Shown piece by piece: positions 1 to 64,000 of a stretch of 64,000 nucleotides of DNA; positions within the stretch are counted from its first letter, which is position 1; every line of letters starts with the position of its first letter. Position numbers and translations under genes: made by a program. The notes under the pieces were generated by a model. The model made no database searches. It was not told the DNA's origin and worked only from the letters and a program-made list of their open reading frames with translations. The DNA lies in contig OX031060.1 in the NCBI GenBank assembly GCA_943736015.1, positions 5,159,501 to 5,223,500 of the forward strand. The letters are read 5' to 3'. This DNA comes from Tridacna crocea. Taxonomy: Eukaryota; Mollusca; Bivalvia; Cardiida; Cardiidae.

Positions 1-408
1 GAACTATTGAACAAATATTACAAGGAATTAATGGTGTTGAATGCATTCTTGATGATATGGTAATCACAGGTAAGACAGACGACAAACATTTAGAAAAATT
101 AGAAATGGTTTTGTCAAGACTAGCTCGGTATAATTTGAAAGTGAATAGAGATAAATGTTCTTTTTTCCAAGAACGTATAACTTACTGTGGTCATGAAATT
201 GATAAGCATGGGTTGTGGAAAAGCAAAGAAAAAGTCGATGCTGTACTAAATAGCCCAAGACCGCACAATGTCACAACGCTTCGTGCATATCTAGGTCTTC
301 TGAACTATTATCATAGATTTTTGAACAACCTTTCAACTGTTGTCAAACCTTTAAATGAACTTCTTGAGAAAAATAAGAATTTTGAATGGTCAAAAAAGTG
401 TGAATTAA
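1..408 (+). mobile_element. Ty3/gypsy-type retrotransposon pol fossil, fragment
   Basis: The first 400 bases read as reverse transcriptase of the Ty3/gypsy class. The catalytic block appears as LDDMVITG, followed by KCSFF, YCGHEID and LRAYLGLLNYYHRF, the usual order at the end of the RT palm and thumb. Homology stops near 405, and no LTR, integrase or gag is visible inside the window. It is an old, broken fragment whose upstream part may lie beyond the left edge. Confidence 0.85.
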
Positions 409-820
409 AATCGTATCGACCCGGTTCCACCCGTATAGACCCGCATTGTAAACCGTGTAAATTCCTGATGGATTCATGGGCTACGATACGGACGGGAAAA
501 AAATTTGGTCATATTCAAAATTTTGGCACGGATTTCATTTCCGTATTGAAATCCGTTATGGCCCGGTTCAAACCGCACTGACTCGCATCGACCCTCTTCA
601 GTCCGCAGCATAAAACCGCATCTAGCCTTTTCGTATACCCATTGATACCGTATTGCCTTCAAGTAACTGATTTGACAAGGTATACATCCGGGTCTTTACT
701 GGTCGATGCGGGTCGACAGGGGTCGAAAAGGTTTGAGTTAAGGATTTAAAGCAGATTTCTATACGGTTCGAGACAGCCAAACTGGGTTGATAAGGAATTA
801 ATACGGGTTGATGAGGGTCG
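409..820. other. GACCCG / CGGGTC-rich stretch
   Basis: No gene is seen. The left half is full of GACCCG and ACCCGT words and the right half of CGGGTC and GGGTCGA words, so the two halves are loosely complementary, like a decayed fold-back element. GGGTCGAAA recurs after the next MITE near 1362, so this MITE may have split a larger unit. Confidence 0.4.
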
Positions 821-1350
821 TTAAAGGTGGGTATTTAGAATATTTACATCTCACCAAATTAAAAAATATATATATCACTGAAATTTATATAAAAACATAA
901 TACAAATCATCAATAATTAAGACTCATAAAATTACAAACAATTTTTTGTGGTATTTCCTTAAATGGCTACGAAGCCTCTTAAGGTATTTTAGATTTCGCG
1001 CCAAAAATCAATAAAGCATTGTGGGAATGTCAAGTGACTGGCATTAAATTCCATTGCATAACAAACATGTAATAATGATTTTCCATAATCTGTTCTTCGG
1101 ACCTCGTGTGTGAACTTTTGTCTGTGTATTCCTGTATGTAAATGAGCGAATTGATCATCTAAAAATAGAATGTGTCTCCCGTTGGTGTTAACCTGGGTCG
1201 TAGTAAATATCTAATTTCTCTTGTTGTCGGATGGTTTTCGACTACTAGGGTTTTATGAAGTCAGATTAAAAGGCTTTGGGACTATAAGGATGATTTTGTT
1301 TTTTGCATTTTTTTCAGATTTTGGTCCCAAAATCTGAAAGGCCACCTTGA
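821..1350 (+). mobile_element. 0.53-kb TTAA-bounded MITE, copy 1
   Basis: It begins TTAAAGGTGGGTATTTAGA and ends GGCCACCTTGA, giving short inverted ends around AAGGTGG. Two more copies lie at 9507-10053 (reversed) and 26756-27296. All share an AT-rich interior with the phrase GATTTCGCGCCAAAAAT. There is no coding capacity. The right-hand TTAA has decayed to TTGA in this copy. Confidence 0.85.
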
Positions 1351-1452
1351 AGGGTAGATAGGGGTCGAAAGGTATCAAAAAGCGTCATTTGAACAGTGTG
1401 TATAAAATCATGTGGGAGTGGCTCCTCTACTGAACATTCATTAATCATCAAG

Positions 1453-1716
1453 ATGAACAAGAAAGAGGTAGAACTGATGCAGGAGATGCTGGAAATCAAC
1501 AGACAGGTGACAGACGTTGTTGGAAATAATCTGATGCGCATCTTGCAGAGTCAAGGGGACAGAAGGCGACAGAGAAGGCAGAGAAGGTGGTGGACACGGC
1601 CTTGGATCCTCAGGAGACCCGTCCTAGGCCAGTTCGACAGTCTTATGCCAGAGCTGAGACGAGAAGATCCCCAGACGTTTAGGAACTACAGTTGCAGAGC
1701 TCTTGATCAAATCGTT
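1453..1716 (+). pseudogene. PIF/Harbinger transposase, N-terminal fragment
   Basis: An open frame from the ATG at 1453 encodes MNKKEVELMQEMLEINRQV, then a basic stretch RRRQRRQRRWW, then RPWILRRPVLGQFDSLMPEL and RREDPQTFRNY. The order RRWW-RPW-RR-GQ-L-EL-DP-F-NY is the conserved start of HARBI1/PIF-type nucleases just before the first catalytic domain. Similarity fades after about 1716 and the frame runs into the 39-bp satellite. The catalytic triad is absent, so this is a broken 5' piece. No companion Myb-like gene and no terminal repeats were identified. Confidence 0.7.
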
Positions 1717-1761
1717 CTGCACACTTCTGTAGCAGGCGGTGTACTAAAAACCGTCTTGCAA

Positions 1762-2617
1762 CACGTAATCCCTTTAGAGTTGTCATCATTGTTGTTATGG
1801 ACCTAGTATCATTAGAGTCTTTATCACTGTTGTGTATGCACCGAATTTCTTTAAAGACATCATTTCTGATGTGTATGTACATAAACTCTTTAGACTCTTC
1901 ATTTCTGTTTTGTATGTACCTTAACTCTTTAGGGTCTTCATATCTGTTGTGTTTGTACCATATCTCTTTAGAGTCATCATTTCTGTTGTCCCCGTACCAT
2001 ATCTCTTTAAAGTCTTCATTTCTGTTGTGTATGTACCTAAACTCTTCATAGTCTTCATATCTGCTTTGTATGTACTTTATCTCTTTAGAGTCTTCATTTC
2101 CCTTTTGTTGCACCTAATTTTTTGGGAGTCGTCATCATTGTCGTTATGAACCTCATCTCGTTAGAGTCTTTATCAATGTTGTGTACACGCCGAATCTCTT
2201 TAGAGGCATCATTTCTTTGGAGTTCTCATTTCTGTTGTCCCTGTACTTAATCTCTTTAGAGTTCTCATTTCTGCTGTCTCTGTACCTAATCTCTTTTGAG
2301 TATTTATCATTGTTGTTATGTACCTAATCTCTTTAGAGTCTTCATCACGGTTGCTATGTACCTTATATCCTAAGAGTATTCATCACGTTTATCTATGTAC
2401 CTAATCTCTTAAGGGTCTTTATTTCTGTTTTGTATGTACCTAAACTCTTTAGACTCTTTATCTCTGTTTTATATGCACCTAATCTCTTAAGATTCTTCAT
2501 TTCTATTTTGATGTACCTTATCCCTTTAGAGTTGTCATCATTGTTGTTATGAACCTAATCTCATTAGAGTCTTCATCACTGTTGTGTACGCACCGAATTT
2601 TTTTAAAGACGTTAATG
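1762..2617. repeat. 39-bp satellite, array 1
   Basis: Tandem units of about 39 bp are built on CTCTTTAGAGTCTTCAT followed by CTGTTGTGTATGTACCTAA. Units are diverged and some are 1-3 bases off length. Because 39 is a multiple of three, every frame can stay open over several units, which produces meaningless repeat ORFs on both strands. Confidence 0.9.
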
Positions 2618-3529
2618 ACAAATTCTTCCAACGGACAGATTTTTTTTAAACTTTGTACATACAAAGCTCATCATGTCTCTTGTAGATTATAATGATAGAA
2701 AAAGGGGGTCCCCGTGCTCGTTTCTGAGAAATTCGCTTTTGAAAAAGGTATATACAGTTCCAAAATTCAGCATATACTAGATTTAACACACTTTCCTTTA
2801 ATAGTCAATTAAACAGGAAAATTGCCAGAAGAATATACAAATATACATCACTTTAAAGAAAAATAATTCAGTTTTACACAAAAAACATATGAAAGCCTGG
2901 TTCTGAGCATGGTAAATGTACCAATATGCATTTTAAATATAGACAATTGAGTTAAAAAGGGAGATAATTTGACCGGGTTAAGGGTTAATTTTCAATCAAA
3001 ACATACTTTCTAACGGACAGATTCTTTTTAAAATTTCCACAATCTTAGTACTTATAAATCTTGACAATAAGAAAAAATAAAATTGGCACCTACCCGTGCT
3101 TCTTTCCCCAGGAAACAGGGATGAAGGTCAGGTTGGACGTTAATGTTTTCCAAGGAAAACTATATAATAGAAGCTCAGCAGACATAGTGGGAAAGAAGCA
3201 ATTGCTCATGCTTATTGAAAGCGATTTCTCCATTTCCCACATTAATCCTATACTCCTTCAAAAAATAAATATAGCCTATATACCTCAAATTTATATCAAA
3301 CCCTTAATTATCTACATGTTTTTTTTTTTTTTTATAAATTTGCATACATGATTACGGCTCATAGAAATGCAAAAAAACAAGAAATGTCTCTGGAAAAAGT
3401 GGGATAAAAGCTCAGCAGACATGATGGAAAAGGGAAAAAATATTCAGTAGAAGAAATTTCTCCTGTTCCCACAGTATTTTTCAAAGAGGAAATAGCCATA
3501 CTTCCAGAAATATGTATACTTCAACAGCT
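2618..3529. repeat. Diverged dispersed repeat in two partial copies, plus weak hairpins
   Basis: AACGGACAGATT occurs at about 2631 and 3012, each time followed by a T-rich tract, so two old copies of one repeat lie side by side. Two weak hairpins follow at about 3188-3241 and 3417-3470, each preceded by GCTCAGCAGACAT. Their stems start GTGGGAAA or ATGGAAAAGG and close on TTCCCAC, reminiscent of the family A stem. No gene is evident. Confidence 0.5.
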
Positions 3530-3611
3530 TCAATTTTCTGCCTGTTTTAATTGTTTGCTGTGTAACTGGACTTTTTTTCGAGCTAGTTCTTTACCAGTCA
3601 TATCATCCTTA

Positions 3612-3681
3612 CACTGGCAGGCCAGTTTTGATGCTATCACCTTCATCCTGAAAGGATAGCATGACAACTGGCCTGCCAGTG
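3612..3681. repeat. 27-bp-arm palindrome
   Basis: Arms 3612-3638 and 3655-3681 are reverse complements with two mismatches (core CACTGGCAGGCCAGTT), separated by 16 bases. The surrounding 290-base minus-strand open frame matches nothing I recognise. It runs straight through the palindrome, so I do not call it a gene. Confidence 0.75.
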
Positions 3682-3969
3682 TCAGGAAAATGTCAGAAGC
3701 TGTATCATTTTCAGCGTTGGATGGCTGACATTGCGTAAAAAATTTTCTTTTTCCATGACAAATAAGCATTCGTTTTGATGAAAACTTTCCCTTTTTATTT
3801 CGACCATAGAATACCATGGCTAGTGCAACCGTGCTAGTACTATCCGTAGAATGTTCGGTCCGCTGTTGCTATTGCCATATGTGCGAAAAAATACACATTA
3901 GCGCTGATAGTTTTACTTTCTGTGAGAAATACTCATGCGCAGTATGGATGCGCGTAAACATTTATACCA

Positions 3970-4910
3970 AACGTCGTTAAGGCATCATTTCTGATGTGTA
4001 TGTACATAAACTCTGTAGAGTCTTAATTTCGGTTTTGTATGTACCTTAACTCTTTAGGGTCTTCATATCTGTTGTGTATGTACCATATCTCTTTAGAGTC
4101 ATCATTTCTGTTGTCCCTGTACCTTATCTCTTTAGAGTATTCGTTTCTGTTGTGTATGTACCAAAACTCTTTGGAGTTTTCATTCATATCTGTTGTGTTT
4201 GTACCTAAACTCTTTCGAGTCTTCGTTTTTGTTGTGTATGTACCTTATCTCTTTAGAGTCATCATTTCTGTTTTGTATGTGCCTGATCTCTTTAGAGTCT
4301 TCATTTCCCTTTTGGTGCACCTAAATGTTTGTGAGTCATCATCATTGTTGTTATGAACCTAATCTAGTTAAAGTCTTTATCAATGTTGTGTACGAACCCC
4401 CCGGACCCCCCCCCCCCACCCTCTGGATCCGCCAGTGGCACTGAATCTCTTTAGAGTCATCATTTCTGTTGTGTATATACCTAATCTCTTTAGAGTCTTC
4501 ATCACAGTTTTGTAGGCACCTAATCTCTTTAGAGTATCAGTCAATGTTGTGTATGTACCTAATCTCTTTAGAGTCTTCATCACAGTTGTGTAGGCACCTA
4601 ATCTCTTTAGAGTATCAGTCAATGTTGTGTATGTACCTAATCTCTTTAGAGTCTTCATCACAATTGTGTAGGCACCTAATCTCTTTAGAGTATTAGTCAC
4701 TGTTGTGTATGTACCTAATCTCTTTAGAGTCTTCATCATGGTTGCCATGTACCTTATATCCTAAGAGTATTCATCACGTTTGTCTATGTACCTAATCTCC
4801 TTTAGTCATCTATGTTGTCTCTCATCTAAGAGTCCTTATCAAATTTAGGTACCTTATCTCTCTTGAGTCCTCATTCCTGTTATCTATGTACCTAATCTTT
4901 TTAGATAACC
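3970..4910. repeat. 39-bp satellite, array 2, with 78-bp higher-order part
   Basis: Same satellite as 1762-2617. At about 4485-4760 two alternating unit types (TCATCACAGTTGTGTAGGCA and TATCAGTCAATGTTGTGTAT) repeat as a 78-bp dimer with few differences, so this core expanded most recently. A poly-C tract lies at about 4401-4419. The opening of this array resembles array 1 near 1849, so the two arrays share an ancestor longer than one unit. Confidence 0.9.
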
Positions 4911-4990
4911 ATGCTTTCAATGGTGCTTAAAAATTGATTAATTGTACGAGTATTTTACGGATAGCTAAGTAAATGAACGCGAGATCAGAT

Positions 4991-5219
4991 TTCACTCAAT
5001 GCAAAACGGCAATGTTTTAGGTGTGCCCAAATCGAAAACATTTGCAGAAAACAATATAAAACTGACTGAAAATTTGAAATTTGTTTTGTGAAGGGTAGAC
5101 AACATGGTGGGAAAGAGAGAAAATGCTGGTTACCAACATTTTCTCCTTTTCCCACAATGTTTTCTAAATGCTTCTTTCTCAGGGTCGTCAGAAGTAGGGA
5201 TTGTGTGGTAATGGGTTAA
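4991..5219 (-). mobile_element. Family A hairpin MITE
   Basis: The left end is decayed; the right end TGGTAATGGGTTAA is intact. The central stem has several mismatches, making this one of the older copies and the first met from the left. Confidence 0.8.
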
Positions 5220-5244
5220 AGCGCCTGTTAAACATATTTCGGTT

Positions 5245-5432
5245 AAAAACCTCTAAACATATATCAAATTATACAAATCTCTCTTGATTCTGCTTCCTGG
5301 GAACTACGCCAGTACTCGAGCCGGATGTGTTGGTCAATGAAAGATCCCATAGTTGAAACCCGCTCCAGGGTCTTGAACTTGAGTCCCTTTGGTTATGTGG
5401 CAGACGCTCTACCTCTCAACCATGGACACTAT
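5245..5432 (-). mobile_element. tRNA-derived SINE (core CCCAGGAAGC)
   Basis: Read on the minus strand, 5432-5370 is tRNA-like: an A-box-like GAGAGGTAGAGCG, then a B-box-like CAAGTTCAAGACCC. A body containing GAGTACTGGCGTAGTTCCCA follows. The same body occurs at 18930-19128 behind a different tRNA-like head. Ends are uncertain. Confidence 0.55.
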
Positions 5433-6560
5433 CAATTAAGCTTTAGCCGTTTAATGTTGTCGCTGTCAAAAGGGAAGCATGCATTTTTTAACTTTAAATC
5501 TACATATATTGTTTATGTATACCTAAACGCTTTAGGGTTCATACTGCTTTTTAGATACCTTGACACGTTGGAATACATCATTACTACGTTCTCTGTCCTA
5601 ACCACATACAAACAGACAAAGCAATGATTATATAAGCTCTTTTATCTCACAAAAAGCCAGACGGGCTGAAAAACGTAAATTCCGTAAAGCTTACAACACA
5701 GTGGTATAGGTGTATTTTTTTTTTCATTTTTAGGATGCAAATAAAGATAAAACAGGCATCATTTTGTTTAGGTTTATTCGGTAGGAGGTTTTTTTTTGCA
5801 AGTTTTTTAAAGAAAAAGGAATCGATCTTTTTGCATTTGTCTGATTCAGCAATGGAACTCTAAATATAGCCCATAAACAGTATGCATGAAATCTAAAATT
5901 AGACACTGCACAACATTTTGGAAAAACCGAAAGCAGTGCTATTGCGTTCATCGAAAAATAACATGCATGTTTTTTCATCACATGACCCGATTCTGACCAC
6001 TCGAAAAACGATTTTACACCATGAGTGCAATTATTACCTTATGTAGTCATCTTATTACGTTTTGGGGTAATAAAACACCATCACGTAATTTAAAGACCAC
6101 ATAACGTATTTGCAAAGACCACACCTCTTAACGCATATATATAGCAAATGATGGAATACAGAAAAACTAGACGATCTAAAATATCACATACAGAAATGTT
6201 TTAGGACAACATAGGACAGTTATGGCGTTCCATAGTGGCGGATGGCGAGTCTGTCCTTGACGAGCGGGCTCTTCATATGCCACCCGGAATCCGTCAGTAA
6301 CTAAACATTCATTAGTCTACCATCTATTATCACAAGGATTTTTTTGCGTCAGTATTTGCCAGTCTGTTACTGGTCATTGTTCTTGTTAAACATATATTTC
6401 TTTTTCCCCAGTCTCGCGGCAGACGATTTCTGTTAGCGCTGTGGCAAATGGATAATCCTGTTCGATGAGAGCTCTTTCTCCATATGCATCAGTGATAACA
6501 TAGATCTGTGTTAGGCCTAACAATAATGTTTACTCATGCTCACCTTATTAACAAAGCTAT
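5433..6560. other. No recognisable feature
   Basis: AT-rich sequence with short A and T runs. I see no coding exon, RNA gene or repeat recurring elsewhere in the window. Confidence 0.5.
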
Positions 6561-6669
6561 CTCCAAACCCATCCTCGGATACCCAAGGGTCTCCCTATTT
6601 GCTACGCTACATCGATGTAGCGTAGCAAATAGGGAGACCCCAGGGTATCCGAGGATGCTCCAAACCCAT
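6561..6669. repeat. 88-bp near-perfect palindrome between 12-bp direct repeats
   Basis: Arms 6570-6613 and 6614-6657 are complementary over 44 bases with two mismatches and no spacer (centre ATCGAT). CTCCAAACCCAT occurs at 6561-6572 and again at 6658-6669. The layout suggests insertion of a small palindromic element with a target duplication, or a replication-fork template switch. Confidence 0.9.
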
Positions 6670-6769
6670 TTAGGACAACTTTATTTTGTTGATAATCAAA
6701 CTTTGAATAACAATCAAGTGTAAGATTTTTTTTCATCTACATGTTCATATGATATTATCTCTACTTTAT

Positions 6770-7300
6770 CTTTGTGATCTCCCCATCCCACAATTATCCC
6801 ACTATTTTGCTATATAGTAAGCCCTACGCACTAACGTTAGTTGAACAAATTGTATCATATTCCTATTGCAGTCATTTTCTTTCCTTTCTTTGTCTGTCAC
6901 CTTTTGCCTTTCCTATATCCTTATGTTCTATCCTTTTTGACTGTAATATATATAATATATTCTTAGTTCTTACTTTTTTGTAATTTTGCAGTCCCAGCTT
7001 TGACTACTTATATCCATTGTCCCCATTATTGCCATTTTCTCTCTATCCCCACAATGCTCTATATTCTAATATTCTCTCCACCATTCTTTGATTGCAATTT
7101 ATATGTAGATCTACATCTTTTTAATCCCAACTTCTTTTGTGATAATGCAGACCCAGCTTGTTAACTCATTTCCCCCCACCCCCGTCTCAAATACGCCCAT
7201 TATTGCCACTCTCTCTCTATACCCCTAAGTACATTTTTATTTCCTACTTTTTTTGTAAAACTGCAGTCTCAACTTGTTTACTGATTTCTCTCTGTCTCTC

Positions 7301-7332
<32 letters not shown>

Positions 7333-7440
7333 CCCGTTTATTGTATGTCTATTTTGCCACTTTCTCTCTATCCCCCACAATGCTATGCTCCGATAGACCA
7401 CCTCTTTTTGTATTAAATACTGTGAAAACAACTCTTTACC
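6770..7440. repeat. Pyrimidine-rich diverged tandem repeat
   Basis: The plus strand is strongly C/T biased. A unit of roughly 120 bp recurs at least three times, marked by TGCAGTCCCAGCTT, TGCAGACCCAGCTTG and TGCAGTCTCAACTTG, and by CCATTATTGCCA with CTCTCTCTAT. Open frames here are low-complexity artefacts. Confidence 0.65.
7287..7332. repeat. (TC)n microsatellite
   Basis: About 46 bases of nearly pure TC with single interruptions, inside the pyrimidine-rich tandem region. Confidence 0.95.
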
Positions 7441-7726
7441 TTCCTTTCTTTGTTTTAGTCCCTATATATGACTCCTCTTTTTTCTCCGAAACGCCATTAG
7501 GTTTTATTTCACACCGGGATCATATAAAGTTAACATGTTATATATCGAATCCCTGTTTCACAGCAGGACTATTCTACATTATTTCCCCCATATTGTAATG
7601 TATAATACTTGGGTGTAATCATGAAAGAGATAATGTTATACATGTATGTTATATGTCATGTTATGACTGAGCAATATTCCTGCTCAAACACAAAGTTCTG
7701 CCTTTAGAAACTGGTCATTGGAAAAT

Positions 7727-7949
7727 TTAACCCATTACCACAATATCCCTACTTTTTGACGCCCCTGAGAAAGAAGCCTTTAGAAAACATTGTAGAAAAA
7801 AAAGAAAATGCTGGTAACCATCATTTTCTCCTTTTCCCACAATGTTTTCTACCCTTCACAAAACAAATTTCCAGTCACTTTTATTATGTCGTCTGCAAAT
7901 GCTTTCAATTTGGAGAAGTCTTTAATATTGTCGTTTGGTAATGAGTTAA
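7727..7949 (+). mobile_element. Family A hairpin MITE
   Basis: Both ends are intact (TTAACCCATTACCA and GGTAATGAGTTAA). The left stem arm carries an A-rich substitution cluster, so the hairpin is imperfect. Confidence 0.9.
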
Positions 7950-8313
7950 GAGGCCTTGACTATGGTTGACCGTCATCTTTTCGTGATCTACGGTCCGAAA
8001 CACGTTACATATAACCCTAAGACTGCTAAGCAAGACGCGTTGCACTTTTTCAGAGAGTGTAGAACAATAATAGACTTCATAAAACGTGCAGACTGATCGT
8101 TGATCTATGCTGTACGATACAGTACTTAGTTTCTTTCCGATGAAATCAGCTTTAAATCGTATTACTGGTGTTTTACTATTGTACCGAAAGTTTAGTTTCA
8201 GTTATTTAGCTGTTTGAGGGTAAGTAGATTCTAGATCTAGTTCCCAAAGTAGAAGCAAAGTCATTTTCTGAAAAAAAAACCACATATCTAGGACCTGTCT
8301 TGTTAAACCTAAA

Positions 8314-8764
8314 CACGGCGGGGAATCACGTGACACAACAACAACAACAATGACAGTTATTTGAAAAAATTCCCCAACTTCAGGTAAGAAAATCTTCAAT
8401 AATTCCATTAATATGTGACCGATTGGAATTTGGTTTGAAGCAGAGAAGGCGGAAGGACTCCAGGGATTCGCTTGATGTGTTAGAGTTTTTAAACAACACC
8501 TGATAAAAAAGTTATTGACGAGCAAACAAATTATCCAGGGTAAAAAATTTGTTTGCTCGTCAATAACTTTTTTATCAGGTGTTGTTTAAAAAATCTAACA
8601 CATCAAGCGAATCCCTGGAGTCCTTCCGCCTTCTCTGCTTCAAACCAAATTCCAATCGGTCATGTATTAACGGAATTATTGAAGATTTTCTTACCTGAAG
8701 TCGGGGAATTTTTTCAAATAACGGTCATTGTTGTTGTTGTTGTGTCACGTGATTCCCCGCCGTG
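8314..8764. mobile_element. Fold-back element with 219-bp arms
   Basis: Arms 8314-8532 and 8546-8764 are reverse complements with only scattered differences, separated by 13 bases. Outer ends read CACGGCGGGGAATCACGTG. Each arm carries the same short open frame (MLVNNFFIRCCLK), which is a side effect of the duplication. A third copy of the arm exists in the plus orientation at 15329-15463 and 18428-18503, where a transposon has split it. Confidence 0.95.
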
Positions 8765-9098
8765 CTAAAGTTTCGATTGGGAGATGCTTGATACAAAATG
8801 AAGTACAAAATTGGTCTACTTTCGATTTTTCATCGGCTGGAGGGAGGGGAGGGGTGGGGTGGGAGAGGGGTTTAAATGCTAATAATAAAAGTACGATATG
8901 CGCAAAAGCAATCATTATCTCCCGCTATATTATATCTTCGAAGAATATGGCCCGCCCGGGCGGCTCAGTGGTGAGCGCGTTGGACTCATGACCTGGTGGT
9001 TGTGAGTTCGATACCCGGTTGAGGCAAACTTAATTCTTTCCGGCGTATTTTCGCCTCTCACCTCTGCTGAAGCATGTGAGAAAAGCAGTCGGTGGCTT

Positions 9099-9399
9099 GA
9101 TTTGATTATTTTCGTTTATTTATCGTCGCTACCGGTTGCCCATCTGAGCGACGCCCCCAGAAGACGGTTAGTTGTTACGGGGGATAGTGCAAGGATACAG
9201 AACGAAACTACTGAGAATTCCGCCTGGTTCTTTAACGTGCTCGGTGTGTAGCACCGTCACACGGGACCTCGGTTTAACGTCTCATCCGAAAGACTATTAG
9301 TAATTTTTAGTTGTCCAGCCGGGGATTCGAACCCACAACCTGTAGGACATTGTGTTCACAAGTCCTACGCTCTACCTACTGAGCTATATCGGCTGGTAT
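9099..9399 (-). mobile_element. tRNA-derived SINE nested in SINE-C, 12-bp target duplication
   Basis: AGTCGGTGGCTT is duplicated exactly at 9087-9098 and 9400-9411. On the minus strand the insert starts with a tRNA-like head (GATATAGCTCAGTAGGTAGA, then GGTTCGAATCCC). A body follows whose complement reads GGTTCTTTAACGTGCTCGGT and TCTCATCCGAAAGACT. Exact duplication and a readable head argue for a fairly recent LINE-assisted insertion. Confidence 0.9.
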
Positions 9400-9506
9400 A
9401 GTCGGTGGCTTTGGAAAGAAAGTAGTGTCAGTACTGGTATGAGAAAGCCAGGAAACACATGTGCGTCACCGACCGCCATGATATGACCTTAGCTGTTAAA
9501 GTGGCG

Positions 9507-10053
9507 TTAAGGGTGGCCCTTCAGATTTTGGGACGAAAATTATGCAAAAATGCAAAAAAAAAAATCATTCTTATACTCCCAAAGCCTTTTAATTTGCGTC
9601 CATAAAACCCCAGTAGTCGAAAACTATCCAATAACACGAGAAATTAGAGATTTATTATGGATCAGGTGGAAACCAACGGGAGATACGTTCTATTTTTAGA
9701 TTATCAATTCTCTCATTTAAATACAGGAAAACACAGACGAAGTTTCAAATATCCGTCCCAAGAAGACATTATGGAAAATAATTATTACATGTTTGTTATG
9801 TAATGGAATTTAAGCGTTATTAGTCACTTGCCAGCCACTATACATTCCCACAATACTTTATTGATTTTTGGCGCTAAATCCAAAAATAACATAAGAGGCT
9901 ACGTAGCCTTTAAAGAAAATACCATAAAAAAAAAAAATGTAATTTTATTATTCTTAATTATTGATGATTCGTATTGCTTTTCCCTGCAAATTTCAATGAT
10001 ATATATATATTTCAACTTGCTGTGATGTGAAAATTCTAAATACCCACCTTTAA
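9507..10053 (-). mobile_element. 0.53-kb TTAA-bounded MITE, copy 2, in the SINE tail
   Basis: Reversed relative to copy 1. It is flanked by TTAA at 9507-9510 and 10050-10053. The SINE tail reads GTGGCG-TTAA before it and TTAA-ACTCCAACAC after it, as expected if a single TTAA in the tail was duplicated on insertion. Confidence 0.9.
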
Positions 10054-10886
10054 ACTCCAACACAACCAACCAATCGAAGAATATGACATGCGCAGACAAC
10101 GCAAAAGCAATACTCAACAAGGTTTTTACCATTTAACAAGCGGACGCGTTATGTTACATATCGGATTCGTTAGTTTTAGAATTTTTGCGTTCCTGCCAAT
10201 GTAATTAGATTAAATATCAAACAGTCGCCTGTTCGGACACTTTTTACACAACAGATAGTTTTCAGCTGACCGAGAAGGAACTAATATATAACCAAAGCAA
10301 GGGAGTATTTAAGAAAGTTGTGATCATTCGAGGGGATAAGAAAGGTAACAAAACCGTTTCTTCTATTTATAGCTGCAAGCTGGAATTTTTGTTCTATTTT
10401 TAATATCAATCGCCAAACCGGGAAACCAACATTTTTCAACCGGTGTCACACGGTTCCGGGCCAGACTGGTTACCGTCCCTGATTCTAATACGTGTAGTGG
10501 TAACACACCATTATCTCCCGCTAGATGGCATTCTATAAATACTCATCTATCTGATAGGTTGTCGTTATACCATTATCTCCCGCTAGATGGCATTCTATAA
10601 ATACTCATCGAATCTTCGAAGAATATGACGGAGATTATTTATTGACACAGGGGCTTTTACTATGTTAGCTCTGAGTCCCTGTAGTCCTACCCGTTAGGGT
10701 TGTATTTTTGGTCAAGGTTTATCTTTTGTACTTTTAATTTAGTCTTTACCCATTTTGGGACCTGCTGTGGAGGGGCGGTAGGGAAAGAACGGGCACCCCA
10801 GTAGTTTTGGCTTCATGCCCCTACTGCGAGGTGTCGTCCTGATCGCCCCGCACAGCAGGCAAGACTGACGGCTGTCCCTCAATTTT
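10054..10886. other. Mixed repeats: 40-bp direct duplication and a GC-rich inverted motif
   Basis: A 40-base segment starting CCATTATCTCCCGCTAGATG is repeated exactly at 10508-10547 and 10570-10609. CCTGCTGTG near 10762 is mirrored by CACAGCAGG near 10850, enclosing a GC-rich block. GAATATGACATGCGCAGACA at about 10080 recurs at about 15124, on the other side of the long-TIR element. No gene is seen. Confidence 0.6.
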
Positions 10887-11418
10887 CACTGTGTTGTAAG
10901 CTGTACGGCACAAAATGTGTAGTCACTTCCAAGATGGCGGACTGTTTACTTGGAGAAAGGTGGGTGTCACATTTTATCATCAATAACTTTTTTTCTTGAA
11001 ACCTTCAAGACATGATACTTATAATATATTGTGTGGGAATGATGTGGTAAGCCTCGGTGCTATATAGCAAAGAGCCAGTGCCATTATTCGATACGTTATA
11101 TCGGCGTAAACATTGCCATTGGGTAAAATTTGAATTTGAAGTGAGGAACTTGCATCGTTTTTAGTTATAGAATGGAAAATAAGCTAATGCAGTGGGTGAA
11201 GGCTGTTGTTTCTGTAGGTATTCATCACGTGCTTTCCAATGATTACGGTCATTTTTGTGAAATATGTCTAGAAAGACCCGAAAACATGTGTTTTGTATAT
11301 TGCTAATGCAGCGGTGTAGTCCACATCAACAATTTTACACACAGCGGTGTAGACACGGCGTTTTCTGAACGGTTTAGACACACACATAAGCTTTATATAC
11401 TGTACGGTTTAGACACAA
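10887..11418 (+). repeat. Left terminal inverted repeat
   Basis: Pairs with 14028-14558. The inner part carries repeated words ACGGTTTAGACAC and GCGGTGTAGAC, possible subterminal binding sites for a transposase supplied in trans. Confidence 0.92.
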
Positions 11419-14027
11419 AATCTGATTCTATCTGTGGTCTAGACATGAACTGCAAAGACTTTGGTCTTTTGATATTTGTGTTACATACCATTTACCTGCT
11501 TTAAAAAAAAAACTTTGTCTATCTTATATTCCAGTTGCACGCCATTCATGTGCTACCAATGCTCATTTGGAGGAGATTTAGAGACTCTTGTTTGACACTT
11601 CATGGAACAAAAGTAACATCAGGGCTTTTGGAAATACATGTACAATATTATTGCTATCCTGTATTTTCTAAAAGACAAACTTATATCAAATAAGATGCCA
11701 CGGGAATTATTCATGTTTTGAAAGTGTTTCACTAATCATCGACTGTCTTTCTTTCAAAATATGGGAAATTAAAATTGCTTTGGTACTTCGCGAACGGGTC
11801 TGTATATTCACCTACCAGATGTAGCCTGGCATTCAGGCCCTGCATTTAAGTCATTCTAATAAACAAGGTACACAACTACAGCAAAGTCACAGAAATATGT
11901 GTTGTTACTTGCCCTTCTTCTGAAATACGTTAAATCAGACATTCAGAGCATTGAGAACACAGTTTCCATTTTGCAGTTTTACTTGATGACTTTGTTTTAA
12001 TGAAAAGGTTCTATTTAATGGACTGACACCAGTCTACTACCAGATGTAGTCCGTGGCCAAAAGAAACATTCCAGAAACGATAAGAATAAATAAAAAACTT
12101 TATGAGATAACTAATCTTGATGGGTAACATTCGATTTTATAAATATAAATCCATGACCCGTATATAATGAAATCAAATTGTACAATGGTAAATGAAAATT
12201 GTGAATATCGATCACATGGAATTCCATCTTACGATTTTTCCTTTTGGGGTAAAAAACAATAATTACGTAATTTTTACTGCAGTGGGTTTTTTTTTTTTTT
12301 ATCCCCCATTCCCTGTTAACCTACTGGTCATATTTTACTCGAACAGTGGCACAGAAACTAAAAATTGTAGAGAGATCCTTATATTCATTTTAAACCAGTT
12401 TTAACTCATTTTGTTTTTATTTTATCAAAATATAGTCATTCTTATATCTTCATGCCAAATATTTCGCCTGACAAGTTTGCTTAGATAACAATCGATAGAA
12501 AATGCATTTTGCCGAGTTGCGGCCTTCCATCTAAACAGACTCATCGTTTCTGGTTTTTGAATCGAAGATTTTCGATATCCGTTATACGCTCTGGTAGATT
12601 TGTATAATGATCATACATTCTGTCTCGTGACTATATTTGACCTTCGCCCTGCGTATACTGAGAAAACAAAAGAAAATGTAGGCTTCTCTGTTGCAGCCTC
12701 GATTTTCAGACGGAGGTCGTGGCCTATATGCAAGCAATCTCCGAGCAGAGTTGTCGTTTGTTACTCTCACATACATCTCTGCGATGGGCTAAATGACAAG
12801 AATCTTGTCAAACCGAGGAAAAGATGTTTTGTTACTGTTTAACTGTTTTGTGTGTAAAATTATAAGGTAGACAATGGAAATATGATTCTGGATACATTAT
12901 AGGTGCGTTCAAACTGATGAATTTACCTGTATAAAATGGAACTATTTTTTTGGAGCCTCTTTACTGATCAGAATCTTACGCCAAGTTTAACAAAAATGGC
13001 TGCGCCCAGGAATGATGACAACAGTTTTAATACACCGATAAATCTTAGGTTATAAGATTAAAAAACAAATTATGGTCCTTTAAAAGACATTTAAGCTTTT
13101 CAGAAAATCCATCTTTTTCACATTGCCTACCACTTAGTCAGATTTGCCGTATGCTGTTTCAACAGCACAAAAAGTAATCGATATTGGTCTTTCTTTCACC
13201 GGCGTTTGTGTCGCCATTTTGAGTTCTGGTCATGTGACGAAAGTATCGCGTAATGACGGACTACTTTCTGAGCCCACTACAGAGGTGAATGTAATGATCC
13301 GGAGTGCAAGAGAGTGATATGCAAGTTACACCGTATCCGACTTTAGGCGGAAAGCAACGATAAATTTCCGTGACGCACTGTCATTGTTTACAGCTTCGAT
13401 CGTCAGCCAGTTATTTTCCGACCAATGCTCGGTTTCTAACACAAACCTCCGCATTTGTATTTTTTTATTTTAGTTACACCATACATGTCAGTAATTTATC
13501 CTTGCGTACAATAAGGACCGATTTTCTGTACCTTGCTATGTTTTTTTATTAATTTAACAGCATTTCTGCTCACCGGCCTTAGACGGGCATCTTTAACTAG
13601 ATATTAAACAAACAGATACCAAGATACGAATCAGCGACGGTATTTAAAACAACTTCGAAATGAAAATGATTGTCAAGTCCAGGATGGTAATTATCATCCT
13701 AAGTGAATGATTGAAATTATGGCTGCCACCATGATGGAAATGATTTGTAAGTGCACAGACATTAATTAGTAATTTCATAATTTATTTTTTCATGATATAA
13801 TACTCACTATTACATAAATAATACCGTAAATAATGTCTTGATGCACTCTTTTGTTCCCCAACTATCTCTTTTCGTTCCACGATGATCCTTTTTCGGTTCC
13901 AGATTGTTCCTTCCGTGGGTGCCGGTAATAAGGGAGACTGTCTCGAACTGTTGGTGCCAATTTTCATGATTCTGGATACACGCCAAGTTACGTTATCTTC
14001 AGAAAAGAAGATTCAAGACCAAGCCAA

Positions 14028-14558
14028 TTGTGTCTAAACCGTACATATATTGTGCTTTAAATTGTGTCTAAACCGTTCAGAAAAAATCGGGTCTACACCG
14101 CTGTGTGTGAAATTGTTGATGTGGACTACACCGCTGCATTAGCGATATACAAAACACATGTTTTCGGGTCTTTCTAGACATATTTCACAAAAATGACCGT
14201 AATCATTGGAAAGCACGTGATGAATACCTACAGAAACAACAACCTTCACCCACTGCATTAGCTTATTTTCCATTCTATAACTAAAAACGATGCAAGTTCC
14301 TCACTTCAAATTCAAATTTTACCCAATGGCAATGTTTACGCCGATATAACGTATCGAATAATGGCACTGGCTCTTTGCTATGTAGCACCGAGGCTTACCA
14401 CATCATTCCCACACAATATATTATAAGTATCATGTCTTGAAGGTTTCAAGAAAAAAAGTTATTGATGATAAAATGTGACACCCACCTTTCTCCAAGTAAA
14501 CAGTCCGCCATCTTGGAAGTGACTACACATTTTGTGCCGTACAGCTTACAACACAGTG
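14028..14558 (-). repeat. Right terminal inverted repeat
   Basis: Reverse complement of 10887-11418, ending CTTACAACACAGTG and followed by the AATTTT duplication. Confidence 0.92.
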
Positions 14559-14564
14559 AATTTT

Positions 14565-15328
14565 TACGTGTATATTTTCTCCATTCCCCCCCCCCCCCTT
14601 TGTTTTTGAAGAGCTCTCTAGTCGGCTTTGACGCTTCGTTTAGTTATAAACCTCCGTTATAGGTAAAAATTTAAAGAAAAACACAACATAGACAAGACAA
14701 CTAGTTTGCTTTTAACCCATGGTAATAAATCATTAATTAGACATTGAATATTTAGGATATTGACACTGTTGAGCGTACCAAATAGCAATTTTCAAGACAA
14801 GTACTAAAATTTGTGTTCGGACATGGAATGCCTCACGGCTCTGTATACTATATGTAAATATTTTGTTACATTATTAATATTTTATAGATTTTTTTTATTG
14901 TGGTCCTGAAAAGGGTCGTTTTTGACCTTAGCCCCTCTTGGCTTTTACGCAAATATTTTTATTTTTTTTGTTTTCTTAAACCGTGAGGTGTTCATGTCTG
15001 TCAAAACATATAGATTCCATACAAATAGACTGATATTCTTAGTAAAGAACCAATAGCTGCTCGCCGCATGGCGTAATGCCGCAAGGCGAGGGTAAACAAG
15101 CCAACAGAGAGAGAGAGAGAGAAGAATATGACATGCGCAGACAACGGTCGTTATACCCACACCGTCTAAACACCGTTTGAGACTGGTGTCAGTTATAGTA
15201 AAGCTCCGCCCATTTTTTCTTCTATTACGCCTTAACTATTCAGTATCCCACGCATTTAGTCCCTTCCATAATGTAGGGAATACGGGTCCGGTCGATCGTT
15301 AAGGTCAAGTAGCAAATGATATAGATCT
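14565..15328. other. No gene; poly-C, (GA)n and repeat crumbs
   Basis: Holds a poly-C tract near 14587, a short (GA)n run near 15108 and GAATATGACATGCGCAGACA near 15124. It also has a lone snippet CACCGTTTGAGACTGGT near 15168 that matches the complement of the 84-bp satellite 4 kb downstream. Nothing coding is evident. Confidence 0.5.
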
Positions 15329-15463
15329 AATTTGTTTGCTCGTCAATAACTTTTTTATCAGGTGTTGTTTAAAAAATCTAACACGTCAAGCAAATCCCTT
15401 GAGTCCTTCCGCCTTCTCTGCTTCAAACCAAATTCCAATCGGTCACGTATTAACGGAATTATA

Positions 15464-18425
15464 CCCTTCACCTGTATCTCCGTTCTCCTTAACTAATCAT
15501 CGCTTGCAAAAAATATAAATTTCGATGTTACCTTGATTTTCGCTTACACGGGTGTGTAGAATAATTATTTTTCTATCCGGGCATAGCGTCGAAAGTAACA
15601 AAATAAACCAAATTCAGGAAGGAACCAACTTGTTTTAAACTCACCCCTCGTTCGAAATTCCAACCGCCATGTTCCTATTACCCCGTTCTCAATGACGTCA
15701 TCATTATTGTAGCTACAAGCATGCACACAATTGGGTCATATCTATACAGCACGAAAAAGATTAGGCATCGGACATTTCATAGACTTGTCCAATACTCAAA
15801 ATAATTTCGTTTTTGAGCTTATCTGGGTCATTTTCAAACAGACCTAGACAAAAATAAGCCAGAAAATCCAGCTTCATAAGTATGGTTGCATTTGATATAA
15901 ATATCTACCACCCATGAATATCCCAAATTACTTTCAATAACTGAACCTAAAACCAACATAACAGATTAAAGATAAATTTCAAATACAAAATAAACATATT
16001 TACAACTTGAAAATGTTAACAAACATTTTATTCTGAACAATGAGGGCACAGAAATGTGCTGTGCCTTCTAATGGCAGACTCCTTCGTGCAGAACTTGACA
16101 TGAACCCAATGTGTGCAGCCAGGGTTGTCAATTTCACCCACTTTACGATGATCAAATAGGGATAATCTCTCAGTCCTTCAGGGGAATGTAGCTTACAAAC
16201 ACAGCAAGCGTCTGATGATGATGTATCATCCATTTCAGTATCACTAGTGTCACTAGGTTGGTGTACAGCCAAGTTCTTAGACTGTATTCCACTTGTTGAT
16301 GGCTTTGGTGATGATCGGATAGGTCGTTTGGCAGATTTTTTACTATTATTCTTTATTTTTTTCAGATTAGATAATGTGGATTTTTCTAGCTCATACTGTA
16401 CAAGTTTGTTGTGGTATGAATCCTCTGTAATGGCCAACCCACCAGCTCTTGGTCTTGAGGTAGCACTAACAGTACAAATGCTTTGAGAATTTTGGTTTTG
16501 ATTTTCAGATTTTTGGGTCTTTTTCTCAGATTTTTCTACAAGGAATTTGTTCACTTCTTCTCTGTTGATCTTCATGGCAGTGACCTTTTTCACTGGCTGC
16601 TCCTCTCGGAAAACCTCTGCTGGATAAAGTTTATCAGCTGAAACAACTTTTCTCGAGTATGGATATATTCCTGTTTTTCTGAAAGCAGTTTGAATGTTCG
16701 TTGGGGTCATGGCTTTGAGGTAGGCTTTACATCCAATCTCGCACATGTTGTACCTTGTGACTACTTCCCCCATGTTCTTCTTCATAAACATACTACACTC
16801 AGCATGGTAATATGATTTAAAAGGTCCATAGATACCAACATCTAGTGGCTGCAGCAAATGACTAGTATGAGGGGGCAATACAAATAGGATCAGATTTTTT
16901 TCTTTCGCCCAATCAATCAGAGAAGTAGAGATGTGAGATGAGTGACCATCATAAAGCAGAAGTAAAGGCTGTGACGTATCAGTTGAAAATCTTACGTAAG
17001 GCAAAAAGTGCTCCTCAAGGTATTTATGGAAGATGGTAGAGTTAGACCATCCACTATCAGACAAAACTCCTCTAGCTCCAGGGCTGGCTCCCTTCATTAG
17101 GTCTGGATTCCACCTTTTCCCTTTAAATACAAAGTATGGAGGCAGACTGTTGCCAATGGCGTTGGCACACCCAATTAATGTGACAGTGGTTGACTTAGGT
17201 GAGACTATCGCCTGAGGTTTACTGTTTGGTGCAGCAATGATATTTGGTGGTTTGTGATAAGGCTGTAATCCTGTCTCGTCCAAATTGAAAATGTGCGTTG
17301 GCTTGTCTTTTAAGTCATATTTTTGAAGAATTTCACTCAGATTGTCATAATAAGATGAGATCTGTTCAGGAGTTGCACTTTTCGCACGACAACTTTCCAG
17401 ACTTCTTGGATTTAGAGAGGTTAGCTTATGTTTCCAACGCCCAAGAAACCCATAGAGCCAACAATTGCTCAAGGCTTTTTGTGTTTTCTTATGCCCAAAC
17501 TGGAAGGCTAGTTCACCACCCAGATGCTGAAGCTGAACATTTGTGTATCCATAGCCGAGTTCTGCCAATGTCAAAACATGCTCTACAAGAATCTCTTCTT
17601 CTTTGAACGAGAGTAAAGTGTCTGGACCAGGAGCACAGTTATCTAGATCTACAAGACCTATAACCCTATCTCTGAGTGTCTGAGCCGGTATGCCATACTT
17701 TCTAGCAGTTGTTTTTATAGGGTGACCTTTTTTAACTTCATTGTAAGCCTTCAGCATCACTTCATTTGTGTAAGCTGATTTATTTCTGCCCTTCACTTTC
17801 TTTTGAGGATGTATCTGTGAAGGAAAATAAAACTTTGTATACTTTTTTTTTCATTTGTTTATTCACTTACCTGTCTAGATCTAATAATGTTGGACAAATC
17901 TGTCATCAAAAAATTGCGTATGATTTATACTAATTTTCTTTTAAACTTTTATTTTCTTATTTCTTACATTCTCTCATGCACATTTATCATGATAAGGCAT
18001 TAACAATGTTTCGTATATGAAAGTATCACGAAAAACCAAGATCTCCAAGTACAAGAAACTTAACTTTCTTTTGAACAGTATACATTCTTGAGTAATCACG
18101 TGACTTCAGTATGTCACGTGACAAGTACTAACCCTGAACGCTAACGCGGTATCTGTCAAAAGTTTAACATTTAAAAAAAGTAGAATTTACGGACAAATTG
18201 GTTCATAAAATGGTGTCAGGTGATTGATTTTTTTTTTATTTTCGACAAAAACATTATTTTTTCGTATTTTTTCATTCAAATTACCTGTTTTTTCCTCATT
18301 TCTTCGGCTGCACTGTAAACACAGACTTGTAAACATCCGGCGTCGACTGTTTGCGTCACTAGATCGCACGCGCTGTATCAAGCGTTTTTACGATGCGGAC
18401 GGAGAAATAGGAAGGAACGGAGATA
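15464..18425 (-). mobile_element. Pogo/Tigger-like DNA transposon
   Basis: About 2.96 kb inserted in the fold-back arm, flanked by TA. TATCTCCGTTC at 15475-15485 is mirrored at 18415-18425 as a short inverted repeat; the left end carries about 11 further bases outside it. It holds one transposase gene on the minus strand. Short TIRs and a TA target fit the Tc1/mariner/pogo group. Confidence 0.8.
16000..17906 (-). CDS. Pogo/jerky-type transposase (psq HTH, CENP-B HTH, DDE_1, PHD-like tail)
   Basis: This protein should bind its transposon ends and cut and paste them in the nucleus. In the main exon (16000-17814), residues 8-45 form a pipsqueak-type helix-turn-helix. Residues 63-155 resemble a CENP-B DNA-binding domain. 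The DDE_1 core has D173 (IFNLDETGLQP), D283 (LLYDGHSSHIS) and D319 (LLQPLDVG), a DD35D spacing. A basic linker and a Cys-rich tail CCVC follow. I place the start at an ATG at 17906: exon 1 (17871-17906, MTDLSNIIRSRQ) joins across a 56-bp GTAAGT...CAG intron (17815-17870) in phase 0. The tail is damaged: after VKWV another frame continues EIDNPGCTHWVH, CTKES and LCPHC, restoring a PHD-like finger, so one indel near 16140 separates them. About 600 aa is normal for the family. Confidence 0.88.
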
Positions 18426-18510
18426 TAGATTTTCTTACCTGAAGTCGGGGAATTTCTTCAAATGTCGGTTTGTTGTTGTTGTTACACGTGATTGCCCGCC
18501 GTGTACTACG

Positions 18511-18838
18511 GTCACAATTACCTTCGGTCTGAAGGTGTCTGCTCCGAGGGTCTCCCTAAAAAGCGTCTACAAGCGTCTACAAGTGTCTACAATTTAGAAG
18601 TGGACAGAAACTGATTAAAGTCATGTATTTTTATATATTTAATGAATATTTGGTTTAAAAAACATTTTAGAGGCTTGTAGACGCTTGTAGACACTTGTAG
18701 ACGCTTGTAGACACTTGTAGACGCTTTTTAGGGAGACCGTGCTCCGATGCTATTTTTGTGACTGGTCTTCGCAACAGCGAAGACCAGTCACAAAAATAGC
18801 ATCGGAGCAGACACCTTCAGACTGAAGGTAGGTCACAA
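18511..18838. repeat. Three-way (cloverleaf-like) palindromic element
   Basis: An outer stem pairs 18511-18546 with 18802-18838. Inside it one hairpin pairs about 18549-18590 with 18672-18738 (AGGGAGACC end). A second, perfect 32-bp hairpin pairs 18741-18772 with 18777-18808 around a 4-base loop. The first hairpin's arms are tandem copies of CTTGTAGACA or CTTGTAGACG-like 10-11-mers, more of them on the right. Folded, this makes a three-way junction. Confidence 0.9.
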
Positions 18839-18929
18839 TGTGAAACTGGTGCCTGCCGATTTTTAATCATCGGCAGATTCTTAAAGTTGCATGCCACCAG
18901 CCGATTGGGTTTTACGCCGTTTTGAACAA

Positions 18930-19128
18930 TCTTTCAGTTATATCACGAGGAAATTCACTTACTCGTATGCTTCCTGGGTATCACCAGTACTAGGCTGGGG
19001 CTCTGACATGTCTTGCCCAAAGACATACCCAGGTGACCAGCGGCTCGGGGATAACTCGAACCCGCAACCCTCGACACCTCTCGGATTACAAGTCCGCCAC
19101 CCGTCAGTCCGATAATCTGATGGCGGCA
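18930..19128 (-). mobile_element. tRNA-derived SINE (core CCCAGGAAGC), second copy
   Basis: The minus strand starts with a tRNA-like head (GACTGACGGGTGGCGGACTT, then GGGTTCGAGTTATCC). Its body contains AGTACTGGTGATACCCAGGA, matching the SINE at 5245-5432. The two heads differ, so one body seems joined to different tRNA heads. Confidence 0.6.
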
Positions 19129-19249
19129 GTTTGTATTACGAAGAAAACATTTAAACGGATTTCTCTTGCGTTACTACTCTAAAGTAAGGGTATGTTATCA
19201 TTAATAGAATAAAAATTTCTAGAAATATTCTTCGCTGCTGTTCGGCATG

Positions 19250-21108
19250 CTTGTATAAAGCTGTAAGGACAGACCCCTACCAGTCTTCTAGAGACTAGTC
19301 TGAAACGATATGTACAGTTTTAAGTCAATAAAACTTGTATAAAGCTGTATGAATAGACCCCGATCAGTCTTCTACAGACCAGTCTCAAACGGTGTGTACA
19401 GTTGTAGGTCAATAAAACTAGTATAAAGTCGTAAGAATAGACCCCATCAGTCTTCTGGAGACCAGTCTCAAACAGTGTGTACTGTTGTAGGTCAACAAGA
19501 AATCAAGAATATATCTGAGTGCTTTTGAAAAAACCTATTTGTCTAGAAAAATGAGTTTAATTTGGTTTATTTCCTTCGGTTTTGCACAAAAAACCATACA
19601 TGCTCTTCAGAATTCAATTTTGAACATTTATTATTGATCTCATAGTGGCATTGTCTTCGACAAAGCCCACAACTAGTATAGAGTTTTACGAATCGACCCA
19701 GATCAGACTTCTAAGGACCAGTCTCAAATGGTGTGTACAGTTTTAAGTGTGTAAAACTGGTATAAAGCTGTGTGAATCGACCCCGATCAGTCTTCTACGG
19801 ACCAGTCTCAAACGGTGTGTACAGTTGTAAGTCAATGAAACTGGTATAAAGCTGTGTGAATGGACCCCGATCAGTCCTCTAGGGACCAGTCTCAAATGGT
19901 GTGTACGGTTTTCGGTCAGTGAAACTGGTATAAAGCTGTGTGAATGGACCCCGATCAGTCCTCTAGGGACCAGTCTCAAACGGTGTGTACAGTTTTCGGT
20001 CAGTAAAACTGGTAAAAAACTGTGTGAATGGACCCCGATCAGTCTTCTAGGGACCAGTCTCAAACGGTGTGTACAGTTTTCGGTCAGTAAAACTGGTATA
20101 AAGCTGTGTGAATAGACCCCGATCAGTCTTCTAGGGACCAGTCTCAAACGGTGTGTACAGTTTTCGGTCAGTAAAACTGGTAAAAAACTGTGTGAATGGA
20201 CCCCGATCAGTCCTCTAGGGACCAGTCTCAAACGGTGTGCTCGGTTTTGAGTCAGTAAAACTGACTTAAAGCTGTGTGAATGGACCGCGATCGGTCCTCT
20301 AGGGACCAGTCTCAAACGGTGTGTACAGTTTTAAGCCAATAAAACTGGTATAAAGCCGTGTGAATAGACCCAGATCAGTCTTCTACAGGCCACTCTCAAA
20401 CGGTGTGTACAGTTGTAAGTCAATAAAACTTGTATAAAGTTGTTTGAACAGACCCCGATCAGTCTTCTGGAGATCAGTCTTAAAGGGTGTATACACTTTT
20501 TAGTCAATAAAACTAGTACAAAGTTGTATTAATAGATCACGACCAGTTTTCTAGAGACCAGTCCCAAACGGTGTGTACAGTTGTGACTCAGTTAAACTAA
20601 TATAAAGTTGTTTGAACACACTCCGATCAGTCTTCTGGAGACTAGTCTCAAACAGTGTGTACAGTTAAAAATCAATAAAACTTGTATAAAGTTGTTTGAA
20701 CAGACCCCGAGCAGTCTTCTGGAGACCAGTTTCAAACGGTGTATACACTTTTTAGTCAATAAAACTAGCATAAAGTTGTATCAGTCGACCCCGACCAGTC
20801 TTCTAGAGACCAGTCTCAAACGGTGTGTACAGTTATAAGTCAATAAATTAGTAAAAAGTTTATTGAACAGACCCCGATCAGTCTTCCGGAGACCAGTCTA
20901 AAACGGTGTATACACTTTTTAGTCAATAAAACTAGTATAAAGTTGTATTAATCGACCCCGATCAGTCTTCTAGAGACCACTCTCAAATGGTGTGCACAGT
21001 TGTAAGTCAATAAATTAGTATAAAGTTGTTTGAACAGACCCTGATCAGTCTTCTGGAGACCAGTCTCAAACAGTGTGCAGACTTTTTAGTATATAAAACT
21101 TGTATAAA
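19250..21108. repeat. 84-bp satellite array
   Basis: About 20 units of 84 bp, each containing GACCCCGATCAGTCTTCTAG, GACCAGTCTCAAACGGTGTG and TACAGTTTT. The block 19500-19672 is an unrelated insertion or decayed part. Units at 19743-20315 are the most alike. As 84 is divisible by three, a 190-codon minus-strand frame with a 28-residue period stays open; it has no start context or composition of a real protein. Confidence 0.95.
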
Positions 21109-21254
21109 AAATGTATCTCACAATCTTTTTCTTAGCTTTTTCTCTTCAGTTTGTAGCTAAAATGCAGGATTGAATGGTAATTCTTAAAAACTTCTCTTCA
21201 CCGTTACAGAAAAATCAGGCCTGTGGAGCGATACAGGCGCTCAAGCACCTCTAG

Positions 21255-22046
21255 TTAAAAATTTTTCTTCTCTGAAACCACTGGTCAGATTTTGGAATAA
21301 TTTCACAGAGATGTTCCGTGGGTGACCCTTCTCAAAAAATAGTTCGTGAAATTTTGATTCATCAAGAAACATGGCTCTGGTGAACGGGGGCTACTTGCAA
21401 GTTATAGGGAAATGAAGAAATATTTGAAAATTCTTCTCGTCTGGAATGGCTGGACAGATTTTGAAATAATTTCACAGAGATGTTCCTTGGTTGACCCTTT
21501 TCAAAAAGTGTTCATGAAATTTTGATTCGTTAAGAAACATGGCTCTGGTGAATGGGGGCTACTTGCACTATACAGAAATGAAGAAATTCTTGAAAATTCT
21601 TCTTCTCTGAAACAGCTGGTCAGATTTTATTATAATTTCATAGAAATGTTCCTTGAATGACTTTTCAAGTAGTGTTTGCTAAATTTGATAGGTCAAGAAA
21701 CATGGCTCTGGTGATGGGGGCTACTTGCACTATACGGACATGAAGAAATTGTTAAAAATTCTTCTTCTCTGAAACGGCTGGTCAGATTTAAAAACAATTT
21801 CACAGAAATTTTCCTTGAATGACTTTTCGAAAATTGTTCACGAAATTTTGATAGGTCAAGAAACATGGCTCTGGGAAATTGGGGCTACTTGCACTGTACG
21901 GAAATTAAGAAACAGGTGACCTTTTGAAAATTCCTTGGCAAAATAATGATTTTGTTTCCAGTGTTTCAATACTTCAAAATAAAATGGCTATGGTCCTCTC
22001 AAAAATTCAGGTGAGCGATCCAGGGCCATCTTGGCCCTCTTGTTGA
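21255..22046 (+). mobile_element. Helentron-like element with ~145-bp internal tandem repeats, 5' truncated
   Basis: Units of about 145 bp are marked by AAACATGGCTCTGGTGAA and GGGGGCTACTTGCA. The 3' end reads TCAGGTGAGCGATCCAGGGC, then a small hairpin GGGCCATCTTGGCCC, then TCTTGTT. The same 3' syntax closes 43872-44601, so this is a diverged member of family H1 lacking its 5' end. Confidence 0.7.
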
Positions 22047-22192
22047 TATGATAATTTGTTAAGTATAAAAATTGTAGGTCACTTATACTCATGTGTTTTA
22101 CATTTCTAAAAGCAGGATCTCTTCAGCTTTATCTACACGAGACCACTTTACCCAAGTGAGCTATTTAGGTCCATGTTTCTCTTTTTTTTCAG

Positions 22193-22365
22193 TAATGGCT
22201 CACAGGTCCACAAAGGAATGTTCAGAAACATTGTCAGTTGAAATGGTACCCTCGAGTATGCGAAAACCATCTGAGTTACAATATACTGGTGACACTACTC
22301 AACATGATAGTCCTGGAGAGGTGTATCTTGATAACTTGTCTTATAAACCCAAATGTTTCAAAGAG
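22193..22365 (+). CDS. Candidate first coding exon of the host gene
   Basis: A strong acceptor (CTCTTTTTTTTCAG) ends at 22192 and an ATG follows at 22195, opening MAHRSTKECSETLSVEMVPS. Two donors are possible, GAG|GTGTAT after 22320 and GAG|GTATTC after 22365, and both leave phase 0. The next exon in the chain (29036) needs a phase-1 partner. So either an exon is missing between them or this exon belongs to another transcript. Coding composition is plausible; function unknown. Confidence 0.4.
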
Positions 22366-22680
22366 GTATTCTATGGATGATTCAGTTTTCTTCAATGGCC
22401 TGCCTTTTGTATGATAAACTCGTTATTTAACAACAAGGAATAATTTTGAAAATCGTCAGATAAATTCAATATATTGAGAGGAACAAGTTTCGAGTCTTGA
22501 TATCATTGAAGTAAAAGGCATATGAAAATGATAAAACATGGTAAAAATAAAATGCAGTAAGCCATCATTAATTTTTCTCCTTTTTGTACAAAGTTTTCAA
22601 ATAAGTAAAAGAGAACTGTAATTTTTGTAAATCAAATTTAATGCTCTACTGTCGGAAAATGGTTTTGTTTTGGATAATGC

Positions 22681-22908
22681 TTAACCCTTTACCAGAAGAC
22701 AAAATTCTATCATAGTCCAAATTGAAAGCAATTGCAGACGATAATGTCATTGTGGTTCAAGTGGCGCAATTGTTTATTGATGGGTAGAAAACATTTTGGG
22801 AAAAGGAGAAAATGCTGGTTACCAGCATTTTCTCCTTTTTCCACAATGTTTTCAGAAGGCTTTTTTCACAGGGGTGTTAAAAGTTCGGATTGTGTGGTAA
22901 AGCATTAA
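22681..22908 (-). mobile_element. Family A hairpin MITE
   Basis: TTAACCCTTTACCA start and GGTAAAGCATTAA end. The stem around GAAAATGCTGGTTACCAGCA is almost perfect. The interior between end and stem differs from the commonest subfamily (it contains GTGGTTCAAGTGG). Confidence 0.9.
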
Positions 22909-22948
22909 GTATTGCCCTCTAATAAAGAGCAAACCTATTTCTATATAG

Positions 22949-23180
22949 TAACCTCTTTTCCACAGAACAAAATTTATAGAATTGTACAAATTCAAAGCAT
23001 ATGCAGACGGCAAATCAAGGCGTAGCTCAAATGATGAAACTTGCCTTTGATTGATTAGAAAACATTGTGGATAAAGGAGAAAATGCTGGTTACCAGCATT
23101 TTTCTCCTTTTTCCACAATGATCTCTAAAGCTTTCTTTCTTAAAGTGGTTGTATAAAACTTGGGATTGTATGGTAAAGGG
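22949..23180 (-). mobile_element. Family A hairpin MITE, same subfamily as its left neighbour
   Basis: Only 40 bases separate it from the copy at 22681. Its ends have drifted (ACCTCTTTTCCA and GGTAAAGGGTCA) while the stem is well kept. Confidence 0.85.
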
Positions 23181-23409
23181 TCATGGCAAGATGCTTATCC
23201 AAATTTTGGGAAAAACTGTGATGGAATGTATTTTAGGCCTGAACATAATACTTGCTATATTTGCTATATTTGAAAGAATGCCATATGTGTGGGGAGCGGA
23301 TGTCTCATTTCAGCTGGCTGGGCCTTCACTATAGGTTACATTCCTTTAGGTTAGTGCTTTATTGTTTAATTAATCCATTATCGTCATGAGCAGCATGAAA
23401 CTACTCTTT

Positions 23410-24493
23410 GTATATGCTCGTCGAAGACGGGACATATTATGGGATCACCCATGGCATCTAGGCGGGCGACCAGTTCTTTGTCCAGCGTAACTTTGTCATC
23501 TCAGTTCTGATTGACTTAAAACTTGGCAACTGTGATTTTTGTAATAATACAGAGTGCAGAGGGAAGAACCATAACTCTACGTCTTGCTGTCTTTGAGTTA
23601 TTTTCCCTTGATCATCATTTTTAGAGCATTTTCTGCTTGTCCTGAGCAGAACTTTGCCATTTTTAGTCTGAATATCTTCAAATTTGGTGTACATGATTGT
23701 TGAAAAATTATAAAGTGCAGTGCTTAAGAATCATAACTCTTCCTAGCAAGAATTTTGAATTATTCCCCCTTAGATCTTCATTTCTTGCTTGTCGGGAGCA
23801 TAACTTTGTCATCTAAAGTAGGAATGACTTGAAATATTGTATGATTATTTGTTACAAAATTTGGAAGTGCAGTGTGCAAGAACTGTAATCTTGCTGTCTT
23901 AGAGTTATTTCCCTTTGATCCTTTGATTGTCATTTTTACAGCATTTAGTGCTTATCCACAGTATAACTTTGTCATCTCCCGTCAGAATGACTTCAAACTT
24001 GGTATGCATGTTTGTTGCAATATTATATAGTACATTGTGCAAGAACAATAACTCTACCTAGTGGGGATTTTGAGTAATTCCACTTTGATCTTCATTTTTA
24101 CTGTTTTTCTTGCTTGTCCATAAGGGAACTTTGTCATCTCAAGTGAAATTGACTTGAGTCTTGGTAATCATGTTTGTTGCTCATATAAAAAGTGCAGTGC
24201 ACTGGAACTGTTACCTTACCTAATGACTTTTTTGGAATTATTCCCTTGTATTATTTTTTTTTACAGCTTTTCATGCTTCCCTACAATATAACTTTGTCTA
24301 TTCATGTTGGAATGACCTGAAACTTTATACGCCATGTTTCCTTAACATTAGAGGAGACATTCCTGCCTATTTCAATCATTTACATGATTTCTGCTGCACT
24401 GCTATTTCCCTCTACCTGCCCTTCACGGTTATTATCCCCCCTTGACAACTGGCGGTGGGACAGGTGTATCTTGCAACAATTTGCCACTCTTGT
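23410..24493 (+). mobile_element. Helentron-like family H2, copy 1
   Basis: Starts TATATGCTCGTCGAAGACGG and ends ACAGGTGTATCTTGCAACAA followed by TTGCCACTCTTGTTT. The interior holds diverged tandem units of about 160 bp marked by ACTTTGTCATCT and TTATTCCC. It is older than the copy at 55291-56209. Confidence 0.8.
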
Positions 24494-24520
24494 TTAACCC
24501 ATGACAAAACAATTCTGATT

Positions 24521-24748
24521 TTAACTCATTACCAGACAACAATATTTCAGACTTGTCCAAATTGAAAGCATTTGCAGACAACAAAATAAAAGTGACTGAA
24601 AATTTGAAATTTGTTTTTTGAAGGGTAGAAAACATTGTGGGAAAGGAGAAAATGCTGGTTACCAGCATTTTCTCCTTTTCCCACAATTTTTTCAAAAGGC
24701 TTCTTTCTCAGGCTTGTCAAAAGTAGGGATTGTGTGGTAATTAGTTAA
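24521..24748 (-). mobile_element. Family A hairpin MITE
   Basis: TTAACTCATTACCAGACAAC start, GGTAATTAGTTAA end. The stem is nearly perfect apart from a decayed ACAATTTTTTC at its right base. Confidence 0.92.
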
Positions 24749-24939
24749 TATTGATGAAGAATACCTATGAAAAAATTGTAGAAAAGGGAAAAAGTGCAGG
24801 TATGCTGCTGATAGCTAGATAATGTATTTCTATCATTGCTTTCAAGAGAAGAGAAATTTTCTTCACCATGATGCTGAGTCTAGTCAAAGTCAGTTTTTAG
24901 TATTTTGATACTTGACTCGATATATCAAAAATTTGCGTA

Positions 24940-25185
24940 TCAGGACAACTCCCCCCTGCCAATTCCCCACGGGACAATTACCCCCAAGACAATAACCCCC
25001 ACGAGACAATTACCCCCTGGACAGTTACCCCCCCAAAGGCAAATTGCCCCCCCCCCCCCCCCGACAATAGCCCCCCAGGACTATTACCCCCTGGACATCC
25101 CCCCCCAGAAAACTCCCCCCCCTACAACTCCCCCCTGCCAATTCCCCATGGACAATTGCCCCCAGGACAATTCCCCCCATCTAAC
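24940..25185. repeat. C-rich minisatellite (GGACAATTRCCCCC)n, left arm
   Basis: Irregular 12-15-bp units of GGACAATTACCCCC type with C-runs up to about 17. The complementary G-rich array lies at 26417-26590, so the pair forms inverted arms around 1.2 kb. The C-runs could form i-motifs, and G-quadruplexes on the other strand. Confidence 0.85.
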
Positions 25186-25469
25186 TCACAATTTCTTCTG
25201 CTTTTGCTTTGGGACGAGGTAATTGTCGGCTTTCAGCGTTCATTTCTAAGGTTGAGGTCAACTGGAACTAGATTAGATTACTAGATTTTTCATGTGATCA
25301 AATTTGAATTATGCACGTCGAGTAGGAGTTCCTCGAGTTGTTGAAAGATGGCCTTTGCTAATCATGTAGTAGGCCTGCCAAATGATCAAAACCACACATT
25401 ATTTTAGTACAAAGGATGATAGACAAACTTAACAGATGTAAATGAGCTCTGTTGGCTGTAATAACTGAT

Positions 25470-26130
25470 TTTTATCCCACCGCTTCAAAAGAAGCAGGGC
25501 ATTATGTCTTCCCACGTCCGTCCACCGTTGGTGTCATGCCATAAACTTTCCAATTCTAATCATTTATAAAGAAGCAGCTGGTCCAATCAATTTGATATTT
25601 TGTATTTTGAGAGTGTCTAAATGAAAGTTCCTACCGAAAATAGCCGCATCCCAATTTACAATACGGCCACCAGATCAGCAGTCTTGAAATTAGATTCCAT
25701 CAATTTCAGTGAGAACCAATGTCCGAACTTATTGATTTTTTGTGTGAGTGTTTGGGGTGACTAGAGGAAGTTTCCTTTCCAATATATATGGCCGCAGAGC
25801 CACAAGCTTGAAATCAGATTCCGTCAATATCATGGAGGACCATTTGTCTGATCTTATTGATTTTTTTTTTTTTGTATTTTGGGGAAGATTTATAGAAGAA
25901 GTTTCCTTTCGGAAATGGCCGCGTTCTGATTAACAGTATCGCTGCCAGATCGGCCATCTTGAAATCATATTTCGTCAATTTCAGTGAAAACATTTTTCAT
26001 ATTGATTTTTTCTATGTATGTTGGGTGTGACTAGAGGAAAGTTCGTTGAAATGGCCGTGCTGCGATTTACAATATGGCCACCAGAACCGCCTTCTTGAAA
26101 TCAGATTCTGTCAATTTCAGGGATCCAATG
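25470..26130 (+). repeat. Tandem ~150-bp dispersed repeat
   Basis: Opens TTATCCCACCGCTTCAAAAG, a form like the 5' end of the H1-H3 elements. Four diverged units follow, marked by GATTCCGTCAAT, ATTGATTTTT and TGACTAGAGGAA. No matching 3' terminus is visible. It sits between the C-rich and G-rich arrays. Confidence 0.6.
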
Positions 26131-26416
26131 ACTGTTCATTTCTGTCATGTTGCATGCAGCGTGGATGGTTTTAGGGTAAGGCTGGGATTAGGAAGGGAAT
26201 CAAGATCAGGAGCTTTTAAATGTTTAATTTTCTGTGGATATTTTGATGACAAATACGTCGGTTGGCATAATCCTCTGTTTTAGAATGTAAGGAGGAAAGA
26301 AGCGTTTGGGAAAAAAAAAAATTGTAGACCCTCGGAAAAGTACTCACAAATTTGACGAGTTTCACCATGAAATTTCCTTATATGCATATGATGGTATGAA
26401 CATCCTGGTGTTTTTA

Positions 26417-26590
26417 AGGGGTAATTGTTTGGGGGGGGGGCAGTTGTCTGGGGGGCAATTGTCGGGGGGGGGGGGGTCCAGGGGATAATTGCCGGGGTGG
26501 GGGGTGGGGGGTGGGGGGCAGTTGTCCAGGGGATAATTGTCCAGGATGGGGAGTTGTCTGGGGTGGGGTGGGTGACGGGGGGGTTGTTTG
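26417..26590. repeat. G-rich minisatellite, right arm
   Basis: Reverse complement in character to 24940-25185: GGGGATAATTG and GGGGCAGTTGTC units with G-runs up to 14. Strong G-quadruplex potential on the plus strand. Confidence 0.85.
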
Positions 26591-26599
26591 TTAGACTCG

Positions 26600-27335
26600 T
26601 TGAGGCAGACTTTCTTCACAGCTGTTTTCCACTTCTCACAGCTGCTGCACGTGAGAAAAGTAGTCGGTAGCTTGGAAAGAAAGTTGTGTCAGTACTGATG
26701 TGACCTGGGAAATGCAAGTGTAGGTACACTGATGGCCTTGACATGACCTATGCTGTTAAAGGTGGGTACTTAGACATCTCACATCACACCAAATCAAAAA
26801 ATATATATATCAGTGAAATTTATATGAAAACACAATACAAATCATCCATAATTAAGAATCATAAAATTACCGAAAAAAAAGTTTTTGGTGGTATTCCCTT
26901 AAAAGGCTACATAGCCTCTTAAGCTATTTTTAGATTTCGCGCCAAAAATAAAAAAAATCCATTGTGGGAATATTGAGTGACTGGCACGTGACTAATAACA
27001 CTTAAATTCCATTAAATAACAAACATGTAATTATTTTTCATAATATCTTCTCCAGACACTATGTTTGAAGCTTCGTCTGTGTATTTCCAGTATGTAAATG
27101 ATCAAGTTGTTCATGTAAATATAGAACGTGTTTCCTGTTGATGTCGACCTTGGCCGTAGTAAATCTCTAATTTCTCGTATTGTCGGGTGGTTTTCGACTA
27201 CTGGGGTTTTATAAATGACGATTATAAGGCTTTGGGAGTTTTATGGATGGTATTTTTGTAACGTTTTCGACCCAAATTCTGAAGGGCCACCTTTAACATG
27301 AGATGAAACTTCAATTCAATCTATCATTAAAATCA
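26600..27335 (+). mobile_element. SINE-C copy split by a TTAA MITE
   Basis: The SINE body GTCGGTAGCTTGGAAAGAAA through GACCTATGCTG precedes the MITE, and a tail (AACTTCAATTCAATCTATCA) follows it. The tRNA head is missing or too decayed to see. Confidence 0.7.
26756..27296 (+). mobile_element. 0.53-kb TTAA-bounded MITE, copy 3
   Basis: Flanked by TTAA at 26756-26759 and 27293-27296. Ends AAGGTGGGTACTTAGA and GAAGGGCCACCTT. It sits in the same SINE family as copy 2 but at a TTAA about 10 bases further upstream. Confidence 0.9.
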
Positions 27336-27429
27336 AAAGTTTGTGGGATAAAACATCTACAGCAATACGCCTCACCATTGAGAACCTCGCCCATGGTTTC
27401 TTTGACCTTCAGTCAACTGTTGTTGCTGT

Positions 27430-27656
27430 TAAACCTTTACCAGATGACAAAATATTAGCCATGTCCAAATTGGAAGCAAGTGCATACAAAAATTTTAATG
27501 TGGATCAAATGGTGCAATTTATCTTAGATAGTTTAGAAAACATTGTGGGAAAAGGAGAAAATGCTGATTATTAGCATTTTCTTCTTTTCCCACAATGTTT
27601 TCCAAAGGCCTCTTTCCCAGGTTTGTTAAAAGTGGCATTGTGTGGTAAAGGGTTAA
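27430..27656 (-). mobile_element. Family A hairpin MITE
   Basis: TTAAACCTTTACCAGATGAC start, GGTAAAGGGTTAA end. The stem tip is altered (GCTGATTATTAGC). Confidence 0.9.
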
Positions 27657-28119
27657 GACAGAAAGTCCTACAAGAAAAATTCTGGTTATAGCTTTAATTT
27701 CTTTGATTCACTTCACAAAATCTCGTCAGTACTTTACAGTATTTACCTTCTTTCAGGAAGAAGTTGTCAATTGCTATCAATCACTAAAACCAAACGTATT
27801 TTGCATATTTAAAGATAGGAAGTAAATGATTGACAGGTCTACCAATGTCTTATCAGCCAATGAAAATGCAGCATTGGGTGTCATGTAAAGAAAAAAGTGT
27901 GACACAATTTCTGGTTAGCTTGTCAGGCTTGACAACCGAAAATAACACTTAACTAAAGAGGGGGGGAGGATGTGGGTGTGCTTGACAAACTCCGGTTTAC
28001 AGAAAGGTCAATTGTCCTTGCTTTTGTCCTATGTGGCTTTTATCCTTTGCGCATATTGACGCATAAGGATACCAGAAATCAAAAGACTTGTCCAGAATGA
28101 AAGTGTTTGCAGACAACAA

Positions 28120-28297
28120 TTAACCCTTACCACACACTCAACTTCCCAACCTTTAACACCTATGTGAAAGAAGCCTTCCCACAATGTTTTCTACCCTTCA
28201 CAAAACAAATTTCAAAGTTTCAGTCGTTTTTATTCTGTTCCTGCAAATGCTTTCAAGTTAGACAAGCCTAAAATATTGTCATTTGGTGATGAGTTAA
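28120..28297 (+). mobile_element. Family A MITE lacking the left stem arm
   Basis: Both TTAA ends are present but about 50 bases are missing from GAAGCC to CCCACAATG, removing the left arm. Such deletions are expected when a hairpin is skipped in replication. A stray family A piece precedes it at 28084-28119. Confidence 0.85.
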
Positions 28298-28456
28298 ATA
28301 ATGCTGAAGTCATCAGATTTATTTTTCGAAGAGAAGAAACATTGTTGGAAAAGGGGAAAATGCTGGTTACCTTCATTTTTTCTCTATCCTTTACTTATTC
28401 CATGCCCTTCTTTCTCTGGGCCATTAAAACAAAGGATAGAATGGTAAAGTGTTACC
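28294..28456 (-). mobile_element. Family A MITE, degenerate, abutting its left neighbour
   Basis: Shares TTAA 28294-28297 with the preceding copy. The left third is lost and the stem is heavily mutated. Confidence 0.6.
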
Positions 28457-28504
28457 TGGTTATACAACAGTCTCAAGTTTTATTACAGACCTATGGATAA
28501 AAGT

Positions 28505-28592
28505 TTGTTGAAAATGTGGAAAAAGGAGGAAATGCTGGTAACCAGCATTTTCTCCTTTTCCAAGATTTTTTCTATGTTGTTAAAGTGCAGGC
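28505..28592 (+). mobile_element. Family A MITE, stem fragment
   Basis: Only the central hairpin (GAAATGCTGGTAACCAGCAT core) and a few flanking bases remain. Confidence 0.6.
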
Positions 28593-28615
28593 CTGTATTA
28601 AATTTTGAGCCACAT

Positions 28616-28844
28616 TTAACACATTACCACACAATCCCTACTTTTGACGACCCTGAGAAAGAAGCCTTTAGAAAACATTGTGGAAAAAGGAGAAAATGCT
28701 GGTAACCAGTATTTTCTCCTTTTCCCACAAAGTTTTCTATCCTTTCAAAGCAAAAATGTGCCATTTGAACCACTTTGAAATTGTCATCTGCAAATGCTTT
28801 CAATTTGGATAGGTCTAAAATTTTGCTGTGTGGTAACGGATTAA
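28616..28844 (+). mobile_element. Family A hairpin MITE
   Basis: TTAACACATTACCACACAAT start, GGTAACGGATTAA end; the stem is nearly complete. It lies 190 bases before the 29036 exon. Confidence 0.92.
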
Positions 28845-29035
28845 TTAGCCATCTACAAATACTTTCAGTTTAGGTTACTTTATAATTTCATGTTGTGGTA
28901 AAGGGTTTATAATATCATTGCTGTTGTACTGTTGAATTACAAATCTACAACTGTTGCTCTGACTTGACTGTAGAGCATGAGCCCAAAAATTCCCTCAGTT
29001 ATTACGAAGTCATTAAATATTATTTTTTTTTACAG

Positions 29036-29103
29036 AAGAAGATTTTGTCAGTCTGTGTATGGAGACGTTGTCTAGTATGGTAAGAGCCAATATTAAACAG
29101 CAG
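29036..29103 (+). CDS. Host gene exon (EDFVSLCMETLSSM...)
   Basis: Acceptor TTTTTTTTACAG, donor CAG|GTTAGT. A second donor ATG|GTAAGA after 29079 would shorten the exon by exactly 24 bases in frame, dropping VRANIKQQ. Confidence 0.65.
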
Positions 29104-32100
29104 GTTAGTACTGTGACGGTATTGAAGTTCTCATATCTACTTCATTGTGTTTGATAGTTAACCTTTTACCCCATAAGGCATTTGTATGGTATCTCTAATT
29201 GACCCCAAATGACAGTAAGGATGAAGCTGTTTCTTATGTGTATATGACACCTTTTGATAGTATAGAAAACATTGTGGCAAAAGGTGAAATTGCTCATCAC
29301 GGGCAATTTCACCTTTTGCAACAATGTTTTCCAAAGGCTCCTACAAGCAATGCGTAGAAAAGAGTATCTATGGAGTAAAGGGTTAACCCTTAGGCTGCTA
29401 AGCGCAAGTTGAGCACTATTGTATACAGGATAGATGAAGATCAGACTGGACAAAGCATGCAGCCTGCAGCCTGATTTTTCATCTACAATTTCTGATTCGA
29501 TATTTTTCCCCTGTAGAAATCAACTTAGAAAATGCAATATCCTTATTTTCAGTACTGAGTGGAAATTTTTGTTTCATTTCTGCAGTAATTTAATGGTTAA
29601 GATACAGCTGGCAAATTATTTCAGCAGGTTTAATCTATTGCCACAGAATGCCAAGTTTAAACGACCGTGAGGAAGACAGCTCTTGAAAACATTGTGTGAA
29701 AAGGTCATACAGTTGTAATGGACCCAACAAAATTCATTCGTTATCAGTGTAATGACTGTGATGAGAGTAAAAAATTATGTTTGATTGACAGATGTATAAT
29801 ACTTTACCACACAATTCTGAGTTTAACCCATACCAGACGACAATATTTTAGACTGGTCCAAATTGAAAGCATTTGCAGACGACAAAATACAAGTGACTGA
29901 AAATTTGAAATTTGGTTTGTGAAGGGTAGAAAACATTGTGGGAAAAGGAGAAAATGCTGGTTACCAGCATTTTCTCCTTTTCCCACAATGTTTTCTAAAG
30001 GCTTCTTTCTCAGGGGCGTCAAAAGTAGGGATTGTGTGGTAATGGGTTAACCCATTACCACACAATCCCTACTTTTGACGCCCCTGACAAAGAAGCCTTT
30101 TGAAAACACTGTGCGAAAAGGAGAAAATGCTGGTAACCAGCATTTTCTCCTTTTTCCACTGTGTTTTCCACCCTTCCCAGAACAAATTTCACTTTTTCAG
30201 TCACCTTTATTTTGCCGCCTGCAAATGCTTTCAATTTGGACCAGTCTAAAATTTCCTCGTGTGGTAACGAGTTAAACAACCCTTAAGAAGAAGCCTTTTG
30301 AAATTATTCTGGGAAAAGGAGAAAATGCTGGTAACTAGCATTTTCTCCTTTTCCCACAATGTTTTTTTACTGTAGAAAATACAAATTCCATCATTTGAGC
30401 CAAACTTTCCTTGTCTTGTGCAAATGCTCTCAGTTTAGACAAATCTACATTGTTAGCTATGCGCAGCACAAAGTACGTGGGGTGATCAAAAAGATCGTGG
30501 ACTACCTTGTTATTTTGAAAACTACTACACGTAGAATTACAAGATTTTGCATAGATGAGCACCAATTATCTGGTAACTGGCTCAAGCTTTCAAATGTCGT
30601 AATATTCAGGTAGGTAAAGTATGACGTCATCTTAATGATGTCATATACCGCATTAGCGGATTAAAATATTGGACAACGTTTTATTTGAGCTGGGAGTAAT
30701 CATAAAGTTTTACATCAAACTCGAAAAGTGTTTATCGGAAATCAAAAGGTATTTAGAACCAGTTGAAGGGGACTCTGTGCTCAAGAAATCTGATATTTCG
30801 TCGGTGGGCGAACAAAACCTCGTATATCGATTTTTGGCGAAAATTGGATTTCAACGGTTTTGCAATCAACGGTATGTCCCCCAGCTTGTCTAGAAAAATC
30901 GTACAAATCGGCCAATTATAAATGATGATTTATGACATGTGACTAAACATCGTATTTGGATTGGATGATTTTTTTTGCTCCCAAAATCTCGTAAAATGAA
31001 GACAGTGCACCTGGTTTACTTCGATGCTGAAGATCGGACGTTTTTCTTCTGTGATTGAGCATTTTAAGGTAAGTGAGTATTTCTTAATGATTTCTTTGAA
31101 CAATATGATACAAAACGGCACATGTTGATGCATTTTACACTGATATATCAATGAAATACTCCATCAAGACGACAGAGGTTCATGTTACTCAATTTATACG
31201 AAGTATAAATCGAACACACGCCTTACCAACTGAATTCTAAAGAAATATCATGTAGTATAAACACATTTTATTAGACTTTTTTAATGGTTTGTCAAGTTTT
31301 TCTGCAGTTTGAAATAGTTCTGATTTTATACGACATTTCTGCATGGTTTGATGAGCACGGGAGAACTTTTTTACGACATTTTGGGGTTTGAATAGCACAC
31401 GAATTTTGTCTTGAAATGTTCACTAAATCTGCTTAATATAGTGGTTGTAACAAATAGAATTGTATCTCCAACCAGTGTAAAATGCAAGAATTACTTATGC
31501 TTTGATGATGACTTTTTTTCACTTTTTTTTTCTTTCAGACAATGACTTGTACTCCTCCAAGTTCCGACGAAGAATTTTTGATAGAATGGATATGCCAAAT
31601 ATGTTGCAATAAAGCAAAGGATAGTTTAAAACTTGAATATGAACATTTACCAGGTGACAAAGTTATTTTGACAGACTCAAACGGTGACAGCTGGTTGTTT
31701 TGTATGGGGTGCAAATACCAATACCATTTGAAGTGTGTGAGAAATCTGCCAAAGGATATAACCCCAGAAGCACTTGGCTCAGAATACTATTGTGAAGACT
31801 GTGGTTGGTTCGTTGAAGGCGCATATGACTCTGAATAGTTAAATTGAATACGATAATTTGAATCCCATACAGATTTTTGAAAGTAATGTGGTTATATGAA
31901 CTAAAAAAAGTTTCAGCCAAACTTTGATGTTTTCTAGTTTGGAAAAATGGCGTCTAGAGGAAAATATCTTGTCCAACTATCATTGCAGAAAAAGCATCAG
32001 GCACTGGCCACACTAGGTCACACAAAAGATAATACTTGGGCGAAACCTGTTGAGATAAACACACAATTTGATGAAAACAAAGCAATTAGTGAACATTTAG

Positions 32101-35100
32101 ACGATGTGAATTGTCAAGAAAGTACTAGTTCACATTTTAGAATTCAGGGAAAAACAGTTGTAAACACGACTCACGTCGATCTTGAATGTAATGAAAGTGA
32201 TGATTTAAGTGATTCTTTTTCTGACGAAGATCTAGACAGTGTTAGTGACCCAATTTGGAAACCAAAAAAGACTGATTTACATGAAAGTGATAGCGACTCT
32301 ACTTTGAAAAAAGACAAAATTTCAAAGAAGTCAAAACCCAAGAAGAATATAGAAAAAGAAGACGTCATTGATATCAACAATAATCCCAAAGATAAAGAAA
32401 CAGCAATCAGACGGGATAGTACAAACACTGCAAAACAAAAACAACCTTACACCTACGACCTAATTGACATAGAGTTACAAGACGTTGAAGCTCTCGACCA
32501 CGAAGAAATCATAGAAAGTGATGAGAAAGATCACGAAGGAAAGAAAAGGAATCGTACAGCAGACCCTGCTACTTGGGAGAGAAACATTAACAAACGTCTA
32601 CGCATGGAAGGCAAAGGATACAAAAGTGTGAAAAGGGATGCTAATAAAACCTACAACGTTGTAAACAAAAACGCCAGATCTCTTTTTCCAAGAAGTTGTT
32701 CTAAAAGGTGCGAAAAAAGATCAAAAGGCAGGATCTGCACACAATTTACAGAGAAAGACAGAGAAGAAATTTTCGAAGGATTCTGGAAAAATATGGACTG
32801 GGACGGCAAAAAAGTGTATGTAATCGGTCTCGTAGACTGCAGAAAATGTGACGCTAAAGAAGGAGGCAGACGGGGAAGCACTTATCTTTATCATCTTAAG
32901 AAGGATGGGGTCAAACTACCGGTATGCAAAAACATGTTTTTGTCTACTCTTGCTATTGGAGAAAAATCCGTCTATGGCTGGATGGAGCAGGCAAGTCAGA
33001 ATAGTGGAACTCCTGGTAAACCACAAAGATTGTCTAGAGGAATGAGAACCAAAGAGATAAGAGAATCAGCTGAAAAGTTTCTTGATGTAATACCGAAGAT
33101 GCCATCGCATTATTGTCGAACTAGTACGTCAAAAGTTTATGTTGAGCCAACCTTTACATCATTTTCAGAACTTTACAAAGTCTATGGTGACCATTGTTTA
33201 ACACATAACACCCTTTGTGCAAGTCGGAGGGTGTTTTCAGATGTTTTTAGAGAAAAGAACATGTCACTCTTTAAACCAAAGAAAGATCAATGTGATCTTT
33301 GTTGCAGTTTTGAGACCGGTAACGCAACAGAGGCAGAATACAACGAGCACATCAAAATGAAAGAAGAAGCAAGAGTAGAAAAGAGTAAAGACAAAGAATT
33401 GGCCATGACAGACGAAGAAGTGAAAGTTATTACTGTAGATTTGCAGGCCGTTTTACTAGCTCCATTTGTACAAGCAAGTGGCATGTACTATAAAACGAAA
33501 CTAGCCTGTCACAATTACACGATTTATGACCTAAGCACAAAAGATGTTTTCTTGTACTTTTGGCACGAGGGCGAGGGTGACTTAAGCGCGAGTTCATTTG
33601 CGTCGTGTCTAACGGACTTCATAAATAATGTCCCTGAAAAGATTAAAGAGCTTGTGATATTTAGTGATGGGTGCACATACCAAAACAGAAATGTTGTATT
33701 AGCTAATGCATTGCTGAAGTTGTCGATTGAAAGGAACATCGTGATCATGCAAAAGTATCTCACGAAGGGTCACACGCAAATGGAATGTGACAGCGTGCAC
33801 AGCACAATAGAAACGAAAAAACGTGGTAAGCCCATCTACAGTCCTCACAATTATGTAGAAATGAGAGAAGCAAGGCCAACACACAAGTACTGTGTTAAAT
33901 ATTTGACGCATGAGTTTTTCTCGGACTACAAAAAGCTGACAACATATTCTTCCATACGGCCCGGAGTAAAACCAGGAGATCCAGTAGTGACAGACATTTG
34001 CTGCTTGAAATACATATCAGACGGCAGAATTTTGTACAAACTCCGATTTCCAGAGGAGTATCGCGAGCTACATAAAAAAACAACACGACAAACAGTTCAG
34101 ACTGAGAACCAGATCCAACCTCCGAGACTACATGCCTCACCAATTCCAATAAAAGGCAGTAAATTTAACCACTTACAAGAATTAAAATCTGTAATTCCTG
34201 CGGATTACCATGGATTTTATGACACGCTGCCACATTATTAAACCGACCTATTTGAAGTAGAACAGAAAAAGATAACGGAAATACAATTTTCTGTAGATGA
34301 AAGTACATCATTGATGATGTAAAAGTGTTAGCTTCCTGATAATTCTAAAACGAATTTGTGTGTTTTTTACTTTGCTAATCATTTCACTGTCATATCAGTA
34401 TCCAGATCTGCTATTTTACATTTTTCAAAGTCATCCTTTTGGAATTTCCAGTCGATAATAGCCAACCCCTTTTTTTACTCTAATTCTAGTTTGCAATCTG
34501 AGCCACCTGCTTTGCCGATCAGTTGGTATGGATTTCAAACTAAAATTTAATCATGCAATCCTCTAAAAGCCATCAACACTTTTGTCTTTACAGCATGGCT
34601 ATGCATGTGAACGGTATAGATCTATGACCAGGCTGCATTTTCTGCATCCTGAACCTGATCTATGCCGTCCACAAAACTTTTGTTCGAGTTTTATGGAGCC
34701 TCTAAAAGTTTAAGATGGCTGGAAAAGAAGAAAAATTATGTTAGCGAGTATGCAAGATTAAGTTCAAAAAGTGTGAATTTTTTTTTATTATTGAAGTCTG
34801 TTAACACCTTACCAAACGACAAAATTTATTAACTCAACCAAATTGAAAGCATTGTGGGAAGACAGATTTTACTCAAATGTTTGGACTTATCTTTGATAGG
34901 GAAGAAAACATTGTGGAAAAAGGAGAAATGCTGGTTACCAGCATTTTCTCTTTTTCCTACAATGTTTTGAAAAAAACTTTGTCACCAGGATCGTTAAAAA
35001 AGGGGGTTGTTTGGTAAAGGGTTACAGTAAAACTGAGCCGACGTATAATTACAGAATGACGCTTAGATTTATCCATTGTAATTAATTTTGTTACGGAGCT

Positions 35101-38100
35101 GATGAACAAATGACGCTCTTGTTTTTTTCATGTATCTTTTTTTGAGATGTTTGTTAGATCAGGAACGATCTAGAAGAGATAAACTGTGCTTCATTTTTTC
35201 GTTGTAGATGATAACTAAGAACAAGTGTTATCTACCAGATAGTTACTTTTTTCTTTTTCTAAAACCCACAGCCCATACTTAAAAAGGTGACAAACGCAAA
35301 GTATAAATTTCTACTATTTGTAGTTTCTTTCAAGAGGTGTTTGTTCCATACAATTCGCGATTTGGTTCTATTTGCCAGTAAAATGATATTTAAAAGGGTT
35401 GTTATATTTCTAGTTAGTGAATCAAGAAATCGTAAAACGAATCCGAGGGTCTCAGAAATCTCGTATATGTCGTATACCAGTTTGTATAAAAAATATTTTT
35501 CACCAAAAAGTCATATAAGAAATAATGTATCACCATTGTAATGTACGACATTACAGCTAATTCGCAAGTTGTCATATGAATAAAGCATTTGCTTGGACAC
35601 AGTAACAATGTAGTCAACAATCGCAAAATATCTGTATTTCAAAAATATTCAGTTTTTTTCGTTTCCTGAAAAATGCTAAATTTTGTTTTACGACATTTTG
35701 CTAGCCCAACGACGATTTGTACATTGATCGGACTGGTTTAGACAATGGTGCGATACCGTAAAAGATGACATTGAATCTGGCAGTCCATCATCATTAATCA
35801 CAAACAAAACCACAACGGCTGTAGAGCACCATGTAAAACAAGATCGCCTAGATACTGTCAGGAAAATAGCTTATAAATTTGACCTTTAATATAGAAGCGT
35901 CCACCAGATTTTGACACAGTATCTGGGAAAGTAGCGTAATTGCACGGTGCGAGTACCTCGGCAACTGACGCTTGAGAAAATTGCGGTTGGGATCGAAATC
36001 TTTAAAAAGAAAATCTGAATGCATTAGGGTAGAGGGGTCAAATTTTACTGATCGTATAATAATATGCTATGAAAGATAGGCACACAGTAACACGACTGAA
36101 TATAAACAGCAAAGCAGTGTTTTGAAACATTCAGCAGCGCCTTCTGCTGGTAAAGCTAACCTTTCTAAGTCACTTGGAAAAGTTATCTTTATCAAGTATC
36201 CCTGTTATCCTGTTTTTCTTATAAGTTATGTTGTATCTATGCATACCACAGTCAAAAGTGAGTTTTATGCTCACACTATTCAGATGAATTTCAAATACAT
36301 GGTACGAAAAACTTAGCCAGAAGTCCTGCAGGGTGACGTCACTTTACACCAAAATAACGCCCTAGCCCAGAGCCACACTTGTACTGGAAACTTTGTAAAA
36401 ACTAAACATGGAAAAACTTAGCAATGCTCCGTATAATTTAGTCCTTACTCAATGTGCCCTCTGACTAATACCTGTTTTGAAAGATTATCTATGTGGCATG
36501 CACTAAGAGAGCAGAGAGGAGCTAGCCCTCGCTAAAACCAGGTCCTTGATGGTAACGTCATGTGATGCCTTCCTGCACGTGCTTCGCTCATGGAAATCAA
36601 GAATGAATAAGTGCATAGAACTCAAGAGGAGGTTATTTTCAAAATTTCAAAAATAGTGAACACTCCAAGTTGCTTTTTATAACAATATTCCGATACCGGC
36701 ACTGGTCCACGTTCTTTCTGATCACTCCTCATACACAAGGTGAACTTTTGGGATTGTGCTGTGTCTTTCATATGTCATGAGTTGTCTGTTGGCCATGATA
36801 AGAAATAACTTTAGGTGCACCATAGAAGCCAGATTTTGAGTCTGATACTCATAAAAATTGGTCAGACTGTTTGTCTTGATAATATCCTTGACAAGTTTGA
36901 AATCAGGTCTTGTTGACTCAGAAAGTAGGTCACTTGGCCAAATCATACATTAAACCTTCAATCTGTAAACTCTAGAGGCCATGTTGTCAGTCTGATACAA
37001 ATGAAACTTGGTCAGAATGTTTGTCTGATTGTTATCTTGAAAAACTTTGAAATTGGGTCATGTCTGGTGAAAAAGTATGTCACTTGGCCCAATCTTAGGA
37101 AAACCTTGTATGAAACCTAGAGGCTACATTTTAAGCCAAATACTTACGAAATTTGGTTAGAATCTTTATCTTGATGATATCTGAGAAAAGTTTCAAATGG
37201 GTCATATTCCATCAAAAAGTAATAATGATGTGATAATCTTAGAAAAACTAAGAATTTTGAATTTTTGAAGCCTTTTGAAAATGAAGAATTGGAAAAAACA
37301 GCTATGGGTATTTGATAAGTTTGCACATTCCACAGTAATAGTCCTGTGTCTTTAACACTTTACTCCATAGATACTCATAGATACTCATTTCTACACATTG
37401 TTTGTAGGAGCCTTTGGAAAACATTGTAGCAAAAGGTGAAATTGCTCCTGAAGAGCAATTTCACCTTTTGTCACAATGTTTTCTATACTATCAAAGGGGG
37501 TCAAATACACATAAGAAACAGCTTCATCCTTGCTGTTATTTAGGGTCAATTAGAGATACCATTGAAATGCCTTATGGGGTAAAGGGTTTAAACATTCAAG
37601 GATAGTTTTTATATATAAATGGTGGAAGGGTAACCCAAGTAGAGATAGTCAATCCTACTTCAACTGCATATTCTTTTGTGACAAAAACAGTTTAGTAGCC
37701 ATCACCAATCTCTGATGGCTCTTGGTTTTACTGTATTCTTTTACTTGTACATTTTGGTTTTACTGGTTAGTCACTGCCAGTTAAAGAGATTCAGGCCCTC
37801 ATGGGCTTATTGTTCAGATTTGTTTGCATGGCAAACTGGGTTTTCACTTGAAGTGTAAAGAGGACTTTGGTAAGATCATTTTTATGAAATTTTGTTTTAT
37901 CTGGATTTTCAGTTTCAAATATAAGAAATTAAAAGATTGACTGCACAATGCACACAGGTCTAGGATATAAACCAGCCTCTTGCCAGTGGAGCCAAATAAC
38001 ACAAATGTATAGCAAATTGAGATGTACATGTACATGTACATGTATTGATGTTAATCTATTTTTTTTAATCCTTATCCCAGGTGAGCTTTTCATGCTCCTT

Positions 38101-41100
38101 TTGAGCCTCATGTCATTTTGTTTGATTTCATAATAGAGATTTCTTTTGCAGCTCATCAGCAGCATTCATTCAGTGAGGAGAATTTATAGAGGAAAATCAA
38201 TACTTCTCGATCAGCTAGCTCGATCAACACCAAGACCCTCTTGGGCCGTGACTCAGCGTGGTATGTTTTGCTTTCTTTATTACAATACCATATTTTTTTA
38301 TTTGTAAATGTAGGCCTCTGGCCCATAATACAACATTTCATTTACAATGAAAACAACAGAGTTACAATTACATTTGAGCCATAACCTGTGAAAAAGGAAG
38401 CTTCATGCATCTGTAGAAATTTTTAAACCAGACCAGCCAGCCTGATTGTTTAAAAAAGTGAATGTTATGGATCCATTAGTATATAATAACTAGCTTGGTA
38501 TGATGGATTACAGAGATGCACTAAGCCCCCATTTTCAGAGCATGGCTTGATTACATGTAACATAAAATCACTGTAACCTTTATCCTGCTAAATCTACATA
38601 AATAAAACAGCAGATAATCAAAGAAATCTAAAATATTGCTATTTTATAGTTTATTATTGGGGGTATAATATCTAACCATCGGACTGTGGTAATCCAAGAT
38701 CAGACGGCACGTTCTGTGCAGTCTGATCTTGAGTTACACCACTCTCACAAGCTGAATGAATAATACTTACCAGCCTATAGGTTAACTACTTTGATAAGCA
38801 TCCTTTAATGTTAAAATTGTTGAAATGTATTTTGCTACTTTTCTAATGGTTACTAAATTTTTGCTTTTCAGTAAGTTATAAAAAGACATTATATCTTTTC
38901 TACCTTGATACCATGAGAACAATAATGTTTGTCTTTCTGCATTAAACAGAGAACAATGGAAAAAACAGTGATATTCAGTTTCTACAACTAAAATGTCATG
39001 ATTTAATAAACAATGGTGACACACCCTGTCATCTCTTTCTATGTTAAAATGTCTACCTAGCTCTATACTTAATTTACGATTAGAACACCTAAATCTTGCG
39101 AGAGCTCTTGTTAAACTCGGGGAAATATCCACACATAGATATTTCTTCGGATTTAACAAGGAAAATATATGTTTATATAAATCACACCGAGGAGAATTTT
39201 GAATTGACTCATTCAAATTTTGTAGTGAACAGTCCGAAATTCTTCTCTTAAAGAGCTTAACAAAGTGATCAGTGTCCCCTAGGTCTTGTGAAAGCCACGC
39301 ATAAGCAAAACCATTTGTACAAAGAAGATTTTTAACTTGTGTGACCCAACTGGTTCTACCAAGATAGGCATGTGCCTTAAGCATCTTATAACACTGCTTG
39401 GGAAAACGATGATTATCCATACGTAATAGTTTACATCAATATTTAACCTCTTTAGTTTTATAAGTAACATAGAATGGTAGTCTACCACATTCAGATAATA
39501 CAATACAGTTGTTAACTGAATGATTAACACCTAAAAATTCTCGACAAAATTTTAATTGAACATTTTCAATAATCTCGGAATACTCGTAGCCCCATAGCTC
39601 TGCACCAAATGTGAGGATGGGTAAGACCATTGCATCAAATAGTTTAAAGTATTCCTTATGCAGAAAGAAGCCAAATTTATACTGATATGATTTAATAGAA
39701 AATATTGCCTTTTTTGCTTGTGACGCAAGTTTGTATTTTGAAGCAGACCATGAAAGTTTGGATGTTAACAACAGACCCATATACTTATACACTGAAGTGG
39801 TTTTTACTCGTAAGCCATCAAAGTACCATTTTTCACTCATTTTCAGGGGACCACCGTTTCTAAAAACCATGATTTCTGTTTTACTTAAGTTCACGGAAAT
39901 TTTTGTTTCATGACAATTCGGATAGTTTATTGAGTTGTAACTGTAGATTATTTACTGTGTCCGCGCAATGAGCAACATCGTCTGCATACAACAAGCAAGA
40001 GATAGGTGAAATTTCATCAGATATATATATCCCGGGACAGGTTTCTCTAATAAGGGTAGATAACTCTTGAATGAATAAGTTGAATATTATCGGACTGCTT
40101 ACGTCCCCTTGTCTCGTTCCTATATTACAAAGAAATGGCGCTGTGATTTTGTGTGATACACGTAGGGTTGCTTTTAAATTAGAGTACATGTCCAAAAGTA
40201 GATAAAACATTTTTCCTCTTAGGCCTCTTTTGAATAAAATGCTGAACAACTCATTATGCACTATCGAATCAAAAGCTTTTTTAAAATCCACATAAAGAAC
40301 ATAAAATCGACCCCCAGTTTTTCCAGTATATTTCTGTATCATGCTTTGTAATGTAAATGGATTATCTATAACTGAGTAACCTGCTCGAAATCCCGCTTGA
40401 CTTTCGTCTATTATTTCAAACCTGTCAGCCCAATGATATATCCTATCATTAAGAATATTTGAAAAAATTTTATACACAACATTAATTAAGGAAATTCCTC
40501 TATAGTTCAAAGGATCATCTTGCGAACCGAATTTATATATAGGTACTAAAATGCTTTCGCACCATGATCTTGGAAAACTACCATAATTAAATATTTCATT
40601 GAAAATCAATACGAGAGTTGGAGTTACAATATGACAGGTATGTTTGTAAAATTCAGCTGAGATTCCATCTTTACCAGGTGCTTTACCATTTTTAAGTTTA
40701 CCAATGCCCTTTCTAACTTCAAATTCTGTAATGGGGGAGTTCAATATCATGTCATGATCATCTAGTATGTCGTCTGCTTCCCAATGTCTCTCGGTAGGAT
40801 TAACCTGATCACTATTATACAATAATTTTTTGAAGTAAGTTAGCCATTTACCAACATTTTCCTCTCCTATAATGCAAGCTGTAGATCTATTTTCGCTCCC
40901 CGTTTTAAGAACCCTCCAAAAATCAGTCGGATTATTACTACTATTTATTAATGTTTGGCGTTTATCAAGTAAAAATCTGGATTTTTTCCGCCAGCATATG
41001 GATTTGAAATAATTGCGAGCTTCAATCTGCTCATTGTAGTGTCATGGGTTTTCACGCTTTTTTGGCGATCTATTTTTTCGTCACAATTACTTTTTGGTGA

Positions 41101-44100
41101 AGTATTGTTAAAACACCTGTGTTACTCTGTCATAAATGACTCGCCAACTTCATTATCACCCTTCTGCTATAAATCTATATTTTCATTTCATAAAACAACA
41201 TTTTTTTTTCACTTATGAACGGAAATTTAGCTTTCAGTTATTGCTTTATTCAGAGGTTTGTGTAAATTCACTGTATAAATTCATTATTATTGATGAGCAG
41301 ATAGTTTGAAGTCCCCCTGATCGGACGATGCCAAGCTGCTCATTGTATTGTCATGGGTTTTCACGCTTTTTGGACGATCTATTTTTTCGTGACAATTGAT
41401 TTTTGGAGAAGTATTTCTACATGATTTGACATCATTTAGTCAGTTTAAATAGCAAATAAGTTAAAAAATCTGTCACTTTACACTAGATAAAAGGAATAAC
41501 ACCTTTGTTACCCTGTCATAAATGACTCGACAGCCTCATTATCATCCGCATGTCCTTCGCATTCTATACTGATCCTGTTTAGCCCAATATTCTGCCGGAT
41601 GCACGCAAGCTAGGTTATATGAAGCTCTAGACGATAATTTCATGTGTCATATTGACATTTTGGCAGATATTTTCCATTGTCAAAGACAGGTCATTTCAAA
41701 TTTCCGAGTCTCAAAACCCGGGCTCAGGGATCAAATGAGAAGCGTGCCGAGTTGTAGAGTTTTATCAAATAATCCATGGACAAAACTTTCTCTCTCATTT
41801 TTGCGGCCAGTTTTGATGTTTGTTATTCACTGTTTAATCGAAGATTGTGATTAATAATAGTCACAAAACCAAGAATTCAAGTTTAGGCATCAAGCGAGTT
41901 CAAGGTCCGACTACAATCGATTCCGGGATTTCTCAATCGCTTATCGGAATCGGAAGCCAAAACCAAATGACTTTTGACTGTAGTCGATCATCTGCCCACC
42001 ACTAAGTGATAGATACAAGGACTTCCTGCAATGAACAGTTTAGTTTATGGCCCAGTCCCGATGATTCAATCACAATATCTCGGATATAAAGTCGCAGTTT
42101 ATCAATGTAGTATCGAGTAACATTCCCAAATACCGATGTTAAAATTAGATTCTAACGCATACAATCAATAATGATATTCACAAAATACGAAAATACTGAA
42201 CTTCACTTTTCTTTTGTTTTAGTTTTAGAAGATTTCAAAAAAAAATATTGGCGCAACTTCCATATTTCTATGAGACAGTTGGGCGCATTTCTAGGATTTT
42301 GAATGAGACATTTTTAGTTTTTATGCGCCAATGGCGCATGGCGCAGGGGTTTCCCGATCACTGAGAATGTTTATCTTGATGAAATATAGGATGGGTATGA
42401 AATAGGGTCACCTGGGGCCATAATCTAGGTATCTAGGTCAAATTAAAGAAATACCTTGTTGGTATTCTAAGAGTCCACATTTATTTCTCAATTTACTTGC
42501 AAACTGTTCAGAATGTTTGTGTTCATCAGTGTGTGATGAGTTCAAAATTGGGTCACCTATAGTGATAAAGTAGGTCTCTATGCCAACTTACGGAAATTCC
42601 ATGTTGACCCTCTAGAGGCCACATTTTAGCTCAATTGACCTGACAATTGCTCAGAAATTGAATTATGTACGAGGAGTGAAATTTCATCTTATGACTAAGG
42701 TGGGCAATCAAGGGTCATCTTGGCCCTCTTGTTTTAAAAACACTGTCATTTAAGAAGAAATTGCTTATCACAGGGACTTTCTTTTCAACAAAGATTTAAC
42801 ATGATATTTAATAAAGTTTGTACTCATATTTACATATGTATATGTATTTACTCTTTACGACACAGTCCAGGCTATTAATGACCCTGAGAACAAGCCCTTT
42901 TGAAAACAAATATGGGAGAAGAAGATAATGCAATGATTTCTATGTTCCATACTCAAGTTACAAGGTTTGAGTCACAATTTTTTGTTGTTGTCTGCAAATT
43001 TTTTTACTTTGGAATAGTCTAAAATATTGTTGTCTAAGCTGTTACATTGTAGTATAACAGTTATCCATAGTTTCAAGATAAAATTAACTCGTAGATTGCA
43101 GTATAAACCGGACAAATATTTTCAGTCTAGAAATAAGACTTAAAGAACTGCAATTACATAGTTGTTCTTGTTGCAGCAAATCAGACAATATGGCTGCAGG
43201 TATCCTGCAGCCAGATCTTGATTTACCTTGGCTGCAAAGGCAACTGTTGTTATGAAAGACACTTAACTCATTACCAAACAACAAAATTTAAGGTTTGTCC
43301 AAATCAAAAGCATTTGCAGAGGACAAAAGTGACTGAAAATTTGGAATTTGTTTTGTGAAGGGTAGAAAACATTGTGGGAAAAGGAGAAAATGCTGGTCAC
43401 CATTTTCTCCTTTTTCCACAATGTTTTCTAAAGGCTTCTTTTTCAAGGTCGTCAAAAGTAGGGATTATGTGGTGATGGGTAAAGGGTAAAAAATGGTCTG
43501 ATTTGAATTTTAAAAACACTTGCTAGTATCATTTCATTTTGACACCCCCAAAAAAGAACAGGGGAGAAAATAGTGTGTACATCTGTCTGTCTGTCTATCA
43601 AACTGCCCTGCCATTGTTTTGATTTCATGCTACAGGAAGGGCAGATAACCATCAACAAATACTTGACACAGATACGCCCCTTTACATCGTAGAATTTTCA
43701 TTCACCTGCAGCTGTGTGTTGACACCCACACAGTCATTGTGCTCTTGCTTTGTCTCAGTTGTGGCCATTTGAATTTTTCCAAAGTCCCAAAGATTATTTT
43801 TTTGCTAAGTCCCATCAACCAGTACTGAATTTTTCAGGTGATGTGCAAACAGTCTGTTTATCTGCAAGCCATTTTTAGCTCACCTGAGCATGAAGTGCTC
43901 ATGGTGAGCTTTTGTGTTGCCCAATGTCTGTTGTCCGTCATCCACAATTTCTTTAAACATCATCTCCTCCCAAACCACTGGCCAATCTTGATGAAACTTG
44001 GCAGGCATGTTCTTTGGGTGAAGCTCTACCAAAATTGTTCAAGAGATTGAATTCCAGCCATAACTCTGGTTGCCATGGCAACCAAAAGGAAAAAAATAGC

Positions 44101-47100
44101 AAAATCTTTGAAAATCTTCTCTGAAATTAGAAGGTGTAGAGCTTTGATATTTGGTATGTAGCATCTCCTAGTGGACCTCAACCAAGATTGTTCATATGAT
44201 GCCCCTGGGGTCAAAACTGGCCTTGCCCCGGGGGGGTCACAAGTTTGAAACATAGGAACAAAGAAGGAAAACTTTAAAAATCTTCTTCTCTGAAACCAGA
44301 AGGGTCAGAGCTTTGATATTTGGTATGTAGCATCTCCTAGTGGACCTCTACCAAGACTGTTCATATGATGCCCTTGGAATTAAAACTGGCCCCGCCCCGG
44401 GGGTCACAAGTTTGAAACATAGGAACAAGGAAGGAGAACTTTAAAACTATTTTTCTCTGAAACTGGAAATCGTAGAGCTTTGATATTTCATTATGTAGCA
44501 TCTTCTAGTAGACCTCTACTAAATAGGATACAATGACCTTTTCAGACCTTTACTGCTTAGTACTCAGGTGAGCGATATAGGACCATCATGGTCCTCTTGT
44601 TGTTTATAGCTGGTGCCAAAATTTTTTTCTTGTAGGGGTACATCAATTTGTCGAATTTGCATGTCTGTTGTTTTTTATGACGCCCTGAAATGTGGTTTGA
44701 AAAGTACGGAATCTAAAACAACTTAAGACAGAGATGATTATGATTTTTCAGAAAGGAGAAACATGACAGAAAAGGACTATGAGGACTGGATACTACGGGG
44801 AGAAATTTCAGATACAGAGGTACAGCTAAGTCATGATTATTTTCACTCCTTTAGTACAGAAATCAGGATGAAGTTTTTTAATTGTTAATACATTTACAAT
44901 AGGCAAGCCTCAATTAGAAAGATACACAGACCATTATGATAATGTGACAATTTTCTAGGTTAATGTGACAATTTCTAACGTTAAGTTATTACCAAACGAC
45001 AAAATTTTAGGTTTGTCAAAATTGAAAGGAATTGCAGACGACAAAATAAAAGTGACTGAAAATTTGAAATTTGTTTTGTGAAGGGTAGAAAACATTGTGG
45101 GAAAAGGAGAAAATGTTGGTTACCAGCATTTTCTCCTTTTCCCACAATGTTTTCTAAAGGCTTCTTTCTCAGGGTCGTCAAAGGTAGGGATTGTGTGGTA
45201 ATGAGTTAATGTCTTTATATCAAACAATAAAATTTTGGATTGACTCGGATTGAAAGCATTTGGGGATTACAAATCAAATGTTGCTGAAATGATGGTAATT
45301 TTATATGAACATGTAGAAAACCTTGTGGGAAAAAGAGAAAATGCAGATTACCATCATCGTCTCCTCTTCTCACAAGATCTTTACAAGGTTTTTTCTGTAG
45401 GGTCATTAAAGCTCACGATTGTGTGACAAACAGTTAATTAAACAGTGTTTAATTTACCCCTGCATCTTGCATCCTGGATGCAGAATTGCTGATTGAGACA
45501 CAAAGACAATGAAAGATGTTGGTGCCAAGTAGGCAACAGTTTCCAAAGCTTTGTTTCCGAGATTTCAGAAAAAAATTATGGAGGGTCAAATATATCTAAA
45601 TTAAATATATTATACAGGTAATTACAAATAAAGTAATCTTTTCTCTATCTAAATAGGGATTTTGTTACACTGAGAAAATCTTTTGATGGCTATTTATATA
45701 TATTGTTTTTGAGTTTGGAAGAAATGTAAACTAGTTTTCAGCTCTACTCGACTCAATGAAAATGATAAAAATTAAAAACGCTCGTGTAAGATAATCTCTA
45801 AGGCTGATTTTTGTACCCTCAAGTATAGGGCATCCTAAATGGATTTGTGTGATGTCGCCTTTTGTTTCCAGATTTTACAGATTCAGCTAAGACTCAGGTA
45901 ATCTCTAATCAGTGCAAAGAAGTTGTGTACATTTGCCAATCGATTACAGATTACCCTAGATTTAGCTAAATCTCTATGTTTTTTCTCATATACACAAAAC
46001 TCAAATTTCTTGCGCATATGCAATTAAAATGAATTTTATTTCTTCTGTTATAGGGAAAAGGTAACTGGAAGAGAAGGGAATATGAAAAGTACATAACAGA
46101 AGATAGTCCCATACACCTCTCAGGTCTGTTGCTTCTTCAATGTTCTAAAAGTAATGCTAAGAGAAATGTAATTGCATTTGTTAAATAAGTAAATATAGAT
46201 CAGACTCCAAAGAATATGGTTTCTGATCTTGTATCTGGTATTTACTGTTTTTTTTTTTTTTTTTATTATATTTATGTAAAATGGCAATTCTTCATTAAAC
46301 TGAAGTCAATCTGTTGGTTTCATGACAAATATTACTGCTGGTGGGTGCAAGATAGCAAAAATTATGGTGAAGGAAATTGTTATTCATGATATTATTTTCA
46401 AATAATATTGTTCAGTCAAGCATATCAAATGATGCTGTTCACATGGTTATTTATGACCTTCCCCTTGCATATTGCAGCAAGCAAGAAAGTGGAATCCAGA
46501 TACTTTACACTAGTGCACAGTTGCAACAATCTAGATCACAAGATACTATTACCAAATTACTTGATAATGTTTTAATTTTATAGAAAGAGTGCAGTGAAAT
46601 GATTTCAAAGACAGGAGAAGTGTAAATTTTGTATTATGAGTAGAAAATGTAAATTTGGTATAATAGGTATATAACATTTAGAGATATAGAAGGATGCTCT
46701 AAGAAGAACATACTTTATCCTACTAGACGAGAAAAATGCCCTGTTCACATTTAGATTCATGTGGAGCTTTCTATTTTTAGATGGAGTAATATGCAAGTGT
46801 CTATCCATCACAAATTTTTCCTAATGTTTACGATTTTGGCTTAACACATTTTTGCTCCTAACCAAAATTCCTTCCCAACAACAAATCTTAAACTTAATTT
46901 TATTCTTTAGGTCAAATATATTGCTTAATAGTTGTTTTAACTCTTAACCAAATGACAAAGTGTTGGACTAGTCCAAATTGAAAGCATTTGCAGATGACAA
47001 AATAAATCTGAATCAATTACTGAATTTTGATTTTGGAATGGTAAAAAATATTGTGGAAAAAGAAGTAAATGCTGGTTAGCAACATTTTCTCCTTTTCCCA

Positions 47101-50100
47101 CAATGTTTACTAAAGGCTTATTTCTCAGGGTCATCAAAAGTCAGGATTGTGTGGTAATGGGTTAGGCATAAGACATGAAATTTTGTAAATCTGATAGTAA
47201 TTTGATTGGGAATTAACGCTTTAATATCTTAAAAGTATCTTGGTCTTTTTATTAGTCCTTCTTGTTGTAACTTTGGTAATCTGGTAAAAAAGCAAAAGGT
47301 GAAATTATCCATTTTCTTTGTCTACAGGTAACCTGGTTTAGACTGATGACTTTTTTATCTTAAATTTTAGGATGGTATTTGGGATGATAAAATTCTTTCT
47401 TTTTTATTTTCTTAGGTGGAAAGGGGTCTGATAAAGAAAGTACAGGAAAGGTGTTACATAGCCGCATGTTCTATCAGGTATCAAAATTTTCATATTAGGA
47501 ATGAAGAGAATTTTTGTTGTTTTCATGGAGGTATGGAAACTAAAAAACTAATCACGCTGTCTGAAACTGCAAAGTGGTTTCATGCAAAAGTGTGATTAGG
47601 GTTTTTTCCCATATCTCCATGGAAACAAAAATAAATCTCTTCATTCCTTATTATTCAATATCACAGACACCAGATATGCACTTAAATAGTACTAAGTGCT
47701 CTTTTTCTGTAAATCCAATATTGCATATTTATTTACTGTCCTTTTCATTGATATTTCACAGTGCGGCAAAACTGCTCTTTCATGACATAAAAATGACATA
47801 ATTCATGATGTCATTATAGTATTGAACATTTGCAGGTTCAGTAGATTTATTATTTGAAGTTCATTACCCTAGAATTAAGTTGAAAATAAGACTGTTTAAA
47901 GCCAGCAGAGTAAGAATGAATTTTCAGTTCTCTCTTTGAATTTACTGTTTGATTTTTTATGCTCCCCGAAGGGCGAGCATATAGTCGCCGCTTCGTCCGT
48001 CCGTCCGTCCGTCCGTCCGAAGCCATTTCTCCACAGCCCTTTGGACCAAATTGGATAAAACTTCATATATGAACTCTTTAGGGTAAGGTGCAGACATATC
48101 TTTCTTGGTTTTTCAATTTGACCCCGTGTCATGGAAAAAAGGGGCTTAATGCAAAATTGCAATTTTTACTAATATCTCATTCAGTTTTTGTCAAAATATC
48201 ATGAAACTTCATGGTTATATTGTATATGGAAAGTTTCAGCGTGGGCCCATGCTATTTTTAATCTAGGCGTTTTTTAAGTTGACGTTCTGTCATGGAAAAA
48301 GGGGGTTTCTTGCAAAATTCCAATTTTTACTAATATCTCATTCAGTTTTGGACAAAAATTTCATTAAACTTCATGGTTATATTGATTTTTTTAAAGTTTC
48401 ACCATGTGCTCTTGTTTCTTTATCTGTGTTTTTCAATTTGACCATCTGTCATGGAAAAAAGGGGTTTCTTATAAAATGCCAAGAAAAAAGGGGCTTTAAT
48501 GCAAAATTGCAATTTTTACTAATATCTCGTTCAGTTTTTGTCAAACTTTCATGAAGCTTCGTGGTTGTATCTTGTTTTACAAGTTTCAGCATGTGCCCTT
48601 GTTATTTTCAATCTATGAATTATTAATGCGCAAATACCTCTATCCTGGTTTCTCAATTTGAGGCTGCATCACGGAAAAAGGGGACTTCATGGAAAAAATT
48701 GTTTTTCACTAGCATCTCCTACATCAGTGCTCAAAACTTTGTGAAATTTCAAATCTGAACTTGTTGGAACGATGCCCAGGTACCTCTCTTCCGGTTTATG
48801 AATTTCAGGCTGCGTCAGGGAAAAAGGGGGCTTCATGTAAAAAATCATTTTATGTAATATTTACTACATGACTGCTCAAAATTTTATGAAATTTCAAATT
48901 TTGAATTATTATTAAGAAATGCCACATACCACACACCCGTTGTATTTATTTCAATAATGCAATATTGTCTTATGGGAAAAGGGGGCTTAAAGGGGGCTTA
49001 GTTGGCTTTATGTTATCTACAAGTTTGTGTTGGCTATCTCTAAGATAGTAATTGCCTTTTCTCTTCAATTTTTGGGGGGCATGAACAGGTCCTTTTAGGA
49101 TAAAAGAAGTGAATTTATATCAATTTCATATATTTTATGACAAGCACTTGTTCGGGGAGCACAACCCGTCGCTGACGGCTCTTGTTTTTTCAGTATTTCA
49201 GAAAAAAATAAATTCCACAAGCAAGCTGAACTTGGCCTCAATATAAAATCAGAATGAAGAACATTATGAAATCTTGTATACATGTTTGTTTACATTAGCT
49301 TGACTTCATAATTAGTTCGGGCATTGCTGATATTTTTTTTCTAATGGAGCTATGATTTTTTTTTTATGGAGCTATGATTTTTTTTTCATGGAACTATGAT
49401 TTTTTTCAGTCAATCAGAACTCACCAATGTTCATGAAAAAAACTTATATTATTTGTCATTAGCTTGACTTTACCATGCACAAAATGGTCTTTGTACGCTA
49501 AGTAACCCTCATCTCACTAAATACATTCAAAAGAAACTTTCAAGCTGACAGAAAAATCCAAGTATTTTATAGCTCAAAGGTATGTTTTGGGGAAAGATAT
49601 CCTCTTAATGGACAGTGTAGATCTAAGATCAGACTGCACATTTTGTGTAGTCTGATCTTAATCTACACTGTTCACAAAAGGTCAGTGAGTCACTCTTAGC
49701 AGCCTAGGGTTAAGAAAACATTTAAAACATGAGAAGAGAAAGAAATAAAGCTTTTTATGAGGTTTTGTCCATTTTCTGAAAATGGTTTCGACCATTTGAA
49801 ATAAAAATTGCTACATTTGAGCCACATTTCACTTGGAGTTTGTTTTCAATATGGAAAATTCACTTAATGTTTCTCTGGCAATGAGCTTTAGCGGTTTGCT
49901 AAAGATCTTTCCTAAATCTGCAAATTCTTTTTAGTCTGATCTTGATCTACACTGTCCACAAAGTCAATTTAAGATGGTTCTAGCACTGTAAGTTGTAAAT
50001 CTTTCATTCAAGAAGAGATTGAGAAAAGTTTGAAAAAACTTGCCTTGTTAAATAATCATTGGTTCCAGCCCTACGAAACAATTTAGTGTTTTATGATTTG

Positions 50101-53100
50101 AGGAAGAGGCTATTTGAATACATAATGTCTCCAGGATTGTGAGAAAGGGAGAAACCTGGTAATTAGTATTAACTATCCTTTTTCCTCATAATTTTTCCCC
50201 TTTTTCAAAGACAGATTCACATTTAACCCATTACCACACAATCCCAACTTTTGACAACCCTGAGAAAGAAGCCTGTAGAAAACATTGTGGGAAAAGGAGA
50301 AAATGCTAGTAACCAACATTTTCTCCTTTTCCTACAATTTTTTCTACCCTTCACAAAACAAAATTTGAATATACAATCACTTTTATTTTGTCGTCTGCAA
50401 ATGCTTTCGATTTGGACAAGCCTAAAATTTTGTCTTTTGGTAATGAGCCAACTAGGTCCTGCTGGCCCTGTAATCAGATTGAAATAACGTTTAACCCTTT
50501 ACCACACCCTTTAGACGACCCTTAAGTAGAAGCCTTTTGGAAACATTGTGGAAAAAGGAGAAAATGCTGGTAACCAGTATTTTCTCCTTTTCCCACAATG
50601 TTTTCTACCCTTCCCAAATCAAATTTCGATTCTTCAGTCCCTTTTACATTGTCGTCTGCAAATGCTTTCATTTTGGATCAGTCTATAAATTTGTCATTTG
50701 GTAAAGATTGAAGGTTTTGAACGCATATAACACAATTCAACCTATTCCTCTTTTACTGATGAACTTCATGAGGAATTCAGCTTAGAGAGTTTTTTTTTGA
50801 CACTTGTTGTGAAGGCTGTTCTAGCCTTGGTGTCTCAAAACAGACAGTGTTGATGTAGAATTTTACCATACATTCTGCAAGGTCTTACCTGTTTGCATTT
50901 GGAGAACCATAGAACTTTAAATGCTGACCACACAATTTTAATGACCCTGAGAGTAAAGGCTTTTGAAAACATGGTGGGAAAAAGAGAAAAAGCTGGTAAC
51001 CAGCATTTCCTCCTTTGTAGATGTTTTCTACTATATGGAACCCATTTATACCAATTATACCAATTTCAAATTTATTTTCTGCAGCAACATTCAATCTGGA
51101 ACAGTCTAAATTTGTGATTTTGGAAAGAGTTAAATCTTGAAATGATAAAATAATGAAATGAATATTCCCTGTTAGTACTCAAAATGGAGTCATACAATGT
51201 CAAAGGTGTGGTTGTGAAAATATCTGAGCTGTTCTCTGTGAAAACAGGAATAAATTTATCTGCAAAAAATATTGATTTGGATCATCCTACACAGTTCTGT
51301 ACAGGCTGATCTGGATCCATTTATCGTTATGATGACTGGCTCAGTTTAACCCTTTACCCCATAAGGCATTTCTGTAGTATCTCTCATTGACCCTAAATAA
51401 CAGCAAGGATGGAGCCGTTTTTTATGTGTATATGACACCTTTTGATAGCATAGAAAACATTGTGGCAAAAGGTGAAATTGCTCGTCATGAGCAATTTCAC
51501 CTTTTGCCACAGTGTTTTCCAAAGGCTCCTACAGGCAATGCGTAGAAATGAGTAACTATAGAGTAAAGGGTTATTGCATTACGGAAATGCATTAAACACC
51601 CTTTTACCAGAGTTTGGCTTATCTGTACAAGAGACAGTATAGATCCAAGATTTGACTGCATGGCCTCTGCAGGCCGATCTTGATTTACATTATGATATCT
51701 ACAAATGCTACAAAGTACATTTTTAGTTTTTCATAGGTAAATGTACTACTGTAAGCTCTCTTTGTACGTATGGCCTTTTCTCATTTCTCTGTTCATTCTC
51801 GCTTCTCCGTTCATGTACTAAAGCAGAAGGAATAAGTGCTTGTGACGTTTTGTTCCACACTGGTTCTATTCTACTCTGTCAGATATTATGAATAACATCC
51901 TATCCTACATCGAGACTATTTTTCTATCGAATAAGACACAAAAATGCAACAGAAGAGAGTAATTTTCACAGTTTGAAAGAAAATATTTCAATAGATACAA
52001 GAAAAAACAAATTTTCAATGTTTTTCAACATCAAATATGTCTAAATGGGTTGTGTTTACCCTGTACTATGAATAAGCTAGTCTGTCTGAACTAGAGTGTA
52101 GCATATTCATCAGTCTTTAGCTACCAGCCTTGACATTCAATCAAATGAATGGAAAAATGAGAAAATGACCATACTACCCAGGTTGGCGAGGTAGGTTTGA
52201 AAAAATCCCCGGATAGAACCTTTTGATGCAAGTTGTAGTGACTTTTTTCAGTTAAAAGTTTGATTCCGATTTTATATTTGATCATTACATGAAAATGTTG
52301 ATTCCTTGACTGAAAATGTGAATTTTGTGAGCTTATTAATTTATGCTTTAGTGAACGGAGAAAGGAGAACACAGTATATATGAGCCATGTTCTGTGAAAA
52401 GGGGGCTTAATGCATCTGCCCAAGAACTTTACCCAGGTCAACCTGTGCAGTCCATGTGGGCAGACCTTAATGAAACTTTTCAGTGTTATCAATATTCTGT
52501 ATGTCCAAGGACAAGTCTATCTCATGATTACGTCAGTTGCTATTAACTCTTTACCACACAACAAAATTTTAGACTGGTTCAAATTGAAAACATTTGCAGA
52601 CGACAAAATAAAGGTGACTGAAAAATTGAAATTTGTTCTGGGAAGGGTAGAAAACACTGTGGGAAAAGGAGAAAATGCAGGTTACCAGCATTTTCTCCTT
52701 TTCTTACAGTGTTTTCAAAAGGCTTCTTTCTCAGGGGCACCAAAAGTAGGGATTCTGCGGTAATGGGTTAAAAAGTGCCTATTATAGATCCATGTTAATG
52801 TGATGGCTTGTTAGTATCATGGATCTCAAAGATACCTGAAGCCCGCTTTGCTAGAGCATGGCTTATATATGGCCTGCAAGAAGCGAAAAGGGGCATTCGG
52901 ACATTTGCGTAAAGTGTCGTCTCAGATTAGCCTGGGCAGTCTGCGCAGGCTAATCCGAAACTACACTTTCCGTTTTTATTATGTAATTCTGTGTTTTGCC
53001 TACCTCTGCTATACCACAAAATCTAATGTAGCCGTAAAGTGTCGTCTGGGATTAGCCTGCGCGGACAGCACAGGCTGATCCAAGACAACATTTTATGCAG

Positions 53101-56100
53101 ATGATCGAATGCCCTTTTTCGCGTGTTGCAAGGCATATGTTTTATGTTTTACTTTCAAAGGAGGCCAATTGGAGAAGGTTGGAGCAAACAGCAAACAAGG
53201 AACAGTTGAGAGAATCAAGTTGCTATAACCAAGGTTTGTCTTTTTACCTCACAACACTGTCATCTTTTTTATAGCTTAACTCTTTACCAAACAACAATAT
53301 TTAAAACAGGTTCAAATTTAAAGCATTTGCAGACAACTAAATAAAAGTGACTGAAAATTTGAAATTTGTTTTGTGAAGGGTTATAAACATTGTGGGAAAA
53401 GGAGAAAATGCTTGTCACCAGCATTTTCTCCTTTTCCCACTTTGTTTTCTAAAGGCTTCTTTCTCGGGGGCGTCAAAAGTAGGGATTGTGTGGTAATGGG
53501 TTAACCCTTTACCAAACGACCTGATTTTAGACTGGTCCAAATTAAAACCCCTTGCAGATGACAAAATAAAAGAAACTCAAAAATTGAAATATGTGTCCAG
53601 CAGGATAGAAAACATTGTGGAAGAAGGAGCAAATGCTGGTTACCAGCATTTTCTCCTTTTCCCACGATGTTTTCGAAAGGCTTCTATCTCGGGGTCGTAA
53701 AAAACAGGGATTGTTTGGTAAAGGGTTAAAAGAAACCTTTGAAGCCAAAACTCTTGAAAGTAGGACAGAATGTTTGTCTTGATAATAGTTCAGACAAGTT
53801 CAAAAATGAGGTCAGTCATTTGGAGTGTTTAACCCATGACCACACAATCCCTACTTTTGATGCCCCGGAGAAAGAAGCCTCTTGAAAACACTGTGGGAAA
53901 AAGAGAAAATGCTGGTAACCAGCATTTTCTCCTTTTCCCACGGTGTTTTCTACCCTTACCAGAACAAATTTCTATTTTTGAGTAACCTTTATTTTGTTGT
54001 CTGCAAATGCTTACAATTTGGACCGGTCTAAAATTTTCTCGTGTGGTAAAGAGTTAACCCTTTCAGAATCAAGTTTGCTTTTGGCTTAGATCAAAATCAG
54101 ATTGCACATTAATACAGTAAAGTTGCAGGGCTTTTGGAAACTTGCTTGTGTTGCTCCTAGTCAAAGGAGAGGGGGTGCCATGATTCGCTACAGCCATGAA
54201 CAAGTTTCTAGATATTCGTCCACCTGACTGTACAGTGAATTACTTGCATTACTCTGTAAACTTTCACAAATCCAGCATGTATTTAGTGAAATTTCCATAT
54301 GTAGAGTATGCTCATGAAATCAAATTTCTAGTCTGAGTGCACCAACTCAAATGGTGACATCACTGAAAACTAAAAATACTCTGAACATCAAAAATAGTGA
54401 TAGATCAATTGTCTATGGGGCTCCCAACTAGGAAACCGTGCTGTTCCTGCGAACTGCCAATGGGTAGCAATATAATTATATTCTGAGCATATTGTCCGAT
54501 CAGATGCAAGAAATTTGTTTTTGGTGTAATGAAATGTGAAATCTGACCCTGCTTCTACAATGGATGTTTGCTTAGTCAAGCCCTTTTTATGAGTCCGAGA
54601 TTTGTATATTGTATTTTCAAATTTTAGTACATGTATATTAAATTTTCAGCTGTCAAAATAGATCAAGGTTGTATATTTGGTGCTGGAAGGGTAAAGTGTT
54701 TTCCACATAATCCTGAGTCTAAATGACTTTGAGGAAAAACTGTTTGGAAATCCTGTGAGAAAAGGTGAAAATGCTGGTGACCAGTATTTTCTCCTCTTAC
54801 CTTAAGATTTTCTACTTTCATTGACAAATCCTATTATTTTTACCGTAGTTGCCTGCAAATGCTTTCAATTTGGACCTGTCTTAATTTTGTCCTATGGTAG
54901 AAAGCCTAACAAAAAGTAATTTAACCCTTAACCAAACAATCCCTGGTTTTTACGACCCTGAGATAAAAACCTTTTGAAAACATTGTGGGAAAAGGAGAAA
55001 ATGCTGGTAACCAGTATTTTCTCCTTTTCCCTCAATGTTTTCTACCCTGCTGGAAACAAATTTCAATTTTTGAGTTACGTTTATTTTTTTGTCTGCAAGT
55101 GCTTTAAATTTGGACCAGTCTAAAATTTTGTCGTTTGCGAAAGAGTTAATAGCTCTGTATTGTTTGTGATTGTGAGCTATCTAATGGTAATAATACTTTG
55201 TCCATACAGGACATGGATCATCCACACTGAAAAAGTTACTGTTGTGTCTGTAAGTAATCCTTTCTTTATTTTCTGCAAAATCTTACGCTTTTTATATGCC
55301 TGTCGAAGACGGGACGTATTATGGGATCACCCGTGGGCGGGCGGCGTCCAGTTCTTTGTCCGGAGCATATCTCCAAAACTATTCTAGCTAGGGTTATGAA
55401 ATTTCATGGGTGGATAGATCTCATCAAGGGGGAGTGCAGTGCACAGGAACCATAACTCTTGCTTGCTTAATTTTTGAGTTATTGCCCTTTGTTGTTTTTC
55501 ATACTTGAATTTTGTCCAGAGCATATCTCCAAAACTATACTAGCTAGGGTTATGAAATTTCATGGGTGGATAGATCTCATCGAGGGGGAGTGCAGTGCAA
55601 AGGAATCATAACTCTTGCTTGCTTAATTTTTTAGTTATTGCCCTTTGTTGTTTTTCATACTTGAATTTTGTCCGGAGCATGTTTCCAAAACTATACTAGC
55701 TAGGGTTATGAAATTTCATGGGTGGATAGATCTCATCGAGGGGGAGTGCAGTGCAAAGGAATCATAACTCTTGCTTGCTTAATTTTTGAGTTACTGCCCT
55801 TTGTTGTTTTTCATACTTGAATTTTGTCCGGAGCATATCTCCAAAATTATACTAGCTAGGATTATGAAATTTCATGCGTGGATACATCTCATCAAGCGGG
55901 AGTGCATTGCACAGGAATCATAACTCTTGCTTGCTTAATTCTTGAGTTATTGCCCTTTGTTGTTTTTCATACTTTAATTTTGTCCGGAGCATATCTCCAA
56001 AACTATACTAGCTAGGGTTATGAAATTTCATGGGTGGATAGATCTCATCAAGGGGGAGTGCAGTGCACAGGAATCATAACTCTTGCTCGTTTAATTTTTG

Positions 56101-59100
56101 AGTTAGTGCCCTTTGTCATTTTTTATACTTGAATTTTGTCAGGTGCATGCCCCAGCTTTACAACTTAAGGTAAGACGGGCGTATCTTGCGACAATTTGCC
56201 GCTCTTGTTGGAAATGTGAAAAATGCTGGTAACCAACATTTATGTTTTTTTTTTGCAATTTTTTGTACCCTTTTAGAAACAAATTCCAGAGCTTTTGCCA
56301 TTTTCAAATTGTCTCCATCAAATGATATAAATTTGGACGAGTATCATCTGGTAATAAGTCAGTACATTCCTGCTTTTGGATGATGTTAATGCTGTGCACT
56401 TTTGCAGTGATAATTGTTTTTCCAACACATTCCCAAGTTTTAAGGACCCATTAAAAAAAAAGAAATGGTATTGAAAACATTGAAGGAAATACTTTTTATC
56501 CTGCAGGGCCATTTTACTAAGGTAGTTACATACAAGATTTTCATAAGTTTTATGCAACAGTAGTATGGTGAGATATTGCTACCAAGAAATATGAGATAAC
56601 TTTTATGAATATTTTAGAAAACTATTGAGATAAATGAAAGTTTCTTGGTAATTTTATCATTTCATTTTATATAAAAAGGAGTTTAGCTTGATAAAAACTA
56701 AACCGTCTTTTAACTACAAGTACTTGGTTTTTAGCTCACCTGAGCACAAAGTGCTCATGGTGAGCTTTTGTGATCACCCAATGTCCGTCGTCCGTCATCC
56801 ACAATTTCTTTAAACATTTCTCCTCCTAAACAACTGGTCCAATATTGATGAAACTTGGTAGGGATGTTCCTTGGGTGAAGCTCTACCAAAGTTGTTCAAG
56901 AGATTGAATTCCAGCCATAACTCTGGTTGCCATGGCAACCAAAGGAAAAAAACAGCAAAATCTTTAAAAATCTTCTTCTCTGAAACAAGAAGGCGTAGAG
57001 CTTTGATATTTGGTATGTAGCATTTCCTAGTGGACCTCTACCAAGAGTGTTCATATGGTGCCCCTGGGGTCATAACAGGCCCTGTCCAGGGGGTCACAAG
57101 TTTGAAACATAGCAACAAAGAAGGAAAACTTTGAAAATCTTCTTCTCTGAAACTAGAGGGTGCAGAGCTTTGATATTTGGTATGTAGCATCTCCAAGTGG
57201 ACCTCTACCAAGATTGTACGTATGATGCCCCTGGGGTCAAAACTGGCCCCGGCCTGGGGGTCACAAGTTTGAAACATAGGAACAAAAAAGGAAAACTTTG
57301 AAAATCTTCTTCTCTGAAACTAGAAGGTGAAGAGCTTTGATATTTGGTATGTATCATCTTCTAGTGGACCTCTACCAAGATTGTTAATATGATGCCCCTG
57401 GGGTCAAAACTGGCCCCGCCCAGGAGGGGTCATAAGTTTGAAATATAGCAACAAAGAAGGAGAACTCTGAAAACTTTCTTCTCTGAAACTAGAAGGTGCA
57501 GAGCTATGACATTTGGTATGTAGCATCTCCAAGTGGCACTCTACCAAGATTGTTCATATGATGCCCCGGGGGTCAGATCTGGCTCAGCCCCGGGGTCACA
57601 AATATGAAACATATCAACAAAGAAGGAAGTCTTCAAAAATCATCTTCTCTGAAACTAGAGGGTGCAGAGCTTTGATATTTAGTATGAAGCATCTCCAAGT
57701 GGACCTCTACCAAGATTGTTCACATGATGCCCCTGGGGTCAAAACTGGCCCGGCTTTGGGGTCACAAGTTTGAAACATAGGAACAAAGAAGGAAAACTTT
57801 AAAATCTTCTTCTCTCAAACTAGAAGGTGTAGAGCTTTGATATTTGGTATGTAGCATCTCCTAGTGGACCTCTACCAAGATTGTTCATATGATGCCCCTG
57901 GGGTCAAAACTGGTCCCGCCCCGGGGGTCACAGGTTTGAAACATAGCAATGAAGAAGGAAAACTTTAAAATTCTTCTTCTCTGAAATTACGTGATGCAGA
58001 GTTTTGATATTTGGTATGTAGCATTCCTTAGTGGATTTCTACCAAGAATGTTCATATGATGTCCCTGGGGTCAAAACTGGCCCCGCCCCGGGGGTCACAA
58101 GTTTGAAACATAGGAACAAAGAAGCAAAACTTTAAAAATCTTCTTCTCTAAAAGTACAAGATGCATTTTGCACAGTTACCCTATTAGAATTATTTGACCT
58201 TGAACTTTGATATTTAGTATTTATCTTCATTGTAGACCTTTACTGCTTAGTACTCAGGTGAGCGATATAGGACCATCATGGTCCTCTTCTTTATTTTTAG
58301 ACTGAAAAAGTCTGTCTGGTTTATCTGATGCTATAAGGTTTCATATACACTTTGCATAGTGAATAAAATGGACATTCTTAAGCAATCCTGAAAATGAAGG
58401 TATTGCACTATCAAACTGTTTTTATTGATGGAATATCATACAAAGTAGTATAGATCCAAGATCCATCTACACTTTTTTTTTGCAGCCTGATCTTAATCCC
58501 CATTGTCTGTATAACCAAGTAAACCATGTTTCAGGGCTGCAAGAGTTAAATCTTTACCAAACAACAAAATTTTCAACATGTCCAAATTGAAAGCATTTTC
58601 AGACTATGATACGAATGCATCTTAAATGACTGGATTTGTCTTTGAAAGCATGGAAATCATCATGGGAAAATAAAAAAATTCTGGTCAGCAACGTTTTCTT
58701 CTTTTCTGACAATGTTTTCTTTAGGCTTTATCTCCATGGTCATTCAAGGTCAGGATTAGGTGATAAAGGATTAAGTTAACTTTTCTGAAAGTGGTGTTGT
58801 TTATTTTTCACTTTAGGATCCTAATGAGTGGATGTGCAGCTACTACACAAGATACTGATAAACCAAGTTTGTATTCATGTGGATTGAATGAAGTAATATG
58901 GCATACCGGTAATGGCCTTACTTCTGGGATGCCCATGTGTGTTACCTGCTTTTGTTGTCCTGGGTCAATCAACAAGTACCCATGGACTGCTGATAATCAA
59001 ACTATCTGTAAGTATTTGCTGAACAGTACCATAACTTAAGCTAGTTTGGCAAAAAATGTCTTTAGTCGTCGATCTCCAGTAACAAAGTTCCTAATAGCTT

Positions 59101-62100
59101 CATTTGACGCCATGTCAAGACTGCTCCTTTGGCTTTTCCAGTTATCAACCTCCAACAATGTTCTGCGTTCTTTGAAGATACAACACCAAACAAACATAGA
59201 GTTTCTGATGTAAAATGCTTTTTAGGTGTCTCTTGAGGGACCTTGTAAGTTTCGGTTGGTGAACATCCACGCAAAACTTAATAAGTGCGCAAGTTTCAAT
59301 ACTTTCAATTGACATCATGGCTGACATTCACTAGGGAAGTAAGCAGGCCCGTTGTGTTTACATAAAACCAGAAATGACATTGAAATTTCAACTGTTGGTT
59401 GATATGATGTCAACATTGACATCCACAGCATTGGGGTAAAAATCGGGAATTAGAAAGGTTAGAAAACTCGTACTGAATATAAAATAGCGAAATAGATTTA
59501 TACCTGCCTCGCCTAACCATACACCTGTTGCTATGGTCACCCATTAGGTACTGACATGATAAAAAGATGACGTTGATTTTTCTTCATCACATCGAATACA
59601 TTTGAAACTGGAATTGTGACAAATTGTAGAACAAAATTTCAAACAAGTATTTATTTAGAGCATCAGTACTGCTTATTCTGGATTGTCCCTTGTATTCCTG
59701 TGAACTTTATATAAGGGTAATATGCAATAAATTTGCAAATGATTATTTCTTATGAGACAAGTATTCTGGAGAAGTTTCTTTTATTATATTATTCATAACA
59801 TATCAAAATTGTTCTTAAATTTTTCATAAAAATGATCTATAGGATATAGAAATACATAGTATATCAGTGAATAAAATGGTAAAATCTCACACTGGACCCC
59901 CAACTTGCCAGCACTCTTTAACTCATTACCACACAATCCCTACTTTTGAGGCCCCTGAGAAAGAAGCCTTTGGAAAACATTGTGGGAAAAGGAGAAAATG
60001 CTGGTAACCAGCATTTTCTCCTTTTCCCACAATGTTTTCTACCCTTCACGAATCAAATTTCAAATTTCCAGTCACTTTTATTTTGTCGTCTGCAAATGCT
60101 TTCATTTTGGACCAGTCTAAAATATTGCCATTTGGTGATGGGTTAAACTGAGCTATCGGTCAATGTGCAACTCTTCTTTTGGTATACTCTCACAATGCTG
60201 GCCATTATTTCGACGATGCGGTAGAGTAGCCTGTGGCTTGGAAAGAATATTGTCCATAGTACTGGTAAAAGAAACTCCAAAAAAGCATGGTTAGGTGCAC
60301 TGGCTACAGTGACATACATGTGACTGAAAGGATGTTGAAAATAGTGTTAAACACCATTCAATCAATCAATCAGACATTCAGTCAATCAATCAATCAATAT
60401 TTTGGTTTCAATTACTTGGGAAAAGAAAAACCCAACTACAGACAGATTCTTTTTTCTTCACTGCTTTAATTTAATCACTGCACAGTAGTTTTACATGTTA
60501 CAAAAAGAGCTCTTAAATATTCCATACCCTTTTACAAAACAGTTTAGCCCCTAAATAACATAGAGGCATTAGACCTCTTTAACCCATTAGCACACAATCC
60601 CTACTTTTGACGACCCTGAGAAATAAGCCTTTAGAAAACATTGTGGGAAAAGGGGAAAATGCTGGTAACCAGTAATTTCTCCTTTTCCCACAATATTTTC
60701 TACTCTTTACAAAACAAATTTAAAATCTTAAGTCACTTTTATTTTGTCATCTGCAAATGCTTTGAATTTGGACCAGTCCAAAATTTTGTCGTTTGTTAAT
60801 GAGTTTAACTATGTTTGAAAGGTAGAAAATGGAACAGGAATTTTCTTGATCAAACCATGATTTCTCCTTCCTTCGAATGACCAATCCAGTCAGTGTAGTT
60901 TAACTCCATAATGTAATCTGAAGTTTCTCTCAATTTGGACATGTGTAAAATTTTGTTTATTTGCAAACAGCTGAAGTGCTGTTGAATGGTCTTTTTCATT
61001 TTACAACAACCACCATATCTTGTCATTTTAAGATTCCATTTAGCTAGAATGTGAGCAAAGTAGTGAATGGTGCAGATCAAACACCCGACAGTATGTTGTG
61101 TACATTTTAACCCTTATCTACACACATGCACAAAAAATTGGAACTTATTTTTATGGTAGAGTCAATACCAGTGTAACAAATCTCATTAACTCAGTTCTTT
61201 CCGCAACAGCTCTTTAGCAGATAACTTTCGAACCATTGATGTGGGACATGGATAATCCTTAACCTTTTCCAAATGAAAAAATTTCAGACGAGTCCAAATT
61301 GAAAGCACTTGAAAGCATTTGCAGACAACAAATTAAAGTTGGCCCAAATGACAAAATTTGTCCTTAACTCATTACCAATTGACAAAATTTTAGGTTTGTC
61401 CAAATTGAACGCATTTGCAGACGAAAAAATAAATGTGTCGAAAAATTTGAAATTTGTTTTGTGAAGGGTAAAAAACATTGTGGGAAAAGGAGAAAATGCT
61501 GGTTACCAATGTTTTCTAAAGCCTTCTTTCATAGGGTTGTCAAAAGTAGGGATTGTGTGGTAATGGGTTAATAGGGTAAGAAACTATTGGAAAAAAGAGA
61601 AAATGCTGGTTACCAAAAGCTCTCTTTGTCAGGGTCCTTAAAAGCTTGGGTTGTATGGTAAAGGATTAACTACGTTTGTGACAGCTTCCATTTTCATCTT
61701 TCATGTAACTATCAGGCTTGCCTATTACTCGAATAACGGTGAGCACCTTACAGGATTGATCCTGCCACACTTGTCAATGTCAATTTAGAATGGATAAACC
61801 AAGAACTAAAAAGGGTCATTTCAAGTCAGCAAAACAAAGACAAAAGTATTTAAATGAAGTCAAAATTTTAATGGTATATGCGAGACAAGAATCCAAAATT
61901 ATGCTTTCAAACGTTTGGTCTGAAAGTCAAAGTGAATCACCAAACAATGGAGTATGGACACAGATGCTTCTACTAGCACTCTATCTAGCAGACATATCAT
62001 CAAGCTGAAACATCCTTTTAGATGCAGATACTGTTAGTTTGGTCTAGTCCAAAATTATGTCACTTGGTAAAGACTTGCAGAAAACGAGGGTCTGCTTATA

Positions 62101-63181
62101 ACTCTTTCTCCTTTACCAAGTTGTCCTAAGCTTGATGAATCAGCAGCAGACAACATTAGAAAACATTGATGTCAAAAGGAGAAACTGCTCCTAATGATTT
62201 GATCCTCTTTTTCGCACTGTGATTTTTGACCCATCAGAGAACTGTGATACATGAATATCAGGTTTTGGTTTAGTGACTGCAAACAAATAAAATTTAGAAG
62301 AGTCTAAAATTAGTTGTTTGGCAATGGGTTAAATGATAACATCAGTATTATACATTTATGCTGTGAATTGGTTTATTGTGACCAACAAACTTGATTTTTA
62401 TAAATATTGTTGTATTTTCATTATCCTTATATTAGCATTTTCTCCTTTTTGCGCAATGTTTTCTACTTTACCAAAGAAAAATTGCACCTTTTGAGCCATG
62501 TTGAAATTACCATCTGCAAATGCTCTCAATCTGGACAAGGCTAAAACTTTCTGGTAAACAGTTATGCTTTCAACATGGACCAGTCTAAAACTTTTTACAT
62601 CTGATGAAGATTTATACAGTGCTTTTCAAGGCTTGTTACAGTCATATTTCTGTCTTAACCCATTACCACACAATCCCTACTTTTGACGCCCCTGAAAGAA
62701 GCCTTTAGAAAACATTGTGGGAAAAGGAGAAAATGCTGGTAACCAGCATTTTCTCCTTTTCCCACAATGTTTTCTTCCCTTCACAAAACAAATTTCAAAT
62801 TTTCAGTCACTTTTATTTTGTCATCTGCAAATGCTTTCAATTTGGACCAGTCTAAAATATTGTTGTTTGGTAATGGGTTAACTCTTTACCACATGACAAA
62901 AATATAGACTTGTCCAAATTGAAAGCATTTGCAGACAACAATTCAAACATGGCTCAAGTGATAAAATTTGTATTTGATAGGGTAGAAAACATTGTGAGAA
63001 AAGGAGAAAATGCTGGTTACAAGCATTTTCACCTTTTTCTACAATGTTTTCAAAGGGCTCTTTTCTTGGGGTTGTCAAAACTAGGGATTGTGTGGTAAAG
63101 AGTTAATGATGTCTTTCAGCTTCATTTCCTAGTGTTCCAAAATACATGAAGGGGAACATACACCTGAGAGAGCACATGATG
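29036..63181 (+). CDS. Host gene of unknown function, nine phase-compatible exons (partial at both ends)
   Basis: Nine segments bounded by AG acceptors and GT donors join in one open frame: 29036-29103, 38152-38260, 44752-44819, 46054-46123, 47416-47477, 53161-53233, 55210-55249, 58817-59007 and 63120-63181. Entering phases are 1,0,1,0,1,0,1,2,1 and every junction agrees, which chance would rarely give. The roughly 248-residue product runs from EDFVSLCMETLSSM through LARSTPRPSWAVTQRERRN, MTEKDYEDWILRGEISDTE, EANWRRLEQTANKEQ, GMPMCVTCFCCPGSINKYPW to MKGNIHLREHMM. It is mostly charged; CVTCFCC could bind metal. I recognise no family. The start and end lie outside the chain. All introns are filled with transposable elements. 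Confidence 0.7.
29158..29386 (+). mobile_element. Family B hairpin MITE
   Basis: TTAACCTTTTACCCCATAAG start, GGAGTAAAGGGTTAA end. The stem GAAAACATTGTGGCAAAAGG closes on GAGCAATTTCACC-type sequence around CATCACG. It starts 54 bases after the 29036 exon. Confidence 0.9.
29383..29600 (+). mobile_element. Family C palindromic MITE, right end uncertain
   Basis: Begins TTAACCCTTAGGCTGCTAAG and contains a decayed palindrome GAAGATCAGACTGGACAAAG/GCAGCCTGATTTTTCATC. It shares TTAA 29383-29386 with the family B copy. Confidence 0.6.
29823..30050 (-). mobile_element. Family A hairpin MITE, near-consensus
   Basis: All parts are intact, including a stem of about 33 bp per arm without obvious mismatches. 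It shares its right TTAA with the next, inverted copy. Confidence 0.95.
30047..30275 (+). mobile_element. Family A hairpin MITE, inverted against its left neighbour
   Basis: Starts at the TTAA that ends the previous copy, so 29823-30275 is one large inverted repeat holding two smaller hairpins. Ends GGTAACGAGTTAA. Confidence 0.95.
30272..30455 (+). mobile_element. Family A MITE, third in the chain
   Basis: Shares TTAA 30272-30275 with the previous copy. The first 20 bases are shortened and the right end is lost just before the mariner at 30474. The stem is well preserved. Confidence 0.8.
30669..30798 (+). pseudogene. Mariner transposase, N-terminal HTH part
   Basis: NVLFELGVIIKFYIKLEK followed by SEIKRYLEPVEGDSVLKK matches the first helix-turn-helix of mariner transposases (FE-R-VI-F-KLGKS, GDS-L-+). 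The frame stops making sense at the insertion point 30798. The rest resumes at 35719. Confidence 0.85.
30960..31068 (+). other. Probable 5' untranslated exon of the two-gene transposon
   Basis: ATTTTAAG|GTAAGT at 31068/31069 is a consensus donor, and acceptors at 31538 (TTTTTTTTCTTTCAG) and 31937 (TTGATGTTTTCTAG) each stand just before one of the two coding frames. The upstream edge of the exon is a guess. Confidence 0.55.
31542..31838 (+). CDS. Small PHD-finger protein of the transposon
   Basis: A 98-residue frame with one C4HC3 zinc finger: C18 and C21, C54 and C57, H62 and C65, C84 and C87 (key stretches WICQICC, LFCMGCKYQYHLKC and YYCEDCG). PHD fingers usually read histone tails, so a role in targeting chromatin or regulating the neighbouring transposase is inferred. 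The loop between the first and second Cys pairs (32 residues) is longer than typical. The ATG follows an acceptor by 3 bases. The stop at 31838 is 108 bases before the next frame's ATG, so this is a separate product unless an unseen donor joins them. The pogo-like transposase in this window also ends in a PHD-like finger. Confidence 0.85.
   Translation: MTCTPPSSDEEFLIEWICQICCNKAKDSLKLEYEHLPGDKVILTDSNGDSWLFCMGCKYQYHLKCVRNLPKDITPEALGSEYYCEDCGWFVEGAYDSE
31947..34241 (+). CDS. 764-aa RNase-H-like transposase candidate
   Basis: One uninterrupted frame. Residues 1-200 are charged and low-complexity (SDSFSDEDLDSVSD; KKSKPKKNIEKED). Residues 200-320 are basic and Cys-containing (CSKRCEKRSKGR; VDCRKCDAKEGG). 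A zinc-knuckle-like CDLCC lies at C449-C453, followed by a coiled segment. The catalytic core then shows D498 (ITVDLQAVLL), D574 (IFSDGCTYQNRN) and D615 or E622 (ECDSVHSTIE), with YYKTKLACHNYTIYDL between the first two. This pattern belongs to a large animal family of uncharacterised transposase-like proteins (DUF7869-like, from memory). The position between inverted ends with a target duplication makes transposase the best reading. The start at 31947 lies 9 bases after an acceptor. No stop or frameshift is seen, so it may be active or recently so. Confidence 0.85.
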   Translation: MASRGKYLVQLSLQKKHQALATLGHTKDNTWAKPVEINTQFDENKAISEHLDDVNCQESTSSHFRIQGKTVVNTTHVDLECNESDDLSDSFSDEDLDSVSDPIWKPKKTDLHESDSDSTLKKDKISKKSKPKKNIEKEDVIDINNNPKDKETAIRRDSTNTAKQKQPYTYDLIDIELQDVEALDHEEIIESDEKDHEGKKRNRTADPATWERNINKRLRMEGKGYKSVKRDANKTYNVVNKNARSLFPRSCSKRCEKRSKGRICTQFTEKDREEIFEGFWKNMDWDGKKVYVIGLVDCRKCDAKEGGRRGSTYLYHLKKDGVKLPVCKNMFLSTLAIGEKSVYGWMEQASQNSGTPGKPQRLSRGMRTKEIRESAEKFLDVIPKMPSHYCRTSTSKVYVEPTFTSFSELYKVYGDHCLTHNTLCASRRVFSDVFREKNMSLFKPKKDQCDLCCSFETGNATEAEYNEHIKMKEEARVEKSKDKELAMTDEEVKVITVDLQAVLLAPFVQASGMYYKTKLACHNYTIYDLSTKDVFLYFWHEGEGDLSASSFASCLTDFINNVPEKIKELVIFSDGCTYQNRNVVLANALLKLSIERNIVIMQKYLTKGHTQMECDSVHSTIETKKRGKPIYSPHNYVEMREARPTHKYCVKYLTHEFFSDYKKLTTYSSIRPGVKPGDPVVTDICCLKYISDGRILYKLRFPEEYRELHKKTTRQTVQTENQIQPPRLHASPIPIKGSKFNHLQELKSVIPADYHGFYDTLPHY
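34242..34800. other. 3' flank of the transposase gene
   Basis: No coding sequence. A decayed family C-like palindrome lies near 34608-34672 (GGTATAGATCTATGACCAGG mirrored by CCTGAACCTGATCTATGCC). No AATAAA follows the stop closely; the first clear one is at about 35579. Confidence 0.5.
34801..35025 (-). mobile_element. Family A MITE inside the two-gene transposon
   Basis: TTAACACCTTACCAAACGAC start, GGTAAAGGGTTAC end, moderately diverged. Its presence shows that family A landed inside this transposon, before or after it entered the mariner. Confidence 0.85.
35719..36505 (+). pseudogene. Mariner transposase, remainder
   Basis: After the insert, mariner-like peptides appear in shifting frames: DWFRQWCDTVKDDIESG (35737 on), SVHQILTQYLGK and RVPRQLTLEKI near 35900-35985, EYKQQSSVLKHSAAPSAGK near 36100-36150, and NAPYNLVLTQCAL with VLKDYLCGM near 36425-36500, the region of the last catalytic Asp. 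Multiple stops and shifts make it a pseudogene. Confidence 0.8.
36735..37300. repeat. ~140-bp tandem repeat, four diverged units
   Basis: Units are marked by AGAGGCCATGTTGTCAGTCTGATAC, here split as AGAGGCCATGTT and CAGTCTGATAC, then TTGGTCAGAATGTTTGTCT and GTCACTTGGCC. The same unit occurs at 42355-42735, 63380-63600 and 63930-64000. Confidence 0.75.
37352..37592 (-). mobile_element. Family B hairpin MITE
   Basis: Inverted relative to 29158. TTAACACTTTACTCCATAG start, TATGGGGTAAAGGGTTTAA end; the stem closes over GCTCCTGAAGAGC. Confidence 0.88.
38152..38260 (+). CDS. Host gene exon (LISSIHSVRRIYRGKS...)
   Basis: Acceptor TTTCTTTTGCAG, donor CGTG|GTATGT. 109 bases, phase 0 in, phase 1 out; encodes LLDQLARSTPRPSWAVTQR. 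One of the strongest exons by composition. Confidence 0.75.
38261..38781. other. Intron with a family C-like palindrome
   Basis: A palindrome at 38692-38742 reads CCAAGATCAGACGGCAC and GTGCAGTCTGATCTTGA around GTTCT. Nothing else is recognised. Confidence 0.5.
38782..41031 (-). pseudogene. LINE (non-LTR retrotransposon) ORF2, 5' truncated
   Basis: On the minus strand the frame runs from about 41031 through a linker (TDFWRVLKTGSENRS) into reverse transcriptase: GKAPGKDGISAEF, NYRGISLINVVYKI, QAGFRAGYSVIDN, YVDFKKAFDSI, GTRQGDVSSPIIFNL and the catalytic LLYADDVAH (YADD at 39977-39988). The C-terminal part ends in a zinc-knuckle-like VCHHC and YHCFFHC motif, as in many LINEs. One frameshift lies near 39920 (LSELS continues as CHETKISVNLSKTE) and one in-frame TGA near 39433 (probably from TGG). 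The endonuclease is missing, so it is a dead 5'-truncated copy in a host intron. The clade is not determined. Confidence 0.9.
41032..41165. repeat. Dispersed repeat, copy a
   Basis: CATGGGTTTTCACGCTTTTT and GTCATAAATGACTCG words recur at 41336-41560. The LINE's truncated 5' end abuts this copy. Confidence 0.7.
41336..41560. repeat. Dispersed repeat, copy b
   Basis: Same orientation as copy a but with about 80 extra bases in the middle (around TTTGACATCATTTAGTC). Confidence 0.7.
41561..42354. other. No gene seen
   Basis: Holds one long imperfect hairpin near 41903-41987 (GACTACAATCGATTCCG mirrored by TTTTGACTGTAGTCG). No exon or known repeat end was found. Confidence 0.4.
42355..42735 (+). 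mobile_element. 3' part of a Helentron-like element with tandem units
   Basis: Units resemble 36735-37300. The end reads AATCAAGGGTCATCTTGGCC followed by CTCTTGTTTT, the same closing syntax as families H1-H3. Confidence 0.6.
42849..43045 (+). mobile_element. Family A MITE, very degenerate
   Basis: Recognisable by ACTCTTTACGACACA, GACCCTGAGAACAAG and TAAAATATTGTTGTCT; the stem is mostly lost. Confidence 0.55.
43263..43482 (-). mobile_element. Family A hairpin MITE, stem tip deleted
   Basis: About seven bases are missing from the stem tip (GCTGGTCACCATTTTC). The ends are otherwise normal. Confidence 0.9.
43872..44601 (+). mobile_element. Helentron-like family H1, copy 1
   Basis: Starts TTTTTAGCTCACCTGAGCAT and ends TACTCAGGTGAGCGATATAG, then hairpin GGACCATCATGGTCC, then TCTTGTT. 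GCTCACCTGAG and CTCAGGTGAGC are subterminal inverted repeats. The interior has two to three tandem units of about 155 bp containing TTGATATTTGGTATGTAGCA. Confidence 0.85.
44752..44819 (+). CDS. Host gene exon (RRNMTEKDYEDWILRG...)
   Basis: Acceptor TATGATTTTTCAG, donor GAG|GTACAG. 68 bases, phase 1 in, phase 0 out. Confidence 0.75.
44981..45209 (-). mobile_element. Family A hairpin MITE, near-consensus
   Basis: TTAAGTTATTACCAAACGAC start, GGTAATGAGTTAA end; one stem mismatch (ATGTTGG). Confidence 0.93.
45206..45437 (-). mobile_element. Family A MITE, diverged, head-to-tail with its neighbour
   Basis: Shares TTAA 45206-45209 with the previous copy. It is much more diverged, so it was there first and supplied the target. 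Confidence 0.8.
45438..46053. other. Intron, nothing recognised
   Basis: Plain AT-rich sequence without repeats that recur in the window. Confidence 0.5.
46054..46123 (+). CDS. Host gene exon (GKGNWKRREYEKYITEDS...)
   Basis: Acceptor TTCTTCTGTTATAG, donor TCAG|GTCTGT. 70 bases, phase 0 in, phase 1 out. Confidence 0.75.
46124..46936. other. Intron, nothing recognised
   Basis: A poly-T run near 46248-46264 and AT-rich filler only. Confidence 0.5.
46937..47164 (-). mobile_element. Family A hairpin MITE
   Basis: TTAACTCTTAACCAAATGAC start, GGTAATGGGTTAG end; the stem has several mismatches. Confidence 0.88.
47416..47477 (+). CDS. Host gene exon (GGKGSDKESTGKVLHSRMFYQ)
   Basis: Acceptor TTTTATTTTCTTAG, donor CAG|GTATCA. 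62 bases, phase 1 in, phase 0 out. Confidence 0.72.
47478..47955. other. Intron with a long imperfect palindrome
   Basis: 47500-47660 contains an imperfect inverted repeat: TTTCATGGAGGTATGGAAAC mirrored by CCATATCTCCATGGAAAC, and GGAATGAAGAGA mirrored by TCTCTTCATTCC. Confidence 0.6.
47958..49186 (+). mobile_element. Helentron-like family H3
   Basis: Starts TTATGCTCCCCGAAGGGCGA and ends TTGTTCGGGGAGCACAACCC, hairpin CCGTCGCTGACGG, CTCTTGTTT. GCTCCCCGAA and TTCGGGGAGC are perfect 10-bp subterminal inverted repeats. A (GTCC)n run follows the 5' end, then about five tandem units near 150 bp marked by GGAAAAAGGGG and CAATTTTTACTAATATCTC. Confidence 0.85.
49187..49559. other. Intron, short tandem of TGGAGCTATGATTTTTTT
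   Basis: Three copies of an 18-22-bp unit near 49340-49405; otherwise featureless. Confidence 0.6.
49560..49713 (-). mobile_element. Family C palindromic MITE
   Basis: The central palindrome at 49614-49671 (GTGTAGATCTAAGATCAGAC and its complement) is almost perfect. The right end CTTAGCAGCCTAGGGTTAA is the complement of the left end of the copy at 29383. The left end is uncertain. Confidence 0.7.
50223..50451 (+). mobile_element. Family A hairpin MITE
   Basis: TTAACCCATTACCACACAAT start; the right end has drifted to GGTAATGAGCCAA. Confidence 0.9.
50491..50710 (+). mobile_element. Family A hairpin MITE
   Basis: Eight or so bases are missing near the left end (CACACCCTTTAGACG). The stem is good; the right end lacks TTAA. 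Confidence 0.88.
50917..51133 (+). mobile_element. Family A MITE, diverged
   Basis: Right arm shortened (TTCCTCCTTTGTAG). Ends TTAAATGCTGACCACACAAT and GGAAAGAGTTAA. Confidence 0.8.
51346..51574 (+). mobile_element. Family B hairpin MITE
   Basis: TTAACCCTTTACCCCATAAG start, GAGTAAAGGGTTAT end; a near-perfect stem closing over GCTCGTCATGAGC. Confidence 0.92.
51575..52542. other. Intron with a decayed family C-like palindrome
   Basis: GATCCAAGATTTGACTGCAT/GCAGGCCGATCTTGATT at 51645-51694. Nothing else is recognised up to the next MITE. Confidence 0.5.
52543..52771 (-). mobile_element. Family A hairpin MITE
   Basis: TTAACTCTTTACCACACAAC start, GGTAATGGGTTAA end; the stem has paired changes (AACACTGTGGG with ACAGTGTTTTC), discussed in the findings. 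Confidence 0.93.
52869..53131. mobile_element. Palindromic MITE (family D) with ~50-bp inverted ends
   Basis: The left end AAGAAGCGAAAAGGGGCATT mirrors the right end AATGCCCTTTTTCGCGTG. An internal palindrome AGATTAGCCTGGGCAGTCTG/CGCAGGCTAATC repeats in weaker form at 53045-53085. This repeat type is familiar from bivalve genomes. It stops 29 bases before the next exon. Confidence 0.85.
53161..53233 (+). CDS. Host gene exon (EANWRRLEQTANKEQLRE...)
   Basis: Acceptor ATGTTTTACTTTCAAAG (weak: purine before AG), donor CAAG|GTTTGT. 73 bases, phase 0 in, phase 1 out. Confidence 0.68.
53276..53504 (-). mobile_element. Family A hairpin MITE
   Basis: Starts 43 bases after the exon. Shares its right TTAA with the next copy. 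Confidence 0.93.
53501..53729 (-). mobile_element. Family A hairpin MITE, head-to-tail with its left neighbour
   Basis: TTAACCCTTTACCAAACGAC start, GGTAAAGGGTTAA end; a CTTTACC-type end rather than the CATTACC type of its neighbour. Confidence 0.92.
53829..54057 (+). mobile_element. Family A hairpin MITE
   Basis: TTAACCCATGACCACACAAT start, GGTAAAGAGTTAA end; paired stem changes (CACTGTGGG with CCCACGGTG). Confidence 0.92.
54058..54689. other. Intron, nothing recognised
   Basis: No repeat or exon seen. Confidence 0.5.
54690..54910 (+). mobile_element. Family A MITE, degenerate
   Basis: The stem is weak (GTGAAAATGCTGGTGACCAG) and the ends have decayed. Confidence 0.75.
54921..55150 (+). mobile_element. 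Family A hairpin MITE
   Basis: TTAACCCTTAACCAAACAAT start, GCGAAAGAGTTAA end; ends 59 bases before the 55210 exon. Confidence 0.92.
55210..55249 (+). CDS. Host gene micro-exon (GHGSSTLKKLLLC)
   Basis: Acceptor TTTGTCCATACAG, donor TCT|GTAAGT. 40 bases, phase 1 in, phase 2 out; the phase match with both neighbours supports it despite its small size. Confidence 0.65.
55291..56209 (+). mobile_element. Helentron-like family H2, copy 2 (young)
   Basis: Starts TTTATATGCCTGTCGAAGAC and ends TAAGACGGGCGTATCTTGCG then ACAATTTGCCGCTCTTGTT. ATATGCCTGTC and GACGGGCGTAT are subterminal inverted repeats. It contains five very similar ~155-bp units (TATACTAGCTAGGGTTATGA), so the array expanded recently. 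Confidence 0.88.
56210..56362 (+). mobile_element. Family A MITE, 5' truncated
   Basis: GAAATGTGAAAAATGCTGGT then AAATTTGGACGAGTATCATC. It is truncated exactly where the H2 element ends, so H2 probably inserted into it. Confidence 0.65.
56363..56728. other. Intron with a small family A crumb
   Basis: 56425-56500 resembles a family A left end plus part of a stem (TTGAAAACATTGAAGG). The rest is unrecognised. Confidence 0.45.
56729..58290 (+). mobile_element. Helentron-like family H1, copy 2 (long array)
   Basis: Same ends as 43872-44601 but with about eight internal units of ~155 bp (GATGCCCCTGGGGTCAAAAC, AGAGCTTTGATATTTGGTAT). The copies thus differ by unit number. The end has decayed to TCTTCTTT. 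Confidence 0.9.
58291..58545. other. Intron with a decayed family C-like palindrome
   Basis: GATCCAAGATCCATCTACAC and GCAGCCTGATCTTAATCC at 58449-58506. Confidence 0.5.
58546..58774 (-). mobile_element. Family A MITE, diverged
   Basis: TTAAATCTTTACCAAACAAC start, GATAAAGGATTAA end; the stem is badly mutated. It ends 42 bases before the next exon. Confidence 0.85.
58817..59007 (+). CDS. Host gene exon (LILMSGCAATTQDTDKPS...)
   Basis: Acceptor TTTTCACTTTAG, donor ATCT|GTAAGT. 191 bases, phase 2 in, phase 1 out. It holds LNEVIWHTGNGLTSGMP and the Cys cluster CVTCFCC, the only metal-site-like motif in the protein. Confidence 0.78.
59035..59330 (-). pseudogene. Second mariner transposase fragment (N-terminal)
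   Basis: Minus-strand peptides in three frames line up with mariner transposases: SIESIETCALIKFCVD, then PTETYKVPQETPKKHFTSET, then FKERRTLLEVDNWKSQRSS and SNEAIRNFVTGDRRLKTFF. At least two frameshifts separate them. The 3' part is missing, cut about 28 bases after the host exon. No inverted ends were found. It is a different lineage from the mariner at 30474. Confidence 0.75.
59331..59917. other. Intron, nothing recognised
   Basis: May include the 5' leader of the mariner fragment; no clear terminal repeat seen. Confidence 0.45.
59918..60146 (+). mobile_element. Family A hairpin MITE, near-consensus
   Basis: TTAACTCATTACCACACAAT start, GGTGATGGGTTAA end; the stem appears perfect. Confidence 0.95.
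60222..60397 (+). mobile_element. SINE-C, 3' part with (ATCA)n tail
   Basis: GCCTGTGGCTTGGAAAGAAT, then CTGAAAGGATGTTGAAAATA, GTGTTAAACACCATTCAATC and an (ATCA)n tail. This is the best-preserved SINE-C tail in the window and shows what copies 2 and 3 of the TTAA MITE interrupted. Confidence 0.8.
60579..60808 (+). mobile_element. Family A hairpin MITE
   Basis: TTAACCCATTAGCACACAAT start, GTTAATGAGTTTAA end; a few stem mismatches. Confidence 0.92.
60809..61258. other. Intron, possible decayed family A remnant
   Basis: Scattered words (AAAGGTAGAAAATGG, CAATTTGGACATGTGTAAAA) hint at a very old copy; otherwise nothing. Confidence 0.4.
61259..61363 (-). mobile_element. Family A MITE, left half only
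   Basis: Stops at the TTAA of the next copy. Contains a duplicated GAAAGCAYTTG word. Confidence 0.75.
61364..61571 (-). mobile_element. Family A MITE, right stem arm partly deleted
   Basis: The stem reads GAAAATGCTGGTTACCA then jumps to ATGTTTTCTAAAGCC, so about 20 bases of the right arm are missing. Confidence 0.88.
61568..61669 (-). mobile_element. Family A MITE, right half, arm deleted
   Basis: Shares TTAA 61568-61571 with its neighbour. AATGCTGGTTACC then jumps to AAAAGCTCTCTTTG, a hairpin-arm loss like that at 61364. Confidence 0.8.
61790..62008 (+). CDS. Orphan 72-codon frame
   Basis: Starts 4 bases after a possible acceptor (CAATTTAG) with MDKPRTKKGHFKSAKQRQKY and ends at a TGA. It is basic at the start; no family recognised. 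Joining it to the host exon at 58817 gives a stop at the junction, so it is not the next exon in that reading. It could be a leftover of a mobile element. Confidence 0.25.
   Translation: MDKPRTKKGHFKSAKQRQKYLNEVKILMVYARQESKIMLSNVWSESQSESPNNGVWTQMLLLALYLADISSS
62108..62333 (+). mobile_element. Family A MITE, very degenerate
   Basis: CTCCTTTACCAAGTTG start, GGCAATGGGTTAA end; the stem core is reduced to GGAGAAACTGCTCC. Confidence 0.6.
62433..62560 (+). mobile_element. Family A MITE, right half
   Basis: Begins in the right stem arm (AGCATTTTCTCC) and lacks everything before it. Confidence 0.7.
62655..62881 (+). mobile_element. Family A hairpin MITE, near-consensus
   Basis: TTAACCCATTACCACACAAT start, GGTAATGGGTTAA end; perfect-looking stem. 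Shares its right TTAA with the next, inverted copy. Confidence 0.95.
62878..63106 (-). mobile_element. Family A MITE directly before a host exon
   Basis: TTAACTCTTTACCACATGAC start, GGTAAAGAGTTAA end. Only 13 bases separate it from the exon at 63120, so the branch point of that intron must lie inside the element. Confidence 0.93.
63120..63181 (+). CDS. Host gene exon (SSFPSVPKYMKGNIHLRE...)
   Basis: Acceptor GATGTCTTTCAG, donor ATG|GTAAGA. 62 bases, phase 1 in, phase 0 out; encodes FPSVPKYMKGNIHLREHMM. The gene continues past the window. Confidence 0.72.
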
Positions 63182-63369
63182 GTAAGAAAAGTGTCAAAGA
63201 TTTTTACCAAGATTGAAATTATGAGTCCTTGATTACTGTATTTTGTTGCATACTCGAGCATACAGTGCTCTGAGTCCACTAAAGGGTTCCATAGTGAGGT
63301 TTTTTGCCCATTTGAGCACATAGTGCTCCAGAATAGCTTTATCGATCTTGTTGTGTCAGTCATGCATCG

Positions 63370-63600
63370 ACTTTTCCCTTGAGGTCACTCTAGAGGCCAC
63401 ATTTTCAGTCTAATACTCCTGAAACTTGGTCAGAATGTTTGTCTTGATAAGATCATTAATGACTCGCAAATGGGTTGCATGAGATTTAAAACAAGGTCAT
63501 CAGGTCAAATTGTAGAAAAAGCTTAGGTACTCTCAAGAGGCTACGTTTTTAGTCCAATGCTTATGAAAGTTGGTCAGAATTGTTTTGAAGATATCATGGA
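63370..63600. repeat. ~140-bp dispersed tandem unit
   Basis: CTAGAGGCCACATTTTCAGT and TTGGTCAGAATGTTTGTCTT, as at 36735-37300; about one and a half units. Confidence 0.7.
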
Positions 63601-63626
63601 CAAATTTGAAAATGTGTCACTTCAAT

Positions 63627-63888
63627 TTAACCCTTTACCAGACAACAAAGTTTTAGCCTTGTTCAAATTGAAAGCATTTGCAGTGGTGCTTAAATGGTGT
63701 AATTTTTTTCTTTGGCAATTTTTGTCAAAGAATGTTACTGAGGAAATAGTTTTCTTTGATAGAGTGGAAAACATTGTGAGTAAGGGAGAAAATGCTGGTT
63801 ACCAGCATTTTCTTCTTTTCCCACAATGTTTTCAAAAAGTCTCTCTTCCAGGAGCATTAAAAGTCGGCATTGTGTGGTAAAGGGTTAA
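63627..63888 (-). mobile_element. Family A hairpin MITE with ~30-bp internal insertion
   Basis: TTAACCCTTTACCAGACAAC start, GGTAAAGGGTTAA end; longer than normal because of extra sequence around TTTGGCAATTTTTGTC. Confidence 0.9.
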
Positions 63889-63924
63889 AAACCTGGTCAC
63901 CATGTAAAATCTTAAAGAATACTT

Positions 63925-64000
63925 CTGTGTACTTTCTAGAGGCCACATTTTCTCTCCAAAACATAGGAAAGTTGGTCAGAATGTTTGTCTTGATGATATC
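63925..64000. repeat. ~140-bp dispersed unit, cut by the window edge
   Basis: CTAGAGGCCACATTTTCTC then GTTGGTCAGAATGTTTGTCT. Confidence 0.7.

Follow-up and report, generated by a model that had tools for sequence, protein, structure and literature searches.

In a stretch of 64,000 nucleotides from the bivalve Tridacna crocea (assembly GCA_943736015.1, contig OX031060.1, positions 5,159,501–5,223,500), which is referred to here as the window and is numbered from its first letter, a decayed mariner element (30474–36733, + strand, both TA dinucleotides included) is split by an inserted DNA transposon of 4,916 bp (30799–35714, + strand). The insert carries two genes, as the original prediction had said, both of them open and on the + strand: gene 1 (31542–31838) for a PHD-finger protein of 98 amino acids and gene 2 (31947–34241) for a protein of 764 amino acids, which is a putative DDE/D transposase. 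It is bounded by terminal inverted repeats (TIRs) and by a target-site duplication (TSD), has short subterminal repeats near both ends and contains a miniature inverted-repeat element (MITE).

The split element is a long-dead mariner. It ends within a TA dinucleotide on either side (30476 and 36731), and 22 of the 28 inverted end bases are identical, which bears out the prediction of a mariner with both inverted ends and TA flanks. The 3′ flank is homologous to Mos1: a frameshift-tolerant alignment to Mos1 residues 49–345 reaches a score of 75 (maximum of 45 among 60 random window segments), and contains 13 frameshift marks and, over some 303 aligned codons, 5 stops; the second catalytic Asp motif, LHDN, reads LHQN. 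The 5′ flank, in the same test against Mos1, gave a score of 37 in a non-colinear part (residues 318–345), which is not above chance (n = 100, 95% value 38, maximum 42). A stop-free peptide of 44 amino acids from the 5′ flank resembles Mos1 residues 14–40 and is colinear with the 3′ flank; the similarity is weak, equal or higher scores being obtained with 4 of 500 shuffled sequences and 16 of 500 window peptides. Since searches of Pfam and of the PDB sequences with the mariner pieces yielded no mariner match, the assignment rests on the Mos1 alignment of the 3′ flank and on the TIR/TA structure. When the insert and one ATTT are subtracted, 1,340 bp remain with both TAs counted, in agreement with the predicted 1.34 kb, the normal mariner size. 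The transposase had been described as cut after VLKKSDI and resuming at DWFRQWCDT. That the mariner is split by the insert holds, but these two peptides lie in different frames on either side of the junction, so that the mariner frame was broken there independently of the insert.

At the break, ATTT is present on both sides of the insert (30795–30798 and 35715–35718), and the insert has inverted tips, CGTCGGTGGGC at the left end (TIR 30799–30838, + strand) and CGTCGTTGGGC at the right end (TIR 35675–35714, − strand). These terminal 11-mers are one base apart, and a weaker match continues out to 40 bp with 29 of 40 positions identical and a score of 18 (300 random 200-bp pairs: mean 10.5, 95% value 14, maximum 56). 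It should be kept in mind that inverted ends and a 4-bp repeat taken alone are at chance level in zones of 3 kb. Thus, three pairs of inverted 11-mers agreeing at 10 of 11 positions and accompanied by an exact 4-bp repeat, that of the insert included, are found in the 3-kb zones flanking the genes, and 200 random zone pairs contained 2.5 such pairs on average, with at least one in 76%. The TIR 11-mer itself, if up to two mismatches are allowed, has 6 matches in the window including both ends, 5.03 being expected. The commonness of such pairs and the weak protein support for the 5′ mariner flank would suit an explanation in which the true ends lie elsewhere, the TIR/TSD pair is fortuitous and was picked for its nearness to the break, and a rearrangement of another kind divided the mariner. 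What makes the pair convincing is that its position is that of the mariner break: if each cut has to fall within 45 bp, the result is equalled by 6 of 20,000 random pairs of 45-bp stretches. The mariner TIRs and TA dinucleotides on both outer sides also speak against a chance find, as do the repeats described in the next paragraph, and we regard this explanation as very improbable. The predicted borders of the insert, including the ATTT duplication, are right to the base.

A second line of evidence for the borders, which was absent from the original prediction, is provided by the pentamer TCGTA. It occurs 7 times, in both orientations, in a left cluster (30820–31376; 743 bp counted, 0.51 expected, P = 1.2e-6) and 5 times, likewise in both orientations, in a right cluster (35430–35693; 690 bp counted, 0.48 expected, P = 1.4e-4). 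A repeat centred on TCGTA was first noticed in a repeat search and all 5-mers were ranked afterwards: among 396 5-mers the strongest enrichment in the outer non-coding parts of the insert (30799–31541 and 35025–35714, the inner non-coding stretch 34242–34800 being left out) is that of TCGTA, with 12 copies versus 1.01 expected (P = 9.5e-10, uncorrected). The inner stretch contains none (0.39 expected), the coding part of the insert 4 (1.87 expected) and the two mariner flanks 1 and 2 (0.23 and 0.71 expected). All five copies on the right are within the final 300 bp, a limit chosen afterwards, and 0 of 1,126 windows of 743 bp outside the locus have five or more copies. On visual inspection, the copies on both strands have a common sequence context, close to AAATGTCGTAWAW. 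The clustering at both ends supports both borders of the insert. Subterminal repeats to which transposases bind look like such clusters, and their arrangement suggests that the insert's putative transposase may bind to the TCGTA repeats.

Gene 1 is recognized by the PHD-finger model PF00628 with 30.5 bits (E = 3.8e-7), above the curated cut-off of 24 bits. Against the PDB sequences it gave five weak matches (best E = 0.093), and it has no similarity to a pogo-like open reading frame at 16000–17850 of the window (E = 0.53). Upstream of gene 1 there is a putative 5′ UTR intron (31069–31538, + strand; AAG/GTAAGTGAGT ... TTTCTTTCAG/ACAATG), with a strong donor at 31068/31069 and an acceptor ending at 31538; another candidate acceptor has its end at 31937, 9 bp 5′ of the ATG of gene 2. 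This arrangement suggests, as judged from splice-site motifs, that a single 5′ exon could be common to genes 1 and 2 by splicing. The candidate polyadenylation signal AATAAA at 35579–35584 (+ strand) is the only one of the insert's four that is located 3′ of gene 2.

Gene 2 is open throughout its 764 codons, the longest stop-to-stop reading frame in 200 shuffles of the insert being 181 codons. Its best Pfam match is DUF7869 (PF25273), with 17.5 bits and E = 0.0032 for the whole protein and 21.6 bits and E = 1.8e-4 for residues 486–660 (33402–33926, + strand), both of which are under the family's cut-off of 26 bits. The similarity spans the SDG and GHTQMECD motifs. The region 486–660, which we propose as the catalytic region, contains VDLQ, SDGCTYQN and GHTQMECDSVHSTIE; D498, D574 and D615 are the candidate catalytic acids, and E613 and E622 could alternatively serve as the third. 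Two single-sequence structure models of gene 2 are poor (mean pLDDT 33 and 44). Both contain a hairpin, a helix, a strand ending at D574, a helix and a strand, and the second model adds a helix over D615; this order resembles the RNase H fold from the second strand onward, a partial likeness of low confidence. A strand at D498, the proposed first Asp, is absent from both models.

Fold searches with the gene 2 models in the PDB and in a viral library gave 0 matches at E ≤ 0.001. The best row of the second model's PDB list is an RNA polymerase subunit of African swine fever virus (ASFV) with E = 0.014, which is not significant, and the best of the viral library has E = 0.010. Many Argonautes are among the best 50 rows listed, none of them significant, and they were not counted; Argonautes are RNase-H-like. 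A weak sequence match of gene 2 to SMI1_KNR4 (E = 0.14) was disregarded.

Relatives were looked for in several collections. Within the window there is no second copy of the insert or of the mariner, and Rfam has 0 matches there at gathering thresholds. For gene 2, no match was found to a Pfam transposase model at E 10, to the PDB sequences at E 10 or to PHROGs; neither insert protein matched NCBIfam, the insert DNA was not found in E. coli genomes, and relatives of the gene 2 protein were confirmed in none of the phages, plasmids, viral contigs and prokaryote genomes searched. Patterns derived from the TIR and from the catalytic motif hit 10 and 2 loci in viral contigs, respectively (L001–L012). 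These were rejected as relatives: 0 of 12 match the insert DNA at E 0.01, and the one with a protein match at E ≤ 1 (L001, E = 0.12) shows, by eye, a lone GHTRMELD stretch within GC-rich DNA. Animal genomes commonly encode proteins that carry a GHTxMExD motif. A scan of one virus record for DUF7869 gave no match, but its 14 control genomes gave none either, and it carries no weight. In a literature collection of 5.39 million papers, which covers a minority of the subscription journals, 0 papers contain DUF7869, and among the matches listed there was no description of a PHD gene in combination with a 4-bp-duplicating or Sola-type transposon.

One could conclude from this that gene 2 represents a transposase lineage outside the named DDE/D superfamilies, defined by a DUF7869-like core, CGTCG ends, TCGTA repeats and a PHD partner gene. 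The absence of Pfam transposase matches, of papers on DUF7869 and of relatives in phage, plasmid, viral and prokaryote collections would be in line with it. The silence of Pfam is, however, a weak argument, as some named superfamilies may themselves lack Pfam models; none of the collections is an animal-genome set, so that their silence is expected for a eukaryotic element; and the ends and the duplication fit Sola2 as described in the available part of the publication (PMC3627910). A separate lineage therefore appears unlikely. Equally doubtful is the wider proposition that the insert is the type of a separate animal lineage of cut-and-paste transposons with 4-bp AT-rich targets, whose PHD partner may steer integration via chromatin.

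Its position inside the mariner makes the insert the younger of the two. The 862 codons of the insert contain 0 stops, about 14 being expected at the stop density of the mariner (5 in about 303 aligned codons). If both have been neutral and have decayed at one rate, the mariner was therefore dead well before the insertion, and the predicted order of age holds. Nested in the insert is a palindromic MITE copy of 224 bp (34801–35024), one of 30 merged loci of this MITE in the window, 16 of which are near full length. The other 15 near-full-length copies are 71–75% identical to that in the insert. Either enough time has passed for the MITE to enter the insert, or the family of the insert already carried it.

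By far the best account of these findings is that the insert is a cut-and-paste DNA transposon of ordinary appearance, as opposed to a novel mechanism. Against it count that there is one copy to judge from, that the DUF7869 match is under the cut-off, that the models are poor, lack the D498 strand and gave no fold match at E ≤ 0.001, that 34242–34800 is devoid of TCGTA, and that TIR and TSD are at chance in 3-kb zones. With these points considered, we estimate a probability of roughly 0.85 that 30799–35714 is a cut-and-paste DNA transposon with these borders. It would have inserted into an already dead mariner, and it could have moved as follows. The gene 2 protein, acting as the transposase of the insert, would bind to the inverted ends (CGTCG) and to the TCGTA repeats close by and excise the element exactly at the CGTCG ends; it would then insert the element into an AT-rich target with strand cuts staggered by 4 bp, and gap repair would produce the two flanking copies of ATTT. 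The PHD-finger protein, which is small, may be an accessory, chromatin-reading partner, and alternative splicing could produce it from the same 5′ exon as gene 2. The element is of interest for several reasons. As the target itself defines where this copy begins and ends, relatives can be sought, and a transposition test set up, with exactly known termini. Should DUF7869-like proteins turn out to be transposases, a Pfam family without a name would acquire a function. The PHD partner, finally, would allow the idea of a transposon with a self-encoded chromatin reader to be put to the test.

When known systems are compared, the target has to be distinguished from the insert. The target shares with mariner/Mos1 the TA dinucleotides, the TIRs and the colinear 3′ coding remains; it differs in being dead, with stops, frameshifts and LHQN in place of LHDN. 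The gene 2 protein of the insert shares with the DUF7869 proteins (PF25273) a similarity over 87 residues around its proposed second Asp and third acid; it differs in that the match is under the family's cut-off. With Kolobok elements the insert has in common a 4-bp duplication, and two-gene lineages exist among them, but Kolobok duplicates TTAA according to the accessible text of PMC9587614 rather than ATTT, and on this ground a Kolobok identity was ruled out. The Sola transposons, as far as the consulted portions of the publications go, have a DDD transposase, 4-bp duplications, TIRs of 11–1124 bp and mostly a size of 2–9 kb (PMC10741241), Sola1 and Sola2 occur in bivalves, with a mean size of 5,445 bp for Sola1 (PMC10294476), and Sola2 has 4-bp AT-rich duplications including ATTT and AWWT and short imperfect TIRs of 12–21 bp (PMC3627910). 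The insert has ATTT on both sides, an 11-bp tip with one mismatch and a size of 4,916 bp; for the DDD/RNase H core it offers the candidates D498, D574 and D615, in models lacking the first strand (pLDDT 33 and 44) and without a significant fold match. A single large transposase is also common to both, with 888 amino acids reported for Sola2 and 764 for gene 2. A difference is that the part of PMC3627910 that was available makes no mention of a PHD partner gene for Sola2. Since duplication, ends and size agree with the published descriptions, Sola2 fits best among the named kinds, and its placement there, taken alone and by description, has in our view about an even chance of being correct. The suggestion that the element may define an undescribed transposon family is not established, in that duplication, TIR length and size fit Sola/Sola2 as described in the available texts. 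Most likely, the insert is a new Sola2-like member of a known transposon type, ordinary-looking, cleanly bounded and with two genes.

The palindromic MITE that lies nested in the insert (34801-35024) belongs to a family of about 225 bp with termini TTAACYCATTACCA and a hairpin at its centre, around GGAGAAAATGCTGGT. The window holds 30 merged loci of this family, that is, the nested copy and 29 others (e.g., 7728-7952, 29823-30399, and 62656-63054), and near-full-length copies in the window are 71-75% identical to the nested one.

An open frame on the minus strand (16000-17850) encodes a pogo/Tigger-like transposase of 616 amino acids (DDE_1, E = 7.3e-22). What appears to be a damaged zinc finger forms the C-terminus of the protein (CCVCKLHSPEGL...); comparison of this transposase with the PHD-finger protein encoded by the insert revealed no similarity. 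Reverse-transcriptase sequence is found at 38782-41041 on the minus strand, a remnant distributed among three stop-to-stop frames that abut or overlap (RVT_1, E = 2.1e-25, for 39908-41041), and at 3-581 on the plus strand, a second fragment truncated by the window edge (RVT_1, E = 2.1e-10).

Tandem arrays are also present. The array at 19253-21108 is built from an 84-bp unit, with higher periods of 168 and 252 bp, and two others share a similar 39-bp unit (CTCTTTAGAGTCTTCAT...), the higher periods being 117 and 249 bp at 1766-2585 and 78 bp at 3985-4805.
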